From positions 3,534,001-3,598,000 of the forward strand of contig NZ_JAUSWX010000001.1 of assembly GCF_030815405.1 (NCBI RefSeq): 64,000 bases of DNA. Direction: 5' to 3'. Position 1 is the first letter of the stretch. Each line of letters opens with the position of its first letter. Below, in pieces: positions 1 through 64,000 of the stretch. The notes under the pieces were generated by a model that searched no databases, was not told where the DNA came from, and worked only from the letters and a program-made list of their open reading frames with translations. This DNA is from Agromyces albus. Lineage in GTDB: Bacteria; Actinomycetota; Actinomycetes; Actinomycetales; Microbacteriaceae. The translations under genes and the position numbers were made by a program.

Positions 1-704
1 ACGCCGACACCCTGCGCGCGCTCGTCGAATCGGGCAACGCGCTGCTCTCGCCCGAGGGCGGCCCCGAGGCATCCGCTGCCGAGGTCGTGGCCTGGGTGGC
101 CGAGAACTTCTCGGCGGATGCCGCAGCGGTCGCGTGCTCGATGGCCGACGCCGTGCTGCCGCACGTGGTCGCCGCACAGTTGCCCGGCGTCGACGTGCTG
201 TTCCTCGACACGGGGTACCACTTCACCGAGACCTACGTGACCCGCGACGAGGTGGCCCGTGCGCTCGATGTGCGCGTCGTCGACGTGCTGCCCGAGCAGA
301 CCGTCGCCGAGCAGGACGCCGAGTTCGGCGCCGAGCTCTTCGCCCGCGACCCGGGCCTCTGCTGTGCACGCCGCAAGGTCGAGCCGCTCCAGCGAGCCCT
401 CGGCGGCTACGAGTTGTGGTTCACGGGCGTGCGCCGCGAAGAGGCACCGACCCGCGCGAACACGCCGCTCCTCCAGTGGGACGAGCGCAACGGGCTCATC
501 AAGGTGAACCCGCTCGCGGCCTGGACCTTCGACGAACTGCTCGACTACGCGGGCGCCAACCAGGTGACGGTGAACCTCCTCATGTCGCACGGCTACCCGT
601 CGATCGGCTGCGAGCCGTGCACCAAGCCCGTCGCCGAGGGCGAAGACCCGAGGTCCGGCCGCTGGGCCGGCCTCGCCAAGACCGAATGCGGATTGCACCT
701 ATGA
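1..704 (+). CDS. cysH: Phosphoadenylyl/adenylyl-sulfate reductase, 5' partial
   Basis: Reduces activated sulfate (APS or PAPS) to sulfite in cytoplasmic assimilatory sulfate reduction. The frame is open from the first base of the window, so the N-terminus is missing; the ATG at 87 is internal. The C-terminal catalytic motif ECGLHL is present, preceded by a CC pair (GLCCARRK) and a CEPC motif. Together these supply the cysteines that ligate a [4Fe-4S] cluster in APS reductases. No APS kinase (cysC) follows and cysN carries no kinase domain, which also favours APS as substrate. The stop overlaps the cysD start (ATGA), so the genes are translationally coupled. Confidence 0.93.
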   Translation, partial: ADTLRALVESGNALLSPEGGPEASAAEVVAWVAENFSADAAAVACSMADAVLPHVVAAQLPGVDVLFLDTGYHFTETYVTRDEVARALDVRVVDVLPEQTVAEQDAEFGAELFARDPGLCCARRKVEPLQRALGGYELWFTGVRREEAPTRANTPLLQWDERNGLIKVNPLAAWTFDELLDYAGANQVTVNLLMSHGYPSIGCEPCTKPVAEGEDPRSGRWAGLAKTECGLHL

Positions 705-1636
705 CCGACACCACGTTCTCGCGGGTTCAAGAGGGCGCGCGCACCGAACTCGACGCGCTCGACGTGCTCGAGTCCGAGGCCATCCACATCATCCGCGAGG
801 TCGTCGCGGAGTTCGAGCGTCCCGTGCTGCTGTTCTCGGGCGGCAAGGACTCCGTCGTCGTGCTGCACCTCGCCGCGAAGGCGTTCTGGCCGGGGCGCGT
901 GCCGTTCCCGCTGCTGCACGTCGACACGGGCCACAACTTCCCCGAGGTCATCGCGTTCCGCGACGCCACGGTGGAGCGCCTCGGCCTGCGCCTCGAGGTT
1001 GCCGCCGTGCAGGACTACATCGACGACGGTCGCCTCCACGAGCGCGCCGACGGCACCCGCAACCCGCTGCAGACGCAGCCGCTCCTCGACGCGATCGCGG
1101 CCGGCCGGCACGACGCCGTCTTCGGCGGAGCGCGTCGCGACGAAGACAAGGCCCGCGCCAAGGAGCGCATCATCTCGCTGCGCGACGAGTTCGGCCAGTG
1201 GGATCCGCGCAACCAGCGCCCCGAGCTCTGGAGCCTGTACAACGGGCGCCACACCCCGGGCCAGCACGTGCGCGCGTTCCCCATCAGCAACTGGACCGAG
1301 CTCGACGTGTGGAGCTACATCGAGCGCGAAAGCATTCCGCTGCCCGGGCTCTACTTCGCCCACGAGCGCGAGGTCTACCGCCGCGACGGCATGTGGCGCG
1401 CAGTGGGCGAGGTCTCGCCCCCGCGTCCCAACGAGACGGTCGAACTCCGCACGGTTCGGTATCGCACTGTCGGCGACATGAGCTGCACGGGCGCCGTGGA
1501 GTCGGATGCCGCCGACGTCGCCGGCGTCGTGCGCGAGGTGGCCCAGTCCACCCTCACCGAGCGCGGTGCCACGCGCGCCGACGACCGCATCTCCGAGGCT
1601 GCCATGGAGGACCGCAAGAAAGACGGGTACTTCTGA
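701..1636 (+). CDS. cysD: Sulfate adenylyltransferase subunit 2
   Basis: Small subunit of heterodimeric ATP sulfurylase, which makes APS from sulfate and ATP with CysN. The 311-residue length is normal for the family. The PP-loop ATP-pyrophosphatase motif SGGKDS lies at residues 46-51, and the C-terminus DRKKDGYF is typical of CysD. The ATG at 701 overlaps the cysH stop; upstream in-frame sequence is a shadow of cysH. The stop overlaps the cysN start by one base (TGATG). Confidence 0.96.
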   Translation: MTDTTFSRVQEGARTELDALDVLESEAIHIIREVVAEFERPVLLFSGGKDSVVVLHLAAKAFWPGRVPFPLLHVDTGHNFPEVIAFRDATVERLGLRLEVAAVQDYIDDGRLHERADGTRNPLQTQPLLDAIAAGRHDAVFGGARRDEDKARAKERIISLRDEFGQWDPRNQRPELWSLYNGRHTPGQHVRAFPISNWTELDVWSYIERESIPLPGLYFAHEREVYRRDGMWRAVGEVSPPRPNETVELRTVRYRTVGDMSCTGAVESDAADVAGVVREVAQSTLTERGATRADDRISEAAMEDRKKDGYF

Positions 1637-2937
1637 TGACCGGCACGCTCTTCCGCTTCGCGACCGCCGGCTCGGTCGACGATGGCAAATCCACGCTCGT
1701 CGGCCGTTTGCTGCACGACTCGAAGGCGATCCTCGCCGACCAGCTCGAGGCCGTCGCGCGCACCTCGGCCGAGCGCGGCTTCGGCGACGGCACGGGCTTC
1801 GACTTCGCACTCCTCACCGACGGACTCCGCGCCGAACGCGAGCAGGGCATCACGATCGACGTCGCCTACCGGTACTTCACCACCGGGGCGCGCAGCTTCA
1901 TCCTCGCCGACTGCCCCGGCCACGTGCAGTACACGCGCAACATGGTCACCGGCGCGACCACGGCCGACGCCGTCGTCGTGCTCATCGACGGCCGCAAGGG
2001 CGTGCTCGAGCAGACCCGGCGCCACCTCTCCGTGGTCGCGCTGCTCCGGGTGCCGCACGTCATCATCGCGGTCAACAAGATCGACCTGCTCGGCTACGAC
2101 GAGCAGGCGTTCATCGAGGTCGACGCCGACGTGCGACGTGTCACCGCCGAGCTCGGCCTCGACGACGTGCACGTGCTGCCCGTGTCGGCGCTCGAGGGCG
2201 ACAACATCGTCACGCGCTCCGAGCGCACCCCCTGGTACGACGGCCCCGCGCTCCTCGAACTGCTCGAGCAGCTGCCCTCCCTCGATGAGCTCGAGACCGA
2301 GCTCGACGCGTTCCGCCTCGCGGTGCAGCTCGTGCTCCGCCCGCAGGGAGGTCTGGCTCCGGATGTCGCGAGCGACCCCGAGCGCGCCGAGTCGTTCCGC
2401 GACTACCGCGCGTTCGCGGGCCGCATCGGCTCGGGCCGCGTGCGCGTCGGTGACCGGGTGAGCGTCTTTCCCTCGGGCATCGAGACGACCGTCGCGGGCA
2501 TCGACCAGGCCGGAGCATCCCTCGACGAGGCGGTGGCACCCCAGTCGGTGGCGTTGCGCCTCGCCGACGACATCGACGCCGCTCGCGGCGCCGTGATCGT
2601 CGAGACGGGAACACTCCCCGAGGGGCGCCGCGACGTCGACGCCGAGCTCTTCTGGCTCGACCCGCGACCGCTGCTGCCCGGGGCCCGGGTGCTCGTGAAG
2701 CACGGCACGGCGACGGTGCAGGCACTCGTGGCATCCGTCGACTCCAAGCGCGACCTCGACACGCTCGCCCACGAGCCCGCCGAGACGCTCGAGGCGAACG
2801 ACATCGGCCGCGCTCGCCTCCGTCTCGCGGCACCGCTGCCGCTCGAGCCGTACGGCGCGAACCGCCACGCCGGCTCGTTCCTCGTCATTCACCCCGCCGA
2901 CGGCCAGACCCTGGCCGCCGGCATCACCGAACAGTAA
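1636..2937 (+). CDS. cysN: Sulfate adenylyltransferase subunit 1 (GTPase)
   Basis: Large GTP-binding subunit of ATP sulfurylase; GTP hydrolysis drives APS formation by CysD. The 433-residue protein has an EF-Tu-like G domain with GSVDDGKST at 12-20, DCPGH near 95 and NKID near 150, followed by two beta-barrel regions. No C-terminal APS kinase is fused, unlike many CysNC proteins. The start is fixed by overlap with the cysD stop. Confidence 0.96.
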   Translation: MTGTLFRFATAGSVDDGKSTLVGRLLHDSKAILADQLEAVARTSAERGFGDGTGFDFALLTDGLRAEREQGITIDVAYRYFTTGARSFILADCPGHVQYTRNMVTGATTADAVVVLIDGRKGVLEQTRRHLSVVALLRVPHVIIAVNKIDLLGYDEQAFIEVDADVRRVTAELGLDDVHVLPVSALEGDNIVTRSERTPWYDGPALLELLEQLPSLDELETELDAFRLAVQLVLRPQGGLAPDVASDPERAESFRDYRAFAGRIGSGRVRVGDRVSVFPSGIETTVAGIDQAGASLDEAVAPQSVALRLADDIDAARGAVIVETGTLPEGRRDVDAELFWLDPRPLLPGARVLVKHGTATVQALVASVDSKRDLDTLAHEPAETLEANDIGRARLRLAAPLPLEPYGANRHAGSFLVIHPADGQTLAAGITEQ

Positions 2938-2954
2938 GCAAGGAGGCGACAACC

Positions 2955-4040
2955 GTGAACATCCGTACCACCCGCACCACCCTGACGATCACCGCTCTTG
3001 GAGTGGCGGCGATGATGCTCACGGGCTGCTCCGCCTCCGAGGGCGCTGCATCCGAGGCGGATGCAGCGGCCACGACCGGGCCCGCCGACGAGCTGCGCCT
3101 CGGCTACTTCGCGAACGTCACCCACGCCCCCGCCCTGGTGGGGCTCGAGGAGGGCCTCTTCGCCGACGCGCTCGGCGAGACGAAGCTCAGCACGCAGGTC
3201 TTCAACGCCGGCCCCGCGGCCATCGAGGCGCTCTCCGCCGGCGCGATCGATGCCACGTACATCGGCCCGAACCCGTCGATCAACACGTTCATCCAGAGCC
3301 GCGGTGTTTCGGCGCACATCGTCGCCGGCGCGGCCACCGGGGGCGCAGCACTCGTCGTGCGCGAGGGCATCGACTCGGTCGACGACCTCGAGGGCACCAC
3401 GCTCGCGACGCCGCAGCTCGGCAACACGCAGGATGTCGCGCTCCGTTCATGGCTCGCCGACGAGGGCTTCGAGACCGACACCACGGGTGGCGGCGATGTG
3501 CACGTCACCCCGACCGAGAACGCCCAGGCCCTCACCCTGTTCCAGCAGGGCGGCATCGACGGGGCCTGGCTGCCCGAGCCGTGGGTCTCGCGTCTCGTCG
3601 TCGATGCGGGCGCGCACGTGCTCGTCGACGAGGCCGACCTGTGGGAGGACGGCGCGTTCCCGACCACGGTGCTGCTCGTGCGTGCGGAGTTCCTCGCCGA
3701 ACACCCGGAGACGGTCGAGGCGCTGCTCGAGGGCCACGTGGCATCCGTCGCCTGGCTCGATGAGCACGCCGACGAGGCTCCCGCCGTCATCAACGCCGCA
3801 CTCGAGGCTGAGACGGGCAAACCGCTCGCCGACGCCGTGATCACCCGCGCGCTCGAGCACGTGACCTTCTCGGTCGACCCGCACGCCGAGACCTTCGAGA
3901 CCCTCGTGAAGAACGGCCTTGCGGCGGGCACGCAGAAGGACGGCTCGATCGACGGGCTCTTCGACCTGCGGCTGCTGAACGGCCTCCTCGAGACCGATGG
4001 CGAGGAGCCGGTCTCCGCCGGCGGCCTCGGCGAGGAGTAG
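2955..4040 (+). CDS. ABC transporter substrate-binding lipoprotein, sulfonate type
   Basis: Extracellular lipid-anchored solute receptor of an importer, probably for alkanesulfonates, taurine or sulfate esters (SsuA/TauA family). The 361-residue precursor has a positively charged N-terminus, a hydrophobic stretch and the lipobox LTGC near residues 22-25. The mature part has the NMT1/SsuA-like pattern GYFANVTHAPALVG then a region resembling a periplasmic-binding fold. GTG start at 2955 with AAGGAGG about ten bases upstream (2939-2945). It sits between cysN and its cognate ATPase and permease, so the substrate is inferred to be a sulfur source. Exact specificity cannot be read from sequence. 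Confidence 0.85.
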   Translation: MNIRTTRTTLTITALGVAAMMLTGCSASEGAASEADAAATTGPADELRLGYFANVTHAPALVGLEEGLFADALGETKLSTQVFNAGPAAIEALSAGAIDATYIGPNPSINTFIQSRGVSAHIVAGAATGGAALVVREGIDSVDDLEGTTLATPQLGNTQDVALRSWLADEGFETDTTGGGDVHVTPTENAQALTLFQQGGIDGAWLPEPWVSRLVVDAGAHVLVDEADLWEDGAFPTTVLLVRAEFLAEHPETVEALLEGHVASVAWLDEHADEAPAVINAALEAETGKPLADAVITRALEHVTFSVDPHAETFETLVKNGLAAGTQKDGSIDGLFDLRLLNGLLETDGEEPVSAGGLGEE

Positions 4041-4049
4041 GAGCACCAC

Positions 4050-4793
4050 ATGAGCGGGCAGACGGCCATCCGCATCGAGCAGCTGGGCAAGCGCTTCGGC
4101 GCAGGACCCCTCGTGCTCGACGACGTGAACCTCTCGATCGAGGCGGGTGAGTTCGTCTGCCTGCTCGGCGCTTCGGGCTGCGGCAAGTCGACGCTGCTGA
4201 ACCTCATCGCGGGTCTCGACCGACCCACGACGGGCAGCATCGACGTGCCGCCCGAGGGCGCCGCCGTGATGTTCCAGGAGTCGGCACTCATGCCGTGGCT
4301 CACCGCCCGGCAGAACGTCGAGCTGGCGCTGCGCCTGCGCGGAGTGCCGCGCGCATCGCGGCGGGGCGAAGCGCTTGAACTCCTCGACACGGTGAACCTC
4401 GCGGATGCCGCCGAGAAGCGCCCGCACGAGCTTTCGGGCGGCATGCGGCAGCGCGTCGCCCTCGCCCGCGCCCTCGCCCAGGACCGGCCAGTGCTCCTCA
4501 TGGACGAGCCGTTCGCCGCGCTCGACGCGATCACGCGCGACCTCCTGCACGAGGAACTCGAGCGGGTATGGCGCCGCACCGGCCGCACGATCGTGTTCGT
4601 CACGCACAACGTGCGCGAGGCCGCCCGCCTCGGGCAGCGCGTCGTGCTGCTCTCGAGCCGGCCGGGCCGAGTCGCCGGAGAATGGCGCATCGCCGAGACC
4701 ACCGGCCGGCGCATCGAGTCGCCCGAAGTCGCGGCGCTCTCGATCGAGATCACCGAGCAGCTCCGGAAGGAGATCCGCCGAAATGCCGCATGA
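4050..4793 (+). CDS. ABC transporter ATP-binding protein, sulfonate type
   Basis: Cytoplasmic ATPase of the SsuB/TauB family, powering the importer encoded by its neighbours. The 247-residue protein has Walker A GASGCGKST at 40-48, a Q-loop in VMFQESALMPW, the ABC signature LSGGMRQR, Walker B VLLMDEPF and the switch histidine in VTHNVREA. It starts nine bases after the receptor gene, with AGGAG upstream, and its last 11 bases overlap the permease gene. Confidence 0.92.
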   Translation: MSGQTAIRIEQLGKRFGAGPLVLDDVNLSIEAGEFVCLLGASGCGKSTLLNLIAGLDRPTTGSIDVPPEGAAVMFQESALMPWLTARQNVELALRLRGVPRASRRGEALELLDTVNLADAAEKRPHELSGGMRQRVALARALAQDRPVLLMDEPFAALDAITRDLLHEELERVWRRTGRTIVFVTHNVREAARLGQRVVLLSSRPGRVAGEWRIAETTGRRIESPEVAALSIEITEQLRKEIRRNAA

Positions 4794-5757
4794 CACCGCA
4801 CACCTGCTGGTTGAGCCTGTCGAAACCAGCGACACCCGAGCACCGGGTCTCGAGACGCCGCTGCGCGGCTCCTCGACCCGCGGTACCGACGCCCACGACG
4901 ACTTCCGCAGCCTCGAAGCCGGCCTCGACCGGCTGCAGACCGACCCCGACCGCGCCCCGAGCGCGTGGAATCGCTTCACCACGAGCGTCCTGCCCCCGAT
5001 CGTCTTCGTCGTCGCGCTCATCGTCGCGTGGCAGCTGTACATCGTGATCGCCCAGCCTCGTCCTGACCTCGCGCCCAGCCCGCTCGATGTCTTCACCGCG
5101 CTCGGCCAGGCATGGGAGTCGGGTCGTCTGCAGCTCGCCGTCGCGACGAGCCTCGAGCGCGGTGTGCTCGGATTCCTCATCGCGGTGGTGATCGGAACCC
5201 CGCTCGGGTTGCTGCTGGCCGAGGTGAAGCCGCTCCGTCGCGCGATGGGTCCCATCATCTCGGGCCTCCAGGTCCTGCCGTCGGTCGCTTGGGTGCCGGC
5301 CGCGATCATCTGGTTCGGCCTCACGGATGCCACGGCGTACTTCGTCGTGCTCATGGGCGCCGTGCCGTCGATCGTGAACGGACTCATCGCCGGCGTCGAG
5401 CAGGTGCCGCCGCAACTCCGACGCGTCGGCACGGTGCTCGGCGCCGGACCTGCGCGACTCGCCACCCTCGTCGTACTGCCGGCCGCCCTTCCGGGCTACG
5501 TCGCCGGCCTCAAGCAGGGCTGGGCGTTCTCGTGGCGCTCGCTCATGGCCGCCGAGATCATCGCGACCGGCGGCACGATCGGCTTCGGCGTCGGCTCGAT
5601 GCTCGACCAGAGCCGCGAGCTCGCCGACCTTGCCGGCGTGCTCGCGACGATCCTCGTGATCCTCGCGATCGGCATCCTCATCGAGCTCGCGTTCTTCGCC
5701 CCCCTCGAGCGACGGATGCTGCGACGCCGCGGCCTGCTGCCGGGAGGCGTGCGATGA
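4783..5757 (+). CDS. ABC transporter permease, sulfonate type
   Basis: Inner-membrane permease of the SsuC/TauC (BPD_transp_1) family, 324 residues with about six membrane segments starting near residue 65. The conserved EAA-like loop appears as GAGPARLATLVVLPAALPGYVAGLKQG-type sequence near residues 225-250 (shown here only as a family pattern). ATG at 4783 has GGAAGGAG upstream. The first ~60 residues are unusual: codons 8-34 are encoded by a REP-like palindrome (see the repeat at 4805-4886), so the native start may once have lain further in. Confidence 0.9.
   Translation: MPHDTAHLLVEPVETSDTRAPGLETPLRGSSTRGTDAHDDFRSLEAGLDRLQTDPDRAPSAWNRFTTSVLPPIVFVVALIVAWQLYIVIAQPRPDLAPSPLDVFTALGQAWESGRLQLAVATSLERGVLGFLIAVVIGTPLGLLLAEVKPLRRAMGPIISGLQVLPSVAWVPAAIIWFGLTDATAYFVVLMGAVPSIVNGLIAGVEQVPPQLRRVGTVLGAGPARLATLVVLPAALPGYVAGLKQGWAFSWRSLMAAEIIATGGTIGFGVGSMLDQSRELADLAGVLATILVILAIGILIELAFFAPLERRMLRRRGLLPGGVR
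4805..4886. repeat. REP-like palindromes inside the permease coding sequence
   Basis: Two adjacent imperfect palindromes. The first has arms CTGGTT/AACCAG around GAGCCTGTCG. The second runs from GGGTCTCGAGACG to CTCCTCGACCC. They match in form the intergenic GGTCGAG...TCGAAACC elements seen elsewhere in this window. Here they are read in frame as residues of the permease N-terminus. Confidence 0.6.
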
Positions 5758-6527
5758 GCCCGCGTGCTCGAGTGGCACCCGTCACCGCCGGCCGTGTGAC
5801 CCTCGTCGGCGCCGGACCGGGCGACCCCGGCCTCCTCACGGTGCGCGGCCTGCGCGCCCTCGAAGCCGCCGACGTCATCGTGGCCGACCGGCTCGGCGCT
5901 CGCGCCGTGCTCGACGAGCTCGCGCTCGACACCCCGGTGATCGACGTGGGCAAGCTCCCAGGCCACCACCCGGTGCCGCAAGACGGCATCAACGAGCTGC
6001 TCGTGTCGCTCGCCTTCGAGGGCAAGCGCGTCGTGCGCCTGAAGGGCGGCGACCCCTACGTGTTCGGCCGTGGCAGCGAAGAGGTCGCGTACTGCCGCGC
6101 CGCGGGCATCGACGTCGAGGTCGTCCCCGGCGTCACAAGCGCGATCTCCGTGCCGGCGATCGCGGGCATCCCGCTCACGCACCGCGGCCTCGCCACGGCG
6201 TTCAGCGTCGTCACGGGCCACGAGCAGCTCCGCGAGCTCAGCGGCGGCCGCGACCACACGGTCGTCCTGCTCATGGGCATGAACACCCTCGCGAACTCGG
6301 CGGCGACCCTCGCCCGCGGCGAGCGCGGCGGCGACTGCCCGGTCGCGATCGTCGAAGACGGCTACGGACCCGGCCAGCGGGTCACAGTCGGCACGCTCGA
6401 GACGATCGCCGTGCAGGCGGCGCATCGCGGCATCCGCTCTCCCGCTGTGATCGTCGTCGGCGATGTCGTCACCCTCAGCCCCTACGCCCCCGAGGCCATC
6501 TCCAATCGAAAGGCACAACAGCCATGA
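5754..6527 (+). CDS. cobA: Uroporphyrinogen-III C-methyltransferase
   Basis: SAM-dependent methylation of uroporphyrinogen III to precorrin-2, the first step to siroheme, the cofactor of sulfite reductase. The 257-residue length fits the single-domain enzyme (no CysG oxidase/chelatase domain). Seen: LVGAGPGDPGLLT near residue 17, ADVIVADRL, RLKGGDPYVFGRG and the VVPGVTSA motif. Overlaps the permease stop (ATGA) and the next gene's start (ATGA). Its place in the operon ties siroheme supply to sulfate assimilation. Confidence 0.93.
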   Translation: MSPRARVAPVTAGRVTLVGAGPGDPGLLTVRGLRALEAADVIVADRLGARAVLDELALDTPVIDVGKLPGHHPVPQDGINELLVSLAFEGKRVVRLKGGDPYVFGRGSEEVAYCRAAGIDVEVVPGVTSAISVPAIAGIPLTHRGLATAFSVVTGHEQLRELSGGRDHTVVLLMGMNTLANSAATLARGERGGDCPVAIVEDGYGPGQRVTVGTLETIAVQAAHRGIRSPAVIVVGDVVTLSPYAPEAISNRKAQQP

Positions 6528-7903
6528 CCCTCCCGACCCTTCGCGTCGCGATCGTCGGAGCCGGCCCCGCCGGGATCTACGCCGGCAACATCCTGAACAA
6601 CGCCGTGCGCGAGCGCGGCAGCGAGGTCGCGATCGACCTCTTCGAGTCGCTGCCCGCCCCCTACGGCCTGATCCGCTACGGCGTCGCGCCCGACCACCCC
6701 CGCATCAAGGGCATCGTGAACTCCCTGCACGAGATGCTCGACGCCGGCATCATCCGGCTCATCGGCAACGTCACCGTGGGCCGCGACATCTCGCTCGACG
6801 AGCTGCACGCGCACTACGACGCCGTGATCCTCGCGACGGGCGCGATCCGCGACGCCGATCTCGACATCCCCGGCATCGACCTGCCCGGCTCCTACGGCGC
6901 GGCCGACTTCGTCGCCTGGTACGACGGCCACCCCGACGTGCCCCGCACGTGGCCGCTCGACGCGACCGACATCGCCGTGATCGGCAACGGCAACGTCGCA
7001 CTCGACGTGGCCCGCGTGCTCGCGAAGCACCCTGAAGACCTGCGGTCGACGGATGTCCCGGCCAACGTCTACGCGGGCCTCGAGGGCTCGCCCGTCACCG
7101 ACGTGCACGTCTTCGGCCGTCGCGGTCCCGCCGAGGTGAAGTTCACCCCGATCGAGCTGCGCGAGCTCGGCGAGGTGCCCGATGTCGACATCGTCGTCTC
7201 CGACGAGGACTTCGCCGGCGTGGATGCCGCGGCCGCCGCGAACAACCAGATCAAGGTCATGCTGCGCACGCTGCAGAGCTGGCGCACCCGCGAGGTCGGC
7301 AGCGCCTCGCGCCGGCTCCACCTGCACTTCTTCCACACGCCTGTCGAGGTCTTCGGCGAGGGACGCGTCGAGGGCATGCGCTTCGAGCGGAACGCCCCCG
7401 TCGGCGACGGATCAGGCGCCGTCGTCGGCACCGGCACGTTCGTCGACTACCCGGTGCAGGCGGTCTACCGCGCGGTCGGCTACTACGGCTCGCCCGTACC
7501 CGGTGCGCCGTTCGACGAGCGCCGCGGCGTCATCCCGAACGACGGCGGGCGCGTGCTCGACGCCGACGGCACGCCCGTGCCGGGCCTCTACGCGACCGGC
7601 TGGATCAAGCGAGGCCCCGTGGGCCTCATCGGCCACACGAAGGGCGACGCGATGGAGACGATCGCGAACCTCATCGAGGATCGCGACTCGCTGCCCGCCC
7701 CGACCGTCGCCGAAGCCGACGCGCTCCTCGAGCTGCTCGACGACCGCGGCATCCACTACACGACGTGGGATGGCTGGCTCGCGCTCGACGCGCACGAGCG
7801 CGCCCTCGGCGAGACCGATGCCTTCGTGCGCGAGCGCGTGAAGGTCGTGCCCCGCGACGAGCAGGTCGGCATCTCCCGCGACGGCGCACTGGTCGGCTCG
7901 TGA
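6524..7903 (+). CDS. FAD-dependent NADP-ferredoxin reductase (FprA-like)
   Basis: 459-residue adrenodoxin-reductase-type flavoprotein. N-terminal FAD site [14 protein letters not shown] near residue 8, then the family motif [13 protein letters not shown]; an NADP Rossmann motif [17 protein letters not shown] follows near residue 150, and the C-terminal FAD motif includes [15 protein letters not shown]. It should pass electrons from NADPH to the ferredoxin encoded next, and so probably to sulfite reductase. The GTG of the ferredoxin gene overlaps its stop. Confidence 0.93.
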
Positions 7904-8232
7904 CCTACGTCATCGCGCTGCCGTGCGTCGACGTCAAGGATCGCGCGTGCATCGACGAGTGCCCGGTCGACTGCATCTACGAAGGTGAGCGCTCGCTCTA
8001 CATCCACCCCGACGAGTGCGTCGACTGCGGCGCGTGCGAGCCGGTGTGTCCCGTCGAGGCGATCTACTACGAAGACGACCTGCCCGACGTGTGGGCCGAC
8101 TACTACAAGGCGAACGTCGAGTTCTTCGACGAGATCGGCTCGCCCGGCGGCGCCGCGAAGACGGGCGTGCTCGACTTCGACCACCCGCTCGTCGCCGCGT
8201 TGCCGCCGCAGGCCGAGGCGGCTCGGGCGTAA
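7900..8232 (+). CDS. fdxA: 7Fe ferredoxin
   Basis: 110-residue ferredoxin with two cluster motifs: CxxxxxxC...CPVDC near residues 9-24, where spacing fits a [3Fe-4S] site, and [12 protein letters not shown], the [4Fe-4S] site. GTG start at 7900 overlaps the reductase stop. Predicted electron carrier between the FprA-like reductase and sulfite or APS reductase. It is the last gene of the sulfur operon; a REP-like inverted pair follows at once. Confidence 0.93.
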
Positions 8233-8261
8233 GGGGCGGATGGTACACACAGCCATTCAAC

Positions 8262-8371
8262 ATCGAGTCGCGCCGCCGGAGGCGACGCGTATCGAGACGT
8301 GGTGGTATTTCGAACGCGGGCACCCGGTCTCGATACTCGTCCGGCTCCGCCGGGCGCTACTCGACCACCGA
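8262..8371. repeat. Inverted pair of REP-like elements between convergent genes
   Basis: Two head-to-head elements: one from CATCGAGTCGCGCC through GACGCGTATCGAGAC (about 8261-8300) and one from GGTCTCGATACTCG to GCGCTACTCGACCACC (about 8326-8371). They lie between the convergent ferredoxin and phosphatase-glycosyltransferase genes and could act as a two-way terminator. The second element supplies the last codons and TAG stop of the minus-strand gene. Confidence 0.65.
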
Positions 8372-10294
8372 ACGACGACGCTCGGCGACGAGGCGCACTA
8401 CGCGTTCGTAGAACGCGGCGTGGGCCCGCGTCACGGCGGCGTCGTCGAGCAACCCGGGTGTTGCCGCCGCGGCGGCTCCGAGGCGGGCGCGCAGGGCGGC
8501 ATCCGTATCCAGGCGGGTGAGGGCGGATGCCAGTGCATCCACATCGCGAGGAGGCACGAGCAGGCCGTTCACGCCATCGGCGATCCACTCGGTCGGGCCG
8601 CCCTCGTCGGCCGCAACGACGGCCAGGCCGGCCGCGAGGTACTGCAGCACGTTCTGGCCGAGCGGCTCAGGACGCGTCGACGCCTGCACCGCGACATCCC
8701 ACCGTGCAAGCAGCGCATCGATGTCGCTCACGTGCCCGAGGAAGTCGACCTGCCCGGCGACACCGAGCGCCTCCGCCCTGCGACGGAGCTCGGCGAGATG
8801 CCGCTCGTGGCCGAACGGTGCGTCACCGGCGAGCTGTAGGCGCACTTCGCGGCGGCCATACACGCGGGCGAACGCCTTGAGGAGGAGATGCTGGCCCTTC
8901 CACGGGTCGATGCGCGCGAGCATTCCGACTGTGCGCACGGGACCGTCGTTCGAATCGTCGCTCGGCGTCGGCCCCACCGCCGCGCCGACCCGAACCCCCG
9001 AGGCGCTCGGGATCACCTCGGCGAGAACGCCGGGCCGCAGGTGCGCCCGTGCCGACTCGAGCGTGCCACGTGAGTTGGCGATGACCCCGTCAGCTCGCGG
9101 CAGCACGACGCGCACCATGAGCGCGTGCCCCGACCGGCCGAGCGCGTCAGGGTCGACGACATCGCGCAGGTGCACGACGAACGGCGTGCGCGACCACCGC
9201 GCGGCGAGCGCGCCGTAGGCGGCGGAACGGGCGGTGTTGGCGTCCACGAGGTCGGCACCGCGGAACACCCGCGCGCACCGGGTGGCCACGGCCTGGGCGA
9301 GCACGCGCGCGCCGCCGGCGAGCGCCGCACGCGCTCCGCCGGCGCTCACTCCTGCGGGCTGGCGAACTCCCGCAATCCGGCTCGGAACCCGGTCGGGAAG
9401 GTCGGCGTAGACGCCCAACCCTTCGCTCGAGGGCGCGAGCAGCAGAAACGGAGACCATGCCGGTTCCGCCTGCAGCATCCGGAGCAGTGCGAACTCGGCA
9501 CCGCCGGGAACACTCGTGTGGTCGAGGTGCAGCACGCGGAGCGCGCGGCGCGACGATGCCGACTCGCGGTCAGTGCCGCGAGGGCGGCCCAGGGCGGTCA
9601 CGCCTCGCCGCCCACGCGGGCGAGTGCGAGTGTCGGTTGACGAATCGGAAGCGGCGTCTTTCGCGAAGGCGAATGCCGCTGCCTCGGCGACCGCGTCGTA
9701 GGCGAGAACCTCGCCCTGTGGCATCCCGAACAGCGTGTGCGCGATGCGCGCGAGCGCCGGCACCTCTTGACGCGCCATGAGCCGGTAGGCCTCGTCGTCT
9801 TTGCCCTGCGGGTCGATGATGTCCTCGTCACCCTTTTCGTTGCTCGCCCGATTCTGGGCGATCGCTTCGACCCGTTTGCGCAGTGCCGCGACGGAGTCGG
9901 GTGCGGGCAGATCGGGGAGGCTGGCGGCGATGCGCCCCGCCTCACGGATCGTGAAGGTCGTATGCAGGGCTCCGGGAACCTGCCCGAGCACATCGTCGCG
10001 CTGGCGTGCCGACGCGACGAGCACGAGGTCGGCGTCGCGGATGGCCTGCTCGGTGAGCTGCACGGCCCGGTGCACGGAGGCGTCGGCGCCGAGCGCTTCA
10101 GCGATCATCCGGGCTCGCCGGCCCATGGGAGTGCCCACCGGAGCACCAAGGCCCGCGCTCGTCACTCGCATGCCTGCGGCCACCGGCTCGGGGAGATACC
10201 ACTCCGCCCATCGCTCAAGCAGCGTGGCGCCGAGTGCCGATCGGTTGACGTTGCCCGTGCAGACCACGAGCACCGTGAACGCGTCAGGACTCAC
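8357..10294 (-). CDS. Fused LMW protein-tyrosine phosphatase and GT4 glycosyltransferase
   Basis: 645-residue two-domain protein. Residues 5-190 form a low-molecular-weight phosphotyrosine phosphatase: P-loop CTGNVNRS at 12-19 (C-x5-R-S) and general-acid DP at 161-162. A polar linker (about 212-248) leads to a GT-B glycosyltransferase from residue 251, with PGGAEFALL early and EPLGQNVLQYLAAG in the nucleotide-sugar half. The GTG start at 10294 places the frame just before the phosphatase; longer in-frame sequence shadows the divergent gene. LMW-PTPs normally stand alone and reset Wzc-type tyrosine kinases in capsule loci; a kinase lies at 23.5-25 kb. Fusion to a glycosyltransferase is unusual. 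The last codons SVVE and stop come from a REP element. Confidence 0.85.
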   Translation of the reverse strand: MSPDAFTVLVVCTGNVNRSALGATLLERWAEWYLPEPVAAGMRVTSAGLGAPVGTPMGRRARMIAEALGADASVHRAVQLTEQAIRDADLVLVASARQRDDVLGQVPGALHTTFTIREAGRIAASLPDLPAPDSVAALRKRVEAIAQNRASNEKGDEDIIDPQGKDDEAYRLMARQEVPALARIAHTLFGMPQGEVLAYDAVAEAAAFAFAKDAASDSSTDTRTRPRGRRGVTALGRPRGTDRESASSRRALRVLHLDHTSVPGGAEFALLRMLQAEPAWSPFLLLAPSSEGLGVYADLPDRVPSRIAGVRQPAGVSAGGARAALAGGARVLAQAVATRCARVFRGADLVDANTARSAAYGALAARWSRTPFVVHLRDVVDPDALGRSGHALMVRVVLPRADGVIANSRGTLESARAHLRPGVLAEVIPSASGVRVGAAVGPTPSDDSNDGPVRTVGMLARIDPWKGQHLLLKAFARVYGRREVRLQLAGDAPFGHERHLAELRRRAEALGVAGQVDFLGHVSDIDALLARWDVAVQASTRPEPLGQNVLQYLAAGLAVVAADEGGPTEWIADGVNGLLVPPRDVDALASALTRLDTDAALRARLGAAAAATPGLLDDAAVTRAHAAFYERVVRLVAERRRSVVE

Positions 10295-10310
10295 TCCCCC
10301 ACCCCCCCCA
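10292..10310 (-). promoter_or_regulatory. G-tract ribosome binding region of the phosphatase-GT gene
   Basis: On the minus strand the start codon GTG follows a G5 run and, one base further up, a G8 run (C5 at 10296-10300 and C8 at 10302-10309 on the + strand). The purine-rich run probably serves as the Shine-Dalgarno region. A homopolymer of eight is long enough to slip during replication. Confidence 0.45.
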
Positions 10311-10379
10311 AATGGCCGGCCGGCGATCCGGGACCGCTCCCCGGATAAGGTTTCCATTAGGAGTCTACGAGGGGGTGCG

Positions 10380-12479
10380 GTGCGCGTACTCAGGGTCTCA
10401 CACAGCGCCGTCGTCGACGAGTGGCGAGGTCGTGAGCGCGCGCTCACGGTCGCCGGAGTCGACGTGGTGCTGTTGAGCGCGCGCCGCTGGCATGCGGGCG
10501 GCGCGGAGGTGTCGCTCGAGCCACGCGCGGGTGAGCAGGTGGCTGGCGTTCCGACCGTCGGTCGCCATCCAGCCCTCTTCCTGTTCCACCCTCGCCCGAT
10601 CTGGCGGGCAGTCGGTGAACGCTGGGATGTGATCGACATCCATGAGGAGCCGTTCGCGCTCGCGACCGCCGAGATCCTCCTGCTCCGTGCCCTCCGACGC
10701 CGCTCCCGCCGCACGCCCGTCGTGCTCTACACGGCGCAGAACATCCGCAAGCGCTACCTCGTGCCCTTCCGCTGGTTCGAGCGATGGGCGCTCCGCAAGG
10801 CATCGGGTATCTCGGCGTGCAACGCAGAGGCCGCCCGCATCGTCGAGGGCAAGGGGTTCGCCGGGCGCGCCCGGGTCATCCCGCTCGGCGTCGACGAACA
10901 ACGCTTCAGGCCCGCGGATGCCGCCGCAGACGTTGATGCGCCGATCATCGCTGGTCGAGTAGCGACGCGAAGCGACGCGTATCGAAACCCCGACTCGCTC
11001 GCTCCGATCTTTGTCGGGTACCTCGGCCGTCTCGTGCCCGAGAAGGGCCTCACGGTCCTGCTGGAGGCCGTCGCGCAAGACGCACGGCTCCGGCTCCGGA
11101 TCGGCGGCTCCGGACCGCTCAGAGCCGCCCTCGAGGCATCCGCTGCTGCCACCGGCCTCTCGGACCGCGTCGAGTTCCTGGGACCGGTGGACCCCGACGA
11201 CGTCGTCGCCTTCTACCGCACGCTCGACGTGCTCGCCGTGCCATCGCTGCCGACCCCGACATGGACCGAGCAGTTCGGACGCGTAGCCGTCGAGGCGATG
11301 GCCTGCGGCATTCCGGTCGTCTCGAGCGACGCGGGCGCCCTGCCCGACGTCGTGGGCGGTGCCGGGATCGTCGTGCCGGCAGGCGATGCGCCAGCCCTCG
11401 CGGCCGCGTTGGCCGAGGCCGGCGGGCACCGCGCCGCCGAGCTGCGGTCGAGCGGGTACGTACGCGCCGCCGCGTGCAGCTGGACCGCCGTGGGTCGCGA
11501 GTACCTCGATCTCTACCGTTCGGTCGTGCACGAGGCATCCGCCCACGCATCGAAGGTCGGCGTCGAGGTGATCGTGGTCGCGTACGGCTCGCCCCAGCTG
11601 CTCCGGCGGGCGCTCGAGCCCCTCGCCACCCTGCCCGTCACGGTCGTCGACAACTCGTCGATGGCCGACATCGCCGCACTCTGCGCCGAACTCGACGTGC
11701 GCTACCTCGACCCGGGGCGCAACGGCGGCTTCGCTGCGGGCGTGAACGTCGCCCTGCGCGAGCGACTCGTGCCGGGAGCCGACGTGCTCCTCCTGAACCC
11801 CGACGCCACGATCGCGGCCGACGACGTCTCCGTGCTGCAGCGCGGCCTGCGGGCCCGCGCCGACCTCGCGAGCGTCGGGCCCGCGCAGGTCGACGACGAC
11901 GGCCGTCCGGCACGGGTCGACTGGTGGCTGCCGTCGCCCGGCGGCACATGGCTCGAGGCGGTCGGGCTCGCACGCCTCCGCCGTGACCCGACCTACGTGA
12001 TCGGGTCGGTGCTGCTGCTGCGCGCTGAGGCGCTCGCCCAGGTGGGCCACTTCGACGAGCGCTTCTTCCTCTATGCCGAAGAGGCCGACTGGGCGTATCG
12101 CGCGAGTCGGCTCGGCTGGCGTCACGCGGGCGTGCCCGAGGCGCGCGCGATGCACGTCGGCGCGGGTACCGGCGGCGATCCGCGGCGCCGGGAGGCGCAC
12201 TTCCACGCGTCGCAGGAGCGGTTCCTGCGAAAGCACTACGGTGCGCTGGGCTGGCAGTGGGCGCGCGCCGGGCAATGGCTCGGTGCGATGACGCGCTCGG
12301 TCGTGCTGCCTGGCGAGCGCGGGCGAGCGGCCCGCAGGCGCGCGGCCCTGTATCGCCTCGGGCCCGTGCGCATCGAGGCGCAGTACCGTGCGTCTGCGAC
12401 GAGGCCGGCCCTCGCAGCGACGGCAGCAACGGCGACCCCGACCCCGACCCCGACCCCGACCGAGGGAACCACCGCATGA
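10380..12479 (+). CDS. Bifunctional GT4-GT2 glycosyltransferase
   Basis: 699 residues with two catalytic modules. Residues 1-385 are GT-B/GT4: YLGRLVPEKGL, GGSGPLRAAL and the FGRVAVEAMACGIPVVSSDAG donor-site region. Residues 395-690 are GT-A/GT2, like rhamnosyltransferases: VIVVAYGS, VVDNSS, NGGFAAGVN, LLLNPDA and the acceptor-side FDERFFLYAEEADW. Probably adds two successive sugars to the surface glycan. GTG at 10380 after GAGGGGG. Odd features: a REP-like element is read in frame near residue 195, and the C-terminus is a TP repeat encoded by a hexanucleotide array. It overlaps the next gene (ATGA). Confidence 0.88.
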   Translation: MRVLRVSHSAVVDEWRGRERALTVAGVDVVLLSARRWHAGGAEVSLEPRAGEQVAGVPTVGRHPALFLFHPRPIWRAVGERWDVIDIHEEPFALATAEILLLRALRRRSRRTPVVLYTAQNIRKRYLVPFRWFERWALRKASGISACNAEAARIVEGKGFAGRARVIPLGVDEQRFRPADAAADVDAPIIAGRVATRSDAYRNPDSLAPIFVGYLGRLVPEKGLTVLLEAVAQDARLRLRIGGSGPLRAALEASAAATGLSDRVEFLGPVDPDDVVAFYRTLDVLAVPSLPTPTWTEQFGRVAVEAMACGIPVVSSDAGALPDVVGGAGIVVPAGDAPALAAALAEAGGHRAAELRSSGYVRAAACSWTAVGREYLDLYRSVVHEASAHASKVGVEVIVVAYGSPQLLRRALEPLATLPVTVVDNSSMADIAALCAELDVRYLDPGRNGGFAAGVNVALRERLVPGADVLLLNPDATIAADDVSVLQRGLRARADLASVGPAQVDDDGRPARVDWWLPSPGGTWLEAVGLARLRRDPTYVIGSVLLLRAEALAQVGHFDERFFLYAEEADWAYRASRLGWRHAGVPEARAMHVGAGTGGDPRRREAHFHASQERFLRKHYGALGWQWARAGQWLGAMTRSVVLPGERGRAARRRAALYRLGPVRIEAQYRASATRPALAATAATATPTPTPTPTEGTTA
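10948..10992. repeat. REP-like element inside a glycosyltransferase gene
   Basis: Reads CGCTGGTCGAGTAGCGACG, then a GCGAAGC centre, then CGTATCGAAACCCC: the intergenic element form. It lies in frame between the two GT-B half domains and encodes the segment around AGRVATRSDAYRNP, which has no counterpart in typical GT4 proteins. Confidence 0.65.
12435..12461 (+). repeat. ACCCCG hexanucleotide tandem repeat
   Basis: Four full ACCCCG units and a partial one, encoding alternating Thr-Pro at the extreme C-terminus of the GT4-GT2 protein. Hexamers keep the frame, so copy number can change without disrupting the gene. Confidence 0.8.
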
Positions 12480-13648
12480 CCCGCATCGTGCAGATCGTCC
12501 CCTACATGGGCCCGGGTACCGGCGTAGCCGGAGTGGCATTCCACCTCGATCAGCAGTTCCGCGCGCTCGGCGTCGACGTCGAGCGCTTCACGTTCATCGA
12601 CGCCCAAACGCGACGAACGCGACGAACGCCGAAGAACTCCGTCCTCAAGCGCATCCTCGGCGGCTGGCACATGGTCTGGTTCAGCACGATCGGCACGTTG
12701 CGCGTTCGCCGGTTCCTCGCCGACCGGCCGGATGCGATGACGATCACGCACAACAACGTGATGGTCGGCGACGTCTACGTCAACCACGGCCTCCTTCTCG
12801 CCTCCATGCGGGCGCGGGGACGGTCGTTCTGGGGCATCTACCGCAATCCCATCCATGTCTTCATCTACCTCCGCGACCTCATCAGGTATCGAGGGCGCAC
12901 GCACCGCGCGGTGGTATGCCTCTCCGAAGCGGATGCCACGGACCTGCGCACCACGTACGGCCCCGTCCACCCGAGGATCGAAGTCATCCCGAATGGCGTC
13001 GACCTCGACCAGTTCCGACCTCCCACGCCCGACGAACGCAACGCCGCGCGAGCCGAACTGAAGCTCGGAACCGAGGAGCGCGTGGCCGTCTTCGTCGGGC
13101 ACGAGTTCTCGCGCAAGGGGCTCTCGTTCGCGATCCAGGGGCTGTCTCACGCGCCGAGCGTGCTGTTGCTCATCATCGGCGGCAACGACGACATCATCGC
13201 CGAGGCCTACGCCGAGGCGAAGGAGCTCGGTGTCAGCGAGCGCGTCCTGTTCCTCGGTCCACGACGGCCGCCGGTGTCATTCCTGCACGCCTCCGACTTC
13301 TTCGTGCTGCCGAGCGCCTACGAGGCGAATGCGCTCGTCGTGCTCGAGGCGCTCGCCGCCGGGCTGCCGGTGATCGCCACGCCCGTCGGGTTCGCGCCCG
13401 AGGTGGTCGTCGACGGAGTGAACGGATTCCTCGTCGAGCGCGACGGGCGCGCGGTGGGCGAACGGATGGAGCAGCTCGCGAACCTCGACGAGACCGAGCT
13501 CGCCGCTTGGGGTCGCCGCGCCCGCGAGTCCGTCGAGCCCTATGGATGGCGCAGGATCGCCGAGCGGTATCTCGAACTCGCCGAGGAGCTGCAGGCCGAG
13601 CGCGAGCACGGCGGTTCGGGGCATCCGGTTGCAAGGACCGGCGGATGA
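12476..13648 (+). CDS. GT4 family glycosyltransferase
   Basis: 390-residue GT-B glycosyltransferase. The N-terminal acceptor half includes GPGTGVAGVAFHLDQ and DVYVNHGLL; the donor half includes IPNGVDLDQFRPP, FVGHEFSRKGL and the E-x7-E region YEANALVVLEALAAGLPV. It is a close paralogue of the first half of the next protein, which shares nearly all these blocks. Starts at the ATG overlapping the previous stop; its own stop overlaps the next start (ATGA). Confidence 0.9.
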   Translation: MTRIVQIVPYMGPGTGVAGVAFHLDQQFRALGVDVERFTFIDAQTRRTRRTPKNSVLKRILGGWHMVWFSTIGTLRVRRFLADRPDAMTITHNNVMVGDVYVNHGLLLASMRARGRSFWGIYRNPIHVFIYLRDLIRYRGRTHRAVVCLSEADATDLRTTYGPVHPRIEVIPNGVDLDQFRPPTPDERNAARAELKLGTEERVAVFVGHEFSRKGLSFAIQGLSHAPSVLLLIIGGNDDIIAEAYAEAKELGVSERVLFLGPRRPPVSFLHASDFFVLPSAYEANALVVLEALAAGLPVIATPVGFAPEVVVDGVNGFLVERDGRAVGERMEQLANLDETELAAWGRRARESVEPYGWRRIAERYLELAEELQAEREHGGSGHPVARTGG

Positions 13649-15849
13649 CGCACATCGTGCAGATCGCCCCGGCGATCGCTCCCGGCAGCGGCGTCGCGGG
13701 TGTGGCGTACGCGCTCGAGCGCGAGTTCGTCGCCGCGGGAGCGACCGTCGAGCGGTTCACGGCCGCTGACGCCGGCAGGCCACCGGGAAGGCCGCGCGTG
13801 CGCACACCCGTTGCCACCCATCTCACTCGTGCACGCAACGTCATCTGGTTCAGCACCGTGGGCACGCGGCGAGCCCGACAGTTCCTCGCCGCGCGTCCAG
13901 ATGCCGTCTCGATCACGCACAACGACGTCATGGCAGGCGACGTCTACGTGAACCACGGCCTCCTGCAGGCCGCCATGCGCGCGCGAGGCGAATACATCTG
14001 GCGCATGGTGCGCAACCCGGTGCACCTGTTCACCGCGCTTCGCGACCGCATCCGGTATCGCGGTCGCACACACCGAGCCGTCGTCGCCCTCACGACGACC
14101 GAGGCCGAACTGCTGCGCTCTACCTACGGCCGCGTGCACGCGCCGATCCACGTCATTCCCAACGGCGTCGACATCGAGCGGTTCCGGCCGCCGGATGCCG
14201 CGGAGCGCGTGCAGGCTCGGTCGAAGCTCGGAATCGACGACGAGCGCACGATCGCGCTGTTCATCGGCCACGAGTTCGAACGCAAGGGCCTCCCCATCGC
14301 CATCGAATCCCTACGGACGGCACCCGACGTGCTGCTCCTCGTGGTCGGCGGCTCACCCGACATGATCCGCAGGGCGCGGGCACAGGCACGGCAGGCAGGC
14401 GTCGGTGAACGCGTGCACTTCGCAGGCTCCCAGCGCGACCCCATCCCCTTCATCTGGGCCTCCGATGTGCTCGTGTTGCCGAGCGCCTATGAGGCGAATG
14501 CATTGGTCGTGCTCGAGGCGCTCGCGTGCGGTCTGCCGGTGGTATCGACGCGCGTGGGCTTTGCGCCCGACATCCTCGTCGACGGAGACAACGGTTTCAT
14601 CGTGGAACGCAACGCCGCGTCGGTGGGCACGCGCCTGGCCGAGCTCGCGTCACAGCCGCTCGACGAGTGGCGCCACCGCACACGGCGCACGGCGGAGCAG
14701 TACGCCTGGCCCCAGATCGCGCGTCGGTATCTCGCGCTCATCGAGTCGTTGCGGCGCGACAGCGCCGAAGGCGAGGACAGTGACGTCAGCCTCGGCGACG
14801 GGAACAAGATGACGCGGCCGCTTCGCATTCTGCACGCGATCCGCTCCGATGGCTTCTCGGGCGTCGAGCAGTTCGTGCTGCGCCTCGCGCTCGCACAGGC
14901 TGCCGACGGCCACCGCGTCACCGTGATCGGCGGCGCCACCGACCGGATGCGGCCTCCCCTCGCCGAGGCCGGCATCGAGCACGTCCCGGCGGCACGCACG
15001 ATCGAGGTCACTCGCGCCGTGCGAGAGCTCCGGGGCGGGTTCGACGTCGTGAACACCCACATGACCGCCGCCGAGGTCGGTATGGCAGTGGCGCTCTGGT
15101 TCACTCGCCGGTCGCGCCGCCCGGCCGTCGTCGCAACGCGGCATTTCGCAAAGGCGCGGGGACGAGTCGGCCCAGTGCCGATCGGCCCCTTCGTGCGACG
15201 CCGCATCGACGGGCAGATCTCGATCAGCCGCGCCGTTGCCGACTCCGCCGACGGCCCCAGCATTGTCGTCCACTCGGGAATCGAGAGCCGCCCGCTGCGC
15301 GACGTCACTCTGCGCGAACGCGTCGTCCTCATGGCGCAGCGGCTCCAGCCCGAGAAACGCACGGACGTGGGGATTCGCGCGTTCGCAGCATCCGGTCTCG
15401 CCGACGACGGCTGGACCCTCGAGATCGCCGGCATCGGACCCGGGCGCGAGGCGCTGGAGTCGCTGGCCGAAGAGCTGGGCATCTCGTCGGCGGTCGAGTT
15501 CCTCGGGTATCGCGGCGATCTGCCGCAGGTCATGGATCGCGCCGGCATTCTGATCGCCCCGTGCCCGGTCGAGGGGCTTGGGCTGACCCTCCTGGAAGCG
15601 ATGGCCGGCGGTCTCCCGGTCGTCGCCGCCAGTGCGGCCGGACATCTCGACGTGCTCGCAGGGCTCGATCCGCGCGCGATGTTTCCGCCGGGCGATGCCG
15701 ACGCGGCCGCCCGCAACCTGCGCTCGCTCGCCGAAGACGACACCGGCCGCAACGCACTGTCGCTCGCGGTGCGCAAGCGCCAACAGGGCGAGTTCTCCCT
15801 GCGCGCGCAGGCTGCCGCAACCGAGGCCGTCTACCTGAGTGCGCGATGA
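13645..15849 (+). CDS. Double-domain GT4-GT4 glycosyltransferase
   Basis: 734 residues, one open frame holding two complete GT4 proteins. Residues 1-385 repeat the architecture of the upstream gene (VNHGLL, IPNGVDIERFRPP, FIGHEFERKGL, YEANALVVLEALACGLPV). From about residue 389 a second module begins with MTRPLRILHAIRSDGFSGVEQ and ends with VEGLGLTLLEAMAGGLPVVA. The methionine at the junction (near 14809) and the short polar linker suggest two genes joined by loss of a stop codon. An internal restart there is possible but no clear ribosome site is seen. Overlaps both neighbours. Confidence 0.87.
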   Translation: MTHIVQIAPAIAPGSGVAGVAYALEREFVAAGATVERFTAADAGRPPGRPRVRTPVATHLTRARNVIWFSTVGTRRARQFLAARPDAVSITHNDVMAGDVYVNHGLLQAAMRARGEYIWRMVRNPVHLFTALRDRIRYRGRTHRAVVALTTTEAELLRSTYGRVHAPIHVIPNGVDIERFRPPDAAERVQARSKLGIDDERTIALFIGHEFERKGLPIAIESLRTAPDVLLLVVGGSPDMIRRARAQARQAGVGERVHFAGSQRDPIPFIWASDVLVLPSAYEANALVVLEALACGLPVVSTRVGFAPDILVDGDNGFIVERNAASVGTRLAELASQPLDEWRHRTRRTAEQYAWPQIARRYLALIESLRRDSAEGEDSDVSLGDGNKMTRPLRILHAIRSDGFSGVEQFVLRLALAQAADGHRVTVIGGATDRMRPPLAEAGIEHVPAARTIEVTRAVRELRGGFDVVNTHMTAAEVGMAVALWFTRRSRRPAVVATRHFAKARGRVGPVPIGPFVRRRIDGQISISRAVADSADGPSIVVHSGIESRPLRDVTLRERVVLMAQRLQPEKRTDVGIRAFAASGLADDGWTLEIAGIGPGREALESLAEELGISSAVEFLGYRGDLPQVMDRAGILIAPCPVEGLGLTLLEAMAGGLPVVAASAAGHLDVLAGLDPRAMFPPGDADAAARNLRSLAEDDTGRNALSLAVRKRQQGEFSLRAQAAATEAVYLSAR

Positions 15850-16973
15850 CCGATCTCGTGGTGATGTCGCTCGAGGCGTGGGACGACGTGTGGCGCCGCA
15901 ACCAGCACCTCGTCGCGGGCCTTCTGCGAACGGATGCCGCGCTGCGCGTGCTCTTCGTCGAACCCCCGGCCGACCCGACACACGACTTGCGTTCGCGGCG
16001 GCGTCCATCGTTCGCCCGGGGCGTGCGGGAGGTTCCGGATGTCGCGCCCGGCCGGCTGTTCACGGTGCGCCCCGTGAAGTGGATGCCCCGCCGGCTCGAC
16101 CCGCGTACCGACGAGCGCCTCGCGCGCGCCGTGATGCGGGCCGCCGACTCGCTCGACATGCGGCATCCGCTGCTCTGGATCAACGACCCCGGCGCGGTCG
16201 CGCTCGCCGAACGATCGGGCTGGCCGACGCTGTACGACATCACCGACGACTGGCTCACAGCAGACCGGCCGGCTGCTGAACTTCGCCGGGTCGCGGCGAA
16301 CGAGGCGCGGCTGTTCGAACTCGCCCGTGAGGTGGTCGTGTGCTCACCCGAGCTGGCACGCCGCAAGGGCGCGACCCGACCCGTGACGCTCATCCCCAAC
16401 GCCGTCGAGGTCGACGCTTACCGCCGCCCCGCTCCGCGGCCAACGGATCTGCCCGATGGTCCGGTCGCCCTCTATCTCGGCACCGTGCACCCTGACCGCA
16501 TCGACGTCGACCTGTGCGAGGCGACCGCGCGCGCACTCGGCTCGACGGGCACGCTCGTGCTCGTCGGCCCGAACCTGCTCTCGCCGGATCAGGCGGCGCG
16601 CCTGCACGCGGCTGGCGCCCGACTGCTCGGCCCGCGCTCGCGTGACGAGGTGATCGGCTACCTGCAGCACGCCGACGTGCTCGTCGTGCCGCATGTCGTG
16701 ACCGCGTTCACCGACAGCCTCGACCCGATCAAGCTCTACGAATATCAGGCGGTCGGGAGGCCCGTGGTTTCGACCGCTGTCGCGGGCTTCCGGGACGAGG
16801 ATGACCCGCGCATCATGATCGCCTCCGGCGACGCGTTCGCGGCGGCGGTCGCCGCTGCGGTGCCGGCGCCGTCGCGCTTCCCGGCCGGCGCCGACGGGGC
16901 TGTCGCCGATTGGAGCGACCGCGCTGCCGCGATGGCCGCGGTGCTGCGGGGTCTCGAAGTCTCCCGAGGATAG
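15846..16973 (+). CDS. Glycosyltransferase, TuaH-like GT-B
   Basis: 375-residue GT-B protein. The N-terminal pattern (WDDVWRRNQHL, DITDDW) and the donor-side block DPIKLYEYQAVGRPVVST match glycosyltransferases resembling teichuronic-acid TuaH. ATG at 15846 overlaps the previous stop, so it is the last gene of the + strand run. Its 3' end is overlapped by 229 bases by the open frame of the convergent gene, probably because that gene is frameshifted. Confidence 0.83.
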   Translation: MTDLVVMSLEAWDDVWRRNQHLVAGLLRTDAALRVLFVEPPADPTHDLRSRRRPSFARGVREVPDVAPGRLFTVRPVKWMPRRLDPRTDERLARAVMRAADSLDMRHPLLWINDPGAVALAERSGWPTLYDITDDWLTADRPAAELRRVAANEARLFELAREVVVCSPELARRKGATRPVTLIPNAVEVDAYRRPAPRPTDLPDGPVALYLGTVHPDRIDVDLCEATARALGSTGTLVLVGPNLLSPDQAARLHAAGARLLGPRSRDEVIGYLQHADVLVVPHVVTAFTDSLDPIKLYEYQAVGRPVVSTAVAGFRDEDDPRIMIASGDAFAAAVAAAVPAPSRFPAGADGAVADWSDRAAAMAAVLRGLEVSRG

Positions 16974-18160
16974 GTCCCCGGCGTCAAAGCTCCTCGAGCA
17001 CCCCGCCGCAGATTCGACCAGGCCCACGACCAGTCGTGTGCGATCGCGTGCGCCCGGGCGCGTTCCGACATCCGCCGCCTCGCCTCCGCATCATCGGCGA
17101 GCATGGCGATCGCCTCGGCGAGCGCCGCCGGGTCGTCCGGTTCGACCAGCAGGCCGGCCGACCCGACAACGTCCGGCAGCCCGCCCACGCGACTGACGAT
17201 CACCGGGAGTCCGGTGGCGAGACCTTCGGCGGCGGTGAGACCGCTCGGCTCTTCCCAGCGAGACGGCACCACGAGCAGGTCTGCGCCACGAAGCAGGGAA
17301 GGCAGTGCCATCCGGTCGACGAACGGTTCGAAGCGAATGCGGGCGCCCGACGCGGCCATTGCCTCATCGGCGAGCCCGCGCAACTCGTGTTCATACGGCG
17401 ACAACGGGGAATCGCTGGCGAACCCCTGGCTCCCCACCAGCAGGAACTCGAGATCGCGACGCCCGAGGTGCTTCGCGGCCCGAATCAGCACGTCGGGCCC
17501 CTTCTCGGCGACCATTCGGCCCACGAACACGACGCGCAGCCTCGCATCAGGGGTGACGGATGCCGCGCCCTCACCATTCGCCGCGGGTGTGAACCACTCG
17601 CAGTCGATGCCGTTGCGTACGACCCGAACCCGTTCGGCGAGTCGCCTGGGGAGCGCGGCCCGCGTGCGGTCGGCCAGCGACTCGCTGACGCAGACGATCG
17701 CCGCAACGGTGTCGAGCATGCGACCGGAGTCGAAGCGCGAGTAGGTGCGCAGGAGGTCGTTGTGTGCGTACAGCACGACCCGATGCTCCGTGTCACGCAG
17801 CAGCCAGGGGAGAACAGGGGCGTTGTGCGCGAGCACGAACGCGGGCTCTCGCGTGCGGATCTCTTGCGCGACGGGCGCGTAGTACCGTGCCACAGCTGTG
17901 CGCGGGAGGCCCACCCGACCCCGAGCAAGGTCGATCACGCGCTCACGTCGTGTAGGGCTGTTTGCACCCGAGTACTCGATGATGGCCGCGCTGTCGTATC
18001 GTGGCCGCATTGTCGTGCGGTCGAGCACCACGAACTGCCGAAACGGCGCATCGGCGCGCACCGCCGCAGCGGCGAGTCCGTCGACCACGGTAGGAATCGC
18101 CGATCCGGTGCGGGGCGAGAAGTGGTCGCCGGGGGTGATGGCGTGAAATACGTCGGTCAC
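16745..18160 (-). CDS. GT4 family glycosyltransferase with probable 3' frameshift
   Basis: 471-residue open frame. Residues about 1-390 are a GT4 glycosyltransferase: VVRNGIDCEWFTP, FVGRMVAEKGPDVLI, and SRWEEPSGLTAAEGLATGLPVIVS. After WSNLRRG the frame runs on for some 80 low-complexity residues antisense to the neighbouring gene. In the next frame the sequence reads GGVLEEL and stops at 16984. One extra base in the C4 run at 17001-17004 would give that natural end, so the true gene is probably 16984-18160. Transcribed with the Tat protein and HPr-kinase-like genes upstream. Confidence 0.8.
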   Translation of the reverse strand: MTDVFHAITPGDHFSPRTGSAIPTVVDGLAAAAVRADAPFRQFVVLDRTTMRPRYDSAAIIEYSGANSPTRRERVIDLARGRVGLPRTAVARYYAPVAQEIRTREPAFVLAHNAPVLPWLLRDTEHRVVLYAHNDLLRTYSRFDSGRMLDTVAAIVCVSESLADRTRAALPRRLAERVRVVRNGIDCEWFTPAANGEGAASVTPDARLRVVFVGRMVAEKGPDVLIRAAKHLGRRDLEFLLVGSQGFASDSPLSPYEHELRGLADEAMAASGARIRFEPFVDRMALPSLLRGADLLVVPSRWEEPSGLTAAEGLATGLPVIVSRVGGLPDVVGSAGLLVEPDDPAALAEAIAMLADDAEARRRMSERARAHAIAHDWSWAWSNLRRGARGALTPGTYPRETSRPRSTAAIAAARSLQSATAPSAPAGKRDGAGTAAATAAANASPEAIMMRGSSSSRKPATAVETTGLPTA

Positions 18161-18331
18161 GAGCGCCCGGCCGTTCTCCGCATGTGGCCGATGCTAGCCA
18201 GCGCTGGGGTTCTCAACACGACAGCACGAAGCCCGGTCGAACATGCCATCGCTCGGTCCGTCGGATGTGCCCCGTAACCGCAGAGACCCGGCGAGCCGAG
18301 CGGCCCACCGGTCTCTGCCATCGCAGCCGAA

Positions 18332-18874
18332 CTATGCTTCGCTGACGATGCAGTCCTGCTCGCTGTCCGAGAACGCCGTGCAGGATGCTCCCTGGATCGG
18401 GGGTGAAGCGTTCGCATCCGTGCTCACCTGCTGTACGGGACCGCCATCCACCGTGTAGCTGATGATGAGCTGGCCGTTCGCACTGGTGGCGGCGTTCTGA
18501 GTGAGGAGTGCTACATCGAAGGTGCTGTTCGCCGCCACAGTGAACGTATTCGTTCCCAGGTCTGTACAGGGGTCGAGACGGATGACGCCGACGTTACCGA
18601 GATCGTCGCCATCCAGGGTCATGTCGACGATCGTGACGGTGATCGCGGTGTTCGTCGTGTTGGAGATGGTTGCCCTGAACGCGTATCCCTTGAACACGGC
18701 GTTTTGCGAGGCGCCCGGCAGCTTGCAGCCTGCGCCGGTGACCGTGATGACGCCGGGCGACGCCGCGTAGGCAGGCGTCGGGACGGCGAGCGCAACCGCA
18801 GGAACGGACCACGCCATCGCCTTCGCGACCGTGCGGCGGCTGACGCCAGGCTTCGGTTCTTCGAGGTCACTCAT
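18332..18874 (-). CDS. Tat-exported protein of unknown function
   Basis: 180 residues. The N-terminus carries a twin-arginine signal, SRRTVAKAMAW, a hydrophobic segment and an Ala-rich cleavage site near PAYAAS. The mature ~140 residues contain three cysteine-bearing stretches (AGCKLPG, DPCTDLG, ASCTAF) and alternating Thr/Val strands, suggesting a small beta-sandwich. No catalytic motif was recognised. It lies between an HPr-kinase-like gene and a glycosyltransferase on the same strand, so a cell-surface role beside the glycan is a guess. Confidence 0.78.
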   Translation of the reverse strand: MSDLEEPKPGVSRRTVAKAMAWSVPAVALAVPTPAYAASPGVITVTGAGCKLPGASQNAVFKGYAFRATISNTTNTAITVTIVDMTLDGDDLGNVGVIRLDPCTDLGTNTFTVAANSTFDVALLTQNAATSANGQLIISYTVDGGPVQQVSTDANASPPIQGASCTAFSDSEQDCIVSEA

Positions 18875-18976
18875 GATAGTGCCTTCCTGTGCGGTGGGTA
18901 TGGCCGCAGTTCGGGTTACTCAGCCAACTCTAAAGGTTCGTCGAGCGCTATATCACCCCTCATTCGGGGGACCGGC

Positions 18977-20128
18977 TCACGTGCGGACGAGGATCCTTTT
19001 CTCCACCATGCTTTGCACGGCGTCGGAAATGACCACGGCGGCGTCAATGCCGGAAGGGGGGTCAGGAAGCTCTCGCAACGCGATCTCTTGGAACTCCGCT
19101 TCGGTGAGGCCATCGGCAGCAAGCCACAGGGTCGGGCCGACGCCGGCGAGGACGACCGCACTACCCGACACCAACACGATCAGCGAGTCATCGACAATTA
19201 GAGCATCGATATACGTCGCCCGCCAGAACGCGCCGGGTCGCTCGGCCAGTGAAGGATCAGACCGCCTCTCTGCAGCTCCCGAGAAGCAGTCGCACTCGCG
19301 TTCGGACATCCTCGCGACATCCGTGAGCACTGGCGCATCGTCGTCGATCTCCCGGAGCACGCCATCGATGAGCGGGGGCAGCGACGCTGCCTCGGAATAT
19401 ACGACTCGGCGCACTCCGCCGGTCGAGAGTATCGCCTCGAGGAGGGTCCGGAGCGGGCGCTCGAGCGCCGACAGGTAACTCGTCTGCGGAATGAGTTCGG
19501 ACAGCGCCTCGATGATCGGCACCGATTCCACGAACGGCTGCTCAATGTCCGGCCGCCGGTCGAGCAGCACGATCGCCGCGAGGCGCAGGCCGTCGGCTGG
19601 CGCAGCACGGAGGCCGAGTGTCGAAGCAGGCTCCGTGACCTTCACCCCAGGCCACGACCCGATCGAAAGCGGCTTGGGATACGTTATGACCGAACCGTCG
19701 GCGCGCACCGCCAGCGTTTCGTCGGTCACGTAGCCGTAGATGCGGCCGAGCGTCTGGGAGGCAGTGGTCTTCCCACGGCCTGATGGCCCGACGAAGCCGA
19801 TCACGCGCCCGTCATCGAGGGCCACGGCGCTTGCGTGGAGCATGAGCGCCTCGCCCCGAAGCCCACCGATGGCCCCGATCGTGACGTCCGAGCTGATTCG
19901 CTGGGCGAGCGCCTCGGCCGAGTCCGCGCGCACCGAGTACGAACCGTGGGATGAATCTGAGTGGTCGCCCAGGCCGGCGCGGACGACGAGGTCGGGCTCG
20001 CCGGCTCCGTCGTGGGTGAGGTCGACCCAGTGCGCCTTGATCGACTCCTGGTCGGCGGCACTCAACGAGTCATCAAGCTCGATGCGCACCCTGCTCTCCA
20101 GTGCACGCACGTCGAAGGCTGTTGGCAT
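18977..20128 (-). CDS. HPr-kinase-like P-loop protein
   Basis: 383 residues. The central part resembles the HprK/P C-terminal kinase fold: ALMLHASAVALDDGRVIGF then Walker A GPSGRGKTT at 114-122. This is the form found in HprK-related kinases of peptide- and glycan-modification loci, not the PTS regulator, since no HPr or full HprK N-domain is visible. Start chosen at MPTAFDV (20128), because the longer frame runs into the divergent gene's leader. In lasso peptide clusters a relative phosphorylates the peptide C-terminus. Here the PqqD and nucleotidyltransferase partners lie 12 kb away in the same locus. Substrate unknown. Confidence 0.75.
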   Translation of the reverse strand: MPTAFDVRALESRVRIELDDSLSAADQESIKAHWVDLTHDGAGEPDLVVRAGLGDHSDSSHGSYSVRADSAEALAQRISSDVTIGAIGGLRGEALMLHASAVALDDGRVIGFVGPSGRGKTTASQTLGRIYGYVTDETLAVRADGSVITYPKPLSIGSWPGVKVTEPASTLGLRAAPADGLRLAAIVLLDRRPDIEQPFVESVPIIEALSELIPQTSYLSALERPLRTLLEAILSTGGVRRVVYSEAASLPPLIDGVLREIDDDAPVLTDVARMSERECDCFSGAAERRSDPSLAERPGAFWRATYIDALIVDDSLIVLVSGSAVVLAGVGPTLWLAADGLTEAEFQEIALRELPDPPSGIDAAVVISDAVQSMVEKRILVRT

Positions 20129-20232
20129 ACCACGGAGCCTACCCGCCCCCACGCCTCTTTCAGCCTCGATCGGAGGCCCAGAAGGGGGGACGGCGCACGC
20201 CGAACTCAGGACTCCTCTACTCTGGGAATCCA

Positions 20233-21357
20233 ATGGCTGCTGCAGCCCAACCCGTTCGGCTTCGGACCAGGTCGGAGGTGAGCACCATCGGACTTGATCC
20301 GACGCACCCACGGTTGACCATCGTGACGATGGCGACCGAGACTCCGATGGGTGCGCAGATGTACCAGGACCAGGTCACCCGTCGCGCTGCGGCCGGGTTG
20401 CAATCTGTGGACGATCGCGCTTGGAATGTCCGCCGCCTCGTCGTGCGTTCATTGCGGTCCAAGCTTCCTGGTGACCGGCGATTTCCGGTCGCACGGGTAT
20501 CGTCGGCGTCGCCAGCGGTACGACGGGCGCTCGGAAGGCTGTTGTACGGCCGCAACACGGTCACGCACCGGATGAACCTCGAACTCCCGCCCGCCCCTGG
20601 GATGGACGTGATCACAATTCACGATGTCGTCGCGTGGCGATTCCCCGATGAATCGCTGCCGGTGCCCGCGGCGATCGAGGAAGCGCGGCGAGCGGCGGCG
20701 GTGATCTGCGTCTCGGAGTTCAGCGCGCGCGAGGCCGTCGAGTTGCTGGGGATCACGGAGCCGCACGTGGTGCACAACGGCGTCGAGGATCGGTTCTTCG
20801 ACGCCGACCCGCTGCCCATCGACACCCGTCGATCGCTCGGAATACCCGAAGAGTACGTGCTGCACGCCGGCGGCGCATCCCGCCGGAAGAACCTCGAGGC
20901 ACTGGCCGAGGCCTGGCCGCTGGTGCATCGAGAACGACCCGGCCTCAGTCTCGTGCTCGCCGGTCCGCCGCATCGACGTCGCAATGAACTCTTCGACGGT
21001 ATGCCGGGTGTCGTTTTGACGGGGCGCCTGCCTGATGAGGTCATGCCCGGCGTCGTCGCAGCCGCGGGCGCCGTCGTCGTTCCCTCGCTGTACGAGGGAT
21101 TCGGCCTGCCCGCGCTCGAGGCGATGGCCGCGAACGTGCCGGTCGTCGCCGCGGCGACGAGCTCGCTGCCCGAGGTCGTGGGGGGCACCGGCATCCTCGT
21201 CGACCCGACCGGTGCGGGAATTGCGGGCGGCCTGCTCGAGGCGACCCGCGGGGACGCGACCGGTGCCCTTGTCCGGGCGGCGCGTGAACGAGCCGCCCGC
21301 TTCACGTGGGAACGGTGCGCCGAGGAGCACGCCCGCGTGTGGGCGTCGCTGGCATGA
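20233..21357 (+). CDS. GT4 family glycosyltransferase
   Basis: 374-residue GT-B protein, similar to mannosyl/rhamnosyl transferases. Seen: DVITIHDVVAWRFPDE, ICVSEFSAREAV, HNGVEDRF, LHAGGASRRKNLEAL and PSLYEGFGLPALEAMAANVPVVA with the EGFGLP donor motif. Start is uncertain: ATG at 20233 has no clear ribosome site, and GTG at 20278 follows GGAG too closely. The conserved domain begins near LTIVTMATE. Divergent from the HPr-kinase-like gene. Confidence 0.85.
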   Translation: MAAAAQPVRLRTRSEVSTIGLDPTHPRLTIVTMATETPMGAQMYQDQVTRRAAAGLQSVDDRAWNVRRLVVRSLRSKLPGDRRFPVARVSSASPAVRRALGRLLYGRNTVTHRMNLELPPAPGMDVITIHDVVAWRFPDESLPVPAAIEEARRAAAVICVSEFSAREAVELLGITEPHVVHNGVEDRFFDADPLPIDTRRSLGIPEEYVLHAGGASRRKNLEALAEAWPLVHRERPGLSLVLAGPPHRRRNELFDGMPGVVLTGRLPDEVMPGVVAAAGAVVVPSLYEGFGLPALEAMAANVPVVAAATSSLPEVVGGTGILVDPTGAGIAGGLLEATRGDATGALVRAARERAARFTWERCAEEHARVWASLA

Positions 21358-21363
21358 CCACGG

Positions 21364-22269
21364 TCATGCGCGACCCGCGAGCAACCGGAGCACGTCTCTC
21401 GGGAACCGGCCGGGCGAAGCCAGCACCTCAGGCAGCAAAGCCGCCGAGGCTTCGAGCGCATTGCAGGACGCCTCGACGGTCTCCCGCGGCGCAGCAGTCG
21501 CCGATGCGAGCATCTCTGCGAGCGAAATCCCGAGCCCGAATCGAACGAACCGCGACATGCCGGGCGTGACCACCGACTCGTAGTCGTGGAACTTGAAGGC
21601 GCCGCCGCTGAGCGGTGGATCGAGCGTGGTCCAAACGGCAGGGATCCCGTACGCATCGGCCGTGACCAGTCCGTGCAGGGACGTGGTGATGACGACACCG
21701 CTGGCCGCGATCTCGCGAACCACGCGTTCCGCAGACTGATGCACATTCACCATACGCACGCGCTGGCCGGCCGACTCGGCGAGCGCGAGGAACGGCACGT
21801 GCGATCGGTGGTGGCCGTGCGGCACGAGCACGACGTCCCATCGCTGCTCCGGCCGCGGCCGGTGACGCGCCACGAGGATCCCCGGGTCGCCGAGCGCAAC
21901 CACGTCGGGTGCGCCGATCAGTTCTCGCGTCAGGTGTCCGCGCACCGCGAGCACCCGCGCCCGCGGCAGCGGGTGCGGCTCTCCATGCAAGAGGCCGCTT
22001 CCCCAGACGACGCCGTCCCAGTCGGCTGGCAGAAACTCCAGGATGCTCCCCACGCCCGCGAGCCGCGCACGGGAGGCGACCCGGTGGATCGGCAATACCC
22101 CGTAATTGGGGAGGAGCCACGGCGTGAGGTCGTCACCGAAGTTCGGATGACCGTCCCACCAGTGCGTGGGCACCACGATGCCGCCACGCCACATCGGGCG
22201 TCGGGTGGTGGCGACTGCAGCGCGCCTCAACTGCCGGAGTCGTCTCGTGAGTGCCCCGGAGTAGCTCAT
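21364..22269 (-). CDS. Polysaccharide pyruvyl transferase family protein
   Basis: 301 residues, PF04230-type. Family marks: an N-terminal HPNFGDDLTPWLLP block, VWGSGLLHG, ALGDPGILV, and the C-terminal ITTSLHGLVTADAYGIPAVW that forms part of the active site. Such enzymes transfer pyruvate from phosphoenolpyruvate as a ketal onto a sugar, giving the polymer negative charge. The ATG overlaps the stop of the upstream glycosyltransferase gene (ATGA), so the two are co-translated. Confidence 0.85.
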   Translation of the reverse strand: MSYSGALTRRLRQLRRAAVATTRRPMWRGGIVVPTHWWDGHPNFGDDLTPWLLPNYGVLPIHRVASRARLAGVGSILEFLPADWDGVVWGSGLLHGEPHPLPRARVLAVRGHLTRELIGAPDVVALGDPGILVARHRPRPEQRWDVVLVPHGHHRSHVPFLALAESAGQRVRMVNVHQSAERVVREIAASGVVITTSLHGLVTADAYGIPAVWTTLDPPLSGGAFKFHDYESVVTPGMSRFVRFGLGISLAEMLASATAAPRETVEASCNALEASAALLPEVLASPGRFPRDVLRLLAGRA

Positions 22270-23456
22270 GCCGCGGCCCCGTCTCTGAGGGGTATCGCGG
22301 CGTACAGTTCCTCGTACGCGCGCGCCACGCGCACCCACGTGAACTCGCCGACCCGCGTGCGACCGGCGGCGGCGAGTTGCACCCGGAAACGCTCGTCGGC
22401 GCTCACGCGCGAGAGCGCACTACCGAGCGCGACCGGGTCCTCGGGGTCGACCAGGATCGCGTCGACCCCGTCGCGCACAAACTCGGACGCGCCTCCCCGG
22501 TTCGTCATGACCAGCGGCGCCCCACTGCGCCACGCCTCGAGCGCCACGATGCCGAACGCTTCCATGCGGCTCGGAACGACCACGGCGAGCGCGACCGACA
22601 TCGCGCCGGCGACTGCCGCGGCATCCAGTCGGCCCGCGAACTCGACGCGATCTCCGAGGCCGAGCTGCTCCGCCGCCGCCTGCAGGCGATCCCGCTCGGG
22701 TCCATCGCCCGCGATGACCAACCGGATGTCGCGAGCGAGCTCTGCTCGGGCGAATGCGTCGATCAGCAGGTCGAAGCCCTTCATGTGGCCCAAACGCCCA
22801 ACGCCGAGCAGGTACCGACCCTCGGGAGCACCTTCGGGGTCATCCGGAGTTTCGAGGTCAACGCCGTTCGGCACGACTGTGCCGCCGATCAGGCCGTGGC
22901 TCGCCCGCAAATCGTCGATGACGAACTGCGACGGAGCGGTGACCGCTGTCGCCGCGGCCAGGGCGCGCCGCAGAGCGAAGCGGAGCAACGCCGAACGCGA
23001 GAACACCGCGTGATCGTCGGCGACCGTCTCGCCGTGCGACGTGACGATGAGCGGCAGCTTGAAGCGCCGTCCGATCGCGAGCGCGTAGACGCCGTTCGGG
23101 CCGAAGCACTGGACGTGCACGAGGTCGGGCTCGAACCGGCGACGCGCGTCCGCCCAGCGACGCCACGCGGACGGCAGCCGAAGCAGGAACCGGAGTACGG
23201 CGCCCGGCGACGCAGCGGGCAGCGGTGTCGGCAGGTAGCGCACGGTCACGCCTTCCACATCGCGGATGCCGAGCGATTCGCCGCGATCGACTGTCCAGAC
23301 TTCGACATCGACGCCGTCGCTCTTCAGTTGCCGGGCGACTTGGCGCACATGCTCCTCGACCCCGCCGACATACGGTGCGTACGAGGAGCTGACGAGTGCG
23401 ATACGCGGTCGCGCGACGACCGCTGGATCCGCGGTGTCAGGAGCTCCGTGGTCCAC
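22266..23456 (-). CDS. GT4 family glycosyltransferase
   Basis: 396-residue GT-B enzyme. N-terminal SSYAPYVGGVEEHVRQ, the HVQCFGPNGVYAL segment, VVPNGVDLETP, GVGRLGHMKGFDLLI and SRMEAFGIVALEAWRSGAPLV are standard GT4 positions. GTG at 23456 begins three bases after the stop of the tyrosine autokinase gene. It likely builds the same glycan whose length that kinase controls. Confidence 0.9.
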   Translation of the reverse strand: MDHGAPDTADPAVVARPRIALVSSSYAPYVGGVEEHVRQVARQLKSDGVDVEVWTVDRGESLGIRDVEGVTVRYLPTPLPAASPGAVLRFLLRLPSAWRRWADARRRFEPDLVHVQCFGPNGVYALAIGRRFKLPLIVTSHGETVADDHAVFSRSALLRFALRRALAAATAVTAPSQFVIDDLRASHGLIGGTVVPNGVDLETPDDPEGAPEGRYLLGVGRLGHMKGFDLLIDAFARAELARDIRLVIAGDGPERDRLQAAAEQLGLGDRVEFAGRLDAAAVAGAMSVALAVVVPSRMEAFGIVALEAWRSGAPLVMTNRGGASEFVRDGVDAILVDPEDPVALGSALSRVSADERFRVQLAAAGRTRVGEFTWVRVARAYEELYAAIPLRDGAAA

Positions 23457-23459
23457 GCG

Positions 23460-24542
23460 TCACGTGCGGCGCCCACTCCGGCGTGACGGCGCCGCCGGAG
23501 TCTCGGCCACGAGGTCGTCGGAGTCGGAGTCGGCGTCGCGCGACGCCACGGCGGGGGTGGGTTCCTCGGCGGGGAGCGCCTCCCCATCCGCCGATGTCGT
23601 GTAGTCGCGACGGTACTCATACGAGTAGGCCGCCGCGTCGGCTCCGCGCAGCGGCGCCCGGTTCAGCACGATGCCGAGCGCCCGACCGCGCGCTTTGTGC
23701 AAGGTGTCGAGGGCCTTGTCGAGCAGGTCGAAGGTCGTCTTCCGGAGGGTGATCACAACCAGCGCGCCGTCGGCCTGATGGGTCAGCACTGCGCCATCCG
23801 TTACAGGCAGGAGCGGCGGGGCGTCGATGATCACGGTCGCGTGCTTGGTCAGTTCAGCGATCAGCGCGTGCATGCGCTCCGAGCCGAGCACCTCGCTCGG
23901 ATTCGGGGGAACACTGCCTGCCGCGAGCACCAGGAGGTTGCTCGCCTTCGGCGTGTGCTGGAGAACCTCGACGAGAGTTGCCCGGCCCGCGAGTACGTCG
24001 CTGAGCCCGGCGCCGCCGGGCAGCCCCATCGTCTTCGCGACCATCGACCTGCGCAGGTCGCCATCGACAAGCACCACAGGGGACCCACCCGCCGCGAGCG
24101 TGAGCGCGAGGTTGCACGCGATCGTCGACTTGCCGTCGCCAGGAAGCGGACTGGTGACCACGATCGTCTTGGGCGGGTGGTCGACGTCCATGAACTGGAG
24201 GTTGGTGCGCAGCGCACGGAGTGCCTCGGAAACCGCGAAGGTGCCGTTCTTGCCGGTGGACTGGGTCGAAGGTTCGATCAGCCTGGTCTCGTCGTCGAGG
24301 CCCGGCACGATCGGAATCGTGCCGACGACGGCGACGCCGGTGCGCTGCTCGACATCGTCTGCCGCCCGGATGCGCCGATCGGACACCGTGCGGATCATCG
24401 CGAACGCGATGCCGAAGCCGAGACCGAGAATGCCGCCGACCGACACCGCGGTCTGCACGTCGGGAAAGCTCGGTGATGAGGGCAGCGAGGCCACATCGCC
24501 GGGGAAGAACTGTGACGGGGGCGGAGCCCGGGCTGCCGTCAC
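23460..24542 (-). CDS. Tyrosine autokinase, kinase-half open frame
   Basis: The downstream 360-residue frame of the split co-polymerase gene. It retains the second membrane segment, all nucleotide-binding motifs (LPGDGKST, VLVDGDLR, IIDAPP) and the tyrosine-rich tail. Gram-positive systems often have the kinase (CapB/CpsD type) separate from its membrane activator, so the fragment could keep some activity if translated. No good ribosome site precedes its first methionine. Confidence 0.55.
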   Translation of the reverse strand: MTAARAPPPSQFFPGDVASLPSSPSFPDVQTAVSVGGILGLGFGIAFAMIRTVSDRRIRAADDVEQRTGVAVVGTIPIVPGLDDETRLIEPSTQSTGKNGTFAVSEALRALRTNLQFMDVDHPPKTIVVTSPLPGDGKSTIACNLALTLAAGGSPVVLVDGDLRRSMVAKTMGLPGGAGLSDVLAGRATLVEVLQHTPKASNLLVLAAGSVPPNPSEVLGSERMHALIAELTKHATVIIDAPPLLPVTDGAVLTHQADGALVVITLRKTTFDLLDKALDTLHKARGRALGIVLNRAPLRGADAAAYSYEYRRDYTTSADGEALPAEEPTPAVASRDADSDSDDLVAETPAAPSRRSGRRT

Positions 24543-24975
24543 CGTCCAGGCCGTCGATCTCGACCTTCATCGCATCGATCCACGCCTCTGCGAGCGCTCG
24601 GGCAGACTCCGGCGACGGGCCCTGTGCGCTGACCTTGATGAACGTCGTGTCGACGGGGTTCGACACCTCGATCCGCTGCACGAGGGCCTCGGGCGTGGTG
24701 CTCAGACCGAGTTCTTCGATCGCGTGCTCGGCGACCGTGCGCCATCCCGCGATCTCGAGGTAGGTGGCCACTTTGGACCTGGCCAGCGAGTCGCCGAGTG
24801 TCGAGGTGCCGAGATCCTCCACACCGGTCGACGAAACGTAGCCGCTCGCACCCGCGACGTAGACGGGGGTCTGGAGCAGCGTCCAGCCGTATCCCGCGCC
24901 GGCGCCGACGATCGTCATCAGCAGGATGGCGATCCAGTGCCTGCGCAGTCCGCGCAGGTAGTCGCGGAGCTCCAT
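23460..24975 (-). pseudogene. Wzz/BY-kinase tyrosine autokinase split by a frameshift
   Basis: Together the two frames make a normal ~500-residue polysaccharide co-polymerase/tyrosine autokinase. The first frame, from ATG 24975 (MELRDYLRGLRRHW), gives the Wzz domain with one membrane segment and ends in DGDGSPGSAP. The second frame supplies the rest from SQFFPGDVASLP: a second membrane segment, Walker A (LPGDGKST), Walker A' (VVLVDGDLR), and a C-terminal tyrosine cluster YSYEYRRDY. Removing one base from the G5 run at 24517-24521 joins them perfectly. This could be a sequencing error, a recent null mutation or a slippage switch. Only the joined form would regulate chain length. Confidence 0.82.
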
Positions 24976-25076
24976 GCAACCTCCCTGCTGGCCAAGGAGT
25001 TACCGCGGCGCGGCAGACCCTTCCATGGGTAGGGTCCATGGTATGCCAATGGTCCCCGATGTGCGTGCAATCGGGT

Positions 25077-26462
25077 TCATCGACGCCAGCCGACGCCGGC
25101 ACTGAATGGCACGCGCCGGCCGAGGGGCACTCGGGTGACGAGCTCGTCAGGCCCCTCTTTCGTGCTTCGCTCATGATCCATCGCGCCCAGACAGATGCCC
25201 GCGACCACGAATGGAACCGAGACCTGGACGGCAACCCAGAACAGGTCGAACTGCGACTGCACGAAGCGGCTGAGCAGCACCGCGACAGCCAGGGTGCCGA
25301 ACCGCGGGTCGACATGCCAGAGCGCGACGAGCACGCCGATCCACATCACGAGGAACCCGATGAGCCCGACGACCCCCGCGGAGGCGAGAACCTCCAATTC
25401 TGCCTGCGGCGGCTGGTATGGCAGTTCGCCGGGGTTGTACCAGTAGCGGAGTCCGTGCCCGAAGATCGGCGACTCTCGCCAGAAGTGGTACACCTCGCGG
25501 AGCCACTCGACTCGCTGGAACACCGAATTGTGCCGGTTCTGTGATTCGATCTGGTCGACCACCATCGAGATCACGAGCCAGGCCGCGGGGATCAGCAGAA
25601 GGAGTACCAGTCGGGAGCGTCCGGTGGTACTCCGGCGCAGCACCGCGACCACGATGGCGGCCGCCAGGCCGATGAGTGCCTGACGGGACTGTGCCACCAC
25701 GATTCCCGCGGCCATCAGCCCGAACGCGAACCGTGCCCAGCCCTTCGTCCATCCCACCCAGTCGGGGTTGAGGTACGCGATGATCGCTCCGAACGCGAGC
25801 ACCGTTCCGATGAAATTCTTGTGCATCGAGAACGGCCAGCTCGGTGTCGCCGGACCGAAGTTTCCGACCGCATACTGGAATGCGGCCTCCACGACCGTGA
25901 GCATCGCGAATGCGCACGTGGTGAACACGATGAGGGAGAGAGCGAGCCTCGCGTGCCCCGCAGCGCCGAGCGCCCACCCGACGATGAGCGCGCCCGAAAC
26001 GAGTATCCACGCGTGGAACCACTCGATCGTGTTGAGCGCGTATGGGTTCACGACGACGGTGAACAGCGTGGCGAACTGGTATACGAGATTGATCAGCAGC
26101 AGTTGACGCAACGGTTTGCTGTAGGGCCGATGGCCGAGCAATAGTGCCGTGCCGAAGGCAGCCGCGAGCGCGGCATCCGATACTGAGAGGTCGCCCCCGC
26201 CGAGGCCGATGCGCTGGGAGATCAGCAGGCCCGGCATCGCGAACAACGCGATGGCGAGAGGCGTCGATGTGGTGAGAACGGCCGCGATGACCAACGCGCC
26301 GACGACCACGGCGAACGTGGCGCCGCCCACAACCCCGCGCTCGAGGATGAAATACGTGGCCGTGACCGCACCGAAAGCGGCGAGCACCCAGCGCCACGTG
26401 TTCGCCCACAAGTCGGCGATCCGCTCACGCCAGAGTTCTCGGCGCGTGCTCGTCGAAGTCAT
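25077..26462 (-). CDS. O-antigen ligase/polymerase-like membrane protein
   Basis: 461 residues with about ten to twelve hydrophobic segments and a large polar loop around residues 300-345 that contains RVEWLREVYHFWRESPIFGHGLRYW. The GHG within a long extracytoplasmic loop is typical of Wzy/WaaL (O-antigen_lig) proteins. Expected to polymerise or attach lipid-linked repeat units on the outer membrane face. ATG at 26462 with AAGGACC upstream. The longer in-frame extension before it has no ribosome site and no membrane segment. Confidence 0.85.
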   Translation of the reverse strand: MTSTSTRRELWRERIADLWANTWRWVLAAFGAVTATYFILERGVVGGATFAVVVGALVIAAVLTTSTPLAIALFAMPGLLISQRIGLGGGDLSVSDAALAAAFGTALLLGHRPYSKPLRQLLLINLVYQFATLFTVVVNPYALNTIEWFHAWILVSGALIVGWALGAAGHARLALSLIVFTTCAFAMLTVVEAAFQYAVGNFGPATPSWPFSMHKNFIGTVLAFGAIIAYLNPDWVGWTKGWARFAFGLMAAGIVVAQSRQALIGLAAAIVVAVLRRSTTGRSRLVLLLLIPAAWLVISMVVDQIESQNRHNSVFQRVEWLREVYHFWRESPIFGHGLRYWYNPGELPYQPPQAELEVLASAGVVGLIGFLVMWIGVLVALWHVDPRFGTLAVAVLLSRFVQSQFDLFWVAVQVSVPFVVAGICLGAMDHERSTKEGPDELVTRVPLGRRVPFSAGVGWRR

Positions 26463-26568
26463 GCCCGGTCCTTCGGTGTGATTCGGTCCAGTATCGCACC
26501 CCACATGCGGTGCGCCATTAGTCTGACTGAATGGGCATCCCATCCGTCCAGCGGCGCGGTCGACCTCG

Positions 26569-27708
26569 ATGATCGACCGCAGGGTGGCGATCGTCACGAT
26601 CAACGACGACACGAACTACGGCAACCGGCTGCAGAACTTCGCGCTCCAGGAGGTCGTGCGCTCGCTCGGGTGGGAGCCGGAGACCCTCCGGAATCGGCCA
26701 CCGGCGTGGGAGCGCGCACTCCTCGCTCCGCGGATCCTTGACGATCTCCGTCACGACGCCGTTGGCGTCGCGGGCAGGGCCTGGACTCGAACCAGAGGGC
26801 GGTTGGGCCGCGGATCTCCGCAGTCGCCGGCCTTCCTGGAGCAACGACGATCTGCCATCGGAGAGTTCGCCCGCGCACACCTCGCTTCTTCGCCGCATCG
26901 CTACTCAGAGATGCCCTCAGATTACTGGGCGGACCGCTATTCCTGCGCCATCGTCGGATCGGATCAGGTGTGGAACCCGACCTACCGACGGGCGCAGGGC
27001 ATCGACTTCTTGGACTTCGTCGGCGAGTCGCAGCGGATCGCATATGCCGCGAGCTTCGGCGTCGAGCACGTGCAGGGGTTCCTCCGCTCCCGGTACCGCA
27101 CGTGGCTGCAAGGGATCCCGAACATGTCGGTTCGGGAATCCAACGGCCGCCGAATCGTCGCAGAGCTGACCGGCCGAGACGTCCCCGTCGTCGTGGATCC
27201 CACGATGCTGGTGGGCCGGCCCGTCTGGGATGATCTCATCGCGAGGCAGCCACCCATCACCAGCGGACCCTACGCGGTGCGCTTCCTCCTCGGCCGACCG
27301 ACGCCCGAGCAGGACGCCTGGCTGAGACTCCATGCCGATGACGCCGATCTCGCAATCGTCGACCTGCATGCTCTTGACCAGGAGGCGTTCGCCGACGTCG
27401 GCCCCGCGGGCTTCGTCGCTGCGATCTCACGTGCCAGCGTCGTGTACACGGACTCATTCCACGCGGGCATCTTCGCACTGCTGTTCCACCGCCCGATCGT
27501 GCTTCGCTCCCGCTTCGCGCGGGATGCGCGCTGGGAGGAGCTCATCTCGCAGCACGGCCTGGCAACCCAGCCGACGGGCGTGGAAGGGCTGCAGAAGCTC
27601 ACAGATACCGATTGGAAGGCCGTCGAGGCACGACGCGAGAAACTCCGCGCATCGTCGCTGATCTTCTTGCGTGGCGCGCTCGACTCCTCAGCCGGCGAAG
27701 CGGGATAA
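26569..27708 (+). CDS. Polysaccharide pyruvyl transferase family protein
   Basis: 379 residues, the second PF04230-type protein here. Seen: TINDDTNYGNRLQNFALQE at the N-terminus, CAIVGSDQVWNP, VVVDPTMLV and YTDSFHAGIFALLFHRPIV. The substitution of S-F-H-A-G for the usual S-x-H places it in the branch often annotated for EPS loci. Divergent from the polymerase gene; convergent with, and overlapping by 21 bases, the next glycosyltransferase. Confidence 0.85.
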   Translation: MIDRRVAIVTINDDTNYGNRLQNFALQEVVRSLGWEPETLRNRPPAWERALLAPRILDDLRHDAVGVAGRAWTRTRGRLGRGSPQSPAFLEQRRSAIGEFARAHLASSPHRYSEMPSDYWADRYSCAIVGSDQVWNPTYRRAQGIDFLDFVGESQRIAYAASFGVEHVQGFLRSRYRTWLQGIPNMSVRESNGRRIVAELTGRDVPVVVDPTMLVGRPVWDDLIARQPPITSGPYAVRFLLGRPTPEQDAWLRLHADDADLAIVDLHALDQEAFADVGPAGFVAAISRASVVYTDSFHAGIFALLFHRPIVLRSRFARDARWEELISQHGLATQPTGVEGLQKLTDTDWKAVEARREKLRASSLIFLRGALDSSAGEAG

Positions 27709-28734
27709 CACGGTCGACCGGACTTCGTGTTCGCGCACCTTCGCACCCTGCGCCATCCAGATGCGAGGCGGCTGGCGCAGCAACGCGTGCGCGATCCCGT
27801 CAGCGGCCCGCGACATCCCGCACAAGAGCTTGCCGCGAACGATGAGGGCGCGAGCCTCGGCGAGCTTGCGTCGAGCGGTGCGGGCCTGATGTGCTCGCCA
27901 GATGCCGCGGATGAGCTTTCGCGTGCCGTCCGATTCGAAGTCGCCGTGGTACACGGCCGCCCAGATCTGACGCGCGCCTCGGACGTTCCGCGCACGGTTC
28001 CCCGAGGTGTTTAATGCGTGCCGGCGATACCCGACCAGCACACGATCGACCGGAACGAACGGGCCCTGTTTCGCCAGTCGCACCACGAACTCCCAGTCCT
28101 CGGCGAGATATCGGCCGTCGAACCCCCCGGCGGCCTCGAACGCGGTACGGCGCACCAGAAGACAGCTGGGCGGGTACACGAGGTTCGACAGGAAGAGGTG
28201 CTCGAACTGCACGTCGGCGGTGCTGTCGCGCGGGACCAGACGTTCACCACGTAGATCCTCACGCCCGCGCATGTGCCGCGGAAAGTCGCCAGGATAGAGC
28301 ACATTGCCATCACCGTCGATGTACTCGGCGAGTACGAACGCGCCCGCCGCGTCGGGCCGACGGTTGACTGCGTCGACCAAGGCTCCGAGCGCCTCCGGAT
28401 CCCAGAGGTCGTCGGCGTCGAGGAACACTAGGTACATCGAGTGCCCCGAGGCACGTGCTGCTCCCATGTTCCGGGCCTCCGCAACTCCGAGGAGCGGATT
28501 CTGCACCAATTGAACGCGTGGATCCGACAGGTGCGTGCGGACGATGCCCGGTCCGTCGTCGGTCGATCCGTCGTCGACGACGACCACCTCGAATTGGCTA
28601 TACGTCTGTGTGAGCACCGACCGCAGCGTCTCGTCGATGAACCGGCCGCCGTTGTACAGCGGGATCACAATCGTGACGATTGGCGGCCTGGGGTCAGGAC
28701 GCCCTCCCACGCCCGTGTCGATCTCACGTGTCAT
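27688..28734 (-). CDS. GT2 family glycosyltransferase
   Basis: 348-residue GT-A enzyme: VTIVIPLYNGGRFIDE, VVVDDGSTDDG, FLDADDLWDPE (the DxD metal site is DAD), and the late EDWEFVVRLAK catalytic region. Start chosen at 28734 (MTREIDTG), preceded by GGGAG; the longer frame adds residues with no family match. Probably a side-chain or backbone sugar transferase of the surface glycan. Confidence 0.88.
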   Translation of the reverse strand: MTREIDTGVGGRPDPRPPIVTIVIPLYNGGRFIDETLRSVLTQTYSQFEVVVVDDGSTDDGPGIVRTHLSDPRVQLVQNPLLGVAEARNMGAARASGHSMYLVFLDADDLWDPEALGALVDAVNRRPDAAGAFVLAEYIDGDGNVLYPGDFPRHMRGREDLRGERLVPRDSTADVQFEHLFLSNLVYPPSCLLVRRTAFEAAGGFDGRYLAEDWEFVVRLAKQGPFVPVDRVLVGYRRHALNTSGNRARNVRGARQIWAAVYHGDFESDGTRKLIRGIWRAHQARTARRKLAEARALIVRGKLLCGMSRAADGIAHALLRQPPRIWMAQGAKVREHEVRSTVLSRFAG

Positions 28735-28808
28735 ACGAGAAGACTCCCACAGGCGCACGAAAGGAGAACCTGAGCCCGCTGGTCCGCCACCGACACGCGG
28801 AGCCTGGA

Positions 28809-29783
28809 CTAGCGTCGCCCACGACGAAGCATCGCCTTCGTCTTGACGAGAGGCGCGGTCGCGACCGTGATTAGGAAGGTGACCGGCGCCCGCGACAACC
28901 CCCAGGCCAACTCGCTCCAAGCGTGGTAGTAGTCGCGGCGCTTCAAGAATCGGAACAGCGCTGTACCCGCGAGCCGTGCTTCATTTTGTCGAAATCGCTC
29001 AAGTCGTTCGCGGAAGAGCCCTGCTGCCTCTACGTTGCCCCGGCCGACCGCAGCCCAGCGCTGGCGGTCGACCATATCCTCCATAGCATTCCGTCGTAGC
29101 AGAGCATTCGAGGGCGCAGTCGATGTCATGTTGTTCGCATGGCGCCGGTAGCCGACCAGGAGCGAGTCGAGGTAAACGAGATCACCTCGAAGCGCGAGCC
29201 GAAGGGCGAGCTCGAAGTCGGCAAGGATCGGGATCTCAGAACTGAACCCACCGATAGCCACGAAATCCGACCGACGAATGACGAGAGTCGGTCCAAGCGG
29301 CGTGTCCGCCCGTCCACTCAACATCGCAGCCGAGTCGGTCTGACGTGACCTCCAGTCGTCGCCAAAAGGACGCCCCTCATTGTCGATATGCCAGTAACCC
29401 GAGAACGTGGCAGGTGAAGTCGGATGCTCAGAATGCGCGCGGAGATGTCGTTCGAGCCGCTCCGGAGCCCACACGTCATCGTCGTCTAGGAAGGTGATGA
29501 GTTCGGCCGTCGTTTGCGATACACCAACGTTTCTCGCCACGCCCGCCGTTGCCGATGACTCGATCGTGATCTTGCTCATGCGGTCGTCGCCCTCGATGAA
29601 CTGCTCGACTCGCTGAGGATGCGGAATGCCGTTATCGACGATGAGCAATTCCCAGTCCCGCATCGTCTGTGCCCGGACGCTTCGCAGCGTCTCCGCGAGA
29701 TACGGGCTGTCGCGATTGGTCGCCAGCACGATGCTGACAGACGGCGAGCGCCCACCACTCGCGGACGGAGACGCTGCCGACAT
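28809..29783 (-). CDS. GT2 family glycosyltransferase
   Basis: 324-residue GT-A enzyme: VSIVLATNRDSPYLAE, LLIVDNGI, ITFLDDDDVWAPE (metal site DDD) and the ADFELALRLALRG segment. ATG at 29783 follows GAAGGGAAG; an alternative ATG at 29819 would add 12 residues. Codon use is slightly less G/C-biased than that of the sulfur operon, as for the next gene. Confidence 0.86.
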   Translation of the reverse strand: MSAASPSASGGRSPSVSIVLATNRDSPYLAETLRSVRAQTMRDWELLIVDNGIPHPQRVEQFIEGDDRMSKITIESSATAGVARNVGVSQTTAELITFLDDDDVWAPERLERHLRAHSEHPTSPATFSGYWHIDNEGRPFGDDWRSRQTDSAAMLSGRADTPLGPTLVIRRSDFVAIGGFSSEIPILADFELALRLALRGDLVYLDSLLVGYRRHANNMTSTAPSNALLRRNAMEDMVDRQRWAAVGRGNVEAAGLFRERLERFRQNEARLAGTALFRFLKRRDYYHAWSELAWGLSRAPVTFLITVATAPLVKTKAMLRRGRR

Positions 29784-29900
29784 CGGCGTCTTCCCTTCAC
29801 TTCTGGCCGCAGCTGGCATTCATCACCTCGTTGCGGCATGCGCAGAATAGCTCGGATTACGGTCGAGTGGAGAAGTTACTGGCCGATCCGCCCCAGTATC

Positions 29901-30875
29901 TCACTGGTCTCCCGTACCAGCCCGACTGTCCAGCAGACCGCGTATTTCGCGACCTGTTGGATCGTCGCGCTCAGGAGGCAAGGGTTGCCAGCGCGCGGCG
30001 CGCGGCAATGCGGCGAGCCCCCATGCCAGACCGATGACCGTGACCCCCAGTCGGCGAATTTTAGCCGCTACCCCGGGGACAGCAGCTACAGACCGGAATT
30101 GCCGAATCATCCACCTTCTCAGCATCGGTGAGCCGATGCCATCGGCACGGGCGAGCAGGACCATGTGATTTCGGCGACCGTAGAGCTTGTACCGCGTGTC
30201 GAAGCGTGCGCCGCGGACATGCGGCGCAGGCCGATGGTCGACCGCCGCGTCGGGGGCAAATACTGCCCTCGCGCCGATCGCGCGAAGCCTCAGGAAGATG
30301 TCAGTATCCTCGCGAAGGGCAGTCCCAGGATAATCATCGCGGAACCCGCCCAGAACGGCGAGCACCGAACGACGGAACGACATGTTCGCGCCGATGCCGT
30401 GATCGACATCCACAATATGTCGATCCGGAAGTGACGCGAATCCATCCGTGAGGGTCCCGTCCGGGAGTAATCGCCCGATCGGGAGATGATACAGTTCCTC
30501 GCCGGGCACGCCGTTACAGGTGCGTCCTGAGACTGCAGCCACGCTGGCATCGCTGAGGGCCGCCCGGACACCCTCTTCCCAGCCCGGACGAACGACCACA
30601 TCGTCATCGAGGAAGCTGACGATATCACCGCGCACCCATCTCAAGGCTTCATTGCGTGAGCGAGTCATCCAACCCGCAAGATGCGCCGCGTGGACGTAGA
30701 CGATCGACGGATCGATCGCATGCACGAGTTCGCGTTGATCCGCCGCGGATGCGTCGACGACGACGACCTCTGTGTCATCGCTGAGCGAGTCCTGAAGGGA
30801 GAGCAAGCAACGCACGAGGAACTCAGGACGCTCATATGTCACGATGCAAACACTCAGCCCTGGTTTCCCGCCCAT
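29901..30875 (-). CDS. GT2 family glycosyltransferase
   Basis: 324-residue GT-A enzyme: LSVCIVTYERPEFLVRC, VVVVDASA, IVSFLDDDVVVRPGW (metal site DDD) and REDTDIFLRLRAIGARAVFAPDA, typical of rhamnosyl/galactofuranosyl-type GT2. ATG at 30875 preceded by GAGGAGCTG. First of three minus-strand GT2 genes in a row. A ~200-bp gap with no supported gene separates it from the ABC exporter gene upstream. Confidence 0.88.
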   Translation of the reverse strand: MGGKPGLSVCIVTYERPEFLVRCLLSLQDSLSDDTEVVVVDASAADQRELVHAIDPSIVYVHAAHLAGWMTRSRNEALRWVRGDIVSFLDDDVVVRPGWEEGVRAALSDASVAAVSGRTCNGVPGEELYHLPIGRLLPDGTLTDGFASLPDRHIVDVDHGIGANMSFRRSVLAVLGGFRDDYPGTALREDTDIFLRLRAIGARAVFAPDAAVDHRPAPHVRGARFDTRYKLYGRRNHMVLLARADGIGSPMLRRWMIRQFRSVAAVPGVAAKIRRLGVTVIGLAWGLAALPRAARWQPLPPERDDPTGREIRGLLDSRAGTGDQ

Positions 30876-31079
30876 CAGCTCCTCGTATCAGCTCGTGAGC
30901 CGATTGTAGCCGCGCTGTGGGGAGCTGAATCACTGACCGGTAGGGCCCGGCGGCGCTCGGCGAGCGCGGTCAGTTAGACTGCGCCATGCGTATCGGAGCG
31001 CCGGGGATCCGCACTGAGGGCGGACAGCTCACGTGCTACAAGCCGACGTCGGCTCGCCGGCCCGCAGCGGCAGGGTTAG

Positions 31080-32888
31080 TCAGTCGAGTTCGCCGAGCTC
31101 GACCAAGCGGGCGAAGTCGGGACTCTGCGCCCGAACTTCCTCGAAGGTGCCCTCAGCCTCTATCTGGCCGTCCCTGAGGAACACGAGCGTGTCGGCGTGC
31201 CGCACGGTCGACAGGCGGTGCGCCACGATCACGATCGTCAGCGTGCCCTGCAGCGTGCCGAGCGTCTTGGCGATCTCGTGCTCGGTGACGTTGTCGAGCG
31301 CTGATGTCGCCTCGTCGAGCACGAGCACGCGGGGCCGCCGGTAGAGCGCGCGCGCGAGTCCGATGCGCTGCCGCTGCCCGCCCGAGAGCCGAACACCGCG
31401 CTCGCCGACGACCGTGTCAAGCCCATCGGGCAGTTCGGCCACGAGGCCGTCGAGCTGCGACATCCGGATGACCTCGCGGACCCGCACCATGTCGACGTCG
31501 TCGCGCGCGACGCCGAACACGATGTTCCTGATGAGCGTGTCGTTGAGCAGGAATACGTCCTGCGGCACGACGCCGAGCCCCGCGTACCACCCGGCGAGGT
31601 CGTCGGCGATGGGCCGGCCACCGACCTCGACGGAGCCCTCCGTGGGCTGGAGCAGGCCGAGGACGATGTCGAGCAGAGTGCTCTTGCCGGCGCCGCTCGA
31701 GCCTACGAACGCGGTCGTGCGGTTTTCGGCGATACCGAGCGAGATCCCGTGCAGAACATATTCATCGGAGTCGGGGAATCGGAAGCTCATGTCGCGCAGC
31801 GTGATGCCGCCCGAGAACCCCTCCGAGTTGCGTGGCAGTTCGTCGTGCAGACCGCCGGCGGCGAGTTCGTCGACGGCCGCCGAGACGATCCCCAGACCCG
31901 CCCGCCCGGTCCGCACGGTGGCGAGATTGGCGGCGACGCGGTTCATCGCCGGCAGCGCGCGGAGGGACGCTGCGGCGAATACGCCCAGCACCGTCAGCGC
32001 CGCGGCGGGAGTGCTTGTGGTGAACAGGATCGCCGAGATGCCCATGATTGCGACGACGAATCCGATCTCGAGCAGGTACCGCGGCGCGTCTGCCAGGATG
32101 CCCATGACGCGCGAGGCCCTGGCACGCTTCAACCTTGCCGCACGGAACCCGTCGATGAATGCGTTCGCACTCGATGTCAGGCGGGCCTCTCGGAAGCCGT
32201 CCAGTCCGGGCAGGAGGAACTGCCAAGCCTCGAGCCCGGCCGCGGCGAGCTCCTCGCCGATGCGGTACTGCCGGCGACGCAGCAGCATCTGCACGCCGAA
32301 TACCAGCACTCCGAAGAGCACGACTGCGAAGAGCGTGACCGCGGGCGACGTGAGCGCGAGCACGCAGGTGATCGCGAGGAGTACGATCGCGTCCGAGGCG
32401 GTGCTCACAATCCCGAGCAGGACGCTCGCGGACTGGACGGTCGCATCGTTGATGTTGCGGTACATCTCGCTGATGCGGCGCAACCGGTGGTCGGCGTACG
32501 GCGCGAGCGCGTACCGGCGCGCGAGCTCGGCGGACGACAGCGCGGAGATCCGGGTCGTCCGGCCGAGCAACCACCACCGGAATGCGATCGCGCCGACGCT
32601 CTTGAGGATGAACACGAGCGTAATGAACGCGGCCACGACGGGGATCAGCGTGGATAGGTCGGTTGTCCCGAGCTGCTCCGAGAGCCATTCGACGAACCAG
32701 CTCTCGGTGTCGCCGGTGAGCAGCTGCGTGAGCGGCACCATCGCAGCTACGCCGATCGTGTCGAGCGCCGCGAGCACGAGCGACGCGGCGACCGTCCCGA
32801 TGAGCCACCGCTTCGGGTCAGCGCCGGCCATGTCGAGCATCATGCGCAGCTGTGAGGTCAGACTCCGGCCGCGTCCGCTTCGTGCCAT
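31080..32888 (-). CDS. ABC exporter, fused membrane and ATPase domains
   Basis: 602 residues: about six membrane segments in residues 30-310 and an ATPase domain from ~345 with GSSGAGKST (Walker A), RLSGGQRQRIGLARAL (signature), VLVLDEATSALD (Walker B) and the H-loop in VIVAHRLSTVR. It resembles PglK/MsbA-type flippases of lipid-linked oligosaccharides, so it may take the place of a Wzx flippase, which is absent. It could equally be the exporter of a modified peptide, given the PqqD-like gene 105 bp upstream. Start at MARSGRGR after CGGAGGGA. Confidence 0.88.
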   Translation of the reverse strand: MARSGRGRSLTSQLRMMLDMAGADPKRWLIGTVAASLVLAALDTIGVAAMVPLTQLLTGDTESWFVEWLSEQLGTTDLSTLIPVVAAFITLVFILKSVGAIAFRWWLLGRTTRISALSSAELARRYALAPYADHRLRRISEMYRNINDATVQSASVLLGIVSTASDAIVLLAITCVLALTSPAVTLFAVVLFGVLVFGVQMLLRRRQYRIGEELAAAGLEAWQFLLPGLDGFREARLTSSANAFIDGFRAARLKRARASRVMGILADAPRYLLEIGFVVAIMGISAILFTTSTPAAALTVLGVFAAASLRALPAMNRVAANLATVRTGRAGLGIVSAAVDELAAGGLHDELPRNSEGFSGGITLRDMSFRFPDSDEYVLHGISLGIAENRTTAFVGSSGAGKSTLLDIVLGLLQPTEGSVEVGGRPIADDLAGWYAGLGVVPQDVFLLNDTLIRNIVFGVARDDVDMVRVREVIRMSQLDGLVAELPDGLDTVVGERGVRLSGGQRQRIGLARALYRRPRVLVLDEATSALDNVTEHEIAKTLGTLQGTLTIVIVAHRLSTVRHADTLVFLRDGQIEAEGTFEEVRAQSPDFARLVELGELD

Positions 32889-32992
32889 CTGTTCCCTCCG
32901 CACCTCGCCCTCGATCTCGGGAGGGCGGGCCTCACGGCATCATAGCCGCGCGAATGCACAGCTCGTGGCGTGGGGGGAGCGCGGTCTCTGCG

Positions 32993-33247
32993 CTACTCCA
33001 GCAGCCCGCGCGCCACGAGGTCGGCCACGAAGTCCTCGACGTCGGCGCGGATCGCGTCGGGCGCGGCATCCGTCGCCTCGGCCACGCGATCGGCGGTCGA
33101 CTCGCGGTCGCCCCCGCAGGCCTCGCTCCAGATCAGCCCGGCGATTCCGTCGAGCACGACGATCGGGCCGTCGGGCAGGCGCGCCGCGTAGACGGTGCCG
33201 TCGTCCTCGACGATCCCGACGCCGCCCGCCTGCCGCAGACGGGTCAT
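32993..33247 (-). CDS. PqqD-like peptide-chaperone family protein
   Basis: 84 residues with the PqqD fold pattern: GGVGIVEDDGTVYAARLPDG, VVLDGIAGLIWSE and a C-terminal helix ending DLVARGLLE. PqqD domains (RRE) bind RiPP leader peptides, but stand-alone copies also occur in glycan loci. The ATG overlaps the stop of the nucleotidyltransferase gene (ATGA), so the two are co-translated, with the exporter gene following. The in-frame extension upstream of 33247 is the shadow of that gene. Confidence 0.78.
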   Translation of the reverse strand: MTRLRQAGGVGIVEDDGTVYAARLPDGPIVVLDGIAGLIWSEACGGDRESTADRVAEATDAAPDAIRADVEDFVADLVARGLLE

Positions 33248-34113
33248 CGTCGCGCTCCCGTCTGACGCAGGCCGAGCCATACCTCCCGGAGGGCACGGGC
33301 CGGGCGTCGGAAGAACTCACTGACGACCTCGGAGCGAGTCGGCGGCCGCCCGAGTCGGTGCGCGAGGTGGTCGACGTTCACGAACAGCGCGCGGACCCCG
33401 ACGCGTATTGCTGTCCCGAGGCTCGGGGCAGCGCGCAGGCGTGCCCACCACTCGGCCGAGCGGGCCCCGCCCTCGGAGACGATCTTCCATAGCCGGTAGT
33501 CCCGCTCGCCACGGTGCTCTTCAAGGCCGCCGGTAGCTGCGGCGAAGGCGACATGGGCGCCGAGCTCCGAGACGAGCGACTGCATCTCCGCGCGGCGCTC
33601 CTCGGAGGCTTCGTGCCAGACCACCTGAACATCGGGCTTGGTACGCATCGTCGAGCGCGCCGCATTGAGCACGAGCAACACGCCCTGCGCGGGCACGCTC
33701 GGAACCTGGCATCCGATGCCGGCGATCTCGATCTCGTGGCGGCCGGTCCAGAACACGTCGAACGCGCGCTCGGGCTCGAGCCGGATGCCCGGGAAGAAGC
33801 GGTGGATGTCGATGTAGCCCCACGCGTGGTGGAGGTAGGTCTGCGCGTGGCCGAACGGCGAGCCGTAATCGAACGTGCTGTAGAGGTGCCATCCGTGCCG
33901 CCGCATCGCCCGATCGAGCGTGGCGATGTGCGCCGGCCGCACCAGTACGTCGACGTCGCTGCCCATGTAGCCGCCGGGCCGCAACGATGGTTCGACAGCA
34001 GCCCCCTTGATGTGGAGTAGTTCGACGCCGATTCGATCGGCGAGATGCTGCACAGCCGCATGTCCGAACCGCAGGCGCACGGAAAGGGGCACGCTTACCT
34101 GGGATTCGCTCAC
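33244..34113 (-). CDS. Nucleotidyltransferase family protein (NTP_transf_5 type)
   Basis: 289 residues. Motifs typical of the NTP_transf_5 family are present: LLHIKGAAVEP, GSDVDVLVRPAHI (the G-S-D-x-D metal-binding pattern) and YIDIHRFFPG. Such proteins accompany lasso-peptide kinases and PqqD proteins, and also capsule loci; their reaction is poorly defined. GTG at 34113, with GAGGTGG upstream inside a decayed glycosyltransferase. The same first 17 bases recur at 35264-35280, beside the intact glycosyltransferase. Confidence 0.8.
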   Translation of the reverse strand: MSESQVSVPLSVRLRFGHAAVQHLADRIGVELLHIKGAAVEPSLRPGGYMGSDVDVLVRPAHIATLDRAMRRHGWHLYSTFDYGSPFGHAQTYLHHAWGYIDIHRFFPGIRLEPERAFDVFWTGRHEIEIAGIGCQVPSVPAQGVLLVLNAARSTMRTKPDVQVVWHEASEERRAEMQSLVSELGAHVAFAAATGGLEEHRGERDYRLWKIVSEGGARSAEWWARLRAAPSLGTAIRVGVRALFVNVDHLAHRLGRPPTRSEVVSEFFRRPARALREVWLGLRQTGARR

Positions 34114-34166
34114 GCCCGCTGCACCACCTCTTCGATCACCCTACCGAGTCGGCGAGGTGCGCGTCG
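34097..34166. repeat. Left copy of the duplication flanking an inserted oxidoreductase
   Basis: The first 17 bases, ACCTGGGATTCGCTCAC (34097-34113), are identical to 35264-35280. The following ~50 bases are about three-quarters identical to 35281-35331. Both copies hold the nucleotidyltransferase start followed by a glycosyltransferase 3' end. Confidence 0.75.
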
Positions 34167-34231
34167 CGGCGGACGCGCTCCGCGCCGCCCACCTTCACGA
34201 GGTGATCGTGGGCGAGGACGACTTCGGGCAC
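34110..34231 (-). pseudogene. Decayed glycosyltransferase remnant
   Basis: The head, from GTG 34231, reads VPEVVLAHDHLVKVGGAERV. This matches the intact gene at 35277-36344 (MPEIILAHDYLTQIGGAERV). About eleven codons later, in the next frame, it reads RLGRVIEEVVQRA and stops, matching the intact C-terminus RLAGVMKEVMHRV. Roughly 310 codons are deleted between the two. It still sits directly before the nucleotidyltransferase start. Confidence 0.75.
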
Positions 34232-34304
34232 GGCTTCCCCTCTCGCGGTGTCGCGTCTGCGGCATCTTACGCCCGGGAGTGACGCCTCCTGACATAGTTG
34301 ACGC

Positions 34305-35264
34305 ATGCACCGGTCCGAATGGGACGTCATCATCGTGGGCGGCGGTAGCGCAGGCCTCAGCGCCGCGCTGATGCTCGGCCGCTCGCGCCGCCGCGTACTC
34401 GTCATCGATGGCGGCGAGCCGCGCAATCGCTTCTCCGCGCACATGCACGGCGTGCTGGGCCATGACCACTCCCCGCCGCTCGACCTGCTCGCCGCCGGGC
34501 GCGCCGAGCTCACGCGCTACGACGACGTCGTCATCGAGTCAGGCACGGTCGTCTCAGCGACCCCGCTCGACGTCGATGACATCGGCTTCGACGTCGTGCT
34601 CGAGACCGGCGAACGCCATACGGCACGACGAATGCTCGTTGCCACGGGCCTGCGAGACGAGCTCCCCGACATCCCCGGCCTCACCGAGCAGTGGGGCCGC
34701 AATGCCGCGCTGTGCCCGTACTGCGACGGATGGGAGGTGCGCGACCGCCGCATCGCCGTCATCGCCACGGACGCGGCGAACACCCACCAGGCACAGCTGA
34801 TGCGGCAGCTCTCGCCACACGTCACGTTCTACTCCCAAGGAGTGAGCCTCCCAGATGCGGCACGCGTCGGGCTTGAGGCACGCGGCATCGCGATCGAGTC
34901 GCGCACGGCCGTGGAGGTCGTCGGCGACGAGAGGGGCGGCCTCCGCGGCATCCGCCTCGACGACGGAACCGAGCACGACGCCGACTCGATCTTCGTCGCC
35001 CCGCGCCCCGTGCCGAACGACCGCCTGCTGAGCGATCTCCGCGCGCGCTCCATTCGCCAGAACGGCGTCAACTGGGTGCTCGTCGACGCGTCGGGTCGCA
35101 CCAACGTGCGCGGGCTCTGGGCTGCGGGCAACATCGCGACCGCTCAGTCGTCGGTGCCCGTCGCGATGGCGGCCGGGAACCTCGCGGGCAGCGACATCAA
35201 CGGGGACCTCGTCGAGGAGGACGTTCGCGAGGCGGTCGTCGCGAGGCAACGGGACAACGGCTGA
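34305..35264 (+). CDS. TrxR-like NAD(P)/FAD-dependent oxidoreductase
   Basis: 319 residues: FAD site VIIVGGGSAGLSAALML near residue 8, a redox-active CPYC pair in ALCPYCDGWEVRD, and the C-terminal FAD motif GLWAAGNIATAQ. The NADP Rossmann signature near residue 150 (IAVIATDAAN) lacks the usual GxGxxG, so it may be a thioredoxin-reductase-like enzyme with altered cofactor use. It is the only + strand gene among minus-strand genes here. Its stop lies at the edge of a 17-bp direct repeat, which suggests insertion. Confidence 0.87.
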   Translation: MHRSEWDVIIVGGGSAGLSAALMLGRSRRRVLVIDGGEPRNRFSAHMHGVLGHDHSPPLDLLAAGRAELTRYDDVVIESGTVVSATPLDVDDIGFDVVLETGERHTARRMLVATGLRDELPDIPGLTEQWGRNAALCPYCDGWEVRDRRIAVIATDAANTHQAQLMRQLSPHVTFYSQGVSLPDAARVGLEARGIAIESRTAVEVVGDERGGLRGIRLDDGTEHDADSIFVAPRPVPNDRLLSDLRARSIRQNGVNWVLVDASGRTNVRGLWAAGNIATAQSSVPVAMAAGNLAGSDINGDLVEEDVREAVVARQRDNG

Positions 35265-35331
35265 CCTGGGATTCGCTCACACCCGATGCATCACCTCTTT
35301 CATCACTCCAGCGAGACGAGCGAGGTGCGTG
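35264..35331. repeat. Right copy of the duplication flanking an inserted oxidoreductase
   Basis: Matches 34097-34166: 17 identical bases, then a diverged stretch. It holds the 3' end of the intact glycosyltransferase and the first codons of a nucleotidyltransferase start, which here leads nowhere. Confidence 0.75.
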
Positions 35332-36344
35332 TCACGACTGAATCGATGGGCCCAGGCTCGGCAGGCGCCGGCGTCGAGGTCTCGTGCGCGGAGGATCGCG
35401 GTCGCGAGTGCCTCCGGCGTGGCGGATGCCGCGTGGAAACCGTTGACACCCGGCCGCACGGTCTCGAGGTAGCCGCCCAGGGCGATCGTGGCGGCGGGCG
35501 TACCCTCGAGCGACGCCTCGAGCACCGTGAGGCCGAAGTCCTCCCGGCCCGCCCCGACGACGACGGAGGCGCGCTGGTACACCCAGCACAGCTCGGCATC
35601 CGTCACGCGACCCAGCGCGTAGACGCCCTGCTCGGGTGCGTCGAGCACCTCGGAGCCGGCGCCGACGATGACGATCGGCAGGCCGGCCATCGTCGCGGCA
35701 TCGACCGCGAGCGGCACGTTCTTGTATCCGCGATCCCGCGCCACGATGACCACGAACTCATCGGGCAGGCGCCGCGCCGGTGGCCTGGCCTCGCGAGCGA
35801 CGGGCTCCACCGGCGGGCTCACGACGACCGAGTCGAGGCCGTAGGCCGACCACATCCGATCGCGGGTCACGAGCGAATTCGACAGGATGGCGTCGGCGCG
35901 GCGCATGGCGTCGAGATCGCCCCGTCGCAACAGCGGCGTGCTCGCCTTGAGCCCGGCCCGGCGCAGGGGACTCAGCCGCAGCCGGTAGTCCTCCGCCGCG
36001 TAGAGCCAACGGGCAGCACTGTGCACGTAGACCACGTGCGGGATCTTGAATTCGAATCGATGCGCCCAGCCGCTGCTGGAGACGAGCGCGACGTCGCCGC
36101 CCGACACCACCGTGTGCTCCGCGATCGAGGGGAGCGTGGGCAGCATCCGCTCCACCTGGTTCGCGAGCGACCGAGGGATGCTCGAGCGCACCTCCATGTG
36201 CCGGAAGTCGTCGAACGTGTCCTCCGGCGAGTACGCGAGCGTGACGACGGTATGCGCGCTCAGTGCTTTCGCCCACTCGGCGACGACGCGTTCGGCGCCA
36301 CCGATCTGGGTAAGGTAGTCGTGGGCGAGGATGATCTCGGGCAC
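35277..36344 (-). CDS. GT4 family glycosyltransferase
   Basis: 355-residue GT-B protein of the WbaZ-like kind: HDYLTQIGGAERVVAEW at the N-terminus, HVVYVHSAARWLYAAEDY, and the donor-side GREDFGLTVLEASLEGTPA. GTG start at 36344 has only a weak ribosome site; a longer frame would enter the tandem-repeat array and is not credible. A decayed copy lies at 34110-34231. Confidence 0.87.
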   Translation of the reverse strand: MPEIILAHDYLTQIGGAERVVAEWAKALSAHTVVTLAYSPEDTFDDFRHMEVRSSIPRSLANQVERMLPTLPSIAEHTVVSGGDVALVSSSGWAHRFEFKIPHVVYVHSAARWLYAAEDYRLRLSPLRRAGLKASTPLLRRGDLDAMRRADAILSNSLVTRDRMWSAYGLDSVVVSPPVEPVAREARPPARRLPDEFVVIVARDRGYKNVPLAVDAATMAGLPIVIVGAGSEVLDAPEQGVYALGRVTDAELCWVYQRASVVVGAGREDFGLTVLEASLEGTPAATIALGGYLETVRPGVNGFHAASATPEALATAILRARDLDAGACRAWAHRFSRDTHLARLAGVMKEVMHRV

Positions 36345-36406
36345 GGGAATCCCAATCCCGCGAAACCTTGAGACGACACTGCAGATGGGTCGGGTAACAG
36401 GGGTAG

Positions 36407-36539
36407 CTCGGGTACGTCGAGCTGGCTCGGGTACGTCGAGCTGGCTCGGGTACGTCGAGCTGGCTCGGGTACGTCGAGCTGGCTCGGGTACGTCGAGCTG
36501 GCTCGGGTACGTCGAGCTGGCTCGGGTACGTCGAGCTGA
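36407..36539. repeat. Seven-copy 19-bp tandem repeat
   Basis: Unit CTCGGGTACGTCGAGCTGG, seven copies with no spacer and one base change in the last copy. Each unit with its flank holds AGCTCG...CGAGCT, so the array could fold as a row of small hairpins. It lies just upstream of the start of the minus-strand glycosyltransferase gene. Nineteen is not a multiple of three and no coding signal is seen. It is not CRISPR because there are no spacers. Confidence 0.9.
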
Positions 36540-36631
36540 CTCGGCACCGGAGACCGGGAAATCGGGTAAATGGGTGATGGGGCGGTTGAACCGTGGCTCA
36601 GGCGAACCGTGGCTCGGGCGACCCGGGTTCG

Positions 36632-36695
36632 GTGAATCACGGTCCGGGTGAACCGTGGTTCGGGTGAATCACGGTCCGGGTGAACCGTGGTTCGG
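36632..36695. repeat. 32-bp direct repeat, two copies
   Basis: Unit starts GTGAATCACGGTCCGGGTG and recurs with period 32 at 36632 and 36664. Similar GAACCGTGG(C/T)TC words flank it from 36587, and looser TCGGGTA words continue to about 36740. Confidence 0.8.
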
Positions 36696-36932
36696 GTGAA
36701 CCGGGTAATCGGGTAAATCGGGTATTCGGGTGTTTCGGGTTTGCAGTGCGATCGGGTATCGCGTTTGGCGGCATACTACGCCGCGATGGTGGCGCCGCCT
36801 ATGGGGTGTTTTGGCGTCGTGGCCCGGAATCTCGCGGATGTCGGGGAAGCTGTCCCCCGAATTGGGTGGGCTGCGAAGCCCGTCATCCGCTCCGTCCGCG
36901 ACCGAGACGTCACAGTGGGGCCGACGGAGCGG
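36696..36932. other. Intergenic stretch without a supported gene
   Basis: TCGGGTA-rich sequence up to about 36740, then about 190 bp in which no open frame shows family-like sequence or a ribosome site. Probably spacer or decayed DNA between the repeats and the PucR-like remnant. Confidence 0.5.
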
Positions 36933-37300
36933 TCAGCCCAGCCCGGGTCGCTCGAGCGCCGCAAGCGCTCGGGCGAGTGCGTAGCGGGTCCGTCCGGCGG
37001 GCGAACGCGGGTCGTATCCCCAACTGGCCCGTGAGGGCATCGAGGCGTGCCTGCCCGCTCGAATGGTGCCATGCAGAGCACGGATGCCGTAGCGCGCACA
37101 CTGCCCGCATCAGCGAGGGTCTCGAGCACGAGCCGCGAGCGCTCCTCGAGCACGTCGAGTGCCGCGGCATCCGGATGCGGCTGTCGGTGGCTTCCGCGAC
37201 GAGAGGAGCGCGCGGAGCGGCGCCGCGAAGGTCGGCATGATCGCGAAGGACCACCCCGTCGTGGCCGTGCTGCCCCCACAGGCAGACGAGCATGGCTGAC
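36933..37300 (-). pseudogene. Decayed PucR/CdaR-like regulator, C-terminal part
   Basis: Reading across frames gives LEERSRLVLETLADAGSVRA, then SSGQARLDALTGQLG, then GYDPRSPAGRTRYALARALA and a stop at 36933. These are the successive blocks of the C-terminal HTH of PucR/CdaR-type regulators (GSVRATA..., RLxxLTG..., GYDPRxPxxR). At least two frame changes separate them and no N-terminal domain is seen, so the gene is dead. Confidence 0.45.
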
Positions 37301-37331
37301 ATGGATGCCCCGGGCCGCTGACCCTCGCGGA

Positions 37332-38003
37332 TCAGCGTGGCGCCGCGACCGCTTCGTCGTCGACGTCGCGCAATCGGGCGATCACCTCGGCCAAGCCGCC
37401 GAGTGACGTGAGGCGGTCGGCGAGGCCGACGCGCGCGAAGCGGTACGGCGTGTTCGAGCCGTGCATGACCGAGCGGGTGTTCGCCGCGTCGAGGAGCGCC
37501 GTGCACTCGAAGGCGAGCTGCTCGGCGTCGTTGAGCTCGGGCAGTTCGCCGAGCTCGATCGCGAAGCGGAATGAGGCGGCGAGGTAGCCGCTCCAGTCGT
37601 CGAGCGCGCGCTCGAGGGCGTCGCGCACGTCGCCCGGCTTCGAATCGAAGTCGGCCGCCGCGGCCGCGAAGAAGCAGCCCCCCGGGAACACACGGTCGCG
37701 CGAGTAGGCGATCCAGTTGTCGAGGAGCGCGACGATTCGGCCGAGGCCGCGCGGCTCGGAACGCGCCGGCTCGATCACCGAGGCGACGAAGCGCTCGCGT
37801 GCCGCCTCTACCGTGGCGAGCTGCAACCGCGCCTTGCTGCCGAAGAGCGTCGCGACCCCACTCTTGCTCACCGAGGCGGCCGTTGCGAGGCGGCCGATCG
37901 AGAGCCCGTCAAGGCCTTCGACGGACGCCAGGTCGGCCGCGCTCGAGAGTACGGCGCGCCGTGAGGCGTCGCCGCGCAAGCGTCGGCCATCAATTTCCTC
38001 CAT
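37332..38003 (-). CDS. TetR family transcriptional regulator
   Basis: 223 residues. The N-terminal HTH includes LSIGRLATAASVSKSGVATLFGSKARLQLATV, typical of TetR_N; the C-terminal ligand domain has GGCFFAAAAADFDSKPGDVRD, a pattern of TetR proteins paired with hydrolases or oxidoreductases. Start at MEEIDGRR (38003); the longer frame crosses the operator region. Two identical operator-like sites separate it from the divergent hydrolase, so it probably represses both. Confidence 0.9.
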   Translation of the reverse strand: MEEIDGRRLRGDASRRAVLSSAADLASVEGLDGLSIGRLATAASVSKSGVATLFGSKARLQLATVEAARERFVASVIEPARSEPRGLGRIVALLDNWIAYSRDRVFPGGCFFAAAAADFDSKPGDVRDALERALDDWSGYLAASFRFAIELGELPELNDAEQLAFECTALLDAANTRSVMHGSNTPYRFARVGLADRLTSLGGLAEVIARLRDVDDEAVAAPR

Positions 38004-38019
38004 GCTCTTCAGTTTACGC

Positions 38020-38056
38020 ACGATCGTTCGTATAGTGTACGTACGACCGTTCGTAT
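38020..38056. promoter_or_regulatory. Twin TetR operator sites
   Basis: ACGATCGTTCGTAT at 38020 and ACGACCGTTCGTAT at 38043, 23 bp apart, each nearly palindromic (ACGA-YC-GTTCGT). They lie between the divergent TetR and hydrolase genes. Confidence 0.65.
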
Positions 38057-38107
38057 TGATTGCGCATTCGCACCTCGGCGCGACTCGCTTCCCGGATCGG
38101 AGACACC

Positions 38108-39013
38108 ATGCACCCCGCCCTGACCGCCACACTCGCCGCCATCCGCGCCGCCGATCGCGTCTCGCCCGAGGTCGCGGCACGACTGGCGCTGCCACTCTTC
38201 AAGAGGGTGGGGCCCGCCCTGCCGGTACGCCCCGGCGAGCGAGCGGTGCACGAGTCGGCCGCCCGCAGCTCGCTCCACGTTCGCGGCCGCGACGTCGCCA
38301 CGTACGAATGGGGTCACGGCCCTGAGACCGTGCTGCTGGTGCACGGATGGCGCGGCCGCGCCGCCCAGTTTGCGCCGATCGTGCGGGAGCTCAGGGCCGA
38401 GGGGTATCGACTCGTCGCCTTCGATGCGCCCGCGAACGGGGAGTCGAGAGCCCGGCGCACCGACATCCGCGACTACCTCGCCGCGATCGAGGCACTGCAG
38501 TCACGCCACGGCAGATTCCGCGCCGTGATCGGACACTCGTTCGGCGGGCTCGCCGCGCTCACCGCCGTGCGCGAGGGACTGGCAACCGGCGGCGTCGTGG
38601 CGATCTCGGGCATGGCCGACGCCCGCTTCCTCGTCGACTCGTTCGCCGGCCGTCTGGGACTCAGCGCGCCCACCGCCGACGTGCTCGCTCGCGAGTTCGC
38701 GCGACTCGTCATGCACGAACAGCAGGATCCCTACGCGCGGTTCGACGCCGTGGCCACGCCGCTCCCCGCCGGGGTGCCGCTGCTCGTCGTGCACGATCAT
38801 GGTGATCGCGAGGTGGCGGCCAGCGAAGGAACGCGGCTGCACGCCGCCCACGGCGAGCGCTCGCGCCTGATCGTCACCGAGGGCGCCGGCCACTCGCGCA
38901 TCCTCGGCGCCGACGCCACGCTCGACGCAGTCACGGCGTTCGTGAACGGCGGCATCGAGGCGCTCGATCGCGCAGGGCTCGGGCAAGCGGGCGTCGCGGC
39001 ATCCGTCGCCTGA
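38108..39013 (+). CDS. Alpha/beta hydrolase
   Basis: 301 residues with the oxyanion HGW motif (LLVHGWRGRAAQF), nucleophile elbow GHSFGG and late acid/base positions around VHDHGDREV and EGAGHSRIL (catalytic Asp and His). Start at ATG 38108 after GGAGA. Cytoplasmic; substrate unknown. Divergent from its probable repressor, the TetR protein, across shared operators. Confidence 0.88.
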   Translation: MHPALTATLAAIRAADRVSPEVAARLALPLFKRVGPALPVRPGERAVHESAARSSLHVRGRDVATYEWGHGPETVLLVHGWRGRAAQFAPIVRELRAEGYRLVAFDAPANGESRARRTDIRDYLAAIEALQSRHGRFRAVIGHSFGGLAALTAVREGLATGGVVAISGMADARFLVDSFAGRLGLSAPTADVLAREFARLVMHEQQDPYARFDAVATPLPAGVPLLVVHDHGDREVAASEGTRLHAAHGERSRLIVTEGAGHSRILGADATLDAVTAFVNGGIEALDRAGLGQAGVAASVA

Positions 39014-39097
39014 CCTGGATCGGCCCGCGCGCGCCAACTCGCGCACATCCTCCGAACGGGTGATCTTTCGCTCCGGTGTCCTTGCAAGGATCAGACC

Positions 39098-39532
39098 ATG
39101 ACGGCGACCGAAGCAGAACGTGAAGTGAAGAGGTTCGGCCTCACAGCGGCTGGCGGCTGGCTGGCGATCGGCGGCAGCGTGATCCACCTGGTGCTGACGT
39201 CGATCGCGCGAGCGGATGTCTGGCGCGACATCGTCTCGGCCGGCTGGTGGGGCACGGTGACGCTGCGGCCGAGCGCTGAGCAGCTTCGGTTCGCCGAGGC
39301 GTTCTGGCTCACCCCGGGAAGTTTCGCCGTGCCGCTGCTCGCGCTCGGAATCCTCGTGGTGTTCTCCGCCAGGAAGGGCAACCGGGTGCCGGGTGTGCTC
39401 GGCTGGATACTGGCCATCTGGGGCGTCTTCTGCGCAGCCCTGCTACCGGCGTCGGGAGCGTGGCTGTTCATCGTGATCGGCGTGCTGTTCGTCGCGGGCG
39501 ACCGGCCTGCTGCCGTACCACGTTCAAGCTGA
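39098..39532 (+). CDS. Small four-helix membrane protein (DUF6463-like)
   Basis: 144 residues with hydrophobic segments near 17-35, 71-90, 99-118 and 120-135. The pattern GGWLAIGGSVIHL at the start and LRFAEAFWLTPGSFAVPLL in the middle is characteristic of a conserved actinobacterial membrane family (DUF6463). No enzymatic motif. Transcribed in the same direction as the hydrolase but 84 bp away. Confidence 0.75.
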   Translation: MTATEAEREVKRFGLTAAGGWLAIGGSVIHLVLTSIARADVWRDIVSAGWWGTVTLRPSAEQLRFAEAFWLTPGSFAVPLLALGILVVFSARKGNRVPGVLGWILAIWGVFCAALLPASGAWLFIVIGVLFVAGDRPAAVPRSS

Positions 39533-39585
39533 CAATCTGGATGCGGATACCCCGCAAGCCGAAGCACCACGGAAAGGGATCGAAA

Positions 39586-39681
39586 ATGCGCGTTCTCGTC
39601 GCCGGAGCCGGCGCAACCGGAGGAGCCTTCGGATCCCGGCTCCAAGAGGCCGGTGAGCTGGCTCGAGTCGCGGCGTCGTAG
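39586..39681 (+). pseudogene. Ketopantoate reductase N-terminal remnant
   Basis: 31 codons, MRVLVAGAGATGGAFGSRLQ, match the N-terminal NADP-binding site of ApbA/PanE ketopantoate reductases (VxGxGAxGGxxGxxL). The frame then ends where ~280 more residues are expected. A good ribosome site (AAAGGGA) survives, so this is a recent truncation. The following ~85 bp has no recognised feature. Confidence 0.65.
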
Positions 39682-39768
39682 GCGCCCGCTGGCCGTACTC
39701 GAACTCGAGGGAAGCGGGGCTTGGAGGCTTGCCGGGGCAAGTCTCCATTCCTTACACGAGAGACCCCA

Positions 39769-40326
39769 CTATGACACCTGGTAGATCTCGATCGACTCGA
39801 TGTACCCGATGATCCCGCCTCTGAACGAGAAGTTGAAGTGCAGGTTCGCACCGAGCGTGCCGTTCCAGACGCCCGTGACCGTCGGGTGGTCGCTCGTCGT
39901 CGCGGACGACGCGGACACGACGCCCCAAGGTCCGTTCACGCGTAGCGATGTCTGATGGCCGCTGAACCGAACGCTCGCGAGGTAGACGCTGTCGGCCGGC
40001 GCGACGAAGTCGACATATCCGAACGACGCGCTGTTCGGCGCGAAGTCCGATGACATGTAGATGAGGTTGTAGGTGGTATCCCAGCGTCCAGGCTGGTAGA
40101 CGTCGAGCCTCGCCGCCGGGTCCCACGGGTGCCGCGCCGAGAGCGTGACGGCTGGCGCGTCGAGGATGTCGTAACTCTGTCCCTCGCGCTCGGTCACCAG
40201 GTCGCGCAGCTTCGCGGGTGTCATCCGCCCGGCCCTCGTGGGTTGCGCGATCGTCGCCTCCCTGAGGTCCTCGAGGGTGAGCTCGCCCCCGAGGTTCCGC
40301 ACCGCTTCATCCTTGCTGTCGTTCAT
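39769..40326 (-). CDS. Hypothetical protein
   Basis: 185 residues, not recognised. The C-terminal two thirds read like a beta-sandwich or carbohydrate-binding-like fold (alternating short strands, e.g. SVRFSGHQTSLRVNG, FNFSFRGGIIGYIESIEIY). No signal peptide. Start chosen at MNDSKDEAV (40326) with GGGGGCC upstream; an alternative ATG at 40449 overlaps the GNAT stop (TGATG) and would add 41 residues of low coding quality. Probably co-transcribed with the GNAT gene. Confidence 0.6.
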   Translation of the reverse strand: MNDSKDEAVRNLGGELTLEDLREATIAQPTRAGRMTPAKLRDLVTEREGQSYDILDAPAVTLSARHPWDPAARLDVYQPGRWDTTYNLIYMSSDFAPNSASFGYVDFVAPADSVYLASVRFSGHQTSLRVNGPWGVVSASSATTSDHPTVTGVWNGTLGANLHFNFSFRGGIIGYIESIEIYQVS

Positions 40327-40448
40327 GATTGGCCCCCAATACGTGAATCCTGCACCCGGCCGGCCGCCGACACGCGGCGTTGATGCCCACACGATAGCGC
40401 CGCCGGCGACTTGCCGCCTCATGGCTTCCTCTGAGCCAGCCGCACTCA

Positions 40449-40883
40449 TCAGTCGAGCGGCTTGCCGAAGCGCTTGCCGGTCTCGGGGTAGCCGATGGCG
40501 GGGTAGAAGGCGTGCGCGTCGTCTCGATACAGGGCGGAGGTCACGACGACCCGCTTCGCTCCACGGCCGCGAGCCCACACCTCGAAGTGGGCGACGAGCT
40601 GCCGACCCACGCCCGTGCCGCGAGTCTCCGACGAGACGACGAGCGAGGTGAGCTGAGCGGATGCCCCGTTCGACACGTACGACCATAGGATGAGTCCCGC
40701 CGCGAAGCCGACCACCGCGCCGTCATGCACGGCGACCCAGGCCTCGGACTCGTGCTGGTGCGCGTTGCGCGCAAGGCGGTACTCGATCTCCTCGGTCGTG
40801 GACGGGTACCCGAGTTCGCCCATGAGCGGCACGAGCGCAGCGGCATCCGTCACCCGAACCGGCCGAATGAGCAGCGCCTGCAT
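40449..40883 (-). CDS. GNAT family N-acetyltransferase
   Basis: 144 residues. The acetyl-CoA site is SSETRGTGVGRQLVAHFE (the R/Q-x-x-G-x-G/A signature), after the beta4 strand LTSLVV; the C-terminus AHAFYPAIGYPETGKRFGK is typical. Acetyl-group transfer to an unidentified amine. Starts just downstream of dcd on the same strand. Confidence 0.88.
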   Translation of the reverse strand: MQALLIRPVRVTDAAALVPLMGELGYPSTTEEIEYRLARNAHQHESEAWVAVHDGAVVGFAAGLILWSYVSNGASAQLTSLVVSSETRGTGVGRQLVAHFEVWARGRGAKRVVVTSALYRDDAHAFYPAIGYPETGKRFGKPLD

Positions 40884-40888
40884 GGTAC

Positions 40889-41494
40889 TCAGTGTCCAGG
40901 TGAGCCGGCCGCCGTCACGCCGACATCCGAGCGATGGAAGTTCTGGAACGAGCGCGACGCCGTGGGCCCGCGCTGCCCCTGGTAGCGGCTCGCGTACTCG
41001 GCCGAGCCGTACGGCCGCTCACTCGGTGACGAGAGGCGGAAGAAGCACATCTGGCCGATCTTCATGCCGGGCCAGAGCTTGATGGGCAGGGTCGCGACGT
41101 TCGATAGCTCGAGCGTGACGTGCCCCGTGAAGCCGGGGTCGATGAACCCCGCCGTCGAGTGGGTGAGGAGGCCGAGCCGGCCGAGCGAGCTCTTGCCCTC
41201 GAGGCGAGCCGCGACGTCGTCGGGCAGGGTGACCGCCTCGAACGTCGAGGCGAGCACGAACTCCCCCGGGTGCAGGATGAACGCCTCGTCGGGCCGCACC
41301 TCGATGAGGTGGGTGAGCTCGGGCTGGTCTTCGGCCGGGTCGATGAACGGGTACTTGTGATTGTCGAACAACCGGAAGTAGCGGTCGAGGCGCACGTCGA
41401 TCGATGACGGCTGGATCATCGCCGGTTCATAGGGCGCGAGACCGATGCGGCCCTGGTCGAGTTCGGCCCTGATGTCGCGATCCGAGAGAAGCAC
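40889..41494 (-). CDS. dcd: dCTP deaminase
   Basis: 201-residue trimeric pyrimidine-pool enzyme. Seen: [16 protein letters not shown] start, [17 protein letters not shown], the catalytic [16 protein letters not shown] stretch (E-x-x-S-S-x-x-R) and [16 protein letters not shown]. Actinobacterial forms may convert dCTP directly to dUMP. GTG at 41494; the longer frame shows no family match. Divergent from an exported hydrolase, with shared upstream operator-like repeats. Confidence 0.94.
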
Positions 41495-41529
41495 GGTGCC
41501 AGCGTAGCAACGGCGTGCCGCATCGATCG

Positions 41530-41572
41530 GCGGATGCGTCATCCGTCGAGCCGCGGATGCGTCATCCGTCGA
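41530..41572. promoter_or_regulatory. Two identical 20-bp operator-like repeats
   Basis: GCGGATGCGTCATCCGTCGA at 41530 and again at 41553 (23-bp period). Each contains the inverted repeat GGATG-CGT-CATCC. They lie between the divergent dcd and glycoamylase genes and look like a tandem binding site. Confidence 0.55.
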
Positions 41573-41618
41573 CCTCGCAGCAATACCTTTCATGTGGCAG
41601 GTTTTAATGCAACTCTGT

Positions 41619-41633
41619 CAGGACGACGTCCTG
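41619..41633. promoter_or_regulatory. 15-bp palindrome upstream of the glycoamylase-family gene
   Basis: CAGGAC-GAC-GTCCTG, a perfect six-base inverted repeat with a three-base centre, 26 bp before the ATG. Possible operator or 5'-leader hairpin. Confidence 0.4.
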
Positions 41634-41659
41634 CCGAGGACGCGAACGAAGGAGTTCAC

Positions 41660-43234
41660 ATGCGATCGACTCTGCGTGCGATGACCATCACCGGAATGGT
41701 GGTGGCACTCGCGGCACTCGCCATCCCACCGACGGCCGCGTCCGCCGCCGCTGCCAGCGACGGCGGCGACGACGACGCGGCCCGTGGCGGACGATCCGCG
41801 AATCAGGTGCTGCGCACCTACGCCGCCGACACCTGGACTTCGCTCGTCGCCATGACCGACGACGACACCGGGCTCGTGGCCGACAACATCGAGGGTGATC
41901 TCACGGCGGCGAGCGGGTACACGAGTCCCACGAACATCGGCGGGTACCTCTGGTCCACGGTCGTGGCGCGCGACCTCGAGCTCATCTCCAAGAAGGAGGC
42001 GCGCGAGCGGATCAGCACGACGCTCTCGACGCTCACGACGATGGAACGGCACGAGCCGAGCGGCATGTACTACAACTGGTACTCGCCGGCCGACGGCGCC
42101 AAGCTCACGACGTGGCCGGCCAACGGCAGCACGGTGCATCCGTTCCTCTCGACCGTGGACAACGGATGGCTCGCGGCCGCCTTGCGCGTCGTCGCCGGCG
42201 CCGAGCCGAAGCTCGCCCACGACGCCCAGGCGCTCTACGCGTCGATGGACTTCGGATGGTTCCACGACCTCGCCGCCCGCCCCGAGGTGGGCATCAACCG
42301 CGGCGGCTTCTGGGTCGAGGCGCCTCCGGGCTGCTCGGTGCCCGGCAACTACGGCGACGACGGCCCCGACGTCTTCTACACCTGCCACTGGTACGACACG
42401 ACGGTGAGCGAGTCGCGCATCGCGACGTACCTCGGCATCGCGAACGGGCAGATCCCCGCCGAGGGCTACTACGGCACACTCCGCACGATGCCCGACCAGG
42501 GCTGCGACTGGGCCTGGCAGGAGCAGAAGCCCGCTGGCGAGTGGCGCGAGTACCTCGGCGTGCCCGTCTACGAAGGCGTCTATGAGTACCGCGACCTGAA
42601 GCTCGTGCCCGCGTGGGGCGGCAGCATGTTCGAGGCGCTCATGCCCGACCTGTTCATCCCCGAGGCGGAGTGGGGCGCCGAGTCCTGGGCGGTCAATCAC
42701 CCCGCCACCGTGCGCGCGCAGATCGAGCACGGGCTCGACGAGGCAGGCTACGGCTACTGGGGCTTCTCACCGGCATCCGACCCCTTCGCCGAATACCGCG
42801 AATACGGTGTCGAGGCGATCGGCATCAGCTCCGACGGGTACGCGAGTGACGTCGAGCGCACCAACGTCGACGCCGGATATGACGGATGCCGCGAGGCCAC
42901 CAACCCCGCGCCCGACTTCGGCGACGGCGTGGTCACGCCGCACGCGGCCTTCCTCGCGCTCCCGTACGCGAAGGACGCGGTGCTCGAGAACCTCGACGGC
43001 CTTCGCGACGAGCTCGGCGCGTACGGCCCGGGCGGGTTCTACGACTCCGTTGCCGTGGGCAGCGGCACGATCGCCGACCGGTACCTGAGCCTCGACCAGT
43101 CGATGATCATGGGTGCGATCGGCAATGAGCTGAAGCGCGACCACCTCAAGGCGTACTTCGTCGACGACGCGTTCGAAGACGCGGTGCGCCCGCTCGTCGA
43201 AGCGTTCGAGTTCGGGTCGGAGCTTCCGGAGTAG
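41660..43234 (+). CDS. Exported glycoamylase-family glycoside hydrolase
   Basis: 524 residues. A Sec signal (MRSTLRAMTITGMVVALAAL, cleavage near AASAAA) precedes a PF10091/GH144-type (alpha/alpha)6-barrel domain. Marks: GGYLWSTVVARDLELIS, TVDNGWLAAALRVV, a WGGSMFEALMP block near residue 315, YGYWGFSPASDP and ISSDGYASDVER. GH144 relatives act on beta-1,2-glucans; the true substrate here is unknown. GAAGGAG precedes ATG 41660. The exported enzyme may trim or degrade a surface glucan. Confidence 0.82.
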   Translation: MRSTLRAMTITGMVVALAALAIPPTAASAAAASDGGDDDAARGGRSANQVLRTYAADTWTSLVAMTDDDTGLVADNIEGDLTAASGYTSPTNIGGYLWSTVVARDLELISKKEARERISTTLSTLTTMERHEPSGMYYNWYSPADGAKLTTWPANGSTVHPFLSTVDNGWLAAALRVVAGAEPKLAHDAQALYASMDFGWFHDLAARPEVGINRGGFWVEAPPGCSVPGNYGDDGPDVFYTCHWYDTTVSESRIATYLGIANGQIPAEGYYGTLRTMPDQGCDWAWQEQKPAGEWREYLGVPVYEGVYEYRDLKLVPAWGGSMFEALMPDLFIPEAEWGAESWAVNHPATVRAQIEHGLDEAGYGYWGFSPASDPFAEYREYGVEAIGISSDGYASDVERTNVDAGYDGCREATNPAPDFGDGVVTPHAAFLALPYAKDAVLENLDGLRDELGAYGPGGFYDSVAVGSGTIADRYLSLDQSMIMGAIGNELKRDHLKAYFVDDAFEDAVRPLVEAFEFGSELPE

Positions 43235-43307
43235 CGCCGGATCGGGAGGAACAGCGCGGCTCGTCTTGCTAGCATGGTCACCGTGCATCCTGAGACGGAT
43301 GCCGCGC

Positions 43308-43378
43308 GCGGATGTAGTTCAATGGTAGAACTTCAGCTTCCCAAGCTGATAGCGCGGGTTCGATTCCCGTCATCCGCT
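43308..43378 (+). tRNA. tRNA-Gly (CCC)
   Basis: 71-nt cloverleaf: acceptor GCGGATG/CATCCGC, D arm GTTC-GAAC, anticodon stem TCAGC/GCTGA with loop TTCCCAA (anticodon CCC), T arm GCGGG/CCCGT with TTCGATT, discriminator T. No encoded CCA. It stands at the left edge of an accessory region and is a plausible integration site. Confidence 0.95.
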
Positions 43379-43720
43379 CTCCGATAAAAAGCCTGATCAG
43401 ATCGGCTTTCCGGCTACCAGAAGCGCTGCTACTTCTCGTTGCGTTGACGGATTCCCTGAGGAACCTCACTCACGATGTCGCGACGGAAAACGTTCCCATC
43501 TCTGGTCAGGGATTTCGTCGCGTGCGAGGCCCGCGACTTTCGATTGCAAACTGCCCTTGTAGTCACTTAATAGTCACAAATTCCCTGCGCGGGCCCCCAC
43601 CTCGGCGGCGGTCGTAGCGGAATCGTCTGCCCGCTGACCGATGGCTCAATGCGTTGCGTTCGGCATCGACTGATCGGCTGGAGCGGGAAGGTTCTCGGTT
43701 GCACCTCCGTTGACGGTTGT
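43379..43720. other. Post-tRNA intergenic region
   Basis: About 340 bp without a supported gene. It has lower G/C than its surroundings and contains TAGTCACTTAATAGTCAC at about 43560-43577. It may be island-end sequence, but no integrase and no duplicated tRNA 3' end was found within the window. Confidence 0.5.
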
Positions 43721-44134
43721 ATGGGCTGGAATGACGACGTCGTAGAGACGTTCCGCAGCAGCAAGGGCACCGAGAATTACTGGGGTTCGAAGCTGATCAT
43801 TTTGCACTCGATCGGGGCGAAGTCGGGCGAGACGCACTTGAATCCCGTCGTTGGCTTCCGCGACGAGCTTGGGTGGCGGGTGGTGGCGTCGAAGGGCGGC
43901 TCGCCGGAGCATCCCGCCTGGTACTACAACCTGCGGGCGAACCCGTCGTTCGAGATCGAGGCTCTCGTGGACGGCGAGATCGTGACGGTGCCGGTGATGG
44001 CGACCGAGATCACGGGCGACGAGTGGCGGGAAGCGTACAGCGCGATCGCGGCCGAGGAGCCGCAGTTCGGGGACTACCTCAAGAAGACCGATCGCCGAAT
44101 CCCGGTCCTGCAGCTCACCCCTCGTGCGGACTGA
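43721..44134 (+). CDS. Deazaflavin-dependent nitroreductase family protein
   Basis: 137 residues of the Ddn/F420-dependent quinone or nitro reductase family (DUF385 type). Seen: GAKSGETHLNPVVGFRDELGW, ASKGGSPEHPAWYYNLRANP and EWREAYSAI; the K-G-G-x-P-x-x-P-x-W-Y-x-N-L block binds cofactor F420. ATG 43721 fits the family start; no clear ribosome site is seen, and a longer frame reaches 43649. Confidence 0.85.
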   Translation: MGWNDDVVETFRSSKGTENYWGSKLIILHSIGAKSGETHLNPVVGFRDELGWRVVASKGGSPEHPAWYYNLRANPSFEIEALVDGEIVTVPVMATEITGDEWREAYSAIAAEEPQFGDYLKKTDRRIPVLQLTPRAD

Positions 44135-44566
44135 GAACCCGCTTTCGTCGACGCTCGGACGCGACCGGCTAACTTCGGTGGCGGGCACGAGCGACCGGCG
44201 GCCGGCGACATGAGTCCGGCGACCAGCTGCGCTGAGGTGGCCCCGGCCGATCGCGATGAGTCACGAGAGCTAAACCAGCGGGCCCGCTGAGCGATCTGCT
44301 TGCGCACGTCCCATTACGGACCGGCCTTGGGGCGGACCTTGCACGAGCGCATGAGGCCGCTCGATTCGTCTTCAGTGGATCGGGGTATGCGATGGCCAGC
44401 AGCCCGCGCATGGCCCACCGGTGGAGGAACGAGCTTTGCGCCGCTAGGCGCGATCGAGCCTTGAACCTTGAGCCGAGCATCCGCGCGGAGGGATCTGCGA
44501 TGAACGGCCAGGAAGGCAAACAAAACGACAAGGGGCGTGCCACGATGTGCGTGGGGAGGGATCACT
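44135..44566. other. Intergenic stretch, no supported gene
   Basis: About 430 bp. Open frames exist on both strands but none shows a ribosome site, family motifs or actinobacterial third-position bias. Possibly decayed island DNA. Confidence 0.45.
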
Positions 44567-45343
44567 GTGGGTGAGGTTGCTTACGGGTCATTGGCGTCGG
44601 TGTATGAGTGGCTGGTACCGGATGCTAAGGCGTCCCCGGCGGGAAATGCGCAGGCGTTCGAGATGGTGACGGCGGGGCTCGACCCGGGGGGACAGATCTT
44701 GGACTGCGCCTGCGGGATTGGGTTGCTGGCGGTGGGGCTGGCTGAGGCCGGGTTCCGGGTCACCGCGTGCGATGCCAGCCCGGCGATGGTCGAGCGGACC
44801 CAGGCGCTGGCTCGCGCTCACGGAGTCGAGGTGTCGACGCGGGTATGCCGCTGGGACCAGCTACCCGATCAAGGCTGGCAGGACCGGTTCGACGCTGTGT
44901 TGTGCGTCGGGAACTCGCTCGCGCACGCGGTCGGACGCAGTGGCCGGCGCGCCGCACTCGACGGCATGGCATTCGTGTTGGCGACAGGTGGGGTGCTGGC
45001 GCTGACCTCCCGCAACTGGGAGCAGATCCGCTCAGCAGGCAGCAGGCTGGACGTCTGGGACCGGCTCGTGGAACGCGCCGGCCGCAAGGCAATGGTGGTG
45101 TACTCCTGGCAGGTGCCGCCTTCATGGGACGCCGAACACCACCTGCAGATCTCCGTGGCAGCACTCCAGGACGGTGACCAGCTGCAGGTGACGACCGAAC
45201 TGCTGCCGATCTGGCCCTTCCACCACGAGGAACTCCTAGCCGATGTCGCGGCCGCAGGTCTAAGCCTCGCAGGGTCCACGTACGACGCGACCCAACCGAA
45301 TTATCTCGTCACCGCTCAGCGACGCGCAGGGTTACCGACCTGA
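44567..45343 (+). CDS. SAM-dependent methyltransferase
   Basis: 258-residue class I methyltransferase. The SAM site is LDCACGIGLLAVGLA (post-I D at TACDASPAMV), followed by FDAVLCVGNSLAH; resembles glycine/sarcosine-type N-methyltransferases. GTG 44567 has GGGGAGGG at ideal distance. The substrate is unknown. Codon use is less uniformly G/C-ending than in the flanking core genes. Confidence 0.87.
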   Translation: MGEVAYGSLASVYEWLVPDAKASPAGNAQAFEMVTAGLDPGGQILDCACGIGLLAVGLAEAGFRVTACDASPAMVERTQALARAHGVEVSTRVCRWDQLPDQGWQDRFDAVLCVGNSLAHAVGRSGRRAALDGMAFVLATGGVLALTSRNWEQIRSAGSRLDVWDRLVERAGRKAMVVYSWQVPPSWDAEHHLQISVAALQDGDQLQVTTELLPIWPFHHEELLADVAAAGLSLAGSTYDATQPNYLVTAQRRAGLPT

Positions 45344-45468
45344 CCCACATTCTCCTCATCCCGGCGTCGCATGATCACACCGTCCGCGGCAAGACCGGAC
45401 GGCCATGTAGCGTCCCGGTCAGGCACCGCCAACGGGCACGCAAATCGGTCCTGCCTAGACTCGATCGC

Positions 45469-46077
45469 ATGGTGAACGAGGCCAGCAGGGCAGCGTACGC
45501 ACGCCGAGCGGCGGAGTACATCGAACTCTTGGGATCGATGACTGCCGTGCATCCATTGGATCTCCAACTCGTTTCCACGTGGGCCCGCGATGTCCACGGG
45601 GAGATCATCGATGCCGGGTCTGGTCCCGGTCATTGGACGAACTTTCTCGCGGAGCAAGGCCATGCTGCTCGCGGCGTCGATTTGGTGCCCGAGTTCGTCG
45701 AGTATGCCAAGAACACCTTTCCCGGTGTGAGCTTCACGCTCGGCAGTCTCGACTCGCTCGATGCTGGCACGGGTTCAGTCGGTGGGATCCTTTCGTGGTA
45801 CTCCCTTATTCACTACGAGCCTGAGACGATACGGATTCCTCTACTGGAGTTCAGTCGCGCGCTCAAGCCCGGCGGCACGCTGCTTGTCGGATTCTTCGAA
45901 GGCCAGGCGGTTGAAGAATTCGCTCACGCCGTCACACCGGCATACCGATGGCCAGTGGATGACCTCGGCACCGAGCTGAACGCGACTGGCTTCGACGTGC
46001 TCGAATCACACATCAGGAAGACCACCGGCCAGCGCCCGCTGGCAGCTCTCGTCGCCCGACGCCGCGATGCCCTCTAA
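45469..46077 (+). CDS. SAM-dependent methyltransferase
   Basis: 202 residues. Motif I is IIDAGSGPGHWTNFL, motif post-I GVDLVPEFV, motif III near LKPGGTLLVGFF. ATG 45469; no obvious ribosome site. Similar in outline to UbiE/COQ5-like small-molecule methyltransferases; substrate unknown. Low-G/C start region and rather relaxed codon choice fit the island. Confidence 0.86.
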   Translation: MVNEASRAAYARRAAEYIELLGSMTAVHPLDLQLVSTWARDVHGEIIDAGSGPGHWTNFLAEQGHAARGVDLVPEFVEYAKNTFPGVSFTLGSLDSLDAGTGSVGGILSWYSLIHYEPETIRIPLLEFSRALKPGGTLLVGFFEGQAVEEFAHAVTPAYRWPVDDLGTELNATGFDVLESHIRKTTGQRPLAALVARRRDAL

Positions 46078-46157
46078 GGGACCGTCAATCGGACACTGCT
46101 GCCGCCTTGTTTGCCGTGAGCCGTAACGTGCTTAATCGCTGCCAGTACCGTGGACCA

Positions 46158-46670
46158 ATGACTATCGACTTTGCCGTGCGTCGCGCCGAGCCGGGCGACG
46201 CGCCAAGCATTGCGAAAGTTCATGTGGACACCTGGCGCGAGACATACAGGGGACTGATGAGCGATGCCGTGCTCGACGATCCAGGACTCCTGAGCTCGCG
46301 CGAGAGGTTCTGGACCGCGGCCCTGACCGATCCGCGATACGGCCAGAACACCGCCGCCGTCGCTTCGCATGAAGGCAAGCTGATCGGCGTTGCAATGTCA
46401 GGCCCCTCCCTTGGCGACGACGACGGGGCGCAGCAATTGTACGTCCTCTACGTATTTGCCGCGTTCCACGGTTCGGGCGTCGGTACGGCGCTCCTCAATG
46501 CGGTCATCGACCGGAGCGCGCCTGCCGCGCTCTGGGTCGCCGACCCTAACCCGCCCGCGCAAGCCTTCTACCGAAAGCACGGCTTCGTGGCCGACGGGGC
46601 GGTCAAAACCGAAGACGACGTGCGAGAGGTTCGAATGGTCCGAGCGAAGGACGCAACAGACGCCCGGTGA
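46158..46670 (+). CDS. GNAT family N-acetyltransferase
   Basis: 170 residues. Acetyl-CoA signature YVFAAFHGSGVGTALLNAVID; RETYRGLMSDAVLDD near the N-terminus and AFYRKHGFVADGAV at the C-terminus are typical of RimI-like GNATs. Start at MTIDFAVRRAEPGDA (46158). Might modify an antibiotic, peptide or protein N-terminus; nothing in the sequence decides. Confidence 0.88.
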   Translation: MTIDFAVRRAEPGDAPSIAKVHVDTWRETYRGLMSDAVLDDPGLLSSRERFWTAALTDPRYGQNTAAVASHEGKLIGVAMSGPSLGDDDGAQQLYVLYVFAAFHGSGVGTALLNAVIDRSAPAALWVADPNPPAQAFYRKHGFVADGAVKTEDDVREVRMVRAKDATDAR

Positions 46671-46700
46671 CGGATCGCCATACGGACACCCGATATCGGG

Positions 46701-48167
46701 TTAGTCGAGCTCGAAGAACTCGCGTACGGCGCCGGTGAGGTCCAGCGGTGCTCCGATCTTGACGCCGATCTCACCGGTGTAGATCTCGTTGTGGTCGCGA
46801 GCTGTGATCTCCCACGTTCCGTGCACTTCGCCCTGTGCTGTCGGCGGCAGCACGAGGATCAGCTCATCGTCGTCAGGGGTGAAGGTTTGGCGGGGGCGTA
46901 AGTCCCCGACGTCCAATGTGAGGTCAACGGACCCTGAGTTGTTCCAGTCGAGAGGTGAGCGATAGGGAAGTGCGATGGATGGCGAGGCGTATTGAGGTTG
47001 CCCCGACATGTACGGATTGAACGGACTGCGCGGTACTGGCCCCCATGCCCTCGGCGGCGTAGGAAGGTCAAGATCAAGATCTTTTAGAGGTAGGGAGCCG
47101 TCTCTCCAAAGGATGCCGCGGACATCTCCGTCCAGGTGTACTCGCGCCTCCACCTTGTGGAAGAAGATCTTTGTGGCATTTGAAACGCGTACGGCCACGC
47201 CTTTGAGTGCATAGCCGGCAAGTATGTCCGGCGCGTCACCCCACTTCTCACGCACCCGCCCTTCCCACCGCTCGATTGAAGCGTGGTACTGAGTTTCGGT
47301 TCGCTTTTCGGGATCGGACCCCAAGACTGACATGCCCAGGCTGGGGAACCCCGCTCGTTTGCCCATTTCCTGCATCATCTCGGCCGCCGACGCCCGCAGC
47401 ACCGCGCCCGGGGCGTCGAAGCCGCGGCTCAGGTGAACGGGCTTGACCTCCGGCTCGGGCTCGGGCTTGGGTAGCGCATCTAGCAGGCACGACTTCGTGC
47501 GGGCGATGTAAGCCTCGATTGTCTTCTCGTGGTCGATCTGCACAGGCCGAGCGAGGCCGAGAATCTCGACCTCGAAGGCGACCTCTGCCGCTGGCTGATA
47601 CTTGCCGCGCCTCAGAAGCAGGTCGAGCTCCTCAGCCTTAGCCTCACGGGTCTCGCCGTCAGCACGTACATAAATGCGGCCGTTGAAGAGGTTGTCGCCC
47701 TCCTTCCGGCAAGGGAAGGGGTCCTGGCCGTCTCGGGGCGGATCAACAAGAATGACAAGCACCTCGTTATTCGAGCCCTTCACAGGCACGCGCACCAAGT
47801 CCCAATGCGGGCCGGCCACTCCAAGGTATTGGCTCACGATCTTGTCGATGTCGAGAACCTCAATCGGAGGCACGCCCCGTATCTCACCGGGCACGACACC
47901 GATAATCATCACGCCGTACCCTTCGAACGCGGCGCTCGCGACCGCTGGGAGTCGGTTCGCCGCGCCCAAGATGAACTTGGCGATCTTGGCGATGTCGTTC
48001 TTCTTGGTGAGGTCGAGATCGCCCTTGACCTCTAGATAGTGCCGTTCGACTCGATCGTCACTCGCGGCCACTGCTTGCACCAGAGCCAAGGCGGCTCGCA
48101 CTCCAAGCGGCGCACGAGATGTGTCGATCTGCGCGCCCACTTCCGAGCTGTCCTGTCCTTCATTCAT
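46701..48167 (-). CDS. Schlafen/AlbA-type domain protein of unknown function
   Basis: 488 residues. Residues ~40-190 resemble the AlbA_2 (Schlafen AAA_4) domain: RHYLEVKGDLDL (an E-x-K pattern), KFILGAANRL, GVMIIGVVPG and NGRIYVRADGETREA. The C-terminal ~280 residues show no known enzyme motif; the late part (PRQTFTPDDDELILVLP, GTWEITARDHNEIYTG) looks like beta-sandwich. Such proteins occur in defence islands and as regulators. Here it sits alone beside an IS remnant and truncated genes. No partner effector was recognised. Confidence 0.75.
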   Translation of the reverse strand: MNEGQDSSEVGAQIDTSRAPLGVRAALALVQAVAASDDRVERHYLEVKGDLDLTKKNDIAKIAKFILGAANRLPAVASAAFEGYGVMIIGVVPGEIRGVPPIEVLDIDKIVSQYLGVAGPHWDLVRVPVKGSNNEVLVILVDPPRDGQDPFPCRKEGDNLFNGRIYVRADGETREAKAEELDLLLRRGKYQPAAEVAFEVEILGLARPVQIDHEKTIEAYIARTKSCLLDALPKPEPEPEVKPVHLSRGFDAPGAVLRASAAEMMQEMGKRAGFPSLGMSVLGSDPEKRTETQYHASIERWEGRVREKWGDAPDILAGYALKGVAVRVSNATKIFFHKVEARVHLDGDVRGILWRDGSLPLKDLDLDLPTPPRAWGPVPRSPFNPYMSGQPQYASPSIALPYRSPLDWNNSGSVDLTLDVGDLRPRQTFTPDDDELILVLPPTAQGEVHGTWEITARDHNEIYTGEIGVKIGAPLDLTGAVREFFELD

Positions 48168-48262
48168 CTGCGCTGATTATGACAGGGGAGCGAGTGCGGC
48201 CGGGAAAGTACGGCCGCCGCGGCGTACATCATCCGCACACGCGGCCGACCGTCGCCGCTGGC

Positions 48263-48454
48263 TCAGCCGGGCTTTGCTGGTCCCTTGACCTCGCGGGCCT
48301 CGCCGTCCCAGGTGCCGCCCGAGAGGTAGTGCAGATACGCGGCGAACGCCTCGCCCTCCGCCCCGTCGCTGATGTCATTTGCGCGGCGATACTCTTCCCA
48401 GCTCATCCGCTCGCCCATGCTCAACGAGTACCGCTGGCCAGCCTCTGCCGGCAA
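48263..48454 (-). CDS. Truncated small protein
   Basis: Up to 63 codons ending KGPAKPG. It contains SWEEYRRANDISDGAEGEAF and AAYLHYLSGGTWDGEAREV, coherent protein-like sequence. The frame begins 12 bp from the IS256-type end at 48466, with only a TTG or an internal ATG as start and no ribosome site, so its 5' end was probably removed by the insertion. Confidence 0.5.
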   Translation of the reverse strand: MPAEAGQRYSLSMGERMSWEEYRRANDISDGAEGEAFAAYLHYLSGGTWDGEAREVKGPAKPG

Positions 48455-48465
48455 GAGGGTGCGTC

Positions 48466-48866
48466 GGGACTGTCAGGAACTTTGTGTAACTGGCTCGGCG
48501 TGATTGCCGCGGTGAGCCGTGGCGTGAGGAGAATCGCGCATGGGTAAGGAGTTGCAACGGGTCACGCACGTGAACGCGCAAACCGGCGAGCTCATCGAGG
48601 CGGACGTCGATCTGTCCGCACTCGCGGAACAATTGGTCGCGCAGGCGCAGGCGCAGGGCATCGAGTTGACCGGTCCGGACGGGCTGCTGACGGGGCTGAC
48701 CCGGCAAATGCTGCAGTCCGCGCTAGAGGCCGAGCTGTCGGATCATCTCAGCTACGACCGGTACGCGCCGGCAGGTCGCGGGAGCGGGAACAGCCGGAAC
48801 GGGTCGAGTCCGAAGACGGTGCGGACCGAGATCGGCGAGGTCACCGTGCAGGTGCCGCGCGCTCGA
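48466..48866 (+). mobile_element. IS256-family element, right part deleted
   Basis: Begins with GGGACTGTCAGGAACTTTGT, an IS256-type terminal repeat, and contains the first ~105 codons of a transposase. The element breaks off near 48858-48866, where sequence from the neighbouring minus-strand gene resumes. No right terminal repeat is seen. Confidence 0.75.
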
Positions 48867-48869
48867 TGA
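48540..48869 (+). CDS. IS256 family transposase, truncated
   Basis: 109 residues. The N-terminal region of the family is clear: GLTRQMLQSALEAELSDHL, the GSGNSRNGSSPKTVRTEIGE block and EVTVQVPR. The catalytic DDE residues would lie further on and are absent, so it is inactive. ATG 48540 follows GAGGAGAATCGC. Confidence 0.85.
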   Translation: MGKELQRVTHVNAQTGELIEADVDLSALAEQLVAQAQAQGIELTGPDGLLTGLTRQMLQSALEAELSDHLSYDRYAPAGRGSGNSRNGSSPKTVRTEIGEVTVQVPRAR

Positions 48870-49017
48870 GGACCGGCAGGTAACCGCGCACGGCCGCGTC
48901 GGCGTACTCGTGTTGCTCGCTCGCGACGGCGCCCTTGATCACAGTAAGTGGAGCGCCGGGGAAGCGAGAGTCGAGGCGATCGACCACTCGGTTGGCGGTT
49001 TCGAGCTCGCTCAGCAT
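48841..49017 (-). CDS. Short three-helix-bundle-like protein, 3' end altered by IS
   Basis: 58 residues: MLSELETANRVVDRLDSRFP, then EQHEYADAAVRGYLPVLIER. It matches the pattern of small actinobacterial three-helix-bundle dimerisation proteins (VVDRLxxRFPxxP...Y..A.VR.YLPVLVER). AGAGGA lies at good distance before ATG 49017. The final few residues (AAPAR) derive from IS sequence, so the native C-terminus is lost. Confidence 0.6.
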   Translation of the reverse strand: MLSELETANRVVDRLDSRFPGAPLTVIKGAVASEQHEYADAAVRGYLPVLIERAAPAR

Positions 49018-49035
49018 GGTCTGGTCCTCTCGCGG

Positions 49036-49368
49036 TTACGTTGTCTCGGAACGGTCCGCTCGCGGCCCGGCTTCGATCGCCCACCAGCCGTAGGCTGGGC
49101 TGTAGGGGTTCACGGCGACGCAGAAGGCGCCCGCTGAGGAAGCGGATGTGCCGGTCAGCCAATCGATCGCGGCTTCGACGCGATTCCGGCGAGCATGCGC
49201 CTTGACGGCGATGCCGCTGCTCGACCTCGTCCAGAGCAGGTCGGCTTGGGCGGGGGTGAGTTGGTCGAACTCGGCGACCTCGACAGTGGTGATCATCGAT
49301 CGGCCGAGCGGATGCCGCCGCTCGTACCGCTTCACGACGCGGATGTCGCGAACGGGTGCGTGGAACAT
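49036..49368 (-). CDS. Hypothetical protein, 110 residues
   Basis: Start at MFHAPVRDIRVVKRYERRHP (49368) after GGGGAGG. Contains SSSGIAVKAHARRNRVEAAI and NPYSPAYGWWAIEAG. No family recognised. A frame continuing far upstream is the shadow of the esterase gene. It may form a two-gene unit with the short three-helix-bundle gene, 18 bp downstream. Confidence 0.65.
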   Translation of the reverse strand: MFHAPVRDIRVVKRYERRHPLGRSMITTVEVAEFDQLTPAQADLLWTRSSSGIAVKAHARRNRVEAAIDWLTGTSASSAGAFCVAVNPYSPAYGWWAIEAGPRADRSETT

Positions 49369-49398
49369 GGCGGCCTCCCCGAAGGCTGGTCCGGCTCC

Positions 49399-49429
49399 CT
49401 GCTGGGGGTGCCATTGACACCCCCAGCAG
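49399..49429. terminator. Hairpin terminator for the esterase gene
   Basis: Perfect 12-bp stem CTGCTGGGGGTG / CACCCCCAGCAG with a 7-base loop, 20 bp past the esterase stop on the minus strand. No clear T-run. Confidence 0.75.
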
Positions 49430-49448
49430 GATGGGCGGATGGATGGAT

Positions 49449-51149
49449 TCAGCGGTTCCCGAACAGGGCGGCGGCAGCCCAGAACCCGCACTTGTGCGTG
49501 GAGGCGAAATCCTTCTCCACCCTGGACGCAGGCGCCTCGAGGGAGAGCATGCGCGGGTTCAGCGTCTTGAACTTCGGCCAGGAGACCGCATCCGTCGACG
49601 GAGATCCGGTTGCTGCGAACTGGACCCAAGCTGCGCGCATGTTCGAGGCGAGCTGTTCCTGGTCGGCCGAGAGCCCGCCGGGGAACGACGCGTTGGGCAG
49701 GTCGAACAGGTACTGCAGCTCCGACTGGTGCGTGGCCGCGAGCGGCTCGCCGAGCGCGTCGGGGACGTCTCGCTGGGGCGCGAGGGCGTCGTTGAACTCG
49801 TACGCGAACGTCGGCACGTACCGGGACGCGGCGATGTCGAGCCCGTACGCGGGGCAGGAGAAGTTCGCGTCGGAGTTCAGCGTGGCGAACGCATGCGCTG
49901 GGGTGGCGTACTTCGACAGCGGGTATGCGGCCGCGATGATGGCCGCCTTCGCCTTGCTGATGCCGAAGTTCGTCGCGATCGTCGGCACGTAACTCGATGC
50001 ATCGATGTTCAGGCTCGGCAGTTGAATGGTTGCGCCCTTGGTCACGCTGAGCCCGATCGAGGTAAAGATCCGCTCCTCCTGCGTGTTCGTGCCGTTGATG
50101 ATCGGCACCCGGTTGAATCTGCCGCTGGCGATCGCCGAGCCGACCGACTCGCGGAGCACCTCGCCGTCGACGTATCCCGGCGTGAACGATGGTTGGGCGT
50201 TCGCGACCAACGCGTCCACGGGCACGTTTCGCAGGCACTCAGCGGACTGGTCGGCACAGCCGAGTGCGATCGCACTGGCTTGGCCTGCCTGCTCCGCCGT
50301 TGCCAGCGACTGCTGCTCCAGCGCGAACGCGCCGGCCTGAATCACCGCGCGGTGGAATAGCCCCTTGGCGCCCGGCGAGGCCAGCTGCGCGAGCACGGAG
50401 AGTCCTCCGGCCGAGTGGCCGACGATCGTGACGTTCTGCGCGTTGCCGCCGAACTGCTCGATGTTCTGCTGCACCCACTGCAGCGCTGCCTGCTGGTCCT
50501 GGTAGCCGAAGTTGCCGGTGGCTCCGTCGGGGCTCTCGGCGAAGGCCGGGTGTGCGAGGAAGCCGAGCAGACCGATTCGGTAGTTGACGGTGACGACGAC
50601 GGCGCCCTCGCTTGCGAGCTTCGCCGGGTCGTAGTCGGCGCCTTCCCCGTAGGAGAATCCGCCACCGTGGATGTATACGATCACGGGCAGAGCACTGACC
50701 GATGTGGCGTCTGCGGCCGGGGCGGTGACGTTCAGATAGAGGCAGTCCTCGTTCTGCCCCCACGGACTCGGTGGTCCCTGCGGGCAGACCGGTGAGAAGA
50801 CGGTGGCTTCACGGGTATCCGACCACGGGGTGACGGGCTGCGGCGCGGTCCACCGCAGCTCGCCGGTGGGTGGCGCGGCATAGGGGATGCCGCGGAATTC
50901 GACACCGGCGGGCGTCGCGAGGCCCCGGACGGGTCCGTTGGCGGTCTGCACGATCGGTGCATCGCTGGCAGCGGTGCCCGCCGCGGCAGTTGTGAGGGTC
51001 TCGGCATGCGCCGCCGGAACGATCGACGCCCAGCAGGTGAGGAGGACGACGATCGCGGCGGCGACCGCCGCGATCGAGAAGGCGATGCGCTTCACGTCGA
51101 CAGTGCGTACCGAGGTGTGTGCGACTTGATTTGGCGAGTTGATGTTCAT
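49449..51149 (-). CDS. Exported type-B carboxylesterase
   Basis: 566 residues. The N-terminal membrane/signal segment (IAFSIAAVAAAIVVLLTC, cleavage near AHAET) indicates secretion or membrane anchoring. The carboxylesterase/lipase type-B fold shows FRGIPYAAPP, EDCLYLNV, YIHGGGFSYG (oxyanion hole) and GHSAGG (nucleophile Ser). Four or more cysteines in the mature part could form disulfides. Hydrolyses carboxylic esters outside the cytoplasm; substrate unknown. Start at ATG 51149; a longer frame lacks a signal. Confidence 0.9.
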   Translation of the reverse strand: MNINSPNQVAHTSVRTVDVKRIAFSIAAVAAAIVVLLTCWASIVPAAHAETLTTAAAGTAASDAPIVQTANGPVRGLATPAGVEFRGIPYAAPPTGELRWTAPQPVTPWSDTREATVFSPVCPQGPPSPWGQNEDCLYLNVTAPAADATSVSALPVIVYIHGGGFSYGEGADYDPAKLASEGAVVVTVNYRIGLLGFLAHPAFAESPDGATGNFGYQDQQAALQWVQQNIEQFGGNAQNVTIVGHSAGGLSVLAQLASPGAKGLFHRAVIQAGAFALEQQSLATAEQAGQASAIALGCADQSAECLRNVPVDALVANAQPSFTPGYVDGEVLRESVGSAIASGRFNRVPIINGTNTQEERIFTSIGLSVTKGATIQLPSLNIDASSYVPTIATNFGISKAKAAIIAAAYPLSKYATPAHAFATLNSDANFSCPAYGLDIAASRYVPTFAYEFNDALAPQRDVPDALGEPLAATHQSELQYLFDLPNASFPGGLSADQEQLASNMRAAWVQFAATGSPSTDAVSWPKFKTLNPRMLSLEAPASRVEKDFASTHKCGFWAAAALFGNR

Positions 51150-51321
51150 GGCACCACGGTGCCGAAAGTTGCTCTCCGCGGGCACCCGTGCCGGTGACGG
51201 GTGAGCACCCGGGTGTCCCGACACCGCAGACCCGGGTGCACGGGGGGCACGGTTGCCGGGCATCCAGCGCGTTGGCGTACCGCTCGCGGCGAAGACTGCC
51301 GGTTCGGGTCCGAGCCGGCGG

Positions 51322-54162
51322 CTACACCGACGCCGGATGCGCAATGCGAAGTGCTCGCGCGAGCTGCCGTCGAGATGAGATACCGAGTTTCACGAACACC
51401 TTGCGCAGATGCCATTCGACGGTGCGCGGACTGAGGAAGAGCTGCTCGCCGATCTCGGGATTCGTGCTGCCGGCGGCGGCGAGGACGGCGATCTGGCGTT
51501 CCTGGGCCGTGAGCTCGTCGACTGGGCCGGATGCGGGCTTGTGCACCACCTCGCCCGTGGCGGCAAGTTCACGTCGGGCGCGCTCCGCGAACCCATCGCT
51601 TCCGGTATCCACGAAGATCTCGTGTGCGAGGCGCAGGTGCTCGCGGGATTCGACGCGGCGGTTCTGGCGTCGCAGCCACTCGCCGTAGAGAAGGTGTGCC
51701 CGACCGAGCGCGGTGCGGATCCGAGTGCGTCTGAGGCATGCGACTGCCTCGAGGTAGCGGCCTTCGGCCGTGTTGTCGTCGGCGACGAGCGCCGCCGCGC
51801 GGGCGGCGAGACCTCGAGCCCAGTGGGTGCCGGATGCCGCTGCCAGCTCCTCGAGCCGGGCGAGAGGCTCGGCTGCTCGTTCCGGGGCGCCGGCGCGCAC
51901 GGCCGCCTCGACGCGCTCGGGCAGAATCCAGCCGGCGAGCCCGATGTCGTACGGGTGACCGGCTGCGGGCTCAGTCGCCGCGAGCGCCTCGGGGTAGCGC
52001 CCAAGTGAGTTGTACAGCAGCGCGTCCTGCCAGGCCACGGTGATGAACCATTGGCCCTCGCCGCGCTCGAGGATCTCCGGACGGAGCCGCTCGGTCACCT
52101 CCGCCTTCACCGACTCGTCGCCCCGGAACGTGGCGAGCCAGCCGCTGCGGGTCATCGATGTCGGCATTCCTGTCGCTTCGATGATCGGCTGGAGCTCCTG
52201 TGCAATCGACATAGCCTCGTCGGTTCTGCCGCTGAGCAGCAGGACCGACGTGCGCTCGGCCATGACCAGGGGCAGCTGCGAAAACGCGCCTTGACTGCGG
52301 CTGATGCGAACGGCACGCAACGCGAGCACGTCGTAGGCGTCGTCGTCCAACAGGACGCGTGCGACGGCGCAGGCGATGGGGAGCCACTGCAGCAGACTGC
52401 CGGGCGGCGCGGCGTCCTCGCCGAGGCCCCGGCGCGGGTCAGGGTCGGCCGTCGGCACAGTCGGCTCGTCGGAGGCAGCCAGCGTCACGAGCCGGGCGAG
52501 CGCGTCCCGGAGCACCGGCGCCGCCGCCGTGTACCCGTCGGTGATCAGCATGGCGAGTCCGCGCAGGGCGTCGGCAGCCGCGAGGGCGGGGACGCTGAGG
52601 GGTGGCGCTGGGTCGGCGGCGAGAACTGCCACCGCGACCTCGGGAAGTCCGACGGCTTCGGCGTGCGTTCCGGCCGAGATCGCGGCGATCATCGCGTCGG
52701 CGTAGGTCGCCAGGGCGGTCTCTCCGTCGTGTCGTTCGAGCAGGCGAGCTGCCGCCACCAAGCCCGCAGCGGCGTCACGTCCGCGGGTAGTACTCGATGC
52801 CACGTGCGCGCGCACCAGCTCGATGCGGGCCCGCTGATGTTCGTCGAGTAGTGCAGGATTCGCGAGGTCGAGCAGCCGCAGCGCCTCATTCATCGCGCCC
52901 GCCCGGTACGTATCCTCCGCCGCCATGAGGGCGCGCCTAGACCGAAGGCCCGCGTCCGGCGTGAGTTCGGCACCGCGAGCGTGGAACGTCGCGCCTGCGG
53001 CAACCCCGCCTCGTGCTTGCGCGCGCCGCGCGGAGCGCACAAGCTCGGCGGCGACCGCCTCGTCGAAGCCGATGGCGGCCTCGGCCAGGTGCCAGGCACG
53101 CCGGTCGGGGTCGGAGGACGGATCGGTCGCGGCCGCGAGTGCCCGGTGGGCGGCTCTTCGCGCGCCGACCGGGCTCGCGCGCACCGCAGCGGACCGCACG
53201 AGCGGGTGCCGGAATCTCACGCGGGCGCCGAACTCGATCAGTTCGTCCTCGATCGCAGGAGTTATCGCCTCCGCCTCGATGCCGAGCGCGTCTGCCGCCC
53301 GCTGGATCAGCGCGGGATCGCCGATGGGTTCCACAGCTGCGACCAGCAGCGCCGACCGCGCCTCGGGCGGCAGGGTCCGGATGCGGTTGACGAAGCTGTC
53401 CTCGATGCGACTCGTCAGGCTCGGCGGTGAAGTCATGCCGTACCCGCCGGCAATCTCCACCGTTCCTCGTCCGCGCGACAGGACGAGGAGCGCCAAAGGG
53501 TTGCCGCGGGCCTCACCGATCAGCCGTTCCCGGATATCGGGATCGATCGGACCGGAGATGACCGACTCGAGCAACAGCCGCGCGTCAGCGGGCTCGAGCC
53601 CCTCGACGACGAGGTCCTCGATACCGGTGAAGTCGTCGCCCACTGGCTCGCGCACCGCGAAGAGGAGGCCGACCGACTCGGCGACGAGCCGGCGTGCGAC
53701 GAACGTGAGCACTTGAGCGGACGCGCGGTCCAGCCACTGTGCATCATCGATCAGGCAGAGCACCGGTCGAGAAGCCGCGGCCTCCGCAAGTAACCCGAGG
53801 ACCGCGAGTCCGACCAGGAACCGATCCGGCACGTCCCCGCCTCGCAGGCCGAAGGCGACGCCGAGCGCCGCCGCTTGAGGTTCTGGCAACGCGTCGAGGC
53901 GGTCAAGCACCGGGGCGCACAGTTGGTGCAGACCGGCGTAGGCGAGTTCCATCTCGGACTGCACGCCGGTCGCGCGCAGCACCTGGCAGGCGGCGGCGCA
54001 CTCGGCTGCGTAGTCGAGCAGCGCCGATTTGCCGGCGCCGGCCTCGGCGCGCAGCACGAGCGCGCGACTCTGGCCACCGCCGAGGCTCGCGACCACTCGG
54101 CCGATCGCCTCGCACTCACGCCGACGGCCCAACAGTGACGGGCCAGGCGTGCGGTGCTCCAT
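51322..54162 (-). CDS. Large LuxR-family ATPase regulator (LAL/MalT-like)
   Basis: 946 residues. N-terminal AAA/STAND-type ATPase with Walker A AEAGAGKSA at 39-47 and Walker B VLCLIDDAQWLD; a middle of helical repeats; and a C-terminal LuxR HTH, LTAQERQIAVLAAAGSTNPE then LFLSPRTVEWHLRKVFVKLG. Such proteins sense an inducer and activate nearby operons. Probably controls the downstream/upstream metabolic genes, the SnoaL-like gene being 46 bp upstream on the same strand. Start at MEHRTPG (54162); the longer frame overlaps the SnoaL-like gene. Confidence 0.9.
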   Translation of the reverse strand: MEHRTPGPSLLGRRRECEAIGRVVASLGGGQSRALVLRAEAGAGKSALLDYAAECAAACQVLRATGVQSEMELAYAGLHQLCAPVLDRLDALPEPQAAALGVAFGLRGGDVPDRFLVGLAVLGLLAEAAASRPVLCLIDDAQWLDRASAQVLTFVARRLVAESVGLLFAVREPVGDDFTGIEDLVVEGLEPADARLLLESVISGPIDPDIRERLIGEARGNPLALLVLSRGRGTVEIAGGYGMTSPPSLTSRIEDSFVNRIRTLPPEARSALLVAAVEPIGDPALIQRAADALGIEAEAITPAIEDELIEFGARVRFRHPLVRSAAVRASPVGARRAAHRALAAATDPSSDPDRRAWHLAEAAIGFDEAVAAELVRSARRAQARGGVAAGATFHARGAELTPDAGLRSRRALMAAEDTYRAGAMNEALRLLDLANPALLDEHQRARIELVRAHVASSTTRGRDAAAGLVAAARLLERHDGETALATYADAMIAAISAGTHAEAVGLPEVAVAVLAADPAPPLSVPALAAADALRGLAMLITDGYTAAAPVLRDALARLVTLAASDEPTVPTADPDPRRGLGEDAAPPGSLLQWLPIACAVARVLLDDDAYDVLALRAVRISRSQGAFSQLPLVMAERTSVLLLSGRTDEAMSIAQELQPIIEATGMPTSMTRSGWLATFRGDESVKAEVTERLRPEILERGEGQWFITVAWQDALLYNSLGRYPEALAATEPAAGHPYDIGLAGWILPERVEAAVRAGAPERAAEPLARLEELAAASGTHWARGLAARAAALVADDNTAEGRYLEAVACLRRTRIRTALGRAHLLYGEWLRRQNRRVESREHLRLAHEIFVDTGSDGFAERARRELAATGEVVHKPASGPVDELTAQERQIAVLAAAGSTNPEIGEQLFLSPRTVEWHLRKVFVKLGISSRRQLARALRIAHPASV

Positions 54163-54208
54163 GATGGCCGATCCTATGTGCTTCGCCGACGCGGTCCCAC
54201 CGCCGGGT

Positions 54209-54643
54209 TCAGTTCCGCAGCTGTCGGATGAGATCGATCGATCGGATGACCCATCGCTCGCCATCCCGGATGTAGGTCTGGTGGAGCCGGCAGTATCCGC
54301 GCCGAACCCGGCCCGGTGAGGCATCCCGACCGACGACATATTCCGCCGCCCACACACCTTCGGCACGCGTCTCCGATCGGACTGTGAGCTCGGCGCCGAA
54401 CGCATGCACGACAAGGGTGGCGTCGCCCGCTTCGAGGTCAATCGTTGCTCCGATGTGGGGGCTGAGGGCGAACCACGCCAGGGAACCGTCTGGGTCAAAC
54501 ACCCGCAGCTGCCCTCCGTCGGCGAAGCATCGCTCGAACTCGTCCCAGGCTCGGTCACCGGCGGAACGGCAGAGCCGGCCTTGCAGGGAGCGGAGCTCCT
54601 CGAAGACGAGCAGACGGGATAGCGGTGCGGAACGGTCGGTCAT
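54209..54643 (-). CDS. SnoaL/NTF2-like protein
   Basis: 144 residues of the SnoaL_4/NTF2-like cone fold: LQGRLCRSAGDRAWDEFERCFADGG at the N-terminus and YCRLHQTYIRDGERWVIRSI near the C-terminus. The family includes polyketide cyclases, isomerases and hydroxysteroid enzymes; the role is unknown. The ATG overlaps the VOC gene stop (ATGA), so the two are coupled. Confidence 0.82.
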   Translation of the reverse strand: MTDRSAPLSRLLVFEELRSLQGRLCRSAGDRAWDEFERCFADGGQLRVFDPDGSLAWFALSPHIGATIDLEAGDATLVVHAFGAELTVRSETRAEGVWAAEYVVGRDASPGRVRRGYCRLHQTYIRDGERWVIRSIDLIRQLRN

Positions 54644-55314
54644 TCAGGCAGCTCCTGGCCCGCTGCCGCACGCACCATGTACTCGGCATACCATTCAGGC
54701 CACCCGGCATCCTCGTGCCCGATCCTGGCCTCGTGCACGCCGTGCGCCTCAGCGGCCGTGCGGAGGGCCGCTGCCAACTCGGCGGGCGAGTCGTACCGCG
54801 TCTGCACGATTCGGCCGGGGATCCGCTCAGTGACCTCCTGCACGAGCCATTCGTTGCCGTCCGGGTCCTCGAACGCGACCCATGAGCCGTACGAACGACG
54901 CTCGGGCGCGAGGCCGGGCACGCGAGCAGTAGTGCCGCCGTGGTGGAAGATGCCGGTCGCGTCGTGGAAGACGTCACTGACCGGCGCACCGGCGCCCTGC
55001 AGGTCCGCGCGCGCCGCCTCGATATCGGATGCCACGAGCTGCAGTCCACGAACCGACCCCGGCTCGGCGTCGGTCACGCCGGTGCCGAAGATGATCGACG
55101 TCGGCGAGCCGGGAGGTGTGAACTCGACCACCCGGTAATCGGGGGAGATATCGAGATCGACGTCGAGCGTCCACCCGAGGCCCGCGTAGAACGCCTTCGC
55201 CCTGTCGACGTCGGTCACGGGGATGACGACAACCTCGAGCTTCATGGCAGCGGTCGTGTCGTGCGTCGCGGTGCCGGGTACGGTCGCGGCGACGTCCTTC
55301 GTTTCGGTGTCCAT
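54640..55314 (-). CDS. VOC/glyoxalase family protein
   Basis: 224 residues. Residues ~25-145 form a VOC domain: VIPVTDVDRAKAFYAGLGW, VEFTPPGSPTSIIFG, and FEDPDGNEWLVQE (metal-binding Glu near the end). A C-terminal ~70-residue tail (ARIGHEDAGWPEWYAEYM) is shared with VOC proteins that carry an extra helical segment. May be a dioxygenase or isomerase. Start at 55314 with AAAGGGA upstream. Confidence 0.86.
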   Translation of the reverse strand: MDTETKDVAATVPGTATHDTTAAMKLEVVVIPVTDVDRAKAFYAGLGWTLDVDLDISPDYRVVEFTPPGSPTSIIFGTGVTDAEPGSVRGLQLVASDIEAARADLQGAGAPVSDVFHDATGIFHHGGTTARVPGLAPERRSYGSWVAFEDPDGNEWLVQEVTERIPGRIVQTRYDSPAELAAALRTAAEAHGVHEARIGHEDAGWPEWYAEYMVRAAAGQELPE

Positions 55315-55433
55315 GGGAACATCCCTTTCCTTCGTTCGGATGATTCGAGGATGCCGCCGCCCGGTGGGCGGAGGCGCCCGTGCGACACACTGGTGGCCAC
55401 CCGGGACCGGGGGCGTACACCACAAGTCGCTGT

Positions 55434-55952
55434 TCAGAAGCCCCAGTCCCAGAAGTCCCCGGCGTCGGTTGGGTCGGGCGGGTCGGCAGCCGCGGCGGAC
55501 GGATCACCCGCCTGCTCCTCCGGTGCGCTCCAGACGCTCCACGCGACGGACGCGATCAAGTACCACACGACGGCGTCGAGGATCGACGCGCCCAGCCAGG
55601 CGCTCGCGCCGACGCCAGGCTCCACCGCTTCGACCGACCGCGCGATGGCGCCCGGACGGCGACGCTCGGCGCGCTCGACCGACCGGGCCAGGCTGGCCGG
55701 CAGGGCATCGGCGGGCCGTTCGTCAGCTTGTTCGGCGTCCTTGGTGAGGCGCTCGAACAACAAGTCGAGCTGTGCCGGTGTGAGCCGCTCGAAGGCCTCG
55801 ACGTGGGCACGCTCGATGACTTCGGGCGGCGCGGTGCGGAGCATCCGCTGGTATCGGTCGACGGCTCGGGCATCGGCGATCGGCACGCCCACTGGCACCG
55901 GCTCGGATTCCAATTCGACCTTGCGGCCGAAGATTCGGTCGATCATTCGCAT
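55434..55952 (-). CDS. Hypothetical protein with C-terminal membrane segment
   Basis: 172 residues. Soluble helical N-terminal part (PAQLDLLFERLTKDAEQADER) and one hydrophobic helix, ILDAVVWYLIASVAWSVW, near residue 125-145, then an acidic Asp/Pro tail. No family recognised. Start at MRMIDRIFG (55952) with GAGGAACC upstream. Followed on the same strand, 120 bp away, by the VOC gene. Confidence 0.65.
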   Translation of the reverse strand: MRMIDRIFGRKVELESEPVPVGVPIADARAVDRYQRMLRTAPPEVIERAHVEAFERLTPAQLDLLFERLTKDAEQADERPADALPASLARSVERAERRRPGAIARSVEAVEPGVGASAWLGASILDAVVWYLIASVAWSVWSAPEEQAGDPSAAAADPPDPTDAGDFWDWGF

Positions 55953-55980
55953 GGGTGGTTCCTCTCTGCGTGTCGCGCAA

Positions 55981-56424
55981 TTAGTCGGCCGCGACCGGCG
56001 CGGCTTGGAGCGGGCCGCTGAACGACGTGCGCAGCGAGCTCGGGGCGACGAGCGGGAGCAGCGTCGCGAGCAGCTTGGCCTTAAGCGTGACGGGCTGCCG
56101 GGTAAGTTCCACGTCGACGCGGGTGCCGTCGGCCAGCGGCGTGAGCTGGAAGACCCAGCCGCCCCCGGGCCCGAACACCTTCGAGTCGATGGTGGTAATG
56201 GTGACGCGATTCGCGTCGTCATCCCAGTCGTAGTGGGCGTGCTCCCAAGCGGAGGCGGTCCCCTCGGTCACGTCGGCCCAGTGGTCACCGAGGGCATGGA
56301 CCTCGAAGTGCTCGGCGTCGATCGTGGGCCAGCGCTCGGCACGAGACGGACTGAAATCGGTGAGCACGGCCATGAGTTCAGGCGTAGTCAACGTGGAAAT
56401 GAGGTGAAATCTGACGGTCGGCAT
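55981..56424 (-). CDS. SRPBCC (START-like) family protein
   Basis: 147 residues with the helix-grip pattern: RFHLISTLTTPELMAVLTDF at the start, VTEGTASAWEHAHYDWDDD, FQLTPLADGTRVDVEL and a C-terminal long helix region. Polyketide-cyclase/dehydrase superfamily; probable lipid or small-ligand binding. First of the minus-strand run that leads to the LuxR regulator. Confidence 0.83.
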   Translation of the reverse strand: MPTVRFHLISTLTTPELMAVLTDFSPSRAERWPTIDAEHFEVHALGDHWADVTEGTASAWEHAHYDWDDDANRVTITTIDSKVFGPGGGWVFQLTPLADGTRVDVELTRQPVTLKAKLLATLLPLVAPSSLRTSFSGPLQAAPVAAD

Positions 56425-56729
56425 GGGGTTCCCTTCCTTCTCCGACGTGCTGAGCGGTGGTACCGAACGATCGACACCGCACCACGTTCTCGCGGAGCTG
56501 CCCGCCCCCGCGCCCGGGTGGACGACCGGTCGACCCCCGGGCGGGTGCCGACCGTCGACCGGTGGGTCACGGCATCAGCTGCGCACCGGCTACTCGGCCC
56601 CTGGGTTCACCGGTTCCGCGACACCGGGGGCCCTTCCGGGCAGTTACCCGGGCGCGATGCCGCACCATCGGGCAGCACGCTGGATCAAGTAGAGCGTCGG
56701 CGCACGGCAGGCGCAGAAGGGACAGACTC
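56425..56729. other. Divergent intergenic region
   Basis: 305 bp between the SRPBCC and first SDR genes, so both promoters should be here. One + strand frame reads AAHRLLGPWVHRFRDTG, which faintly resembles the N-terminus of some AraC-type regulators, but there is no ribosome site and the frame closes soon. No confident gene. Confidence 0.4.
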
Positions 56730-57641
56730 ATGAACGAGCGACGGAGGGCCACGGACAGCCTGGTCTGGCTGATCACGGGAAGCTCGCGTGGCTTCGGCAA
56801 GCGGATCGTCGAAGCCGCGCTCGAACGCGGCGACCTCGTCGTTGCCACCGCCCGGCGCGCGTCGGCACTCGACGAAATCGCCGCGCAGTACGGCCCGGAT
56901 CGCATAGTGGTCGCGGAGCTCGACGTCACCGACGCCGAGGCTGCGAGACAGGTCGTTGGCCGCGCCGTTGACCGGTTCGGCCGGCTGGACGTCGTGGTCG
57001 ACAACGCCGGGTACGCGAACAGCGGGTCGATTGAGGAGACTCCGGAGGAGGACTTCCGGGCTCAAGTCGAGACCAACTTCTTCGGCGTGGTCAACGTCAC
57101 CCGCGCGGCGCTGCCGGTCATGCGCGCCCAGCGGGCGGGTCTTTTCCTGCAGTTCTCCTCTGTGGGCGGCCGCATCGGCGGAACGCCGGGCCTGGGCGCC
57201 TATCAGGCCGCCAAGTTCGCCGTCGAGGGCTTCTCCGAGGTGCTGGCCGCCGAGTCGGCCCCCTTCGGGGTGCGGGTCGTGATCGTCGAGCCGGGTGCAT
57301 TCCGCACCGACTGGCAGGGCGACTCGATGACCAAGCACCCAGTCGGATCGGACTACGAGGCGACAGTCGGCGCGATCCACGCGCTGCGAGATCAGGGCGA
57401 CGGCAAGCAGCCGGGTGACCCGGTGCGCGGCGCACGTGTGCTGGTCGGCCTCGCCCACGGCGATCTCGGCCGAGCCGGCGCCGACCTGCCCCTCCGGCTG
57501 CCGCTCGGCAGCGACGCGGTCGCCCGCGTGCTGGACGGGGAACAACGTCGTCTCAACGAGGCGCAGGCGTGGGCACCTGTCAGCCGTTCAGCCGACTTCC
57601 GCTCGCCCGGCGCCGAGGCAGCGGAAGGAGCTGCAGCATGA
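56730..57641 (+). CDS. SDR family oxidoreductase
   Basis: 303-residue short-chain dehydrogenase. NAD(P) site TGSSRGFGKRI near residue 14; VDNAGYANSG; catalytic S in LQFSSVGGRIGG and Y-x-x-x-K as YQAAK. The ~45-residue C-terminal extension is typical of the family branch that includes clavaldehyde-like SDRs. ATG at 56730 with AGAAGGGA. Overlaps the next SDR (ATGA). Confidence 0.9.
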   Translation: MNERRRATDSLVWLITGSSRGFGKRIVEAALERGDLVVATARRASALDEIAAQYGPDRIVVAELDVTDAEAARQVVGRAVDRFGRLDVVVDNAGYANSGSIEETPEEDFRAQVETNFFGVVNVTRAALPVMRAQRAGLFLQFSSVGGRIGGTPGLGAYQAAKFAVEGFSEVLAAESAPFGVRVVIVEPGAFRTDWQGDSMTKHPVGSDYEATVGAIHALRDQGDGKQPGDPVRGARVLVGLAHGDLGRAGADLPLRLPLGSDAVARVLDGEQRRLNEAQAWAPVSRSADFRSPGAEAAEGAAA

Positions 57642-58495
57642 GCGTCACCCTGACCTGGTTCATCACCGGCGCCGGCAGCGGCCTCGGCGCTGCCCTCGCC
57701 GAGGCCGCACTCGATGCCGGCGATCGGGTGGTCCTGGCGGCGCGCAGCGGTCACGATCTCTCCGCGGTCCGTGACCGGTACCCCGAGACCGCGCTGCCCG
57801 TGGAGCTCGACGTCGTCGACGCGGAGCAGCGCCGGCAGGCGATCGCGGCAGCCGAGACGTGGGCGGGCGGGGTCGACGTGCTCGTCAACAACGCCGCGAT
57901 CGATTTCCTCGGCGCGCTCGAGGAGCAGGACGAACGCGACATCCGTGCCCAGTTCGAAGTGAACGTCTTCGCACCGATCGAACTGATCCGGCTGGTGCTC
58001 CCGGGCATGCGGGCCCGCCGCAGCGGCATCATCGTCAACATCTCGTCGATGGACGGCATCTCGAGCCTGCCCGCCAACGGGTACTACTCGGCGACGAAGT
58101 TCGCACTGGAGGGCCTCACCGAGTCGCTCTGGCAGGAGATCGAGCCGATCGGGCTGCGGGCTTTCCTCGTCGAGCCTGGATCGTTCCGCACCGGCATCGA
58201 GAAGCGCACGCACGTGTCGGGACGGACGATCCCGGACTACGACGCGACCTCGGGGTCGTTCATCCGAGCGGTGTCGGCCGTGCGGCCGGAGCAATTCCCC
58301 GGCGATCCCGACCGCGCCGCGGAGGCGATCGTCCGCAACGTTCGCGCTCCCGACCCAAGGCGTTGGCTGGTCCTCGGCAGCGATGCGTACCGTCGTATCG
58401 GCGAGAAGCTGAGCCGCTTCCACGCCGAGTTCGACTCCGGTCGTGAGCTTGCCGCATCCACCGATTTCCCGGGCAGCGGGCCAGCGGTGCTGTGA
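57638..58495 (+). CDS. SDR family oxidoreductase
   Basis: 285-residue short-chain dehydrogenase: TGAGSGLGAALAEA near residue 10, VLVNNAAIDFLG, catalytic S in NISSMDGISS and Y-x-x-x-K as YSATK. Paralogue of the upstream SDR, with shared blocks such as GxFRT near the C-terminus (SFRTGIEKR here, AFRTDWQGD there). Substrate unknown. Starts at the ATGA overlap; stop overlaps the LtrA start. Confidence 0.9.
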   Translation: MSVTLTWFITGAGSGLGAALAEAALDAGDRVVLAARSGHDLSAVRDRYPETALPVELDVVDAEQRRQAIAAAETWAGGVDVLVNNAAIDFLGALEEQDERDIRAQFEVNVFAPIELIRLVLPGMRARRSGIIVNISSMDGISSLPANGYYSATKFALEGLTESLWQEIEPIGLRAFLVEPGSFRTGIEKRTHVSGRTIPDYDATSGSFIRAVSAVRPEQFPGDPDRAAEAIVRNVRAPDPRRWLVLGSDAYRRIGEKLSRFHAEFDSGRELAASTDFPGSGPAVL

Positions 58496-59742
58496 ACGCG
58501 AACCGCGACGACACCGTGAGGCCACTCCGCGTGGCCGGCCCACCGCGCCGAGTGACCGAAGCCGCCGGGGCCGCCTCCGTGCTGCCCGGGGCTGATCGCG
58601 TCACGATGTTCGAGATCTTCTTCGACCTCGTCTTCGTGTTCGCCCTCATGCGCGTGATCGAGCTTATGGAGACGCAGCCGGGATGGGCTGGCCTCGGGCG
58701 GGGGCTGCTGTTGCTGCTCCTGCTCTGGTGGGCGTGGTGCGCGTTCATCTGGCTCGGCAACCGGGTGCGCCTCGACTGCGGTCGTGTCGTTGTCGCGATC
58801 CTCGTGTCCATGGCGGCGCTGTTTATCGCCGCGCTGGTGATTCCGTACGCTTGGGAGCCGCACTCCGGCTGGCTGAGCCCGGCGCTTGTACTCGCGCTGG
58901 CTTTCACCGTGGTTCGGTCCAGCTACGTCTCGACGTTCCTCTGGACCTCGCGCGGCGACCGGCGACTACGCACGCAGGTGCTGATCGATGCGATCCCGCA
59001 GACGCTATCCAGCGTTCTGTTGATCGTCGGAGCCGTGCTCGGAGGGGACCTGCAGAGTGTGTGCTGGGCCGTGGCGTTCGGGCTGGACTTCGGTGTGGGA
59101 TGGCTCGTCTCTCGGTACAACGGATGGCGGGTTACCAGTCCGGCGCATTTCGTCGAGCGGCATGGCCTGGTCCTGATCATCGCGCTCGGCGAGACGGTCC
59201 TCTCGTCGGGAGCCGGGCTGGGTTCGACCCTGAACGAGGGCACGGTCCAGGGTCTGTCGATTCTCGCGGCCGCGCTCGCATTCGTCGTCGTCGTCGGGCT
59301 CTGGTGGGCCTACTTCCGTGGTCCGTCAGCCGCAGCACAGCATGCCCTGCTGGGTGCCGGGCCGAAAGGTCGCCCCGCGCTCGCCCGCGACGGCTACACC
59401 CTCGGGCACCTCCCACTGGTCGCCGGGGTGATGTACGTCGCGCTCGGCATCCGGCTCATCCTCCAGGACGTCCTCGTCGCGCCCGGCGCTCCGGCACACT
59501 GGGTCGCGGTGATCGCACTCACTGGTGGGCTCGCGTGCTTTCTACTCGGCCTCGGCTTGTTCGCCCGAGTGATGGTCGGCCGTTGGAGCCGCCCGCCTCT
59601 GATCGCCGCGGGTACTTCGACCGTGCTCGGCGTGGTTGCCGTGGGGCTTCCTTCGCTGGCGGTGCTGTTCCTCGTCGCGGCTCTCGTCATCGCCGCGGCC
59701 CTCACGACCGCGTCCTGGGAACGCCACGCGGCGGCCCGATGA
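58492..59742 (+). CDS. Low-temperature-requirement A (LtrA) family membrane protein
   Basis: 416 residues, about ten membrane segments. Family marks: the opening MFEIFFDLVFVFALMRVIEL, HFVERHGLVLIIALGETVL, and LALAFTVVRSSYVS. The name comes from Listeria, where a homologue affects growth at low temperature; its biochemical function is not established. GTG at 58492 overlaps the SDR stop. Followed by a decayed LysR gene. Confidence 0.88.
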   Translation: MNANRDDTVRPLRVAGPPRRVTEAAGAASVLPGADRVTMFEIFFDLVFVFALMRVIELMETQPGWAGLGRGLLLLLLLWWAWCAFIWLGNRVRLDCGRVVVAILVSMAALFIAALVIPYAWEPHSGWLSPALVLALAFTVVRSSYVSTFLWTSRGDRRLRTQVLIDAIPQTLSSVLLIVGAVLGGDLQSVCWAVAFGLDFGVGWLVSRYNGWRVTSPAHFVERHGLVLIIALGETVLSSGAGLGSTLNEGTVQGLSILAAALAFVVVVGLWWAYFRGPSAAAQHALLGAGPKGRPALARDGYTLGHLPLVAGVMYVALGIRLILQDVLVAPGAPAHWVAVIALTGGLACFLLGLGLFARVMVGRWSRPPLIAAGTSTVLGVVAVGLPSLAVLFLVAALVIAAALTTASWERHAAAR

Positions 59743-59765
59743 CCATTGGCTACGATGGGAGACCC

Positions 59766-59935
59766 ATGGATCTCGAGGTCGACAGACTCGGGCTCAGCCA
59801 GCCGGCGATCAGCCAGCATCTGCAGCGAGCAGAGACGCGCCTCGGCGTGCCGCTGCTCGTGCGCACCGGTCGCACGATCAGGCTCTCGGAGGCAGGGCAG
59901 GTGTTCGCCGACGGAGCGGACTGCGGCGGAGCGGG
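59766..59935 (+). pseudogene. LysR-type regulator, N-terminal remnant
   Basis: MDLEVDRLGLSQPAISQHLQ then GVPLLVRTGRTIRLSEAGQV: recognition helix and wing of a LysR HTH. The first two helices are missing and the frame loses family resemblance near 59920. A different frame from about 60020 to 60138 (GYPAVRDRMRDGIENEA) may be part of another decayed gene. No complete regulator exists here. Confidence 0.65.
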
Positions 59936-60149
59936 GCGAGAGCGTCACACCGTCAGGATGGTGCGGTTCGCGCGTGCGGCCGGAGTTGAGGCTCGCGGCA
60001 TCCGTCCGAAAGCGAGGGATACCCGGCCGTGCGCGACCGGATGCGAGACGGCATTGAGAACGAAGCTGGAGCCAACCGGGAACGCGACGCCGCACGGGCG
60101 GTCGCCGCCCGTGCGGCCGCACGCCCGTCGAATCTCTGAAGGAGATCTC

Positions 60150-60897
60150 ATGTCCGCCACTCCAACGATCGTGCTCGTGCACGGCGCGTTCGCCGACGCC
60201 GCCAGCTGGGCCCCCGTCACCGCGGCGCTGCTCGAGCAGGGCCACACCGTTCGCGTGCCTCCGGTCTACAACCGCAGTCTCGTCGAGGACGCGGCCTCGA
60301 TCCGCGCCTTCGTCGAGCAGATCGACGGCCCAGTGCTGCTCGCCGGCCACTCCTACGGCGGCGCCGTGATCACGGTCGCCGGCGTCGCCGAGAACGTCGT
60401 CGGCCTCGTCTACGTCTCGGGCTACGCCCTCGACGAGGGCGAGAGCCTGGGTCAGCTGCAAGGCGGATTCCCCGACTCCGACCTTGCCGCGAACCTCGTG
60501 TACCACGCCGTACCCGGTCGCAGCCGGTGAGGACGGTACGGATGTCTCGGTCGCGATCGACGCATTCCCCGCAGTCTTCGCGGCCGGCGTGCCCAACGAG
60601 ACGGCGCGTGTGCTCGCGGTCTCGCAGCGGCCCCTCACCGCGGTCGCGTTCGGGGAGCCGGCCCCGGCGGCGGCGTGGAAGGAAAAGCCGGGCTGGGGCA
60701 TCGTCTCGAGCGCCGACCACACGATCAACCCCGAGGTAGAGCGCTTCGGCTACACCCGCGCCGGCCTCCGCTCGGTCGTCGAGCTCGACGCGCCGCACCT
60801 CGTCATGCAGACGCATCCGGCCGAGGTCGCCGCGGTCATCACGAGCGCGATCGCCGAGCTCGCCGAGGGCAGCGAGGGCGAGCGTCTCGCCTCCTGA
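60150..60897 (+). pseudogene. Alpha/beta hydrolase split by a frameshift
   Basis: First frame, ATG 60150 after GAAGGAGATCTC: VLVHGAFADAASWAPV, LLAGHSYGGAVIT and YVSGYALDEGESL, ending at 60530. Second frame continues AAGEDGTDVSVAIDAFPAVF, then QRPLTAVAFGEPAPAAAWKE and ends at 60897. Removing one C from 60513-60515 joins them into a normal ~248-residue hydrolase (like EstC/chloroperoxidase-type). Could be real inactivation or a sequencing error. Confidence 0.8.
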
Positions 60898-60916
60898 GTC
60901 GACCTCGTCGACACGA

Positions 60917-60956
60917 CGAAGCGGCCGTCCTCCCGTTCGGGTGGGCGGCCGCTTCG
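60917..60956. terminator. Bidirectional hairpin terminator
   Basis: Perfect 11-bp stem CGAAGCGGCCG / CGGCCGCTTCG with an 18-base loop, between two convergent hydrolase genes. Confidence 0.8.
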
Positions 60957-60964
60957 CGTTGCGA

Positions 60965-61786
60965 TCAGCCCTTGATGAACTCGAGGATGTCGCGATCGAG
61001 CTGCTGCTGGTAGTCGCCGAAGATTCCGTGCGGCGCTCCCGCGTAGACCTTGAGGGTGCCGTGCTTGACGAGCTCGATCGACTTCAGTGCGGCGGCTGCG
61101 ATCGGCACGATCTGGTCGTCGTCGCCGTGCGCGATGAAGATCGGCACGTCAAGGGCCTTCAGGTCCTCGGTGAAGTCCGTCTCGGAGAACGCCGTGATGC
61201 ACTCGTAGGCGGCCTGGATGCCAGCGAGCATGCCCTGCCGCCAGAAGTCGTCGCGCGCGCCCTGCGATACCGCAGCACCCTCCCGGTTGAAGCCGAAGAA
61301 GGGCAGCGAGAGATCTTGGAAGAACTGCGAGCGGTCGGCGAGCACGCCGGCCCGGATGTCATCGAACGCCGTGATCGGCGTGCCCTCGGGGTTCGACTCC
61401 GACTGCACCATCACCGGCGGCACCGCACCTGCGGTAATCACCTTGGCGACACGGCCGGCGCCGTGCTGGGCCGCGTAACGGACGACCTCGCCGCCTCCGG
61501 TCGAGTGCCCGATGAGCACGACGTCGCGCAGGTCTAGCGCGTCAATGAGCTCCGCGAGGTCGCGGGCGTAGGTGTCCATGTCGTTGCCGTTCCAGGGCTG
61601 CGCCGAGCGGCCATGACCGCGACGATCATGCGCGATGGCGCGGTAGCCGTGGTCGGCGAGGAGCTTGCGCTCGACGGCCCACGCGTCGGAGCTGAGCGGC
61701 CAGCCATGGCTCAGGACGACCGGCTGGCCGGTGCCCCAGTCGGAGTAGTACAGGTCGGTTCCGTCGGACGTGGTGAAGGTGGGCAT
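60965..61786 (-). CDS. Alpha/beta hydrolase (non-haem chloroperoxidase-like)
   Basis: 273 residues. [10 protein letters not shown] oxyanion region, [20 protein letters not shown], nucleophile [12 protein letters not shown], acid at [10 protein letters not shown] and a late His in APHGIFG. This set is characteristic of cofactor-free haloperoxidases/perhydrolases and esterases of that clan. Downstream of the TetR regulator on the same strand (119 bp gap), which may regulate it. Confidence 0.9.
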
Positions 61787-61905
61787 GCTGCTCCCGAGCT
61801 CGAGATGGAATGGGTCTCGGCCATCCTCAGGCGGGCCGGCAGCGGATGCCCCCGCTCCAGCGGCCGACTATCCCTCGAATCGGGACAGCTCCGAATGCGA
61901 GACGC

Positions 61906-62490
61906 TCAGTCGAGCCCGAGCCGGTCGGCGTACGCGCGGGCGATCTCCCGCAGCTCGGTCGCTGGCGCGTGCAGGCGGCTCGCCTGAATGAGGCCCTGCG
62001 AGACGAGCAGGATTTCGGCGGCGAGCACGTAAGCCGGCCCGATGTCGCCCGTACCCGTGCCGACTTCCGCGGCGAGACGCCGCTCGATCTCGGCCTCCAT
62101 GTCGCGCGTCGTCGCCTGGCAGAGCTCCAGCACCTCGGTATTGCGTTCGCCGAACTCGGCGATGCTGTTCAGCATGAGGCATCCGCGCCGCCCCGGCTGG
62201 GCGGCGCAATCGTCGATGATCGCATCGAGCAGCGCCCGGATGGCGGCACCCGCGGACCCCTCGGTGGCCATGGCGCTGCGCACGAGGTCGATCCGGGTGC
62301 GGCAGTATGCCTCGAGCACGAGCAGGAAGAGCCCGAGCTTGCTGCCATAGGCGGCGTACAGGCTTCCGTTGCCGATACCGCTGGCGGCGGCGATGTCACC
62401 GACCGAGGCGCCCTCGAAACCGCGCGACCAGAACTCCTCCATCGCGGCGGCGCGCAAGGAGGCGTCATCGAACTGGCGAGGCCGTGCCAT
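61906..62490 (-). CDS. TetR family transcriptional regulator
   Basis: 194 residues. HTH: MEEFWSRGFEGASVGDIAAA then GIGNGSLYAAYGSKLGLFLL. The C-terminal domain fits TetR_C_16-like ligand sensing (AAQPGRRGCLMLNS is a conserved patch of a subgroup). Probably acts on the hydrolase downstream and possibly on the divergent GlxA-type gene. Confidence 0.88.
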   Translation of the reverse strand: MARPRQFDDASLRAAAMEEFWSRGFEGASVGDIAAASGIGNGSLYAAYGSKLGLFLLVLEAYCRTRIDLVRSAMATEGSAGAAIRALLDAIIDDCAAQPGRRGCLMLNSIAEFGERNTEVLELCQATTRDMEAEIERRLAAEVGTGTGDIGPAYVLAAEILLVSQGLIQASRLHAPATELREIARAYADRLGLD

Positions 62491-62597
62491 CCGACCAGCG
62501 TATCCGCCTCGCCCGGCGAGCCCGTTGCTCGTGCGAACTGAGGAAAACGAATCGCCGCTGCGACCGGCGCTTCTCTGGTTCGACTTTTGCTGGAGCG

Positions 62598-62613
62598 ATC
62601 ATTCCAGAATGAT
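62598..62613. promoter_or_regulatory. Palindrome overlapping the GlxA-type start codon
   Basis: ATCATT-CCAG-AATGAT, a perfect six-base inverted repeat that includes the ATG at 62609. Bound protein would block translation initiation or transcription; possible autoregulatory site. Confidence 0.45.
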
Positions 62614-63706
62614 GGTGCCCATGGCAGCGCTTCCCACGCCGACCCGGTCGGGTCGATCCCGCCGCATCGGGTTCCTGCTCTTCAACGGCGTCAAGGCGCT
62701 CGACTACGTCGGTCCGGCCGAGGTGTTCGTCGAGGCCAACCAGACCGTCGACGACTACCAGGTCGTCCTGCTCTCGCCGACCGGCGAGGACGTGACGACC
62801 TCGCTCGGCGGCCGGGTCTCGGTACACGCGTCGGCCGCGGACGTGGCCGACCTCGACACGCTCGTCGTGCCGGGTAGCGAGCAGCCGCCCTCGGTCTTCG
62901 CACGCGGTGAGCTGCTCGTCGCGGCGGCGGCGCTCGCGGCTCGCAGTCGACGCGTCGTCTCGATCTGCAGCGGCGCGTTCGTGCTCGCCGCCCTCGGCGT
63001 GCTCGACGGCCGGAGCGCGACGACGCACTGGAAGTTCGCCGCCGACCTCGCGCGCCGCTACCCGCGTATCGACGTGCAGGCCGACCGCATCTTCGTGCGC
63101 GATGGGCACGTCGCAACGTCGGCCGGGGTGGCCGCGGGCATCGACCTTGCGCTCGCACTCGTCGAAGACGATCACGGACCCGATGTCGCCCGGCGAGTGG
63201 CCCAGGGCCTGCTCGTCTACCTGCAGCGCTCGGGCGGCCAGTCGCAGTTCTCGACGCCGCTGCGGGCGCGAGCCCCGCAGGAGAGCGTCGTGCGCCGGGT
63301 GACCGACCTGCTCGAGGCCGACCCTGCCGCGACGCACACCGTCACCGACCTCGCGCGGCACGCGAACGTGAGCGTGCGCCACCTCACACGGCTCTTCCGC
63401 GAAGAGCTCGACGCCTCGCCCGCCGAATACCTCGCCGAGCTCCGATTCGACCTCGCCCGCTGCCGGCTCGAGGCAGGCGCCTCGGTCGCCCAGACGGCGA
63501 TCGACGCGGGCCTCTCGAGCGCCGAGTCGCTGCGTCGTGCCTTCGTCGCCCGGCTCGGCATCTCCCCATCCCAATACCAGCGACGCTTCCGCTCCGCCGA
63601 GGGAGCCCCGACGCAGCCAACGCAGCGGACGCAGCCGGCGTTCCGCACGGAGCCCGTCCGAGCGAGCGTTGCCGACTCGGGCGAGGCGGTGGCCCTCAGC
63701 GCGTGA
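62609..63706 (+). CDS. GlxA-like AraC-family regulator with DJ-1/PfpI domain
   Basis: 365 residues. N-terminal DJ-1/PfpI domain, GFLLFNGVKALDYVGPAEVF with the nucleophile-elbow Cys in VSICSGAF; C-terminal AraC HTH, VTDLARHANVSVRHLTRLFR and AIDAGLSSAESLRRAFVARL. Regulators of this type control small-molecule catabolism or stress genes. ATGs at 62609, 62612 and 62621 are all possible; the first is used. Divergent from the TetR gene. Confidence 0.92.
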   Translation: MMVPMAALPTPTRSGRSRRIGFLLFNGVKALDYVGPAEVFVEANQTVDDYQVVLLSPTGEDVTTSLGGRVSVHASAADVADLDTLVVPGSEQPPSVFARGELLVAAAALAARSRRVVSICSGAFVLAALGVLDGRSATTHWKFAADLARRYPRIDVQADRIFVRDGHVATSAGVAAGIDLALALVEDDHGPDVARRVAQGLLVYLQRSGGQSQFSTPLRARAPQESVVRRVTDLLEADPAATHTVTDLARHANVSVRHLTRLFREELDASPAEYLAELRFDLARCRLEAGASVAQTAIDAGLSSAESLRRAFVARLGISPSQYQRRFRSAEGAPTQPTQRTQPAFRTEPVRASVADSGEAVALSA

Positions 63707-63775
63707 CGCGGGCGGCGTCCGTCGGGCGGACGACTCCCGCAACGGCCGGGCTGGCGGCATATTCCCACCGCGCTC

Positions 63776-64000
63776 TTACTGGTGGATGTCGAGCGGTAGA
63801 GTCGCTCGTTCTTCGGGAGTAGCGGCATCCGCCCGACCCGCACCGGGTTGGACTTCCTCGAGCTTGACGCCGACAGGCGCTCGCGCGCCGCAGCTCCGCG
63901 GTGTGCCCGGCAGCCGATCCTTGATCGGGTCAGGTGCGACCGCGATTCTGAGGTCTGCCGGGTCGGTAGGCTCGGCGAGGTCGGTACCGTTCCGGCGCGA
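63776..64000 (-). CDS. Partial open frame running off the window
   Basis: 74 codons with no stop from the window edge to a TAA at 63776. It includes APDPIKDRLPGTPRSCG and ends EERATLPLDIHQ. Third positions are mostly G/C. No family recognised; the start lies outside the window. Confidence 0.35.
   Translation of the reverse strand, partial: SRRNGTDLAEPTDPADLRIAVAPDPIKDRLPGTPRSCGARAPVGVKLEEVQPGAGRADAATPEERATLPLDIHQ

Follow-up and report, generated by a model that had tools for sequence, protein, structure and literature searches.

A putative leader-guided modification system for proteins with Tat-type signals in a glycan locus of Agromyces albus

Gene content of the locus

The window analysed here is a 64,000-nt stretch of the Agromyces albus genome (GCF_030815405.1, NZ_JAUSWX010000001.1, positions 3,534,001-3,598,000, forward strand). 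Pfam and NCBIfam scans show that the genes of interest lie in a glycan locus, where they are accompanied by numerous glycosyltransferases, Wzz/Wzc and Wzy_C (Table 1). An earlier note on this DNA had located genes for an NTP_transf_5 protein (NTP5), a PqqD-like protein, an ABC transporter and an HprK-like protein. We find all four at the claimed places on the minus strand, with Pfam support for PqqD, NTP_transf_5 and ABC_tran.

Table 1. Features of the locus, in window coordinates, with the evidence for each
Feature	Position	Strand	Evidence
Candidate Tat-leader precursor protein, 180 aa	18332..18874	-	sequence, family alignments, co-occurrence with HprK/NTP5/PqqD
HprK-like kinase (putative), 383 aa, with C-terminal PqqD-like domain	18977..20128	-	family alignments, sub-threshold TIGR04352
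Wzc-like BY-kinase	23460-24542	-	TIGR01007, 150 bits over cut-off
Wzz	24539-24975	-	Pfam Wzz 1.9e-6
Wzy/O-antigen-ligase-type membrane protein of glycan locus	25077..26612	-	PF04932 6.7e-13; homologue in 13/13 Agromyces loci
MsbA-like ABC transporter, fused permease/ATPase	31080..32903	-	ABC_tran 5.5e-29; NCBIfam MsbA
Discrete PqqD-like RiPP recognition element, 84 aa	32993..33247	-	PF05402; PDB profile matches to B1 proteins
NTP_transf_5 nucleotidyltransferase-fold protein (NTP5), 289 aa	33244..34113	-	PF14907
GT4 glycosyltransferase; ahead of NTP5 or close to it in relatives	35277..36344	-	Pfam; homologue in 13/13 Agromyces loci

The discrete PqqD-like protein matches PF05402 at an E-value of about 1.1e-9 to 1.3e-9 (38.6 bits, cut-off 23.4), and the same family is found in 35/35 aligned relatives. 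A profile of these sequences matches the solved leader-binding proteins TbiB1 (1.3e-12), PbaB1 (2.5e-9), PqqD (6.5e-8) and LppB 9x8z (1.5e-6), so that the winged-helix leader-binding fold supposed by the earlier note is supported at the level of sequence profiles. NTP5 matches NTP_transf_5 (1.5e-8, 35 bits, cut-off 31.2), PF14907 is present in all 33 aligned relatives, and the family alignment contains the invariant residues K36-G37, D53, D55, D102 and H104; a profile search of the PDB gave nothing closer than E 2.9, so no near relative with a solved structure. If the PqqD gene begins at the ATG at 33247, its start overlaps the NTP5 stop by ATGA (33247-33244), and the earlier description of the two genes as co-translated is then fair; an alternative ATG lies upstream at 33280.

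The HprK-like protein contains a Walker A motif, GPSGRGKTT, and, in family alignments, invariant D136-E137 (YVTDET) and H98. It has no match above any curated cut-off in Pfam or NCBIfam: against the HprK-related kinase A and B models (TIGR04352, TIGR04355) it reaches 14.4 bits where the cut-off is 200, which makes it a sub-threshold relative and not a member. At E<=0.1, TIGR04352 matches 41/41 aligned family members (best 2e-8) and TIGR04355 matches 19/41. The assignment as a putative HprK-like kinase leans on these sub-threshold matches, and generic P-loop models match the family as often (ABC_tran 28/41, PEPCK 14/41; Pfam); when the family profile was run against the PDB, P-loops of ABC proteins led, with no HprK among the best 60 of 370 matches. 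About the last 90 residues form a second PqqD-like domain that the earlier note had overlooked. This region matches LppB 9x8z at 5.4e-5 in a PDB profile search, and Pfam PqqD is found in 16/41 members at E<=0.1. At the level of the phylum, the HprK family is present at E<=1e-12 in at least 11 of 396 genomes; 8 of these lie outside this class, each with a match of 2.9e-18 or weaker, and among the matches listed for these 8 genomes none reaches the C-terminal domain.

The best NCBIfam model for the ABC transporter is MsbA (252 bits, under its cut-off), and its predicted role is that of a peptide or protein exporter or of a lipid-linked glycan flippase. The earlier note had likened it to the lasso transporter D. 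Within the genus the transporter accompanies the unit in 12/13 Agromyces loci, but the comparison is weak beyond it: the gene was found at 8 of the 80 named HprK loci, every one from Agromyces. We do not count the transporter as a core part, since it was not seen (at >=450 aligned residues) in the fetched stretch of 72/80 named loci, four of these being Agromyces loci whose fetched stretch may end too early. No homologue of two S26 signal peptidase queries was found in the window; S26 homologues, archaeal and bacterial types taken together, are present in 3/13 Agromyces loci and 23/80 named loci.

A family of proteins with a Tat-type leader

The earlier note had reported no convincing precursor. 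We observed that the gene next to that of the HprK-like protein encodes a product with a twin-arginine signal at its N-terminus, and it is likely that this protein, passed over before, is the precursor of the set. Its leader reads RRTVAKAMAWSVPAV...AAS. Within the segment MSDLEEPKPGVSRRTVAKAMAWSVPAVALAVPTPAYAAS we find WSVPAV, a WxxPxV motif, and a Ser 14 residues past that Pro; WxxPxV is a reported target of RiPP recognition elements. The mature part, of about 140 aa, belongs to no Pfam or NCBIfam family above cut-off.

Columns for W, P and Ser are part of the leader models built from this family, which partly selects for the motif counts that follow: among 141 distinct leaders, WxxP is present in 140 and WxxPx[VIL] in 136, and 131 of these 136 have a Ser exactly 14 residues after the Pro, Ser frequency further on being 8.6%. 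The same spacing is seen in 9 of the 10 founding leader sequences, the remaining one having Ser at +15. Where RR precedes the motif, it lies nine residues ahead of the W in 127/129 leaders. The alignment consensus has the features of a Tat substrate (RR, then a hydrophobic segment and an AxA-type cleavage site), which suggests a Tat-type signal and, by extension, export by the Tat route. An ordinary Tat signal was considered as the cause of the leader matches; the 34-column model is silent (E<=1e-3) in 202/248 genomes of the order, and ordinary Tat substrates would be expected in those genomes. In the phylum as a whole, at least 3 of 396 genomes have the leader at E<=1e-5, all from this order.

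The WxxP motif lies inside the hydrophobic core of the signal peptide, which must meet the membrane too; this placement counts against the explanation that we favour below.

What follows the leader is diverse. The 141 distinct relatives are 72-573 aa long (median 187), and 139 mature sequences group into 53 sequence clusters, of which 34 have a single member. Four Agromyces genomes have 7-13 copies of the leader and one HprK-positive genome has 37, the maximum; a single HprK locus may contain up to seven, with six in tandem in one Demequina.

Co-occurrence and linkage in relatives

PqqD distribution was counted in 60 genomes and at the 80 named loci, while the survey of the order covers HprK, NTP5 and the leader. 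Of the 60 genomes, 14 have NTP5, and these same 14, the window genome among them, also have PqqD, the leader protein and HprK (E<=1.7e-32); one further genome of the 60 (G058) has HprK at 3.4e-12. Across 248 genomes of the order, 40 contain HprK, NTP5 and leader together and 196 contain none of the three. The leader is present in 40/41 NTP5-positive genomes versus 6/207 NTP5-negative ones (Fisher 1.4e-38, kinship ignored). The exceptions are six genomes with the leader and neither enzyme, five with HprK and neither leader nor NTP5, and G058, which in this survey has a weak HprK and NTP5 without the leader.

The earlier note had looked for the genes to stay together in relatives, and they do: of the 80 named HprK loci, 55 have a leader, 55 NTP5 and 52 a separate PqqD, with all three at 42, and one locus (L020 of G011) is an unbroken NTP5-PqqD-HprK-leader run. 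The linkage of PqqD, HprK, NTP5 and leader is not by chance. It is also incomplete. NTP5 falls outside 20 kb of HprK in 12/40 genomes, and for 3/13 Agromyces (G001, G006, G023) the fetched locus showed no leader. In 18 genomes the HprK locus has no leader; 14 of these have leaders elsewhere (2-37 each) and 4 have none. A search for [WYF]xxP at gene starts of HprK loci from leaderless genomes (L184, L196, L204, L206) gave no convincing precursor.

TorD-type chaperones bind twin-arginine leaders, and the PqqD domains might act purely as export chaperones that hold or time a Tat-like leader, with HprK switching either the chaperone or the Wzz/Wzc machinery and the exported protein left unmodified. 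A homologous Wzz-Wzc cluster does lie by HprK at 67/80 named loci, more often than a leader does, and HprK-positive genomes without leaders exist. Such a chaperone would, however, leave both the fixed Ser and the pairing of NTP5 with the leader unexplained, and the peptide that carries the leader is itself modified by the kinase in the nearest system studied so far (PMC13381572). We regard an export role alone as unlikely.

We hold it to be quite unlikely that the set tailors the exopolysaccharide, with HprK and NTP5 making its phospho-substituent or transferring it, the ABC transporter flipping a lipid-linked glycan and the leader proteins as mere passengers. The whole set does sit in a glycan locus with glycosyltransferases, Wzz/Wzc and Wzy_C, and no Wzx-type flippase match was obtained among 29 window frames scanned with Pfam, some of them non-genes. 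Against this, leader proteins encoded away from the island still track HprK and NTP5 (the multi-copy Agromyces genomes and the genome with 37), and the presence of two PqqD domains points to a peptide as partner.

Like paeninodin-type clusters, the set has PqqD, HprK and NTP_transf_5 as a conserved unit, so this part of the lasso-like logic proposed earlier stands, while the precursor family, with its Tat-type leader, is the set's own. A lasso cluster proper is rejected on that precursor family, and neither a cyclase nor a B2 protease was found among the proteins scanned, which were 29 window frames and a minority of the relatives' proteins. A degenerate or cryptic lasso cluster that has lost both would account for the accessory genes and for TbiB1, a lasso protein, as top PDB match of the PqqD profile. 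It is nevertheless highly improbable, given a precursor family conserved across many genera and no Asn-synthase or Transglut_core3 match in those same scanned proteins.

A proposed pathway

From the genes present, their linkage and co-occurrence, and the motif with its spacing to the Ser, we infer that the set probably modifies exported proteins under the guidance of their leaders, with a logic akin to that of LPP and paeninodin RiPPs; we put this forward with moderate confidence. The earlier note had put forward a RiPP-like peptide, or a glycan or its carrier, as substrate. With a Tat-signal precursor encoded beside HprK, whole exported proteins are likelier.

The substrates would be secreted proteins whose N-terminus serves both as twin-arginine signal peptide and as RiPP leader. 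While these are still in the cytoplasm, a PqqD domain, either discrete or fused to HprK, would grip WxxPx[VIL] within the signal, and the HprK-like kinase would phosphorylate the conserved Ser, which borders the predicted cleavage site. A parallel is S3 of the LppA core: LppK phosphorylates this residue, which is found 15 residues past the Pro in the YxxP motif (PMC13381572). NTP5 may then put a sugar (or nucleotide) on the Ser phosphate, like its lasso counterpart PsmN, which is reported to add hexoses to phospho-Ser (PMC9266682, PMC8498205). The marked protein would leave the cell, most likely by Tat, be cut by signal peptidase and meet the extracellular polysaccharide from the same locus.

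A broader version, which we consider possible though doubtful, is a pathway that marks and sorts actinobacterial surface proteins in general by their N-terminus. With the RRE as guide, the Ser immediately past a dedicated Tat-type signal would be phosphorylated and glycosylated to yield a phosphoglycosyl anchor, the glycosyltransferases of the locus together with Wzy/Wzz/Wzc would build or attach the polysaccharide, and the proteins would be tied covalently to the capsule by their N-terminus.

Small peptides are the setting in which RiPP recognition elements are best known; in the proposed system the leader would double as an export signal for up to dozens of secreted proteins per genome. If the proposal is correct, RiPP-type chemistry marks part of the surface proteome ahead of export, and proteins of Agromyces, Arthrobacter, Microbacterium, Rathayibacter and Demequina now annotated as 'Tat pathway signal' or hypothetical gain a likely function. 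The question of why capsule loci contain LPP and paeninodin kinases, with roles that PMC13381572 gives as unknown, would become testable in a second phylum. The leader motif is also an easy handle for genome mining.

Comparison with known systems

Among the records listed by our literature searches, which cover few subscription journals and preprints, there was no description of an actinobacterial version with a Tat-type leader, and no paper was found in the literature searched for HPr-rel-A, HprK-related kinase, NTP_transf_5 or PF14907. What is new here is probably the combination of a Tat-type signal as leader with a whole protein as core.

The closest known system is that of the LPP RiPPs (Popov et al., Nat Commun 2026, PMC13381572), which are called restricted to Bacillota and combine an RRE, HprK, an NTP transferase, an MsbA-like pump and a signal peptidase in capsule loci. 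Their HprK polyphosphorylates a Ser just past the leader, the leader consensus is YxxPxVLxHQxIxFETxxS, and precursors of 35-200 aa occur one to three per cluster (PMC13381572). The set described here resembles it in lying in polysaccharide loci and in having a discrete RRE, an HprK-like kinase, an NTP transferase and an MsbA-like transporter, precursors that vary except for a conserved N-terminus, a [Y/W]xxPx[VLI] motif followed by Ser at 14 residues from the Pro (15 in LPP), and a signal-peptidase gene in part of the actinobacterial loci. It differs in that WxxPx[VIL] lies inside a twin-arginine signal with no HQ/FET block, the xxP core being shared; precursors reach 573 aa and 37 per genome and are often unlinked; HprK carries a PqqD-like domain; and the signal peptidase and ABC genes are optional, the linked peptidase of LPP being archaeal-type (SipW-like).

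With the paeninodin and pseudomycoidin lasso clusters (PadeK, PsmK, PsmN, B1) the set shares an HprK-like kinase, a nucleotidyltransferase, a PqqD-type B1 protein and an ABC transporter, as well as the WxxP leader motif of the paeninodin type. No cyclase or B2 protease was seen among the proteins scanned from the window and its relatives, and the set departs from these clusters in a candidate Ser at the start of the core and not at the C-terminus, and in a predicted substrate that is a whole 180-aa protein and no short precursor with a ring-forming core. The DUF2063/DUF2282 systems are likewise reported to pair an RRE with precursors bearing an export signal (PMC12710340); theirs is a Sec signal, after which comes a variable leader that has no specific motif, whereas here the motif is found inside the Tat-type signal itself.

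A conserved unit within a glycan locus

The genes for a nucleotidyltransferase-fold protein of the NTP_transf_5 type (NTP5), a PqqD-like RiPP recognition element (PqqD) and an HprK-like kinase (HprK) are surrounded in the window by those for glycosyltransferases, pyruvyl-transferase-like proteins, Wzz, a Wzc-like kinase and a Wzy_C membrane protein, in a genome of 4.27 Mb; the gene calls are rough.

Features of the Agromyces albus locus (positions in the window)
Feature	Position	Strand	Remark
Leader protein gene	18332-18874	minus	180 aa; twin-arginine signal; 102 bases after HprK
HprK-like gene	18977-20128	minus	
MsbA-like ABC transporter gene	31080-32903	minus	downstream of PqqD
PqqD-like gene	32993-33247	minus	after NTP5, before ABC transporter
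NTP_transf_5 gene	33244-34113	minus	stop overlaps likely PqqD start
GT4 remnant	34093-34233		spacer upstream of NTP5
Thioredoxin-reductase-like gene	34305-35264	plus	between GT4 gene and its remnant
GT4 gene	35277-36344		
Tandem-repeat arrays	36406-36544; 36583-36740		upstream of GT4 gene
Phosphatase/GT4 frame	8357-10294		
Presumed dCTP deaminase gene	40889-41593		adjoins GT4 end of glycan locus

The 60 genomes searched all come from the order, and 37 of them, that of A. albus among these, belong to a single genus; NTP5 and PqqD occur in the same 14. HprK is found in these 14 at E ≤ 1.7e-32 and additionally in one genome, G058, at 3.4e-12, and weak matches of 7.7e-6 or worse are seen in 18 further genomes. 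NTP5, PqqD and HprK thus form a conserved unit. Searching the fetched stretches with tblastn, we recovered Wzy, Wzc-like, GT4, NTP5, PqqD and HprK genes at all 13 Agromyces loci and a full-length ABC gene at 12, the exception being genome G029.

The C-terminus of HprK is a PqqD-like domain. The PqqD model matches five Agromyces HprK genes and, at E < 0.05, HprK in 31 of 80 loci from named genomes; Pfam PqqD is matched by 16 of 41 HprK family members (E ≤ 0.1), and the C-terminal part of the HprK profile matches LppB (5.4e-5) and TbiB1 (1.4e-3) in the PDB. The putative kinase part is recognised by weak matches alone: TIGR04352 matches all 41 family members below its cut-off, generic P-loop models match too, and an HprK structure was not found among the 60 PDB matches listed for the profile. 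Conserved in the alignments are Walker A, D136, E137 and H98 of HprK and D53, D55, D102 and H104 of NTP5, residues whose catalytic roles we assume from their families.

The spacer upstream of NTP5 is what remains of a second GT4 gene copy, in which about 69 bases from the start (75% identity) are joined to 77 from the end (83%); in several relatives GT4 overlaps NTP5 directly. One tandem-repeat array has a 19-base unit in 7.3 copies (99% match), and the other a 16/32-base unit. A single frame in the window joins a low-molecular-weight phosphotyrosine phosphatase domain to a GT4 domain, its counterpart being called as two genes in most relatives seen. At three Agromyces loci (L025 10724-12812, L026 and L027), the neighbour that PqqD overlaps or adjoins is not NTP5 but the gene of a MauE-like protein containing a CGSC motif; these loci also include an S26 signal peptidase gene. 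The Agromyces genome G016 has a second cassette (L024 15146-18182), about 6 kb from NTP5/PqqD, in which a MauE-like protein and a leader protein adjoin a second HprK-like kinase. The protein that we take to be a dCTP deaminase is 86-95% identical across nine Agromyces loci and is also present at L063, a locus of a tenth; given this conserved neighbour at its GT4 end, the glycan island seems to occupy a constant genomic site.

Leader proteins

The protein encoded beside HprK has relatives at other loci that share its N-terminus and vary in the remainder. A model built from ten of these leader proteins matches exactly the 14 NTP5-positive genomes and none of the 46 without NTP5 (E ≤ 1e-3), with 13 copies in G016, 11 in G023, 10 in G006 and 7 in G001. 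The leader lies inside the fetched locus in 9 of 13 Agromyces; leaders of G001, G006 and G023 are found only outside it, and that of G014 is on a short separate contig. The mature parts are diverse, 139 falling into 53 clusters (E ≤ 1e-3), 34 of them single-member. None of the ten example proteins matched a Pfam or NCBIfam family above cut-off. The window's leader protein has 172 database homologues; among the 120 listed, those named are hypothetical or Tat pathway signal proteins, with one 'expansin' and one 'DUF4352'. In many leader proteins (at L061, L062, L093, L130 and others), the predicted cleavage site is soon followed by a CKxPG motif, and a Cys is located close to the C-terminus.

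The motif WxxPx[VIL] is present in 136 of 141 distinct leaders; of the other five, four have WxxPVM and one has no W. Ser stands at exactly +14 from the Pro in 131 of the 136, against a Ser share of 8.6% in the 30 residues further on, and of the 129 leaders in which RR precedes the motif in the start chosen, 127 have it nine residues ahead of the W. These figures are partly selected, because those columns are part of the models with which leaders were found. Ser played no part in picking the ten founding leaders, which were chosen by similarity, position and RR/K/P pattern; nine have Ser at +14 and the tenth at +15.

Co-occurrence and breadth

Across 248 genomes sampled from the order (thresholds of 1e-12 for HprK, 1e-3 for leader and 1e-6 for NTP5), HprK was detected in 46, leaders in 46 and NTP5 in 41; all three were present in 40 and absent from 196, while six genomes had the leader only, five HprK only, and G058 weak HprK with NTP5 and no leader. 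The association of NTP5 with the leader has a Fisher's exact p of 1.4e-38, uncorrected for relatedness. Of the 40 genomes having all three, 28 have NTP5 and HprK no more than 20 kb apart, and at least 25 have a leader at most 20 kb from one or other of them. The genome sets are samples, and only part of the first-look candidates were scored in the searches.

We also scanned named genomes with the HprK alignment, keeping the best 80 of 150 relatives in stretches of up to about 21 kb; PqqD counts cover these loci and the 60 genomes. The 80 include Agromyces, Rathayibacter, Pseudoclavibacter, Microbacterium, Arthrobacter and kin, and also Herbiconiux, Subtercola, Demequina, Flexivirga and Propionibacteriaceae. 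Of the 80 loci, 55 have leader proteins, 55 have NTP5 and 52 have a separate PqqD; 42 combine all three and 17 have none of them. An S26 peptidase is present in 23 loci and a Wzz-Wzc protein in 67, as judged with a reference 85% identical to the window's Wzc and 89% to its Wzz. The nearest leader is less than 3 kb from HprK in 45 of the 55 leader-bearing loci. Gene order varies: leader-PqqD-HprK-Wzz/Wzc-NTP5 in Arthrobacter (L158), HprK-PqqD facing S26-leader-leader-NTP5 in Microbacterium (L161), and NTP5-PqqD-Wzz/Wzc-HprK followed by six leaders in Demequina (L170), these being tandem genes directly downstream of HprK (11228-15312). For 18 genomes the HprK locus, in some cases a short stretch, showed no leader; leaders were found elsewhere in 14 of them, at 2 to 37 per genome, and not at all in the other four. 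Microbacteriaceae bacterium VKM Ac-2854 (G284, locus L150) has 37 leader matches, none in the stretch fetched around HprK.

Proposed mechanism and comparison with known systems

The genes, their linkage and co-occurrence, the leader motif and its spacing, and the conserved kinase and nucleotidyltransferase motifs are established here. We propose that the PqqD domains would bind the leader, that its Ser would be phosphorylated, and that NTP5 may modify the phosphate on the Ser; the leader protein would then be exported by Tat and cleaved beside the Ser, and it might be covalently linked to the polysaccharide. Tat exports proteins already finished in the cytoplasm, and so fits leader-guided modification.

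In the linear polyphosphorylated peptides (LPPs), LppK is reported to place multiple phosphates onto core S3, LppB binds a YxxP motif and assists LppS in cleaving the leader, and deletion of lppN brought no change in a heterologous host; LPPs and paeninodins are stated there to be restricted to Bacillota (PMC13381572). In the lasso peptide pseudomycoidin, according to two reviews, the phosphorylated Ser gains one or two hexoses via PsmN, with the caveat that PsmN may nucleotidylate and a host enzyme then glycosylate (PMC9266682, PMC8498205). The gene set, locus type and binding motif are common to LPPs and the Agromyces system, and the Ser spacing agrees (14 residues here, 15 in LPP). The leaders described here do not match the defining leader consensus, and no homologue of two S26 signal peptidases was found in the window as a counterpart of the linked peptidase; therefore, we do not class the system as LPP, although it would work as LPPs do.
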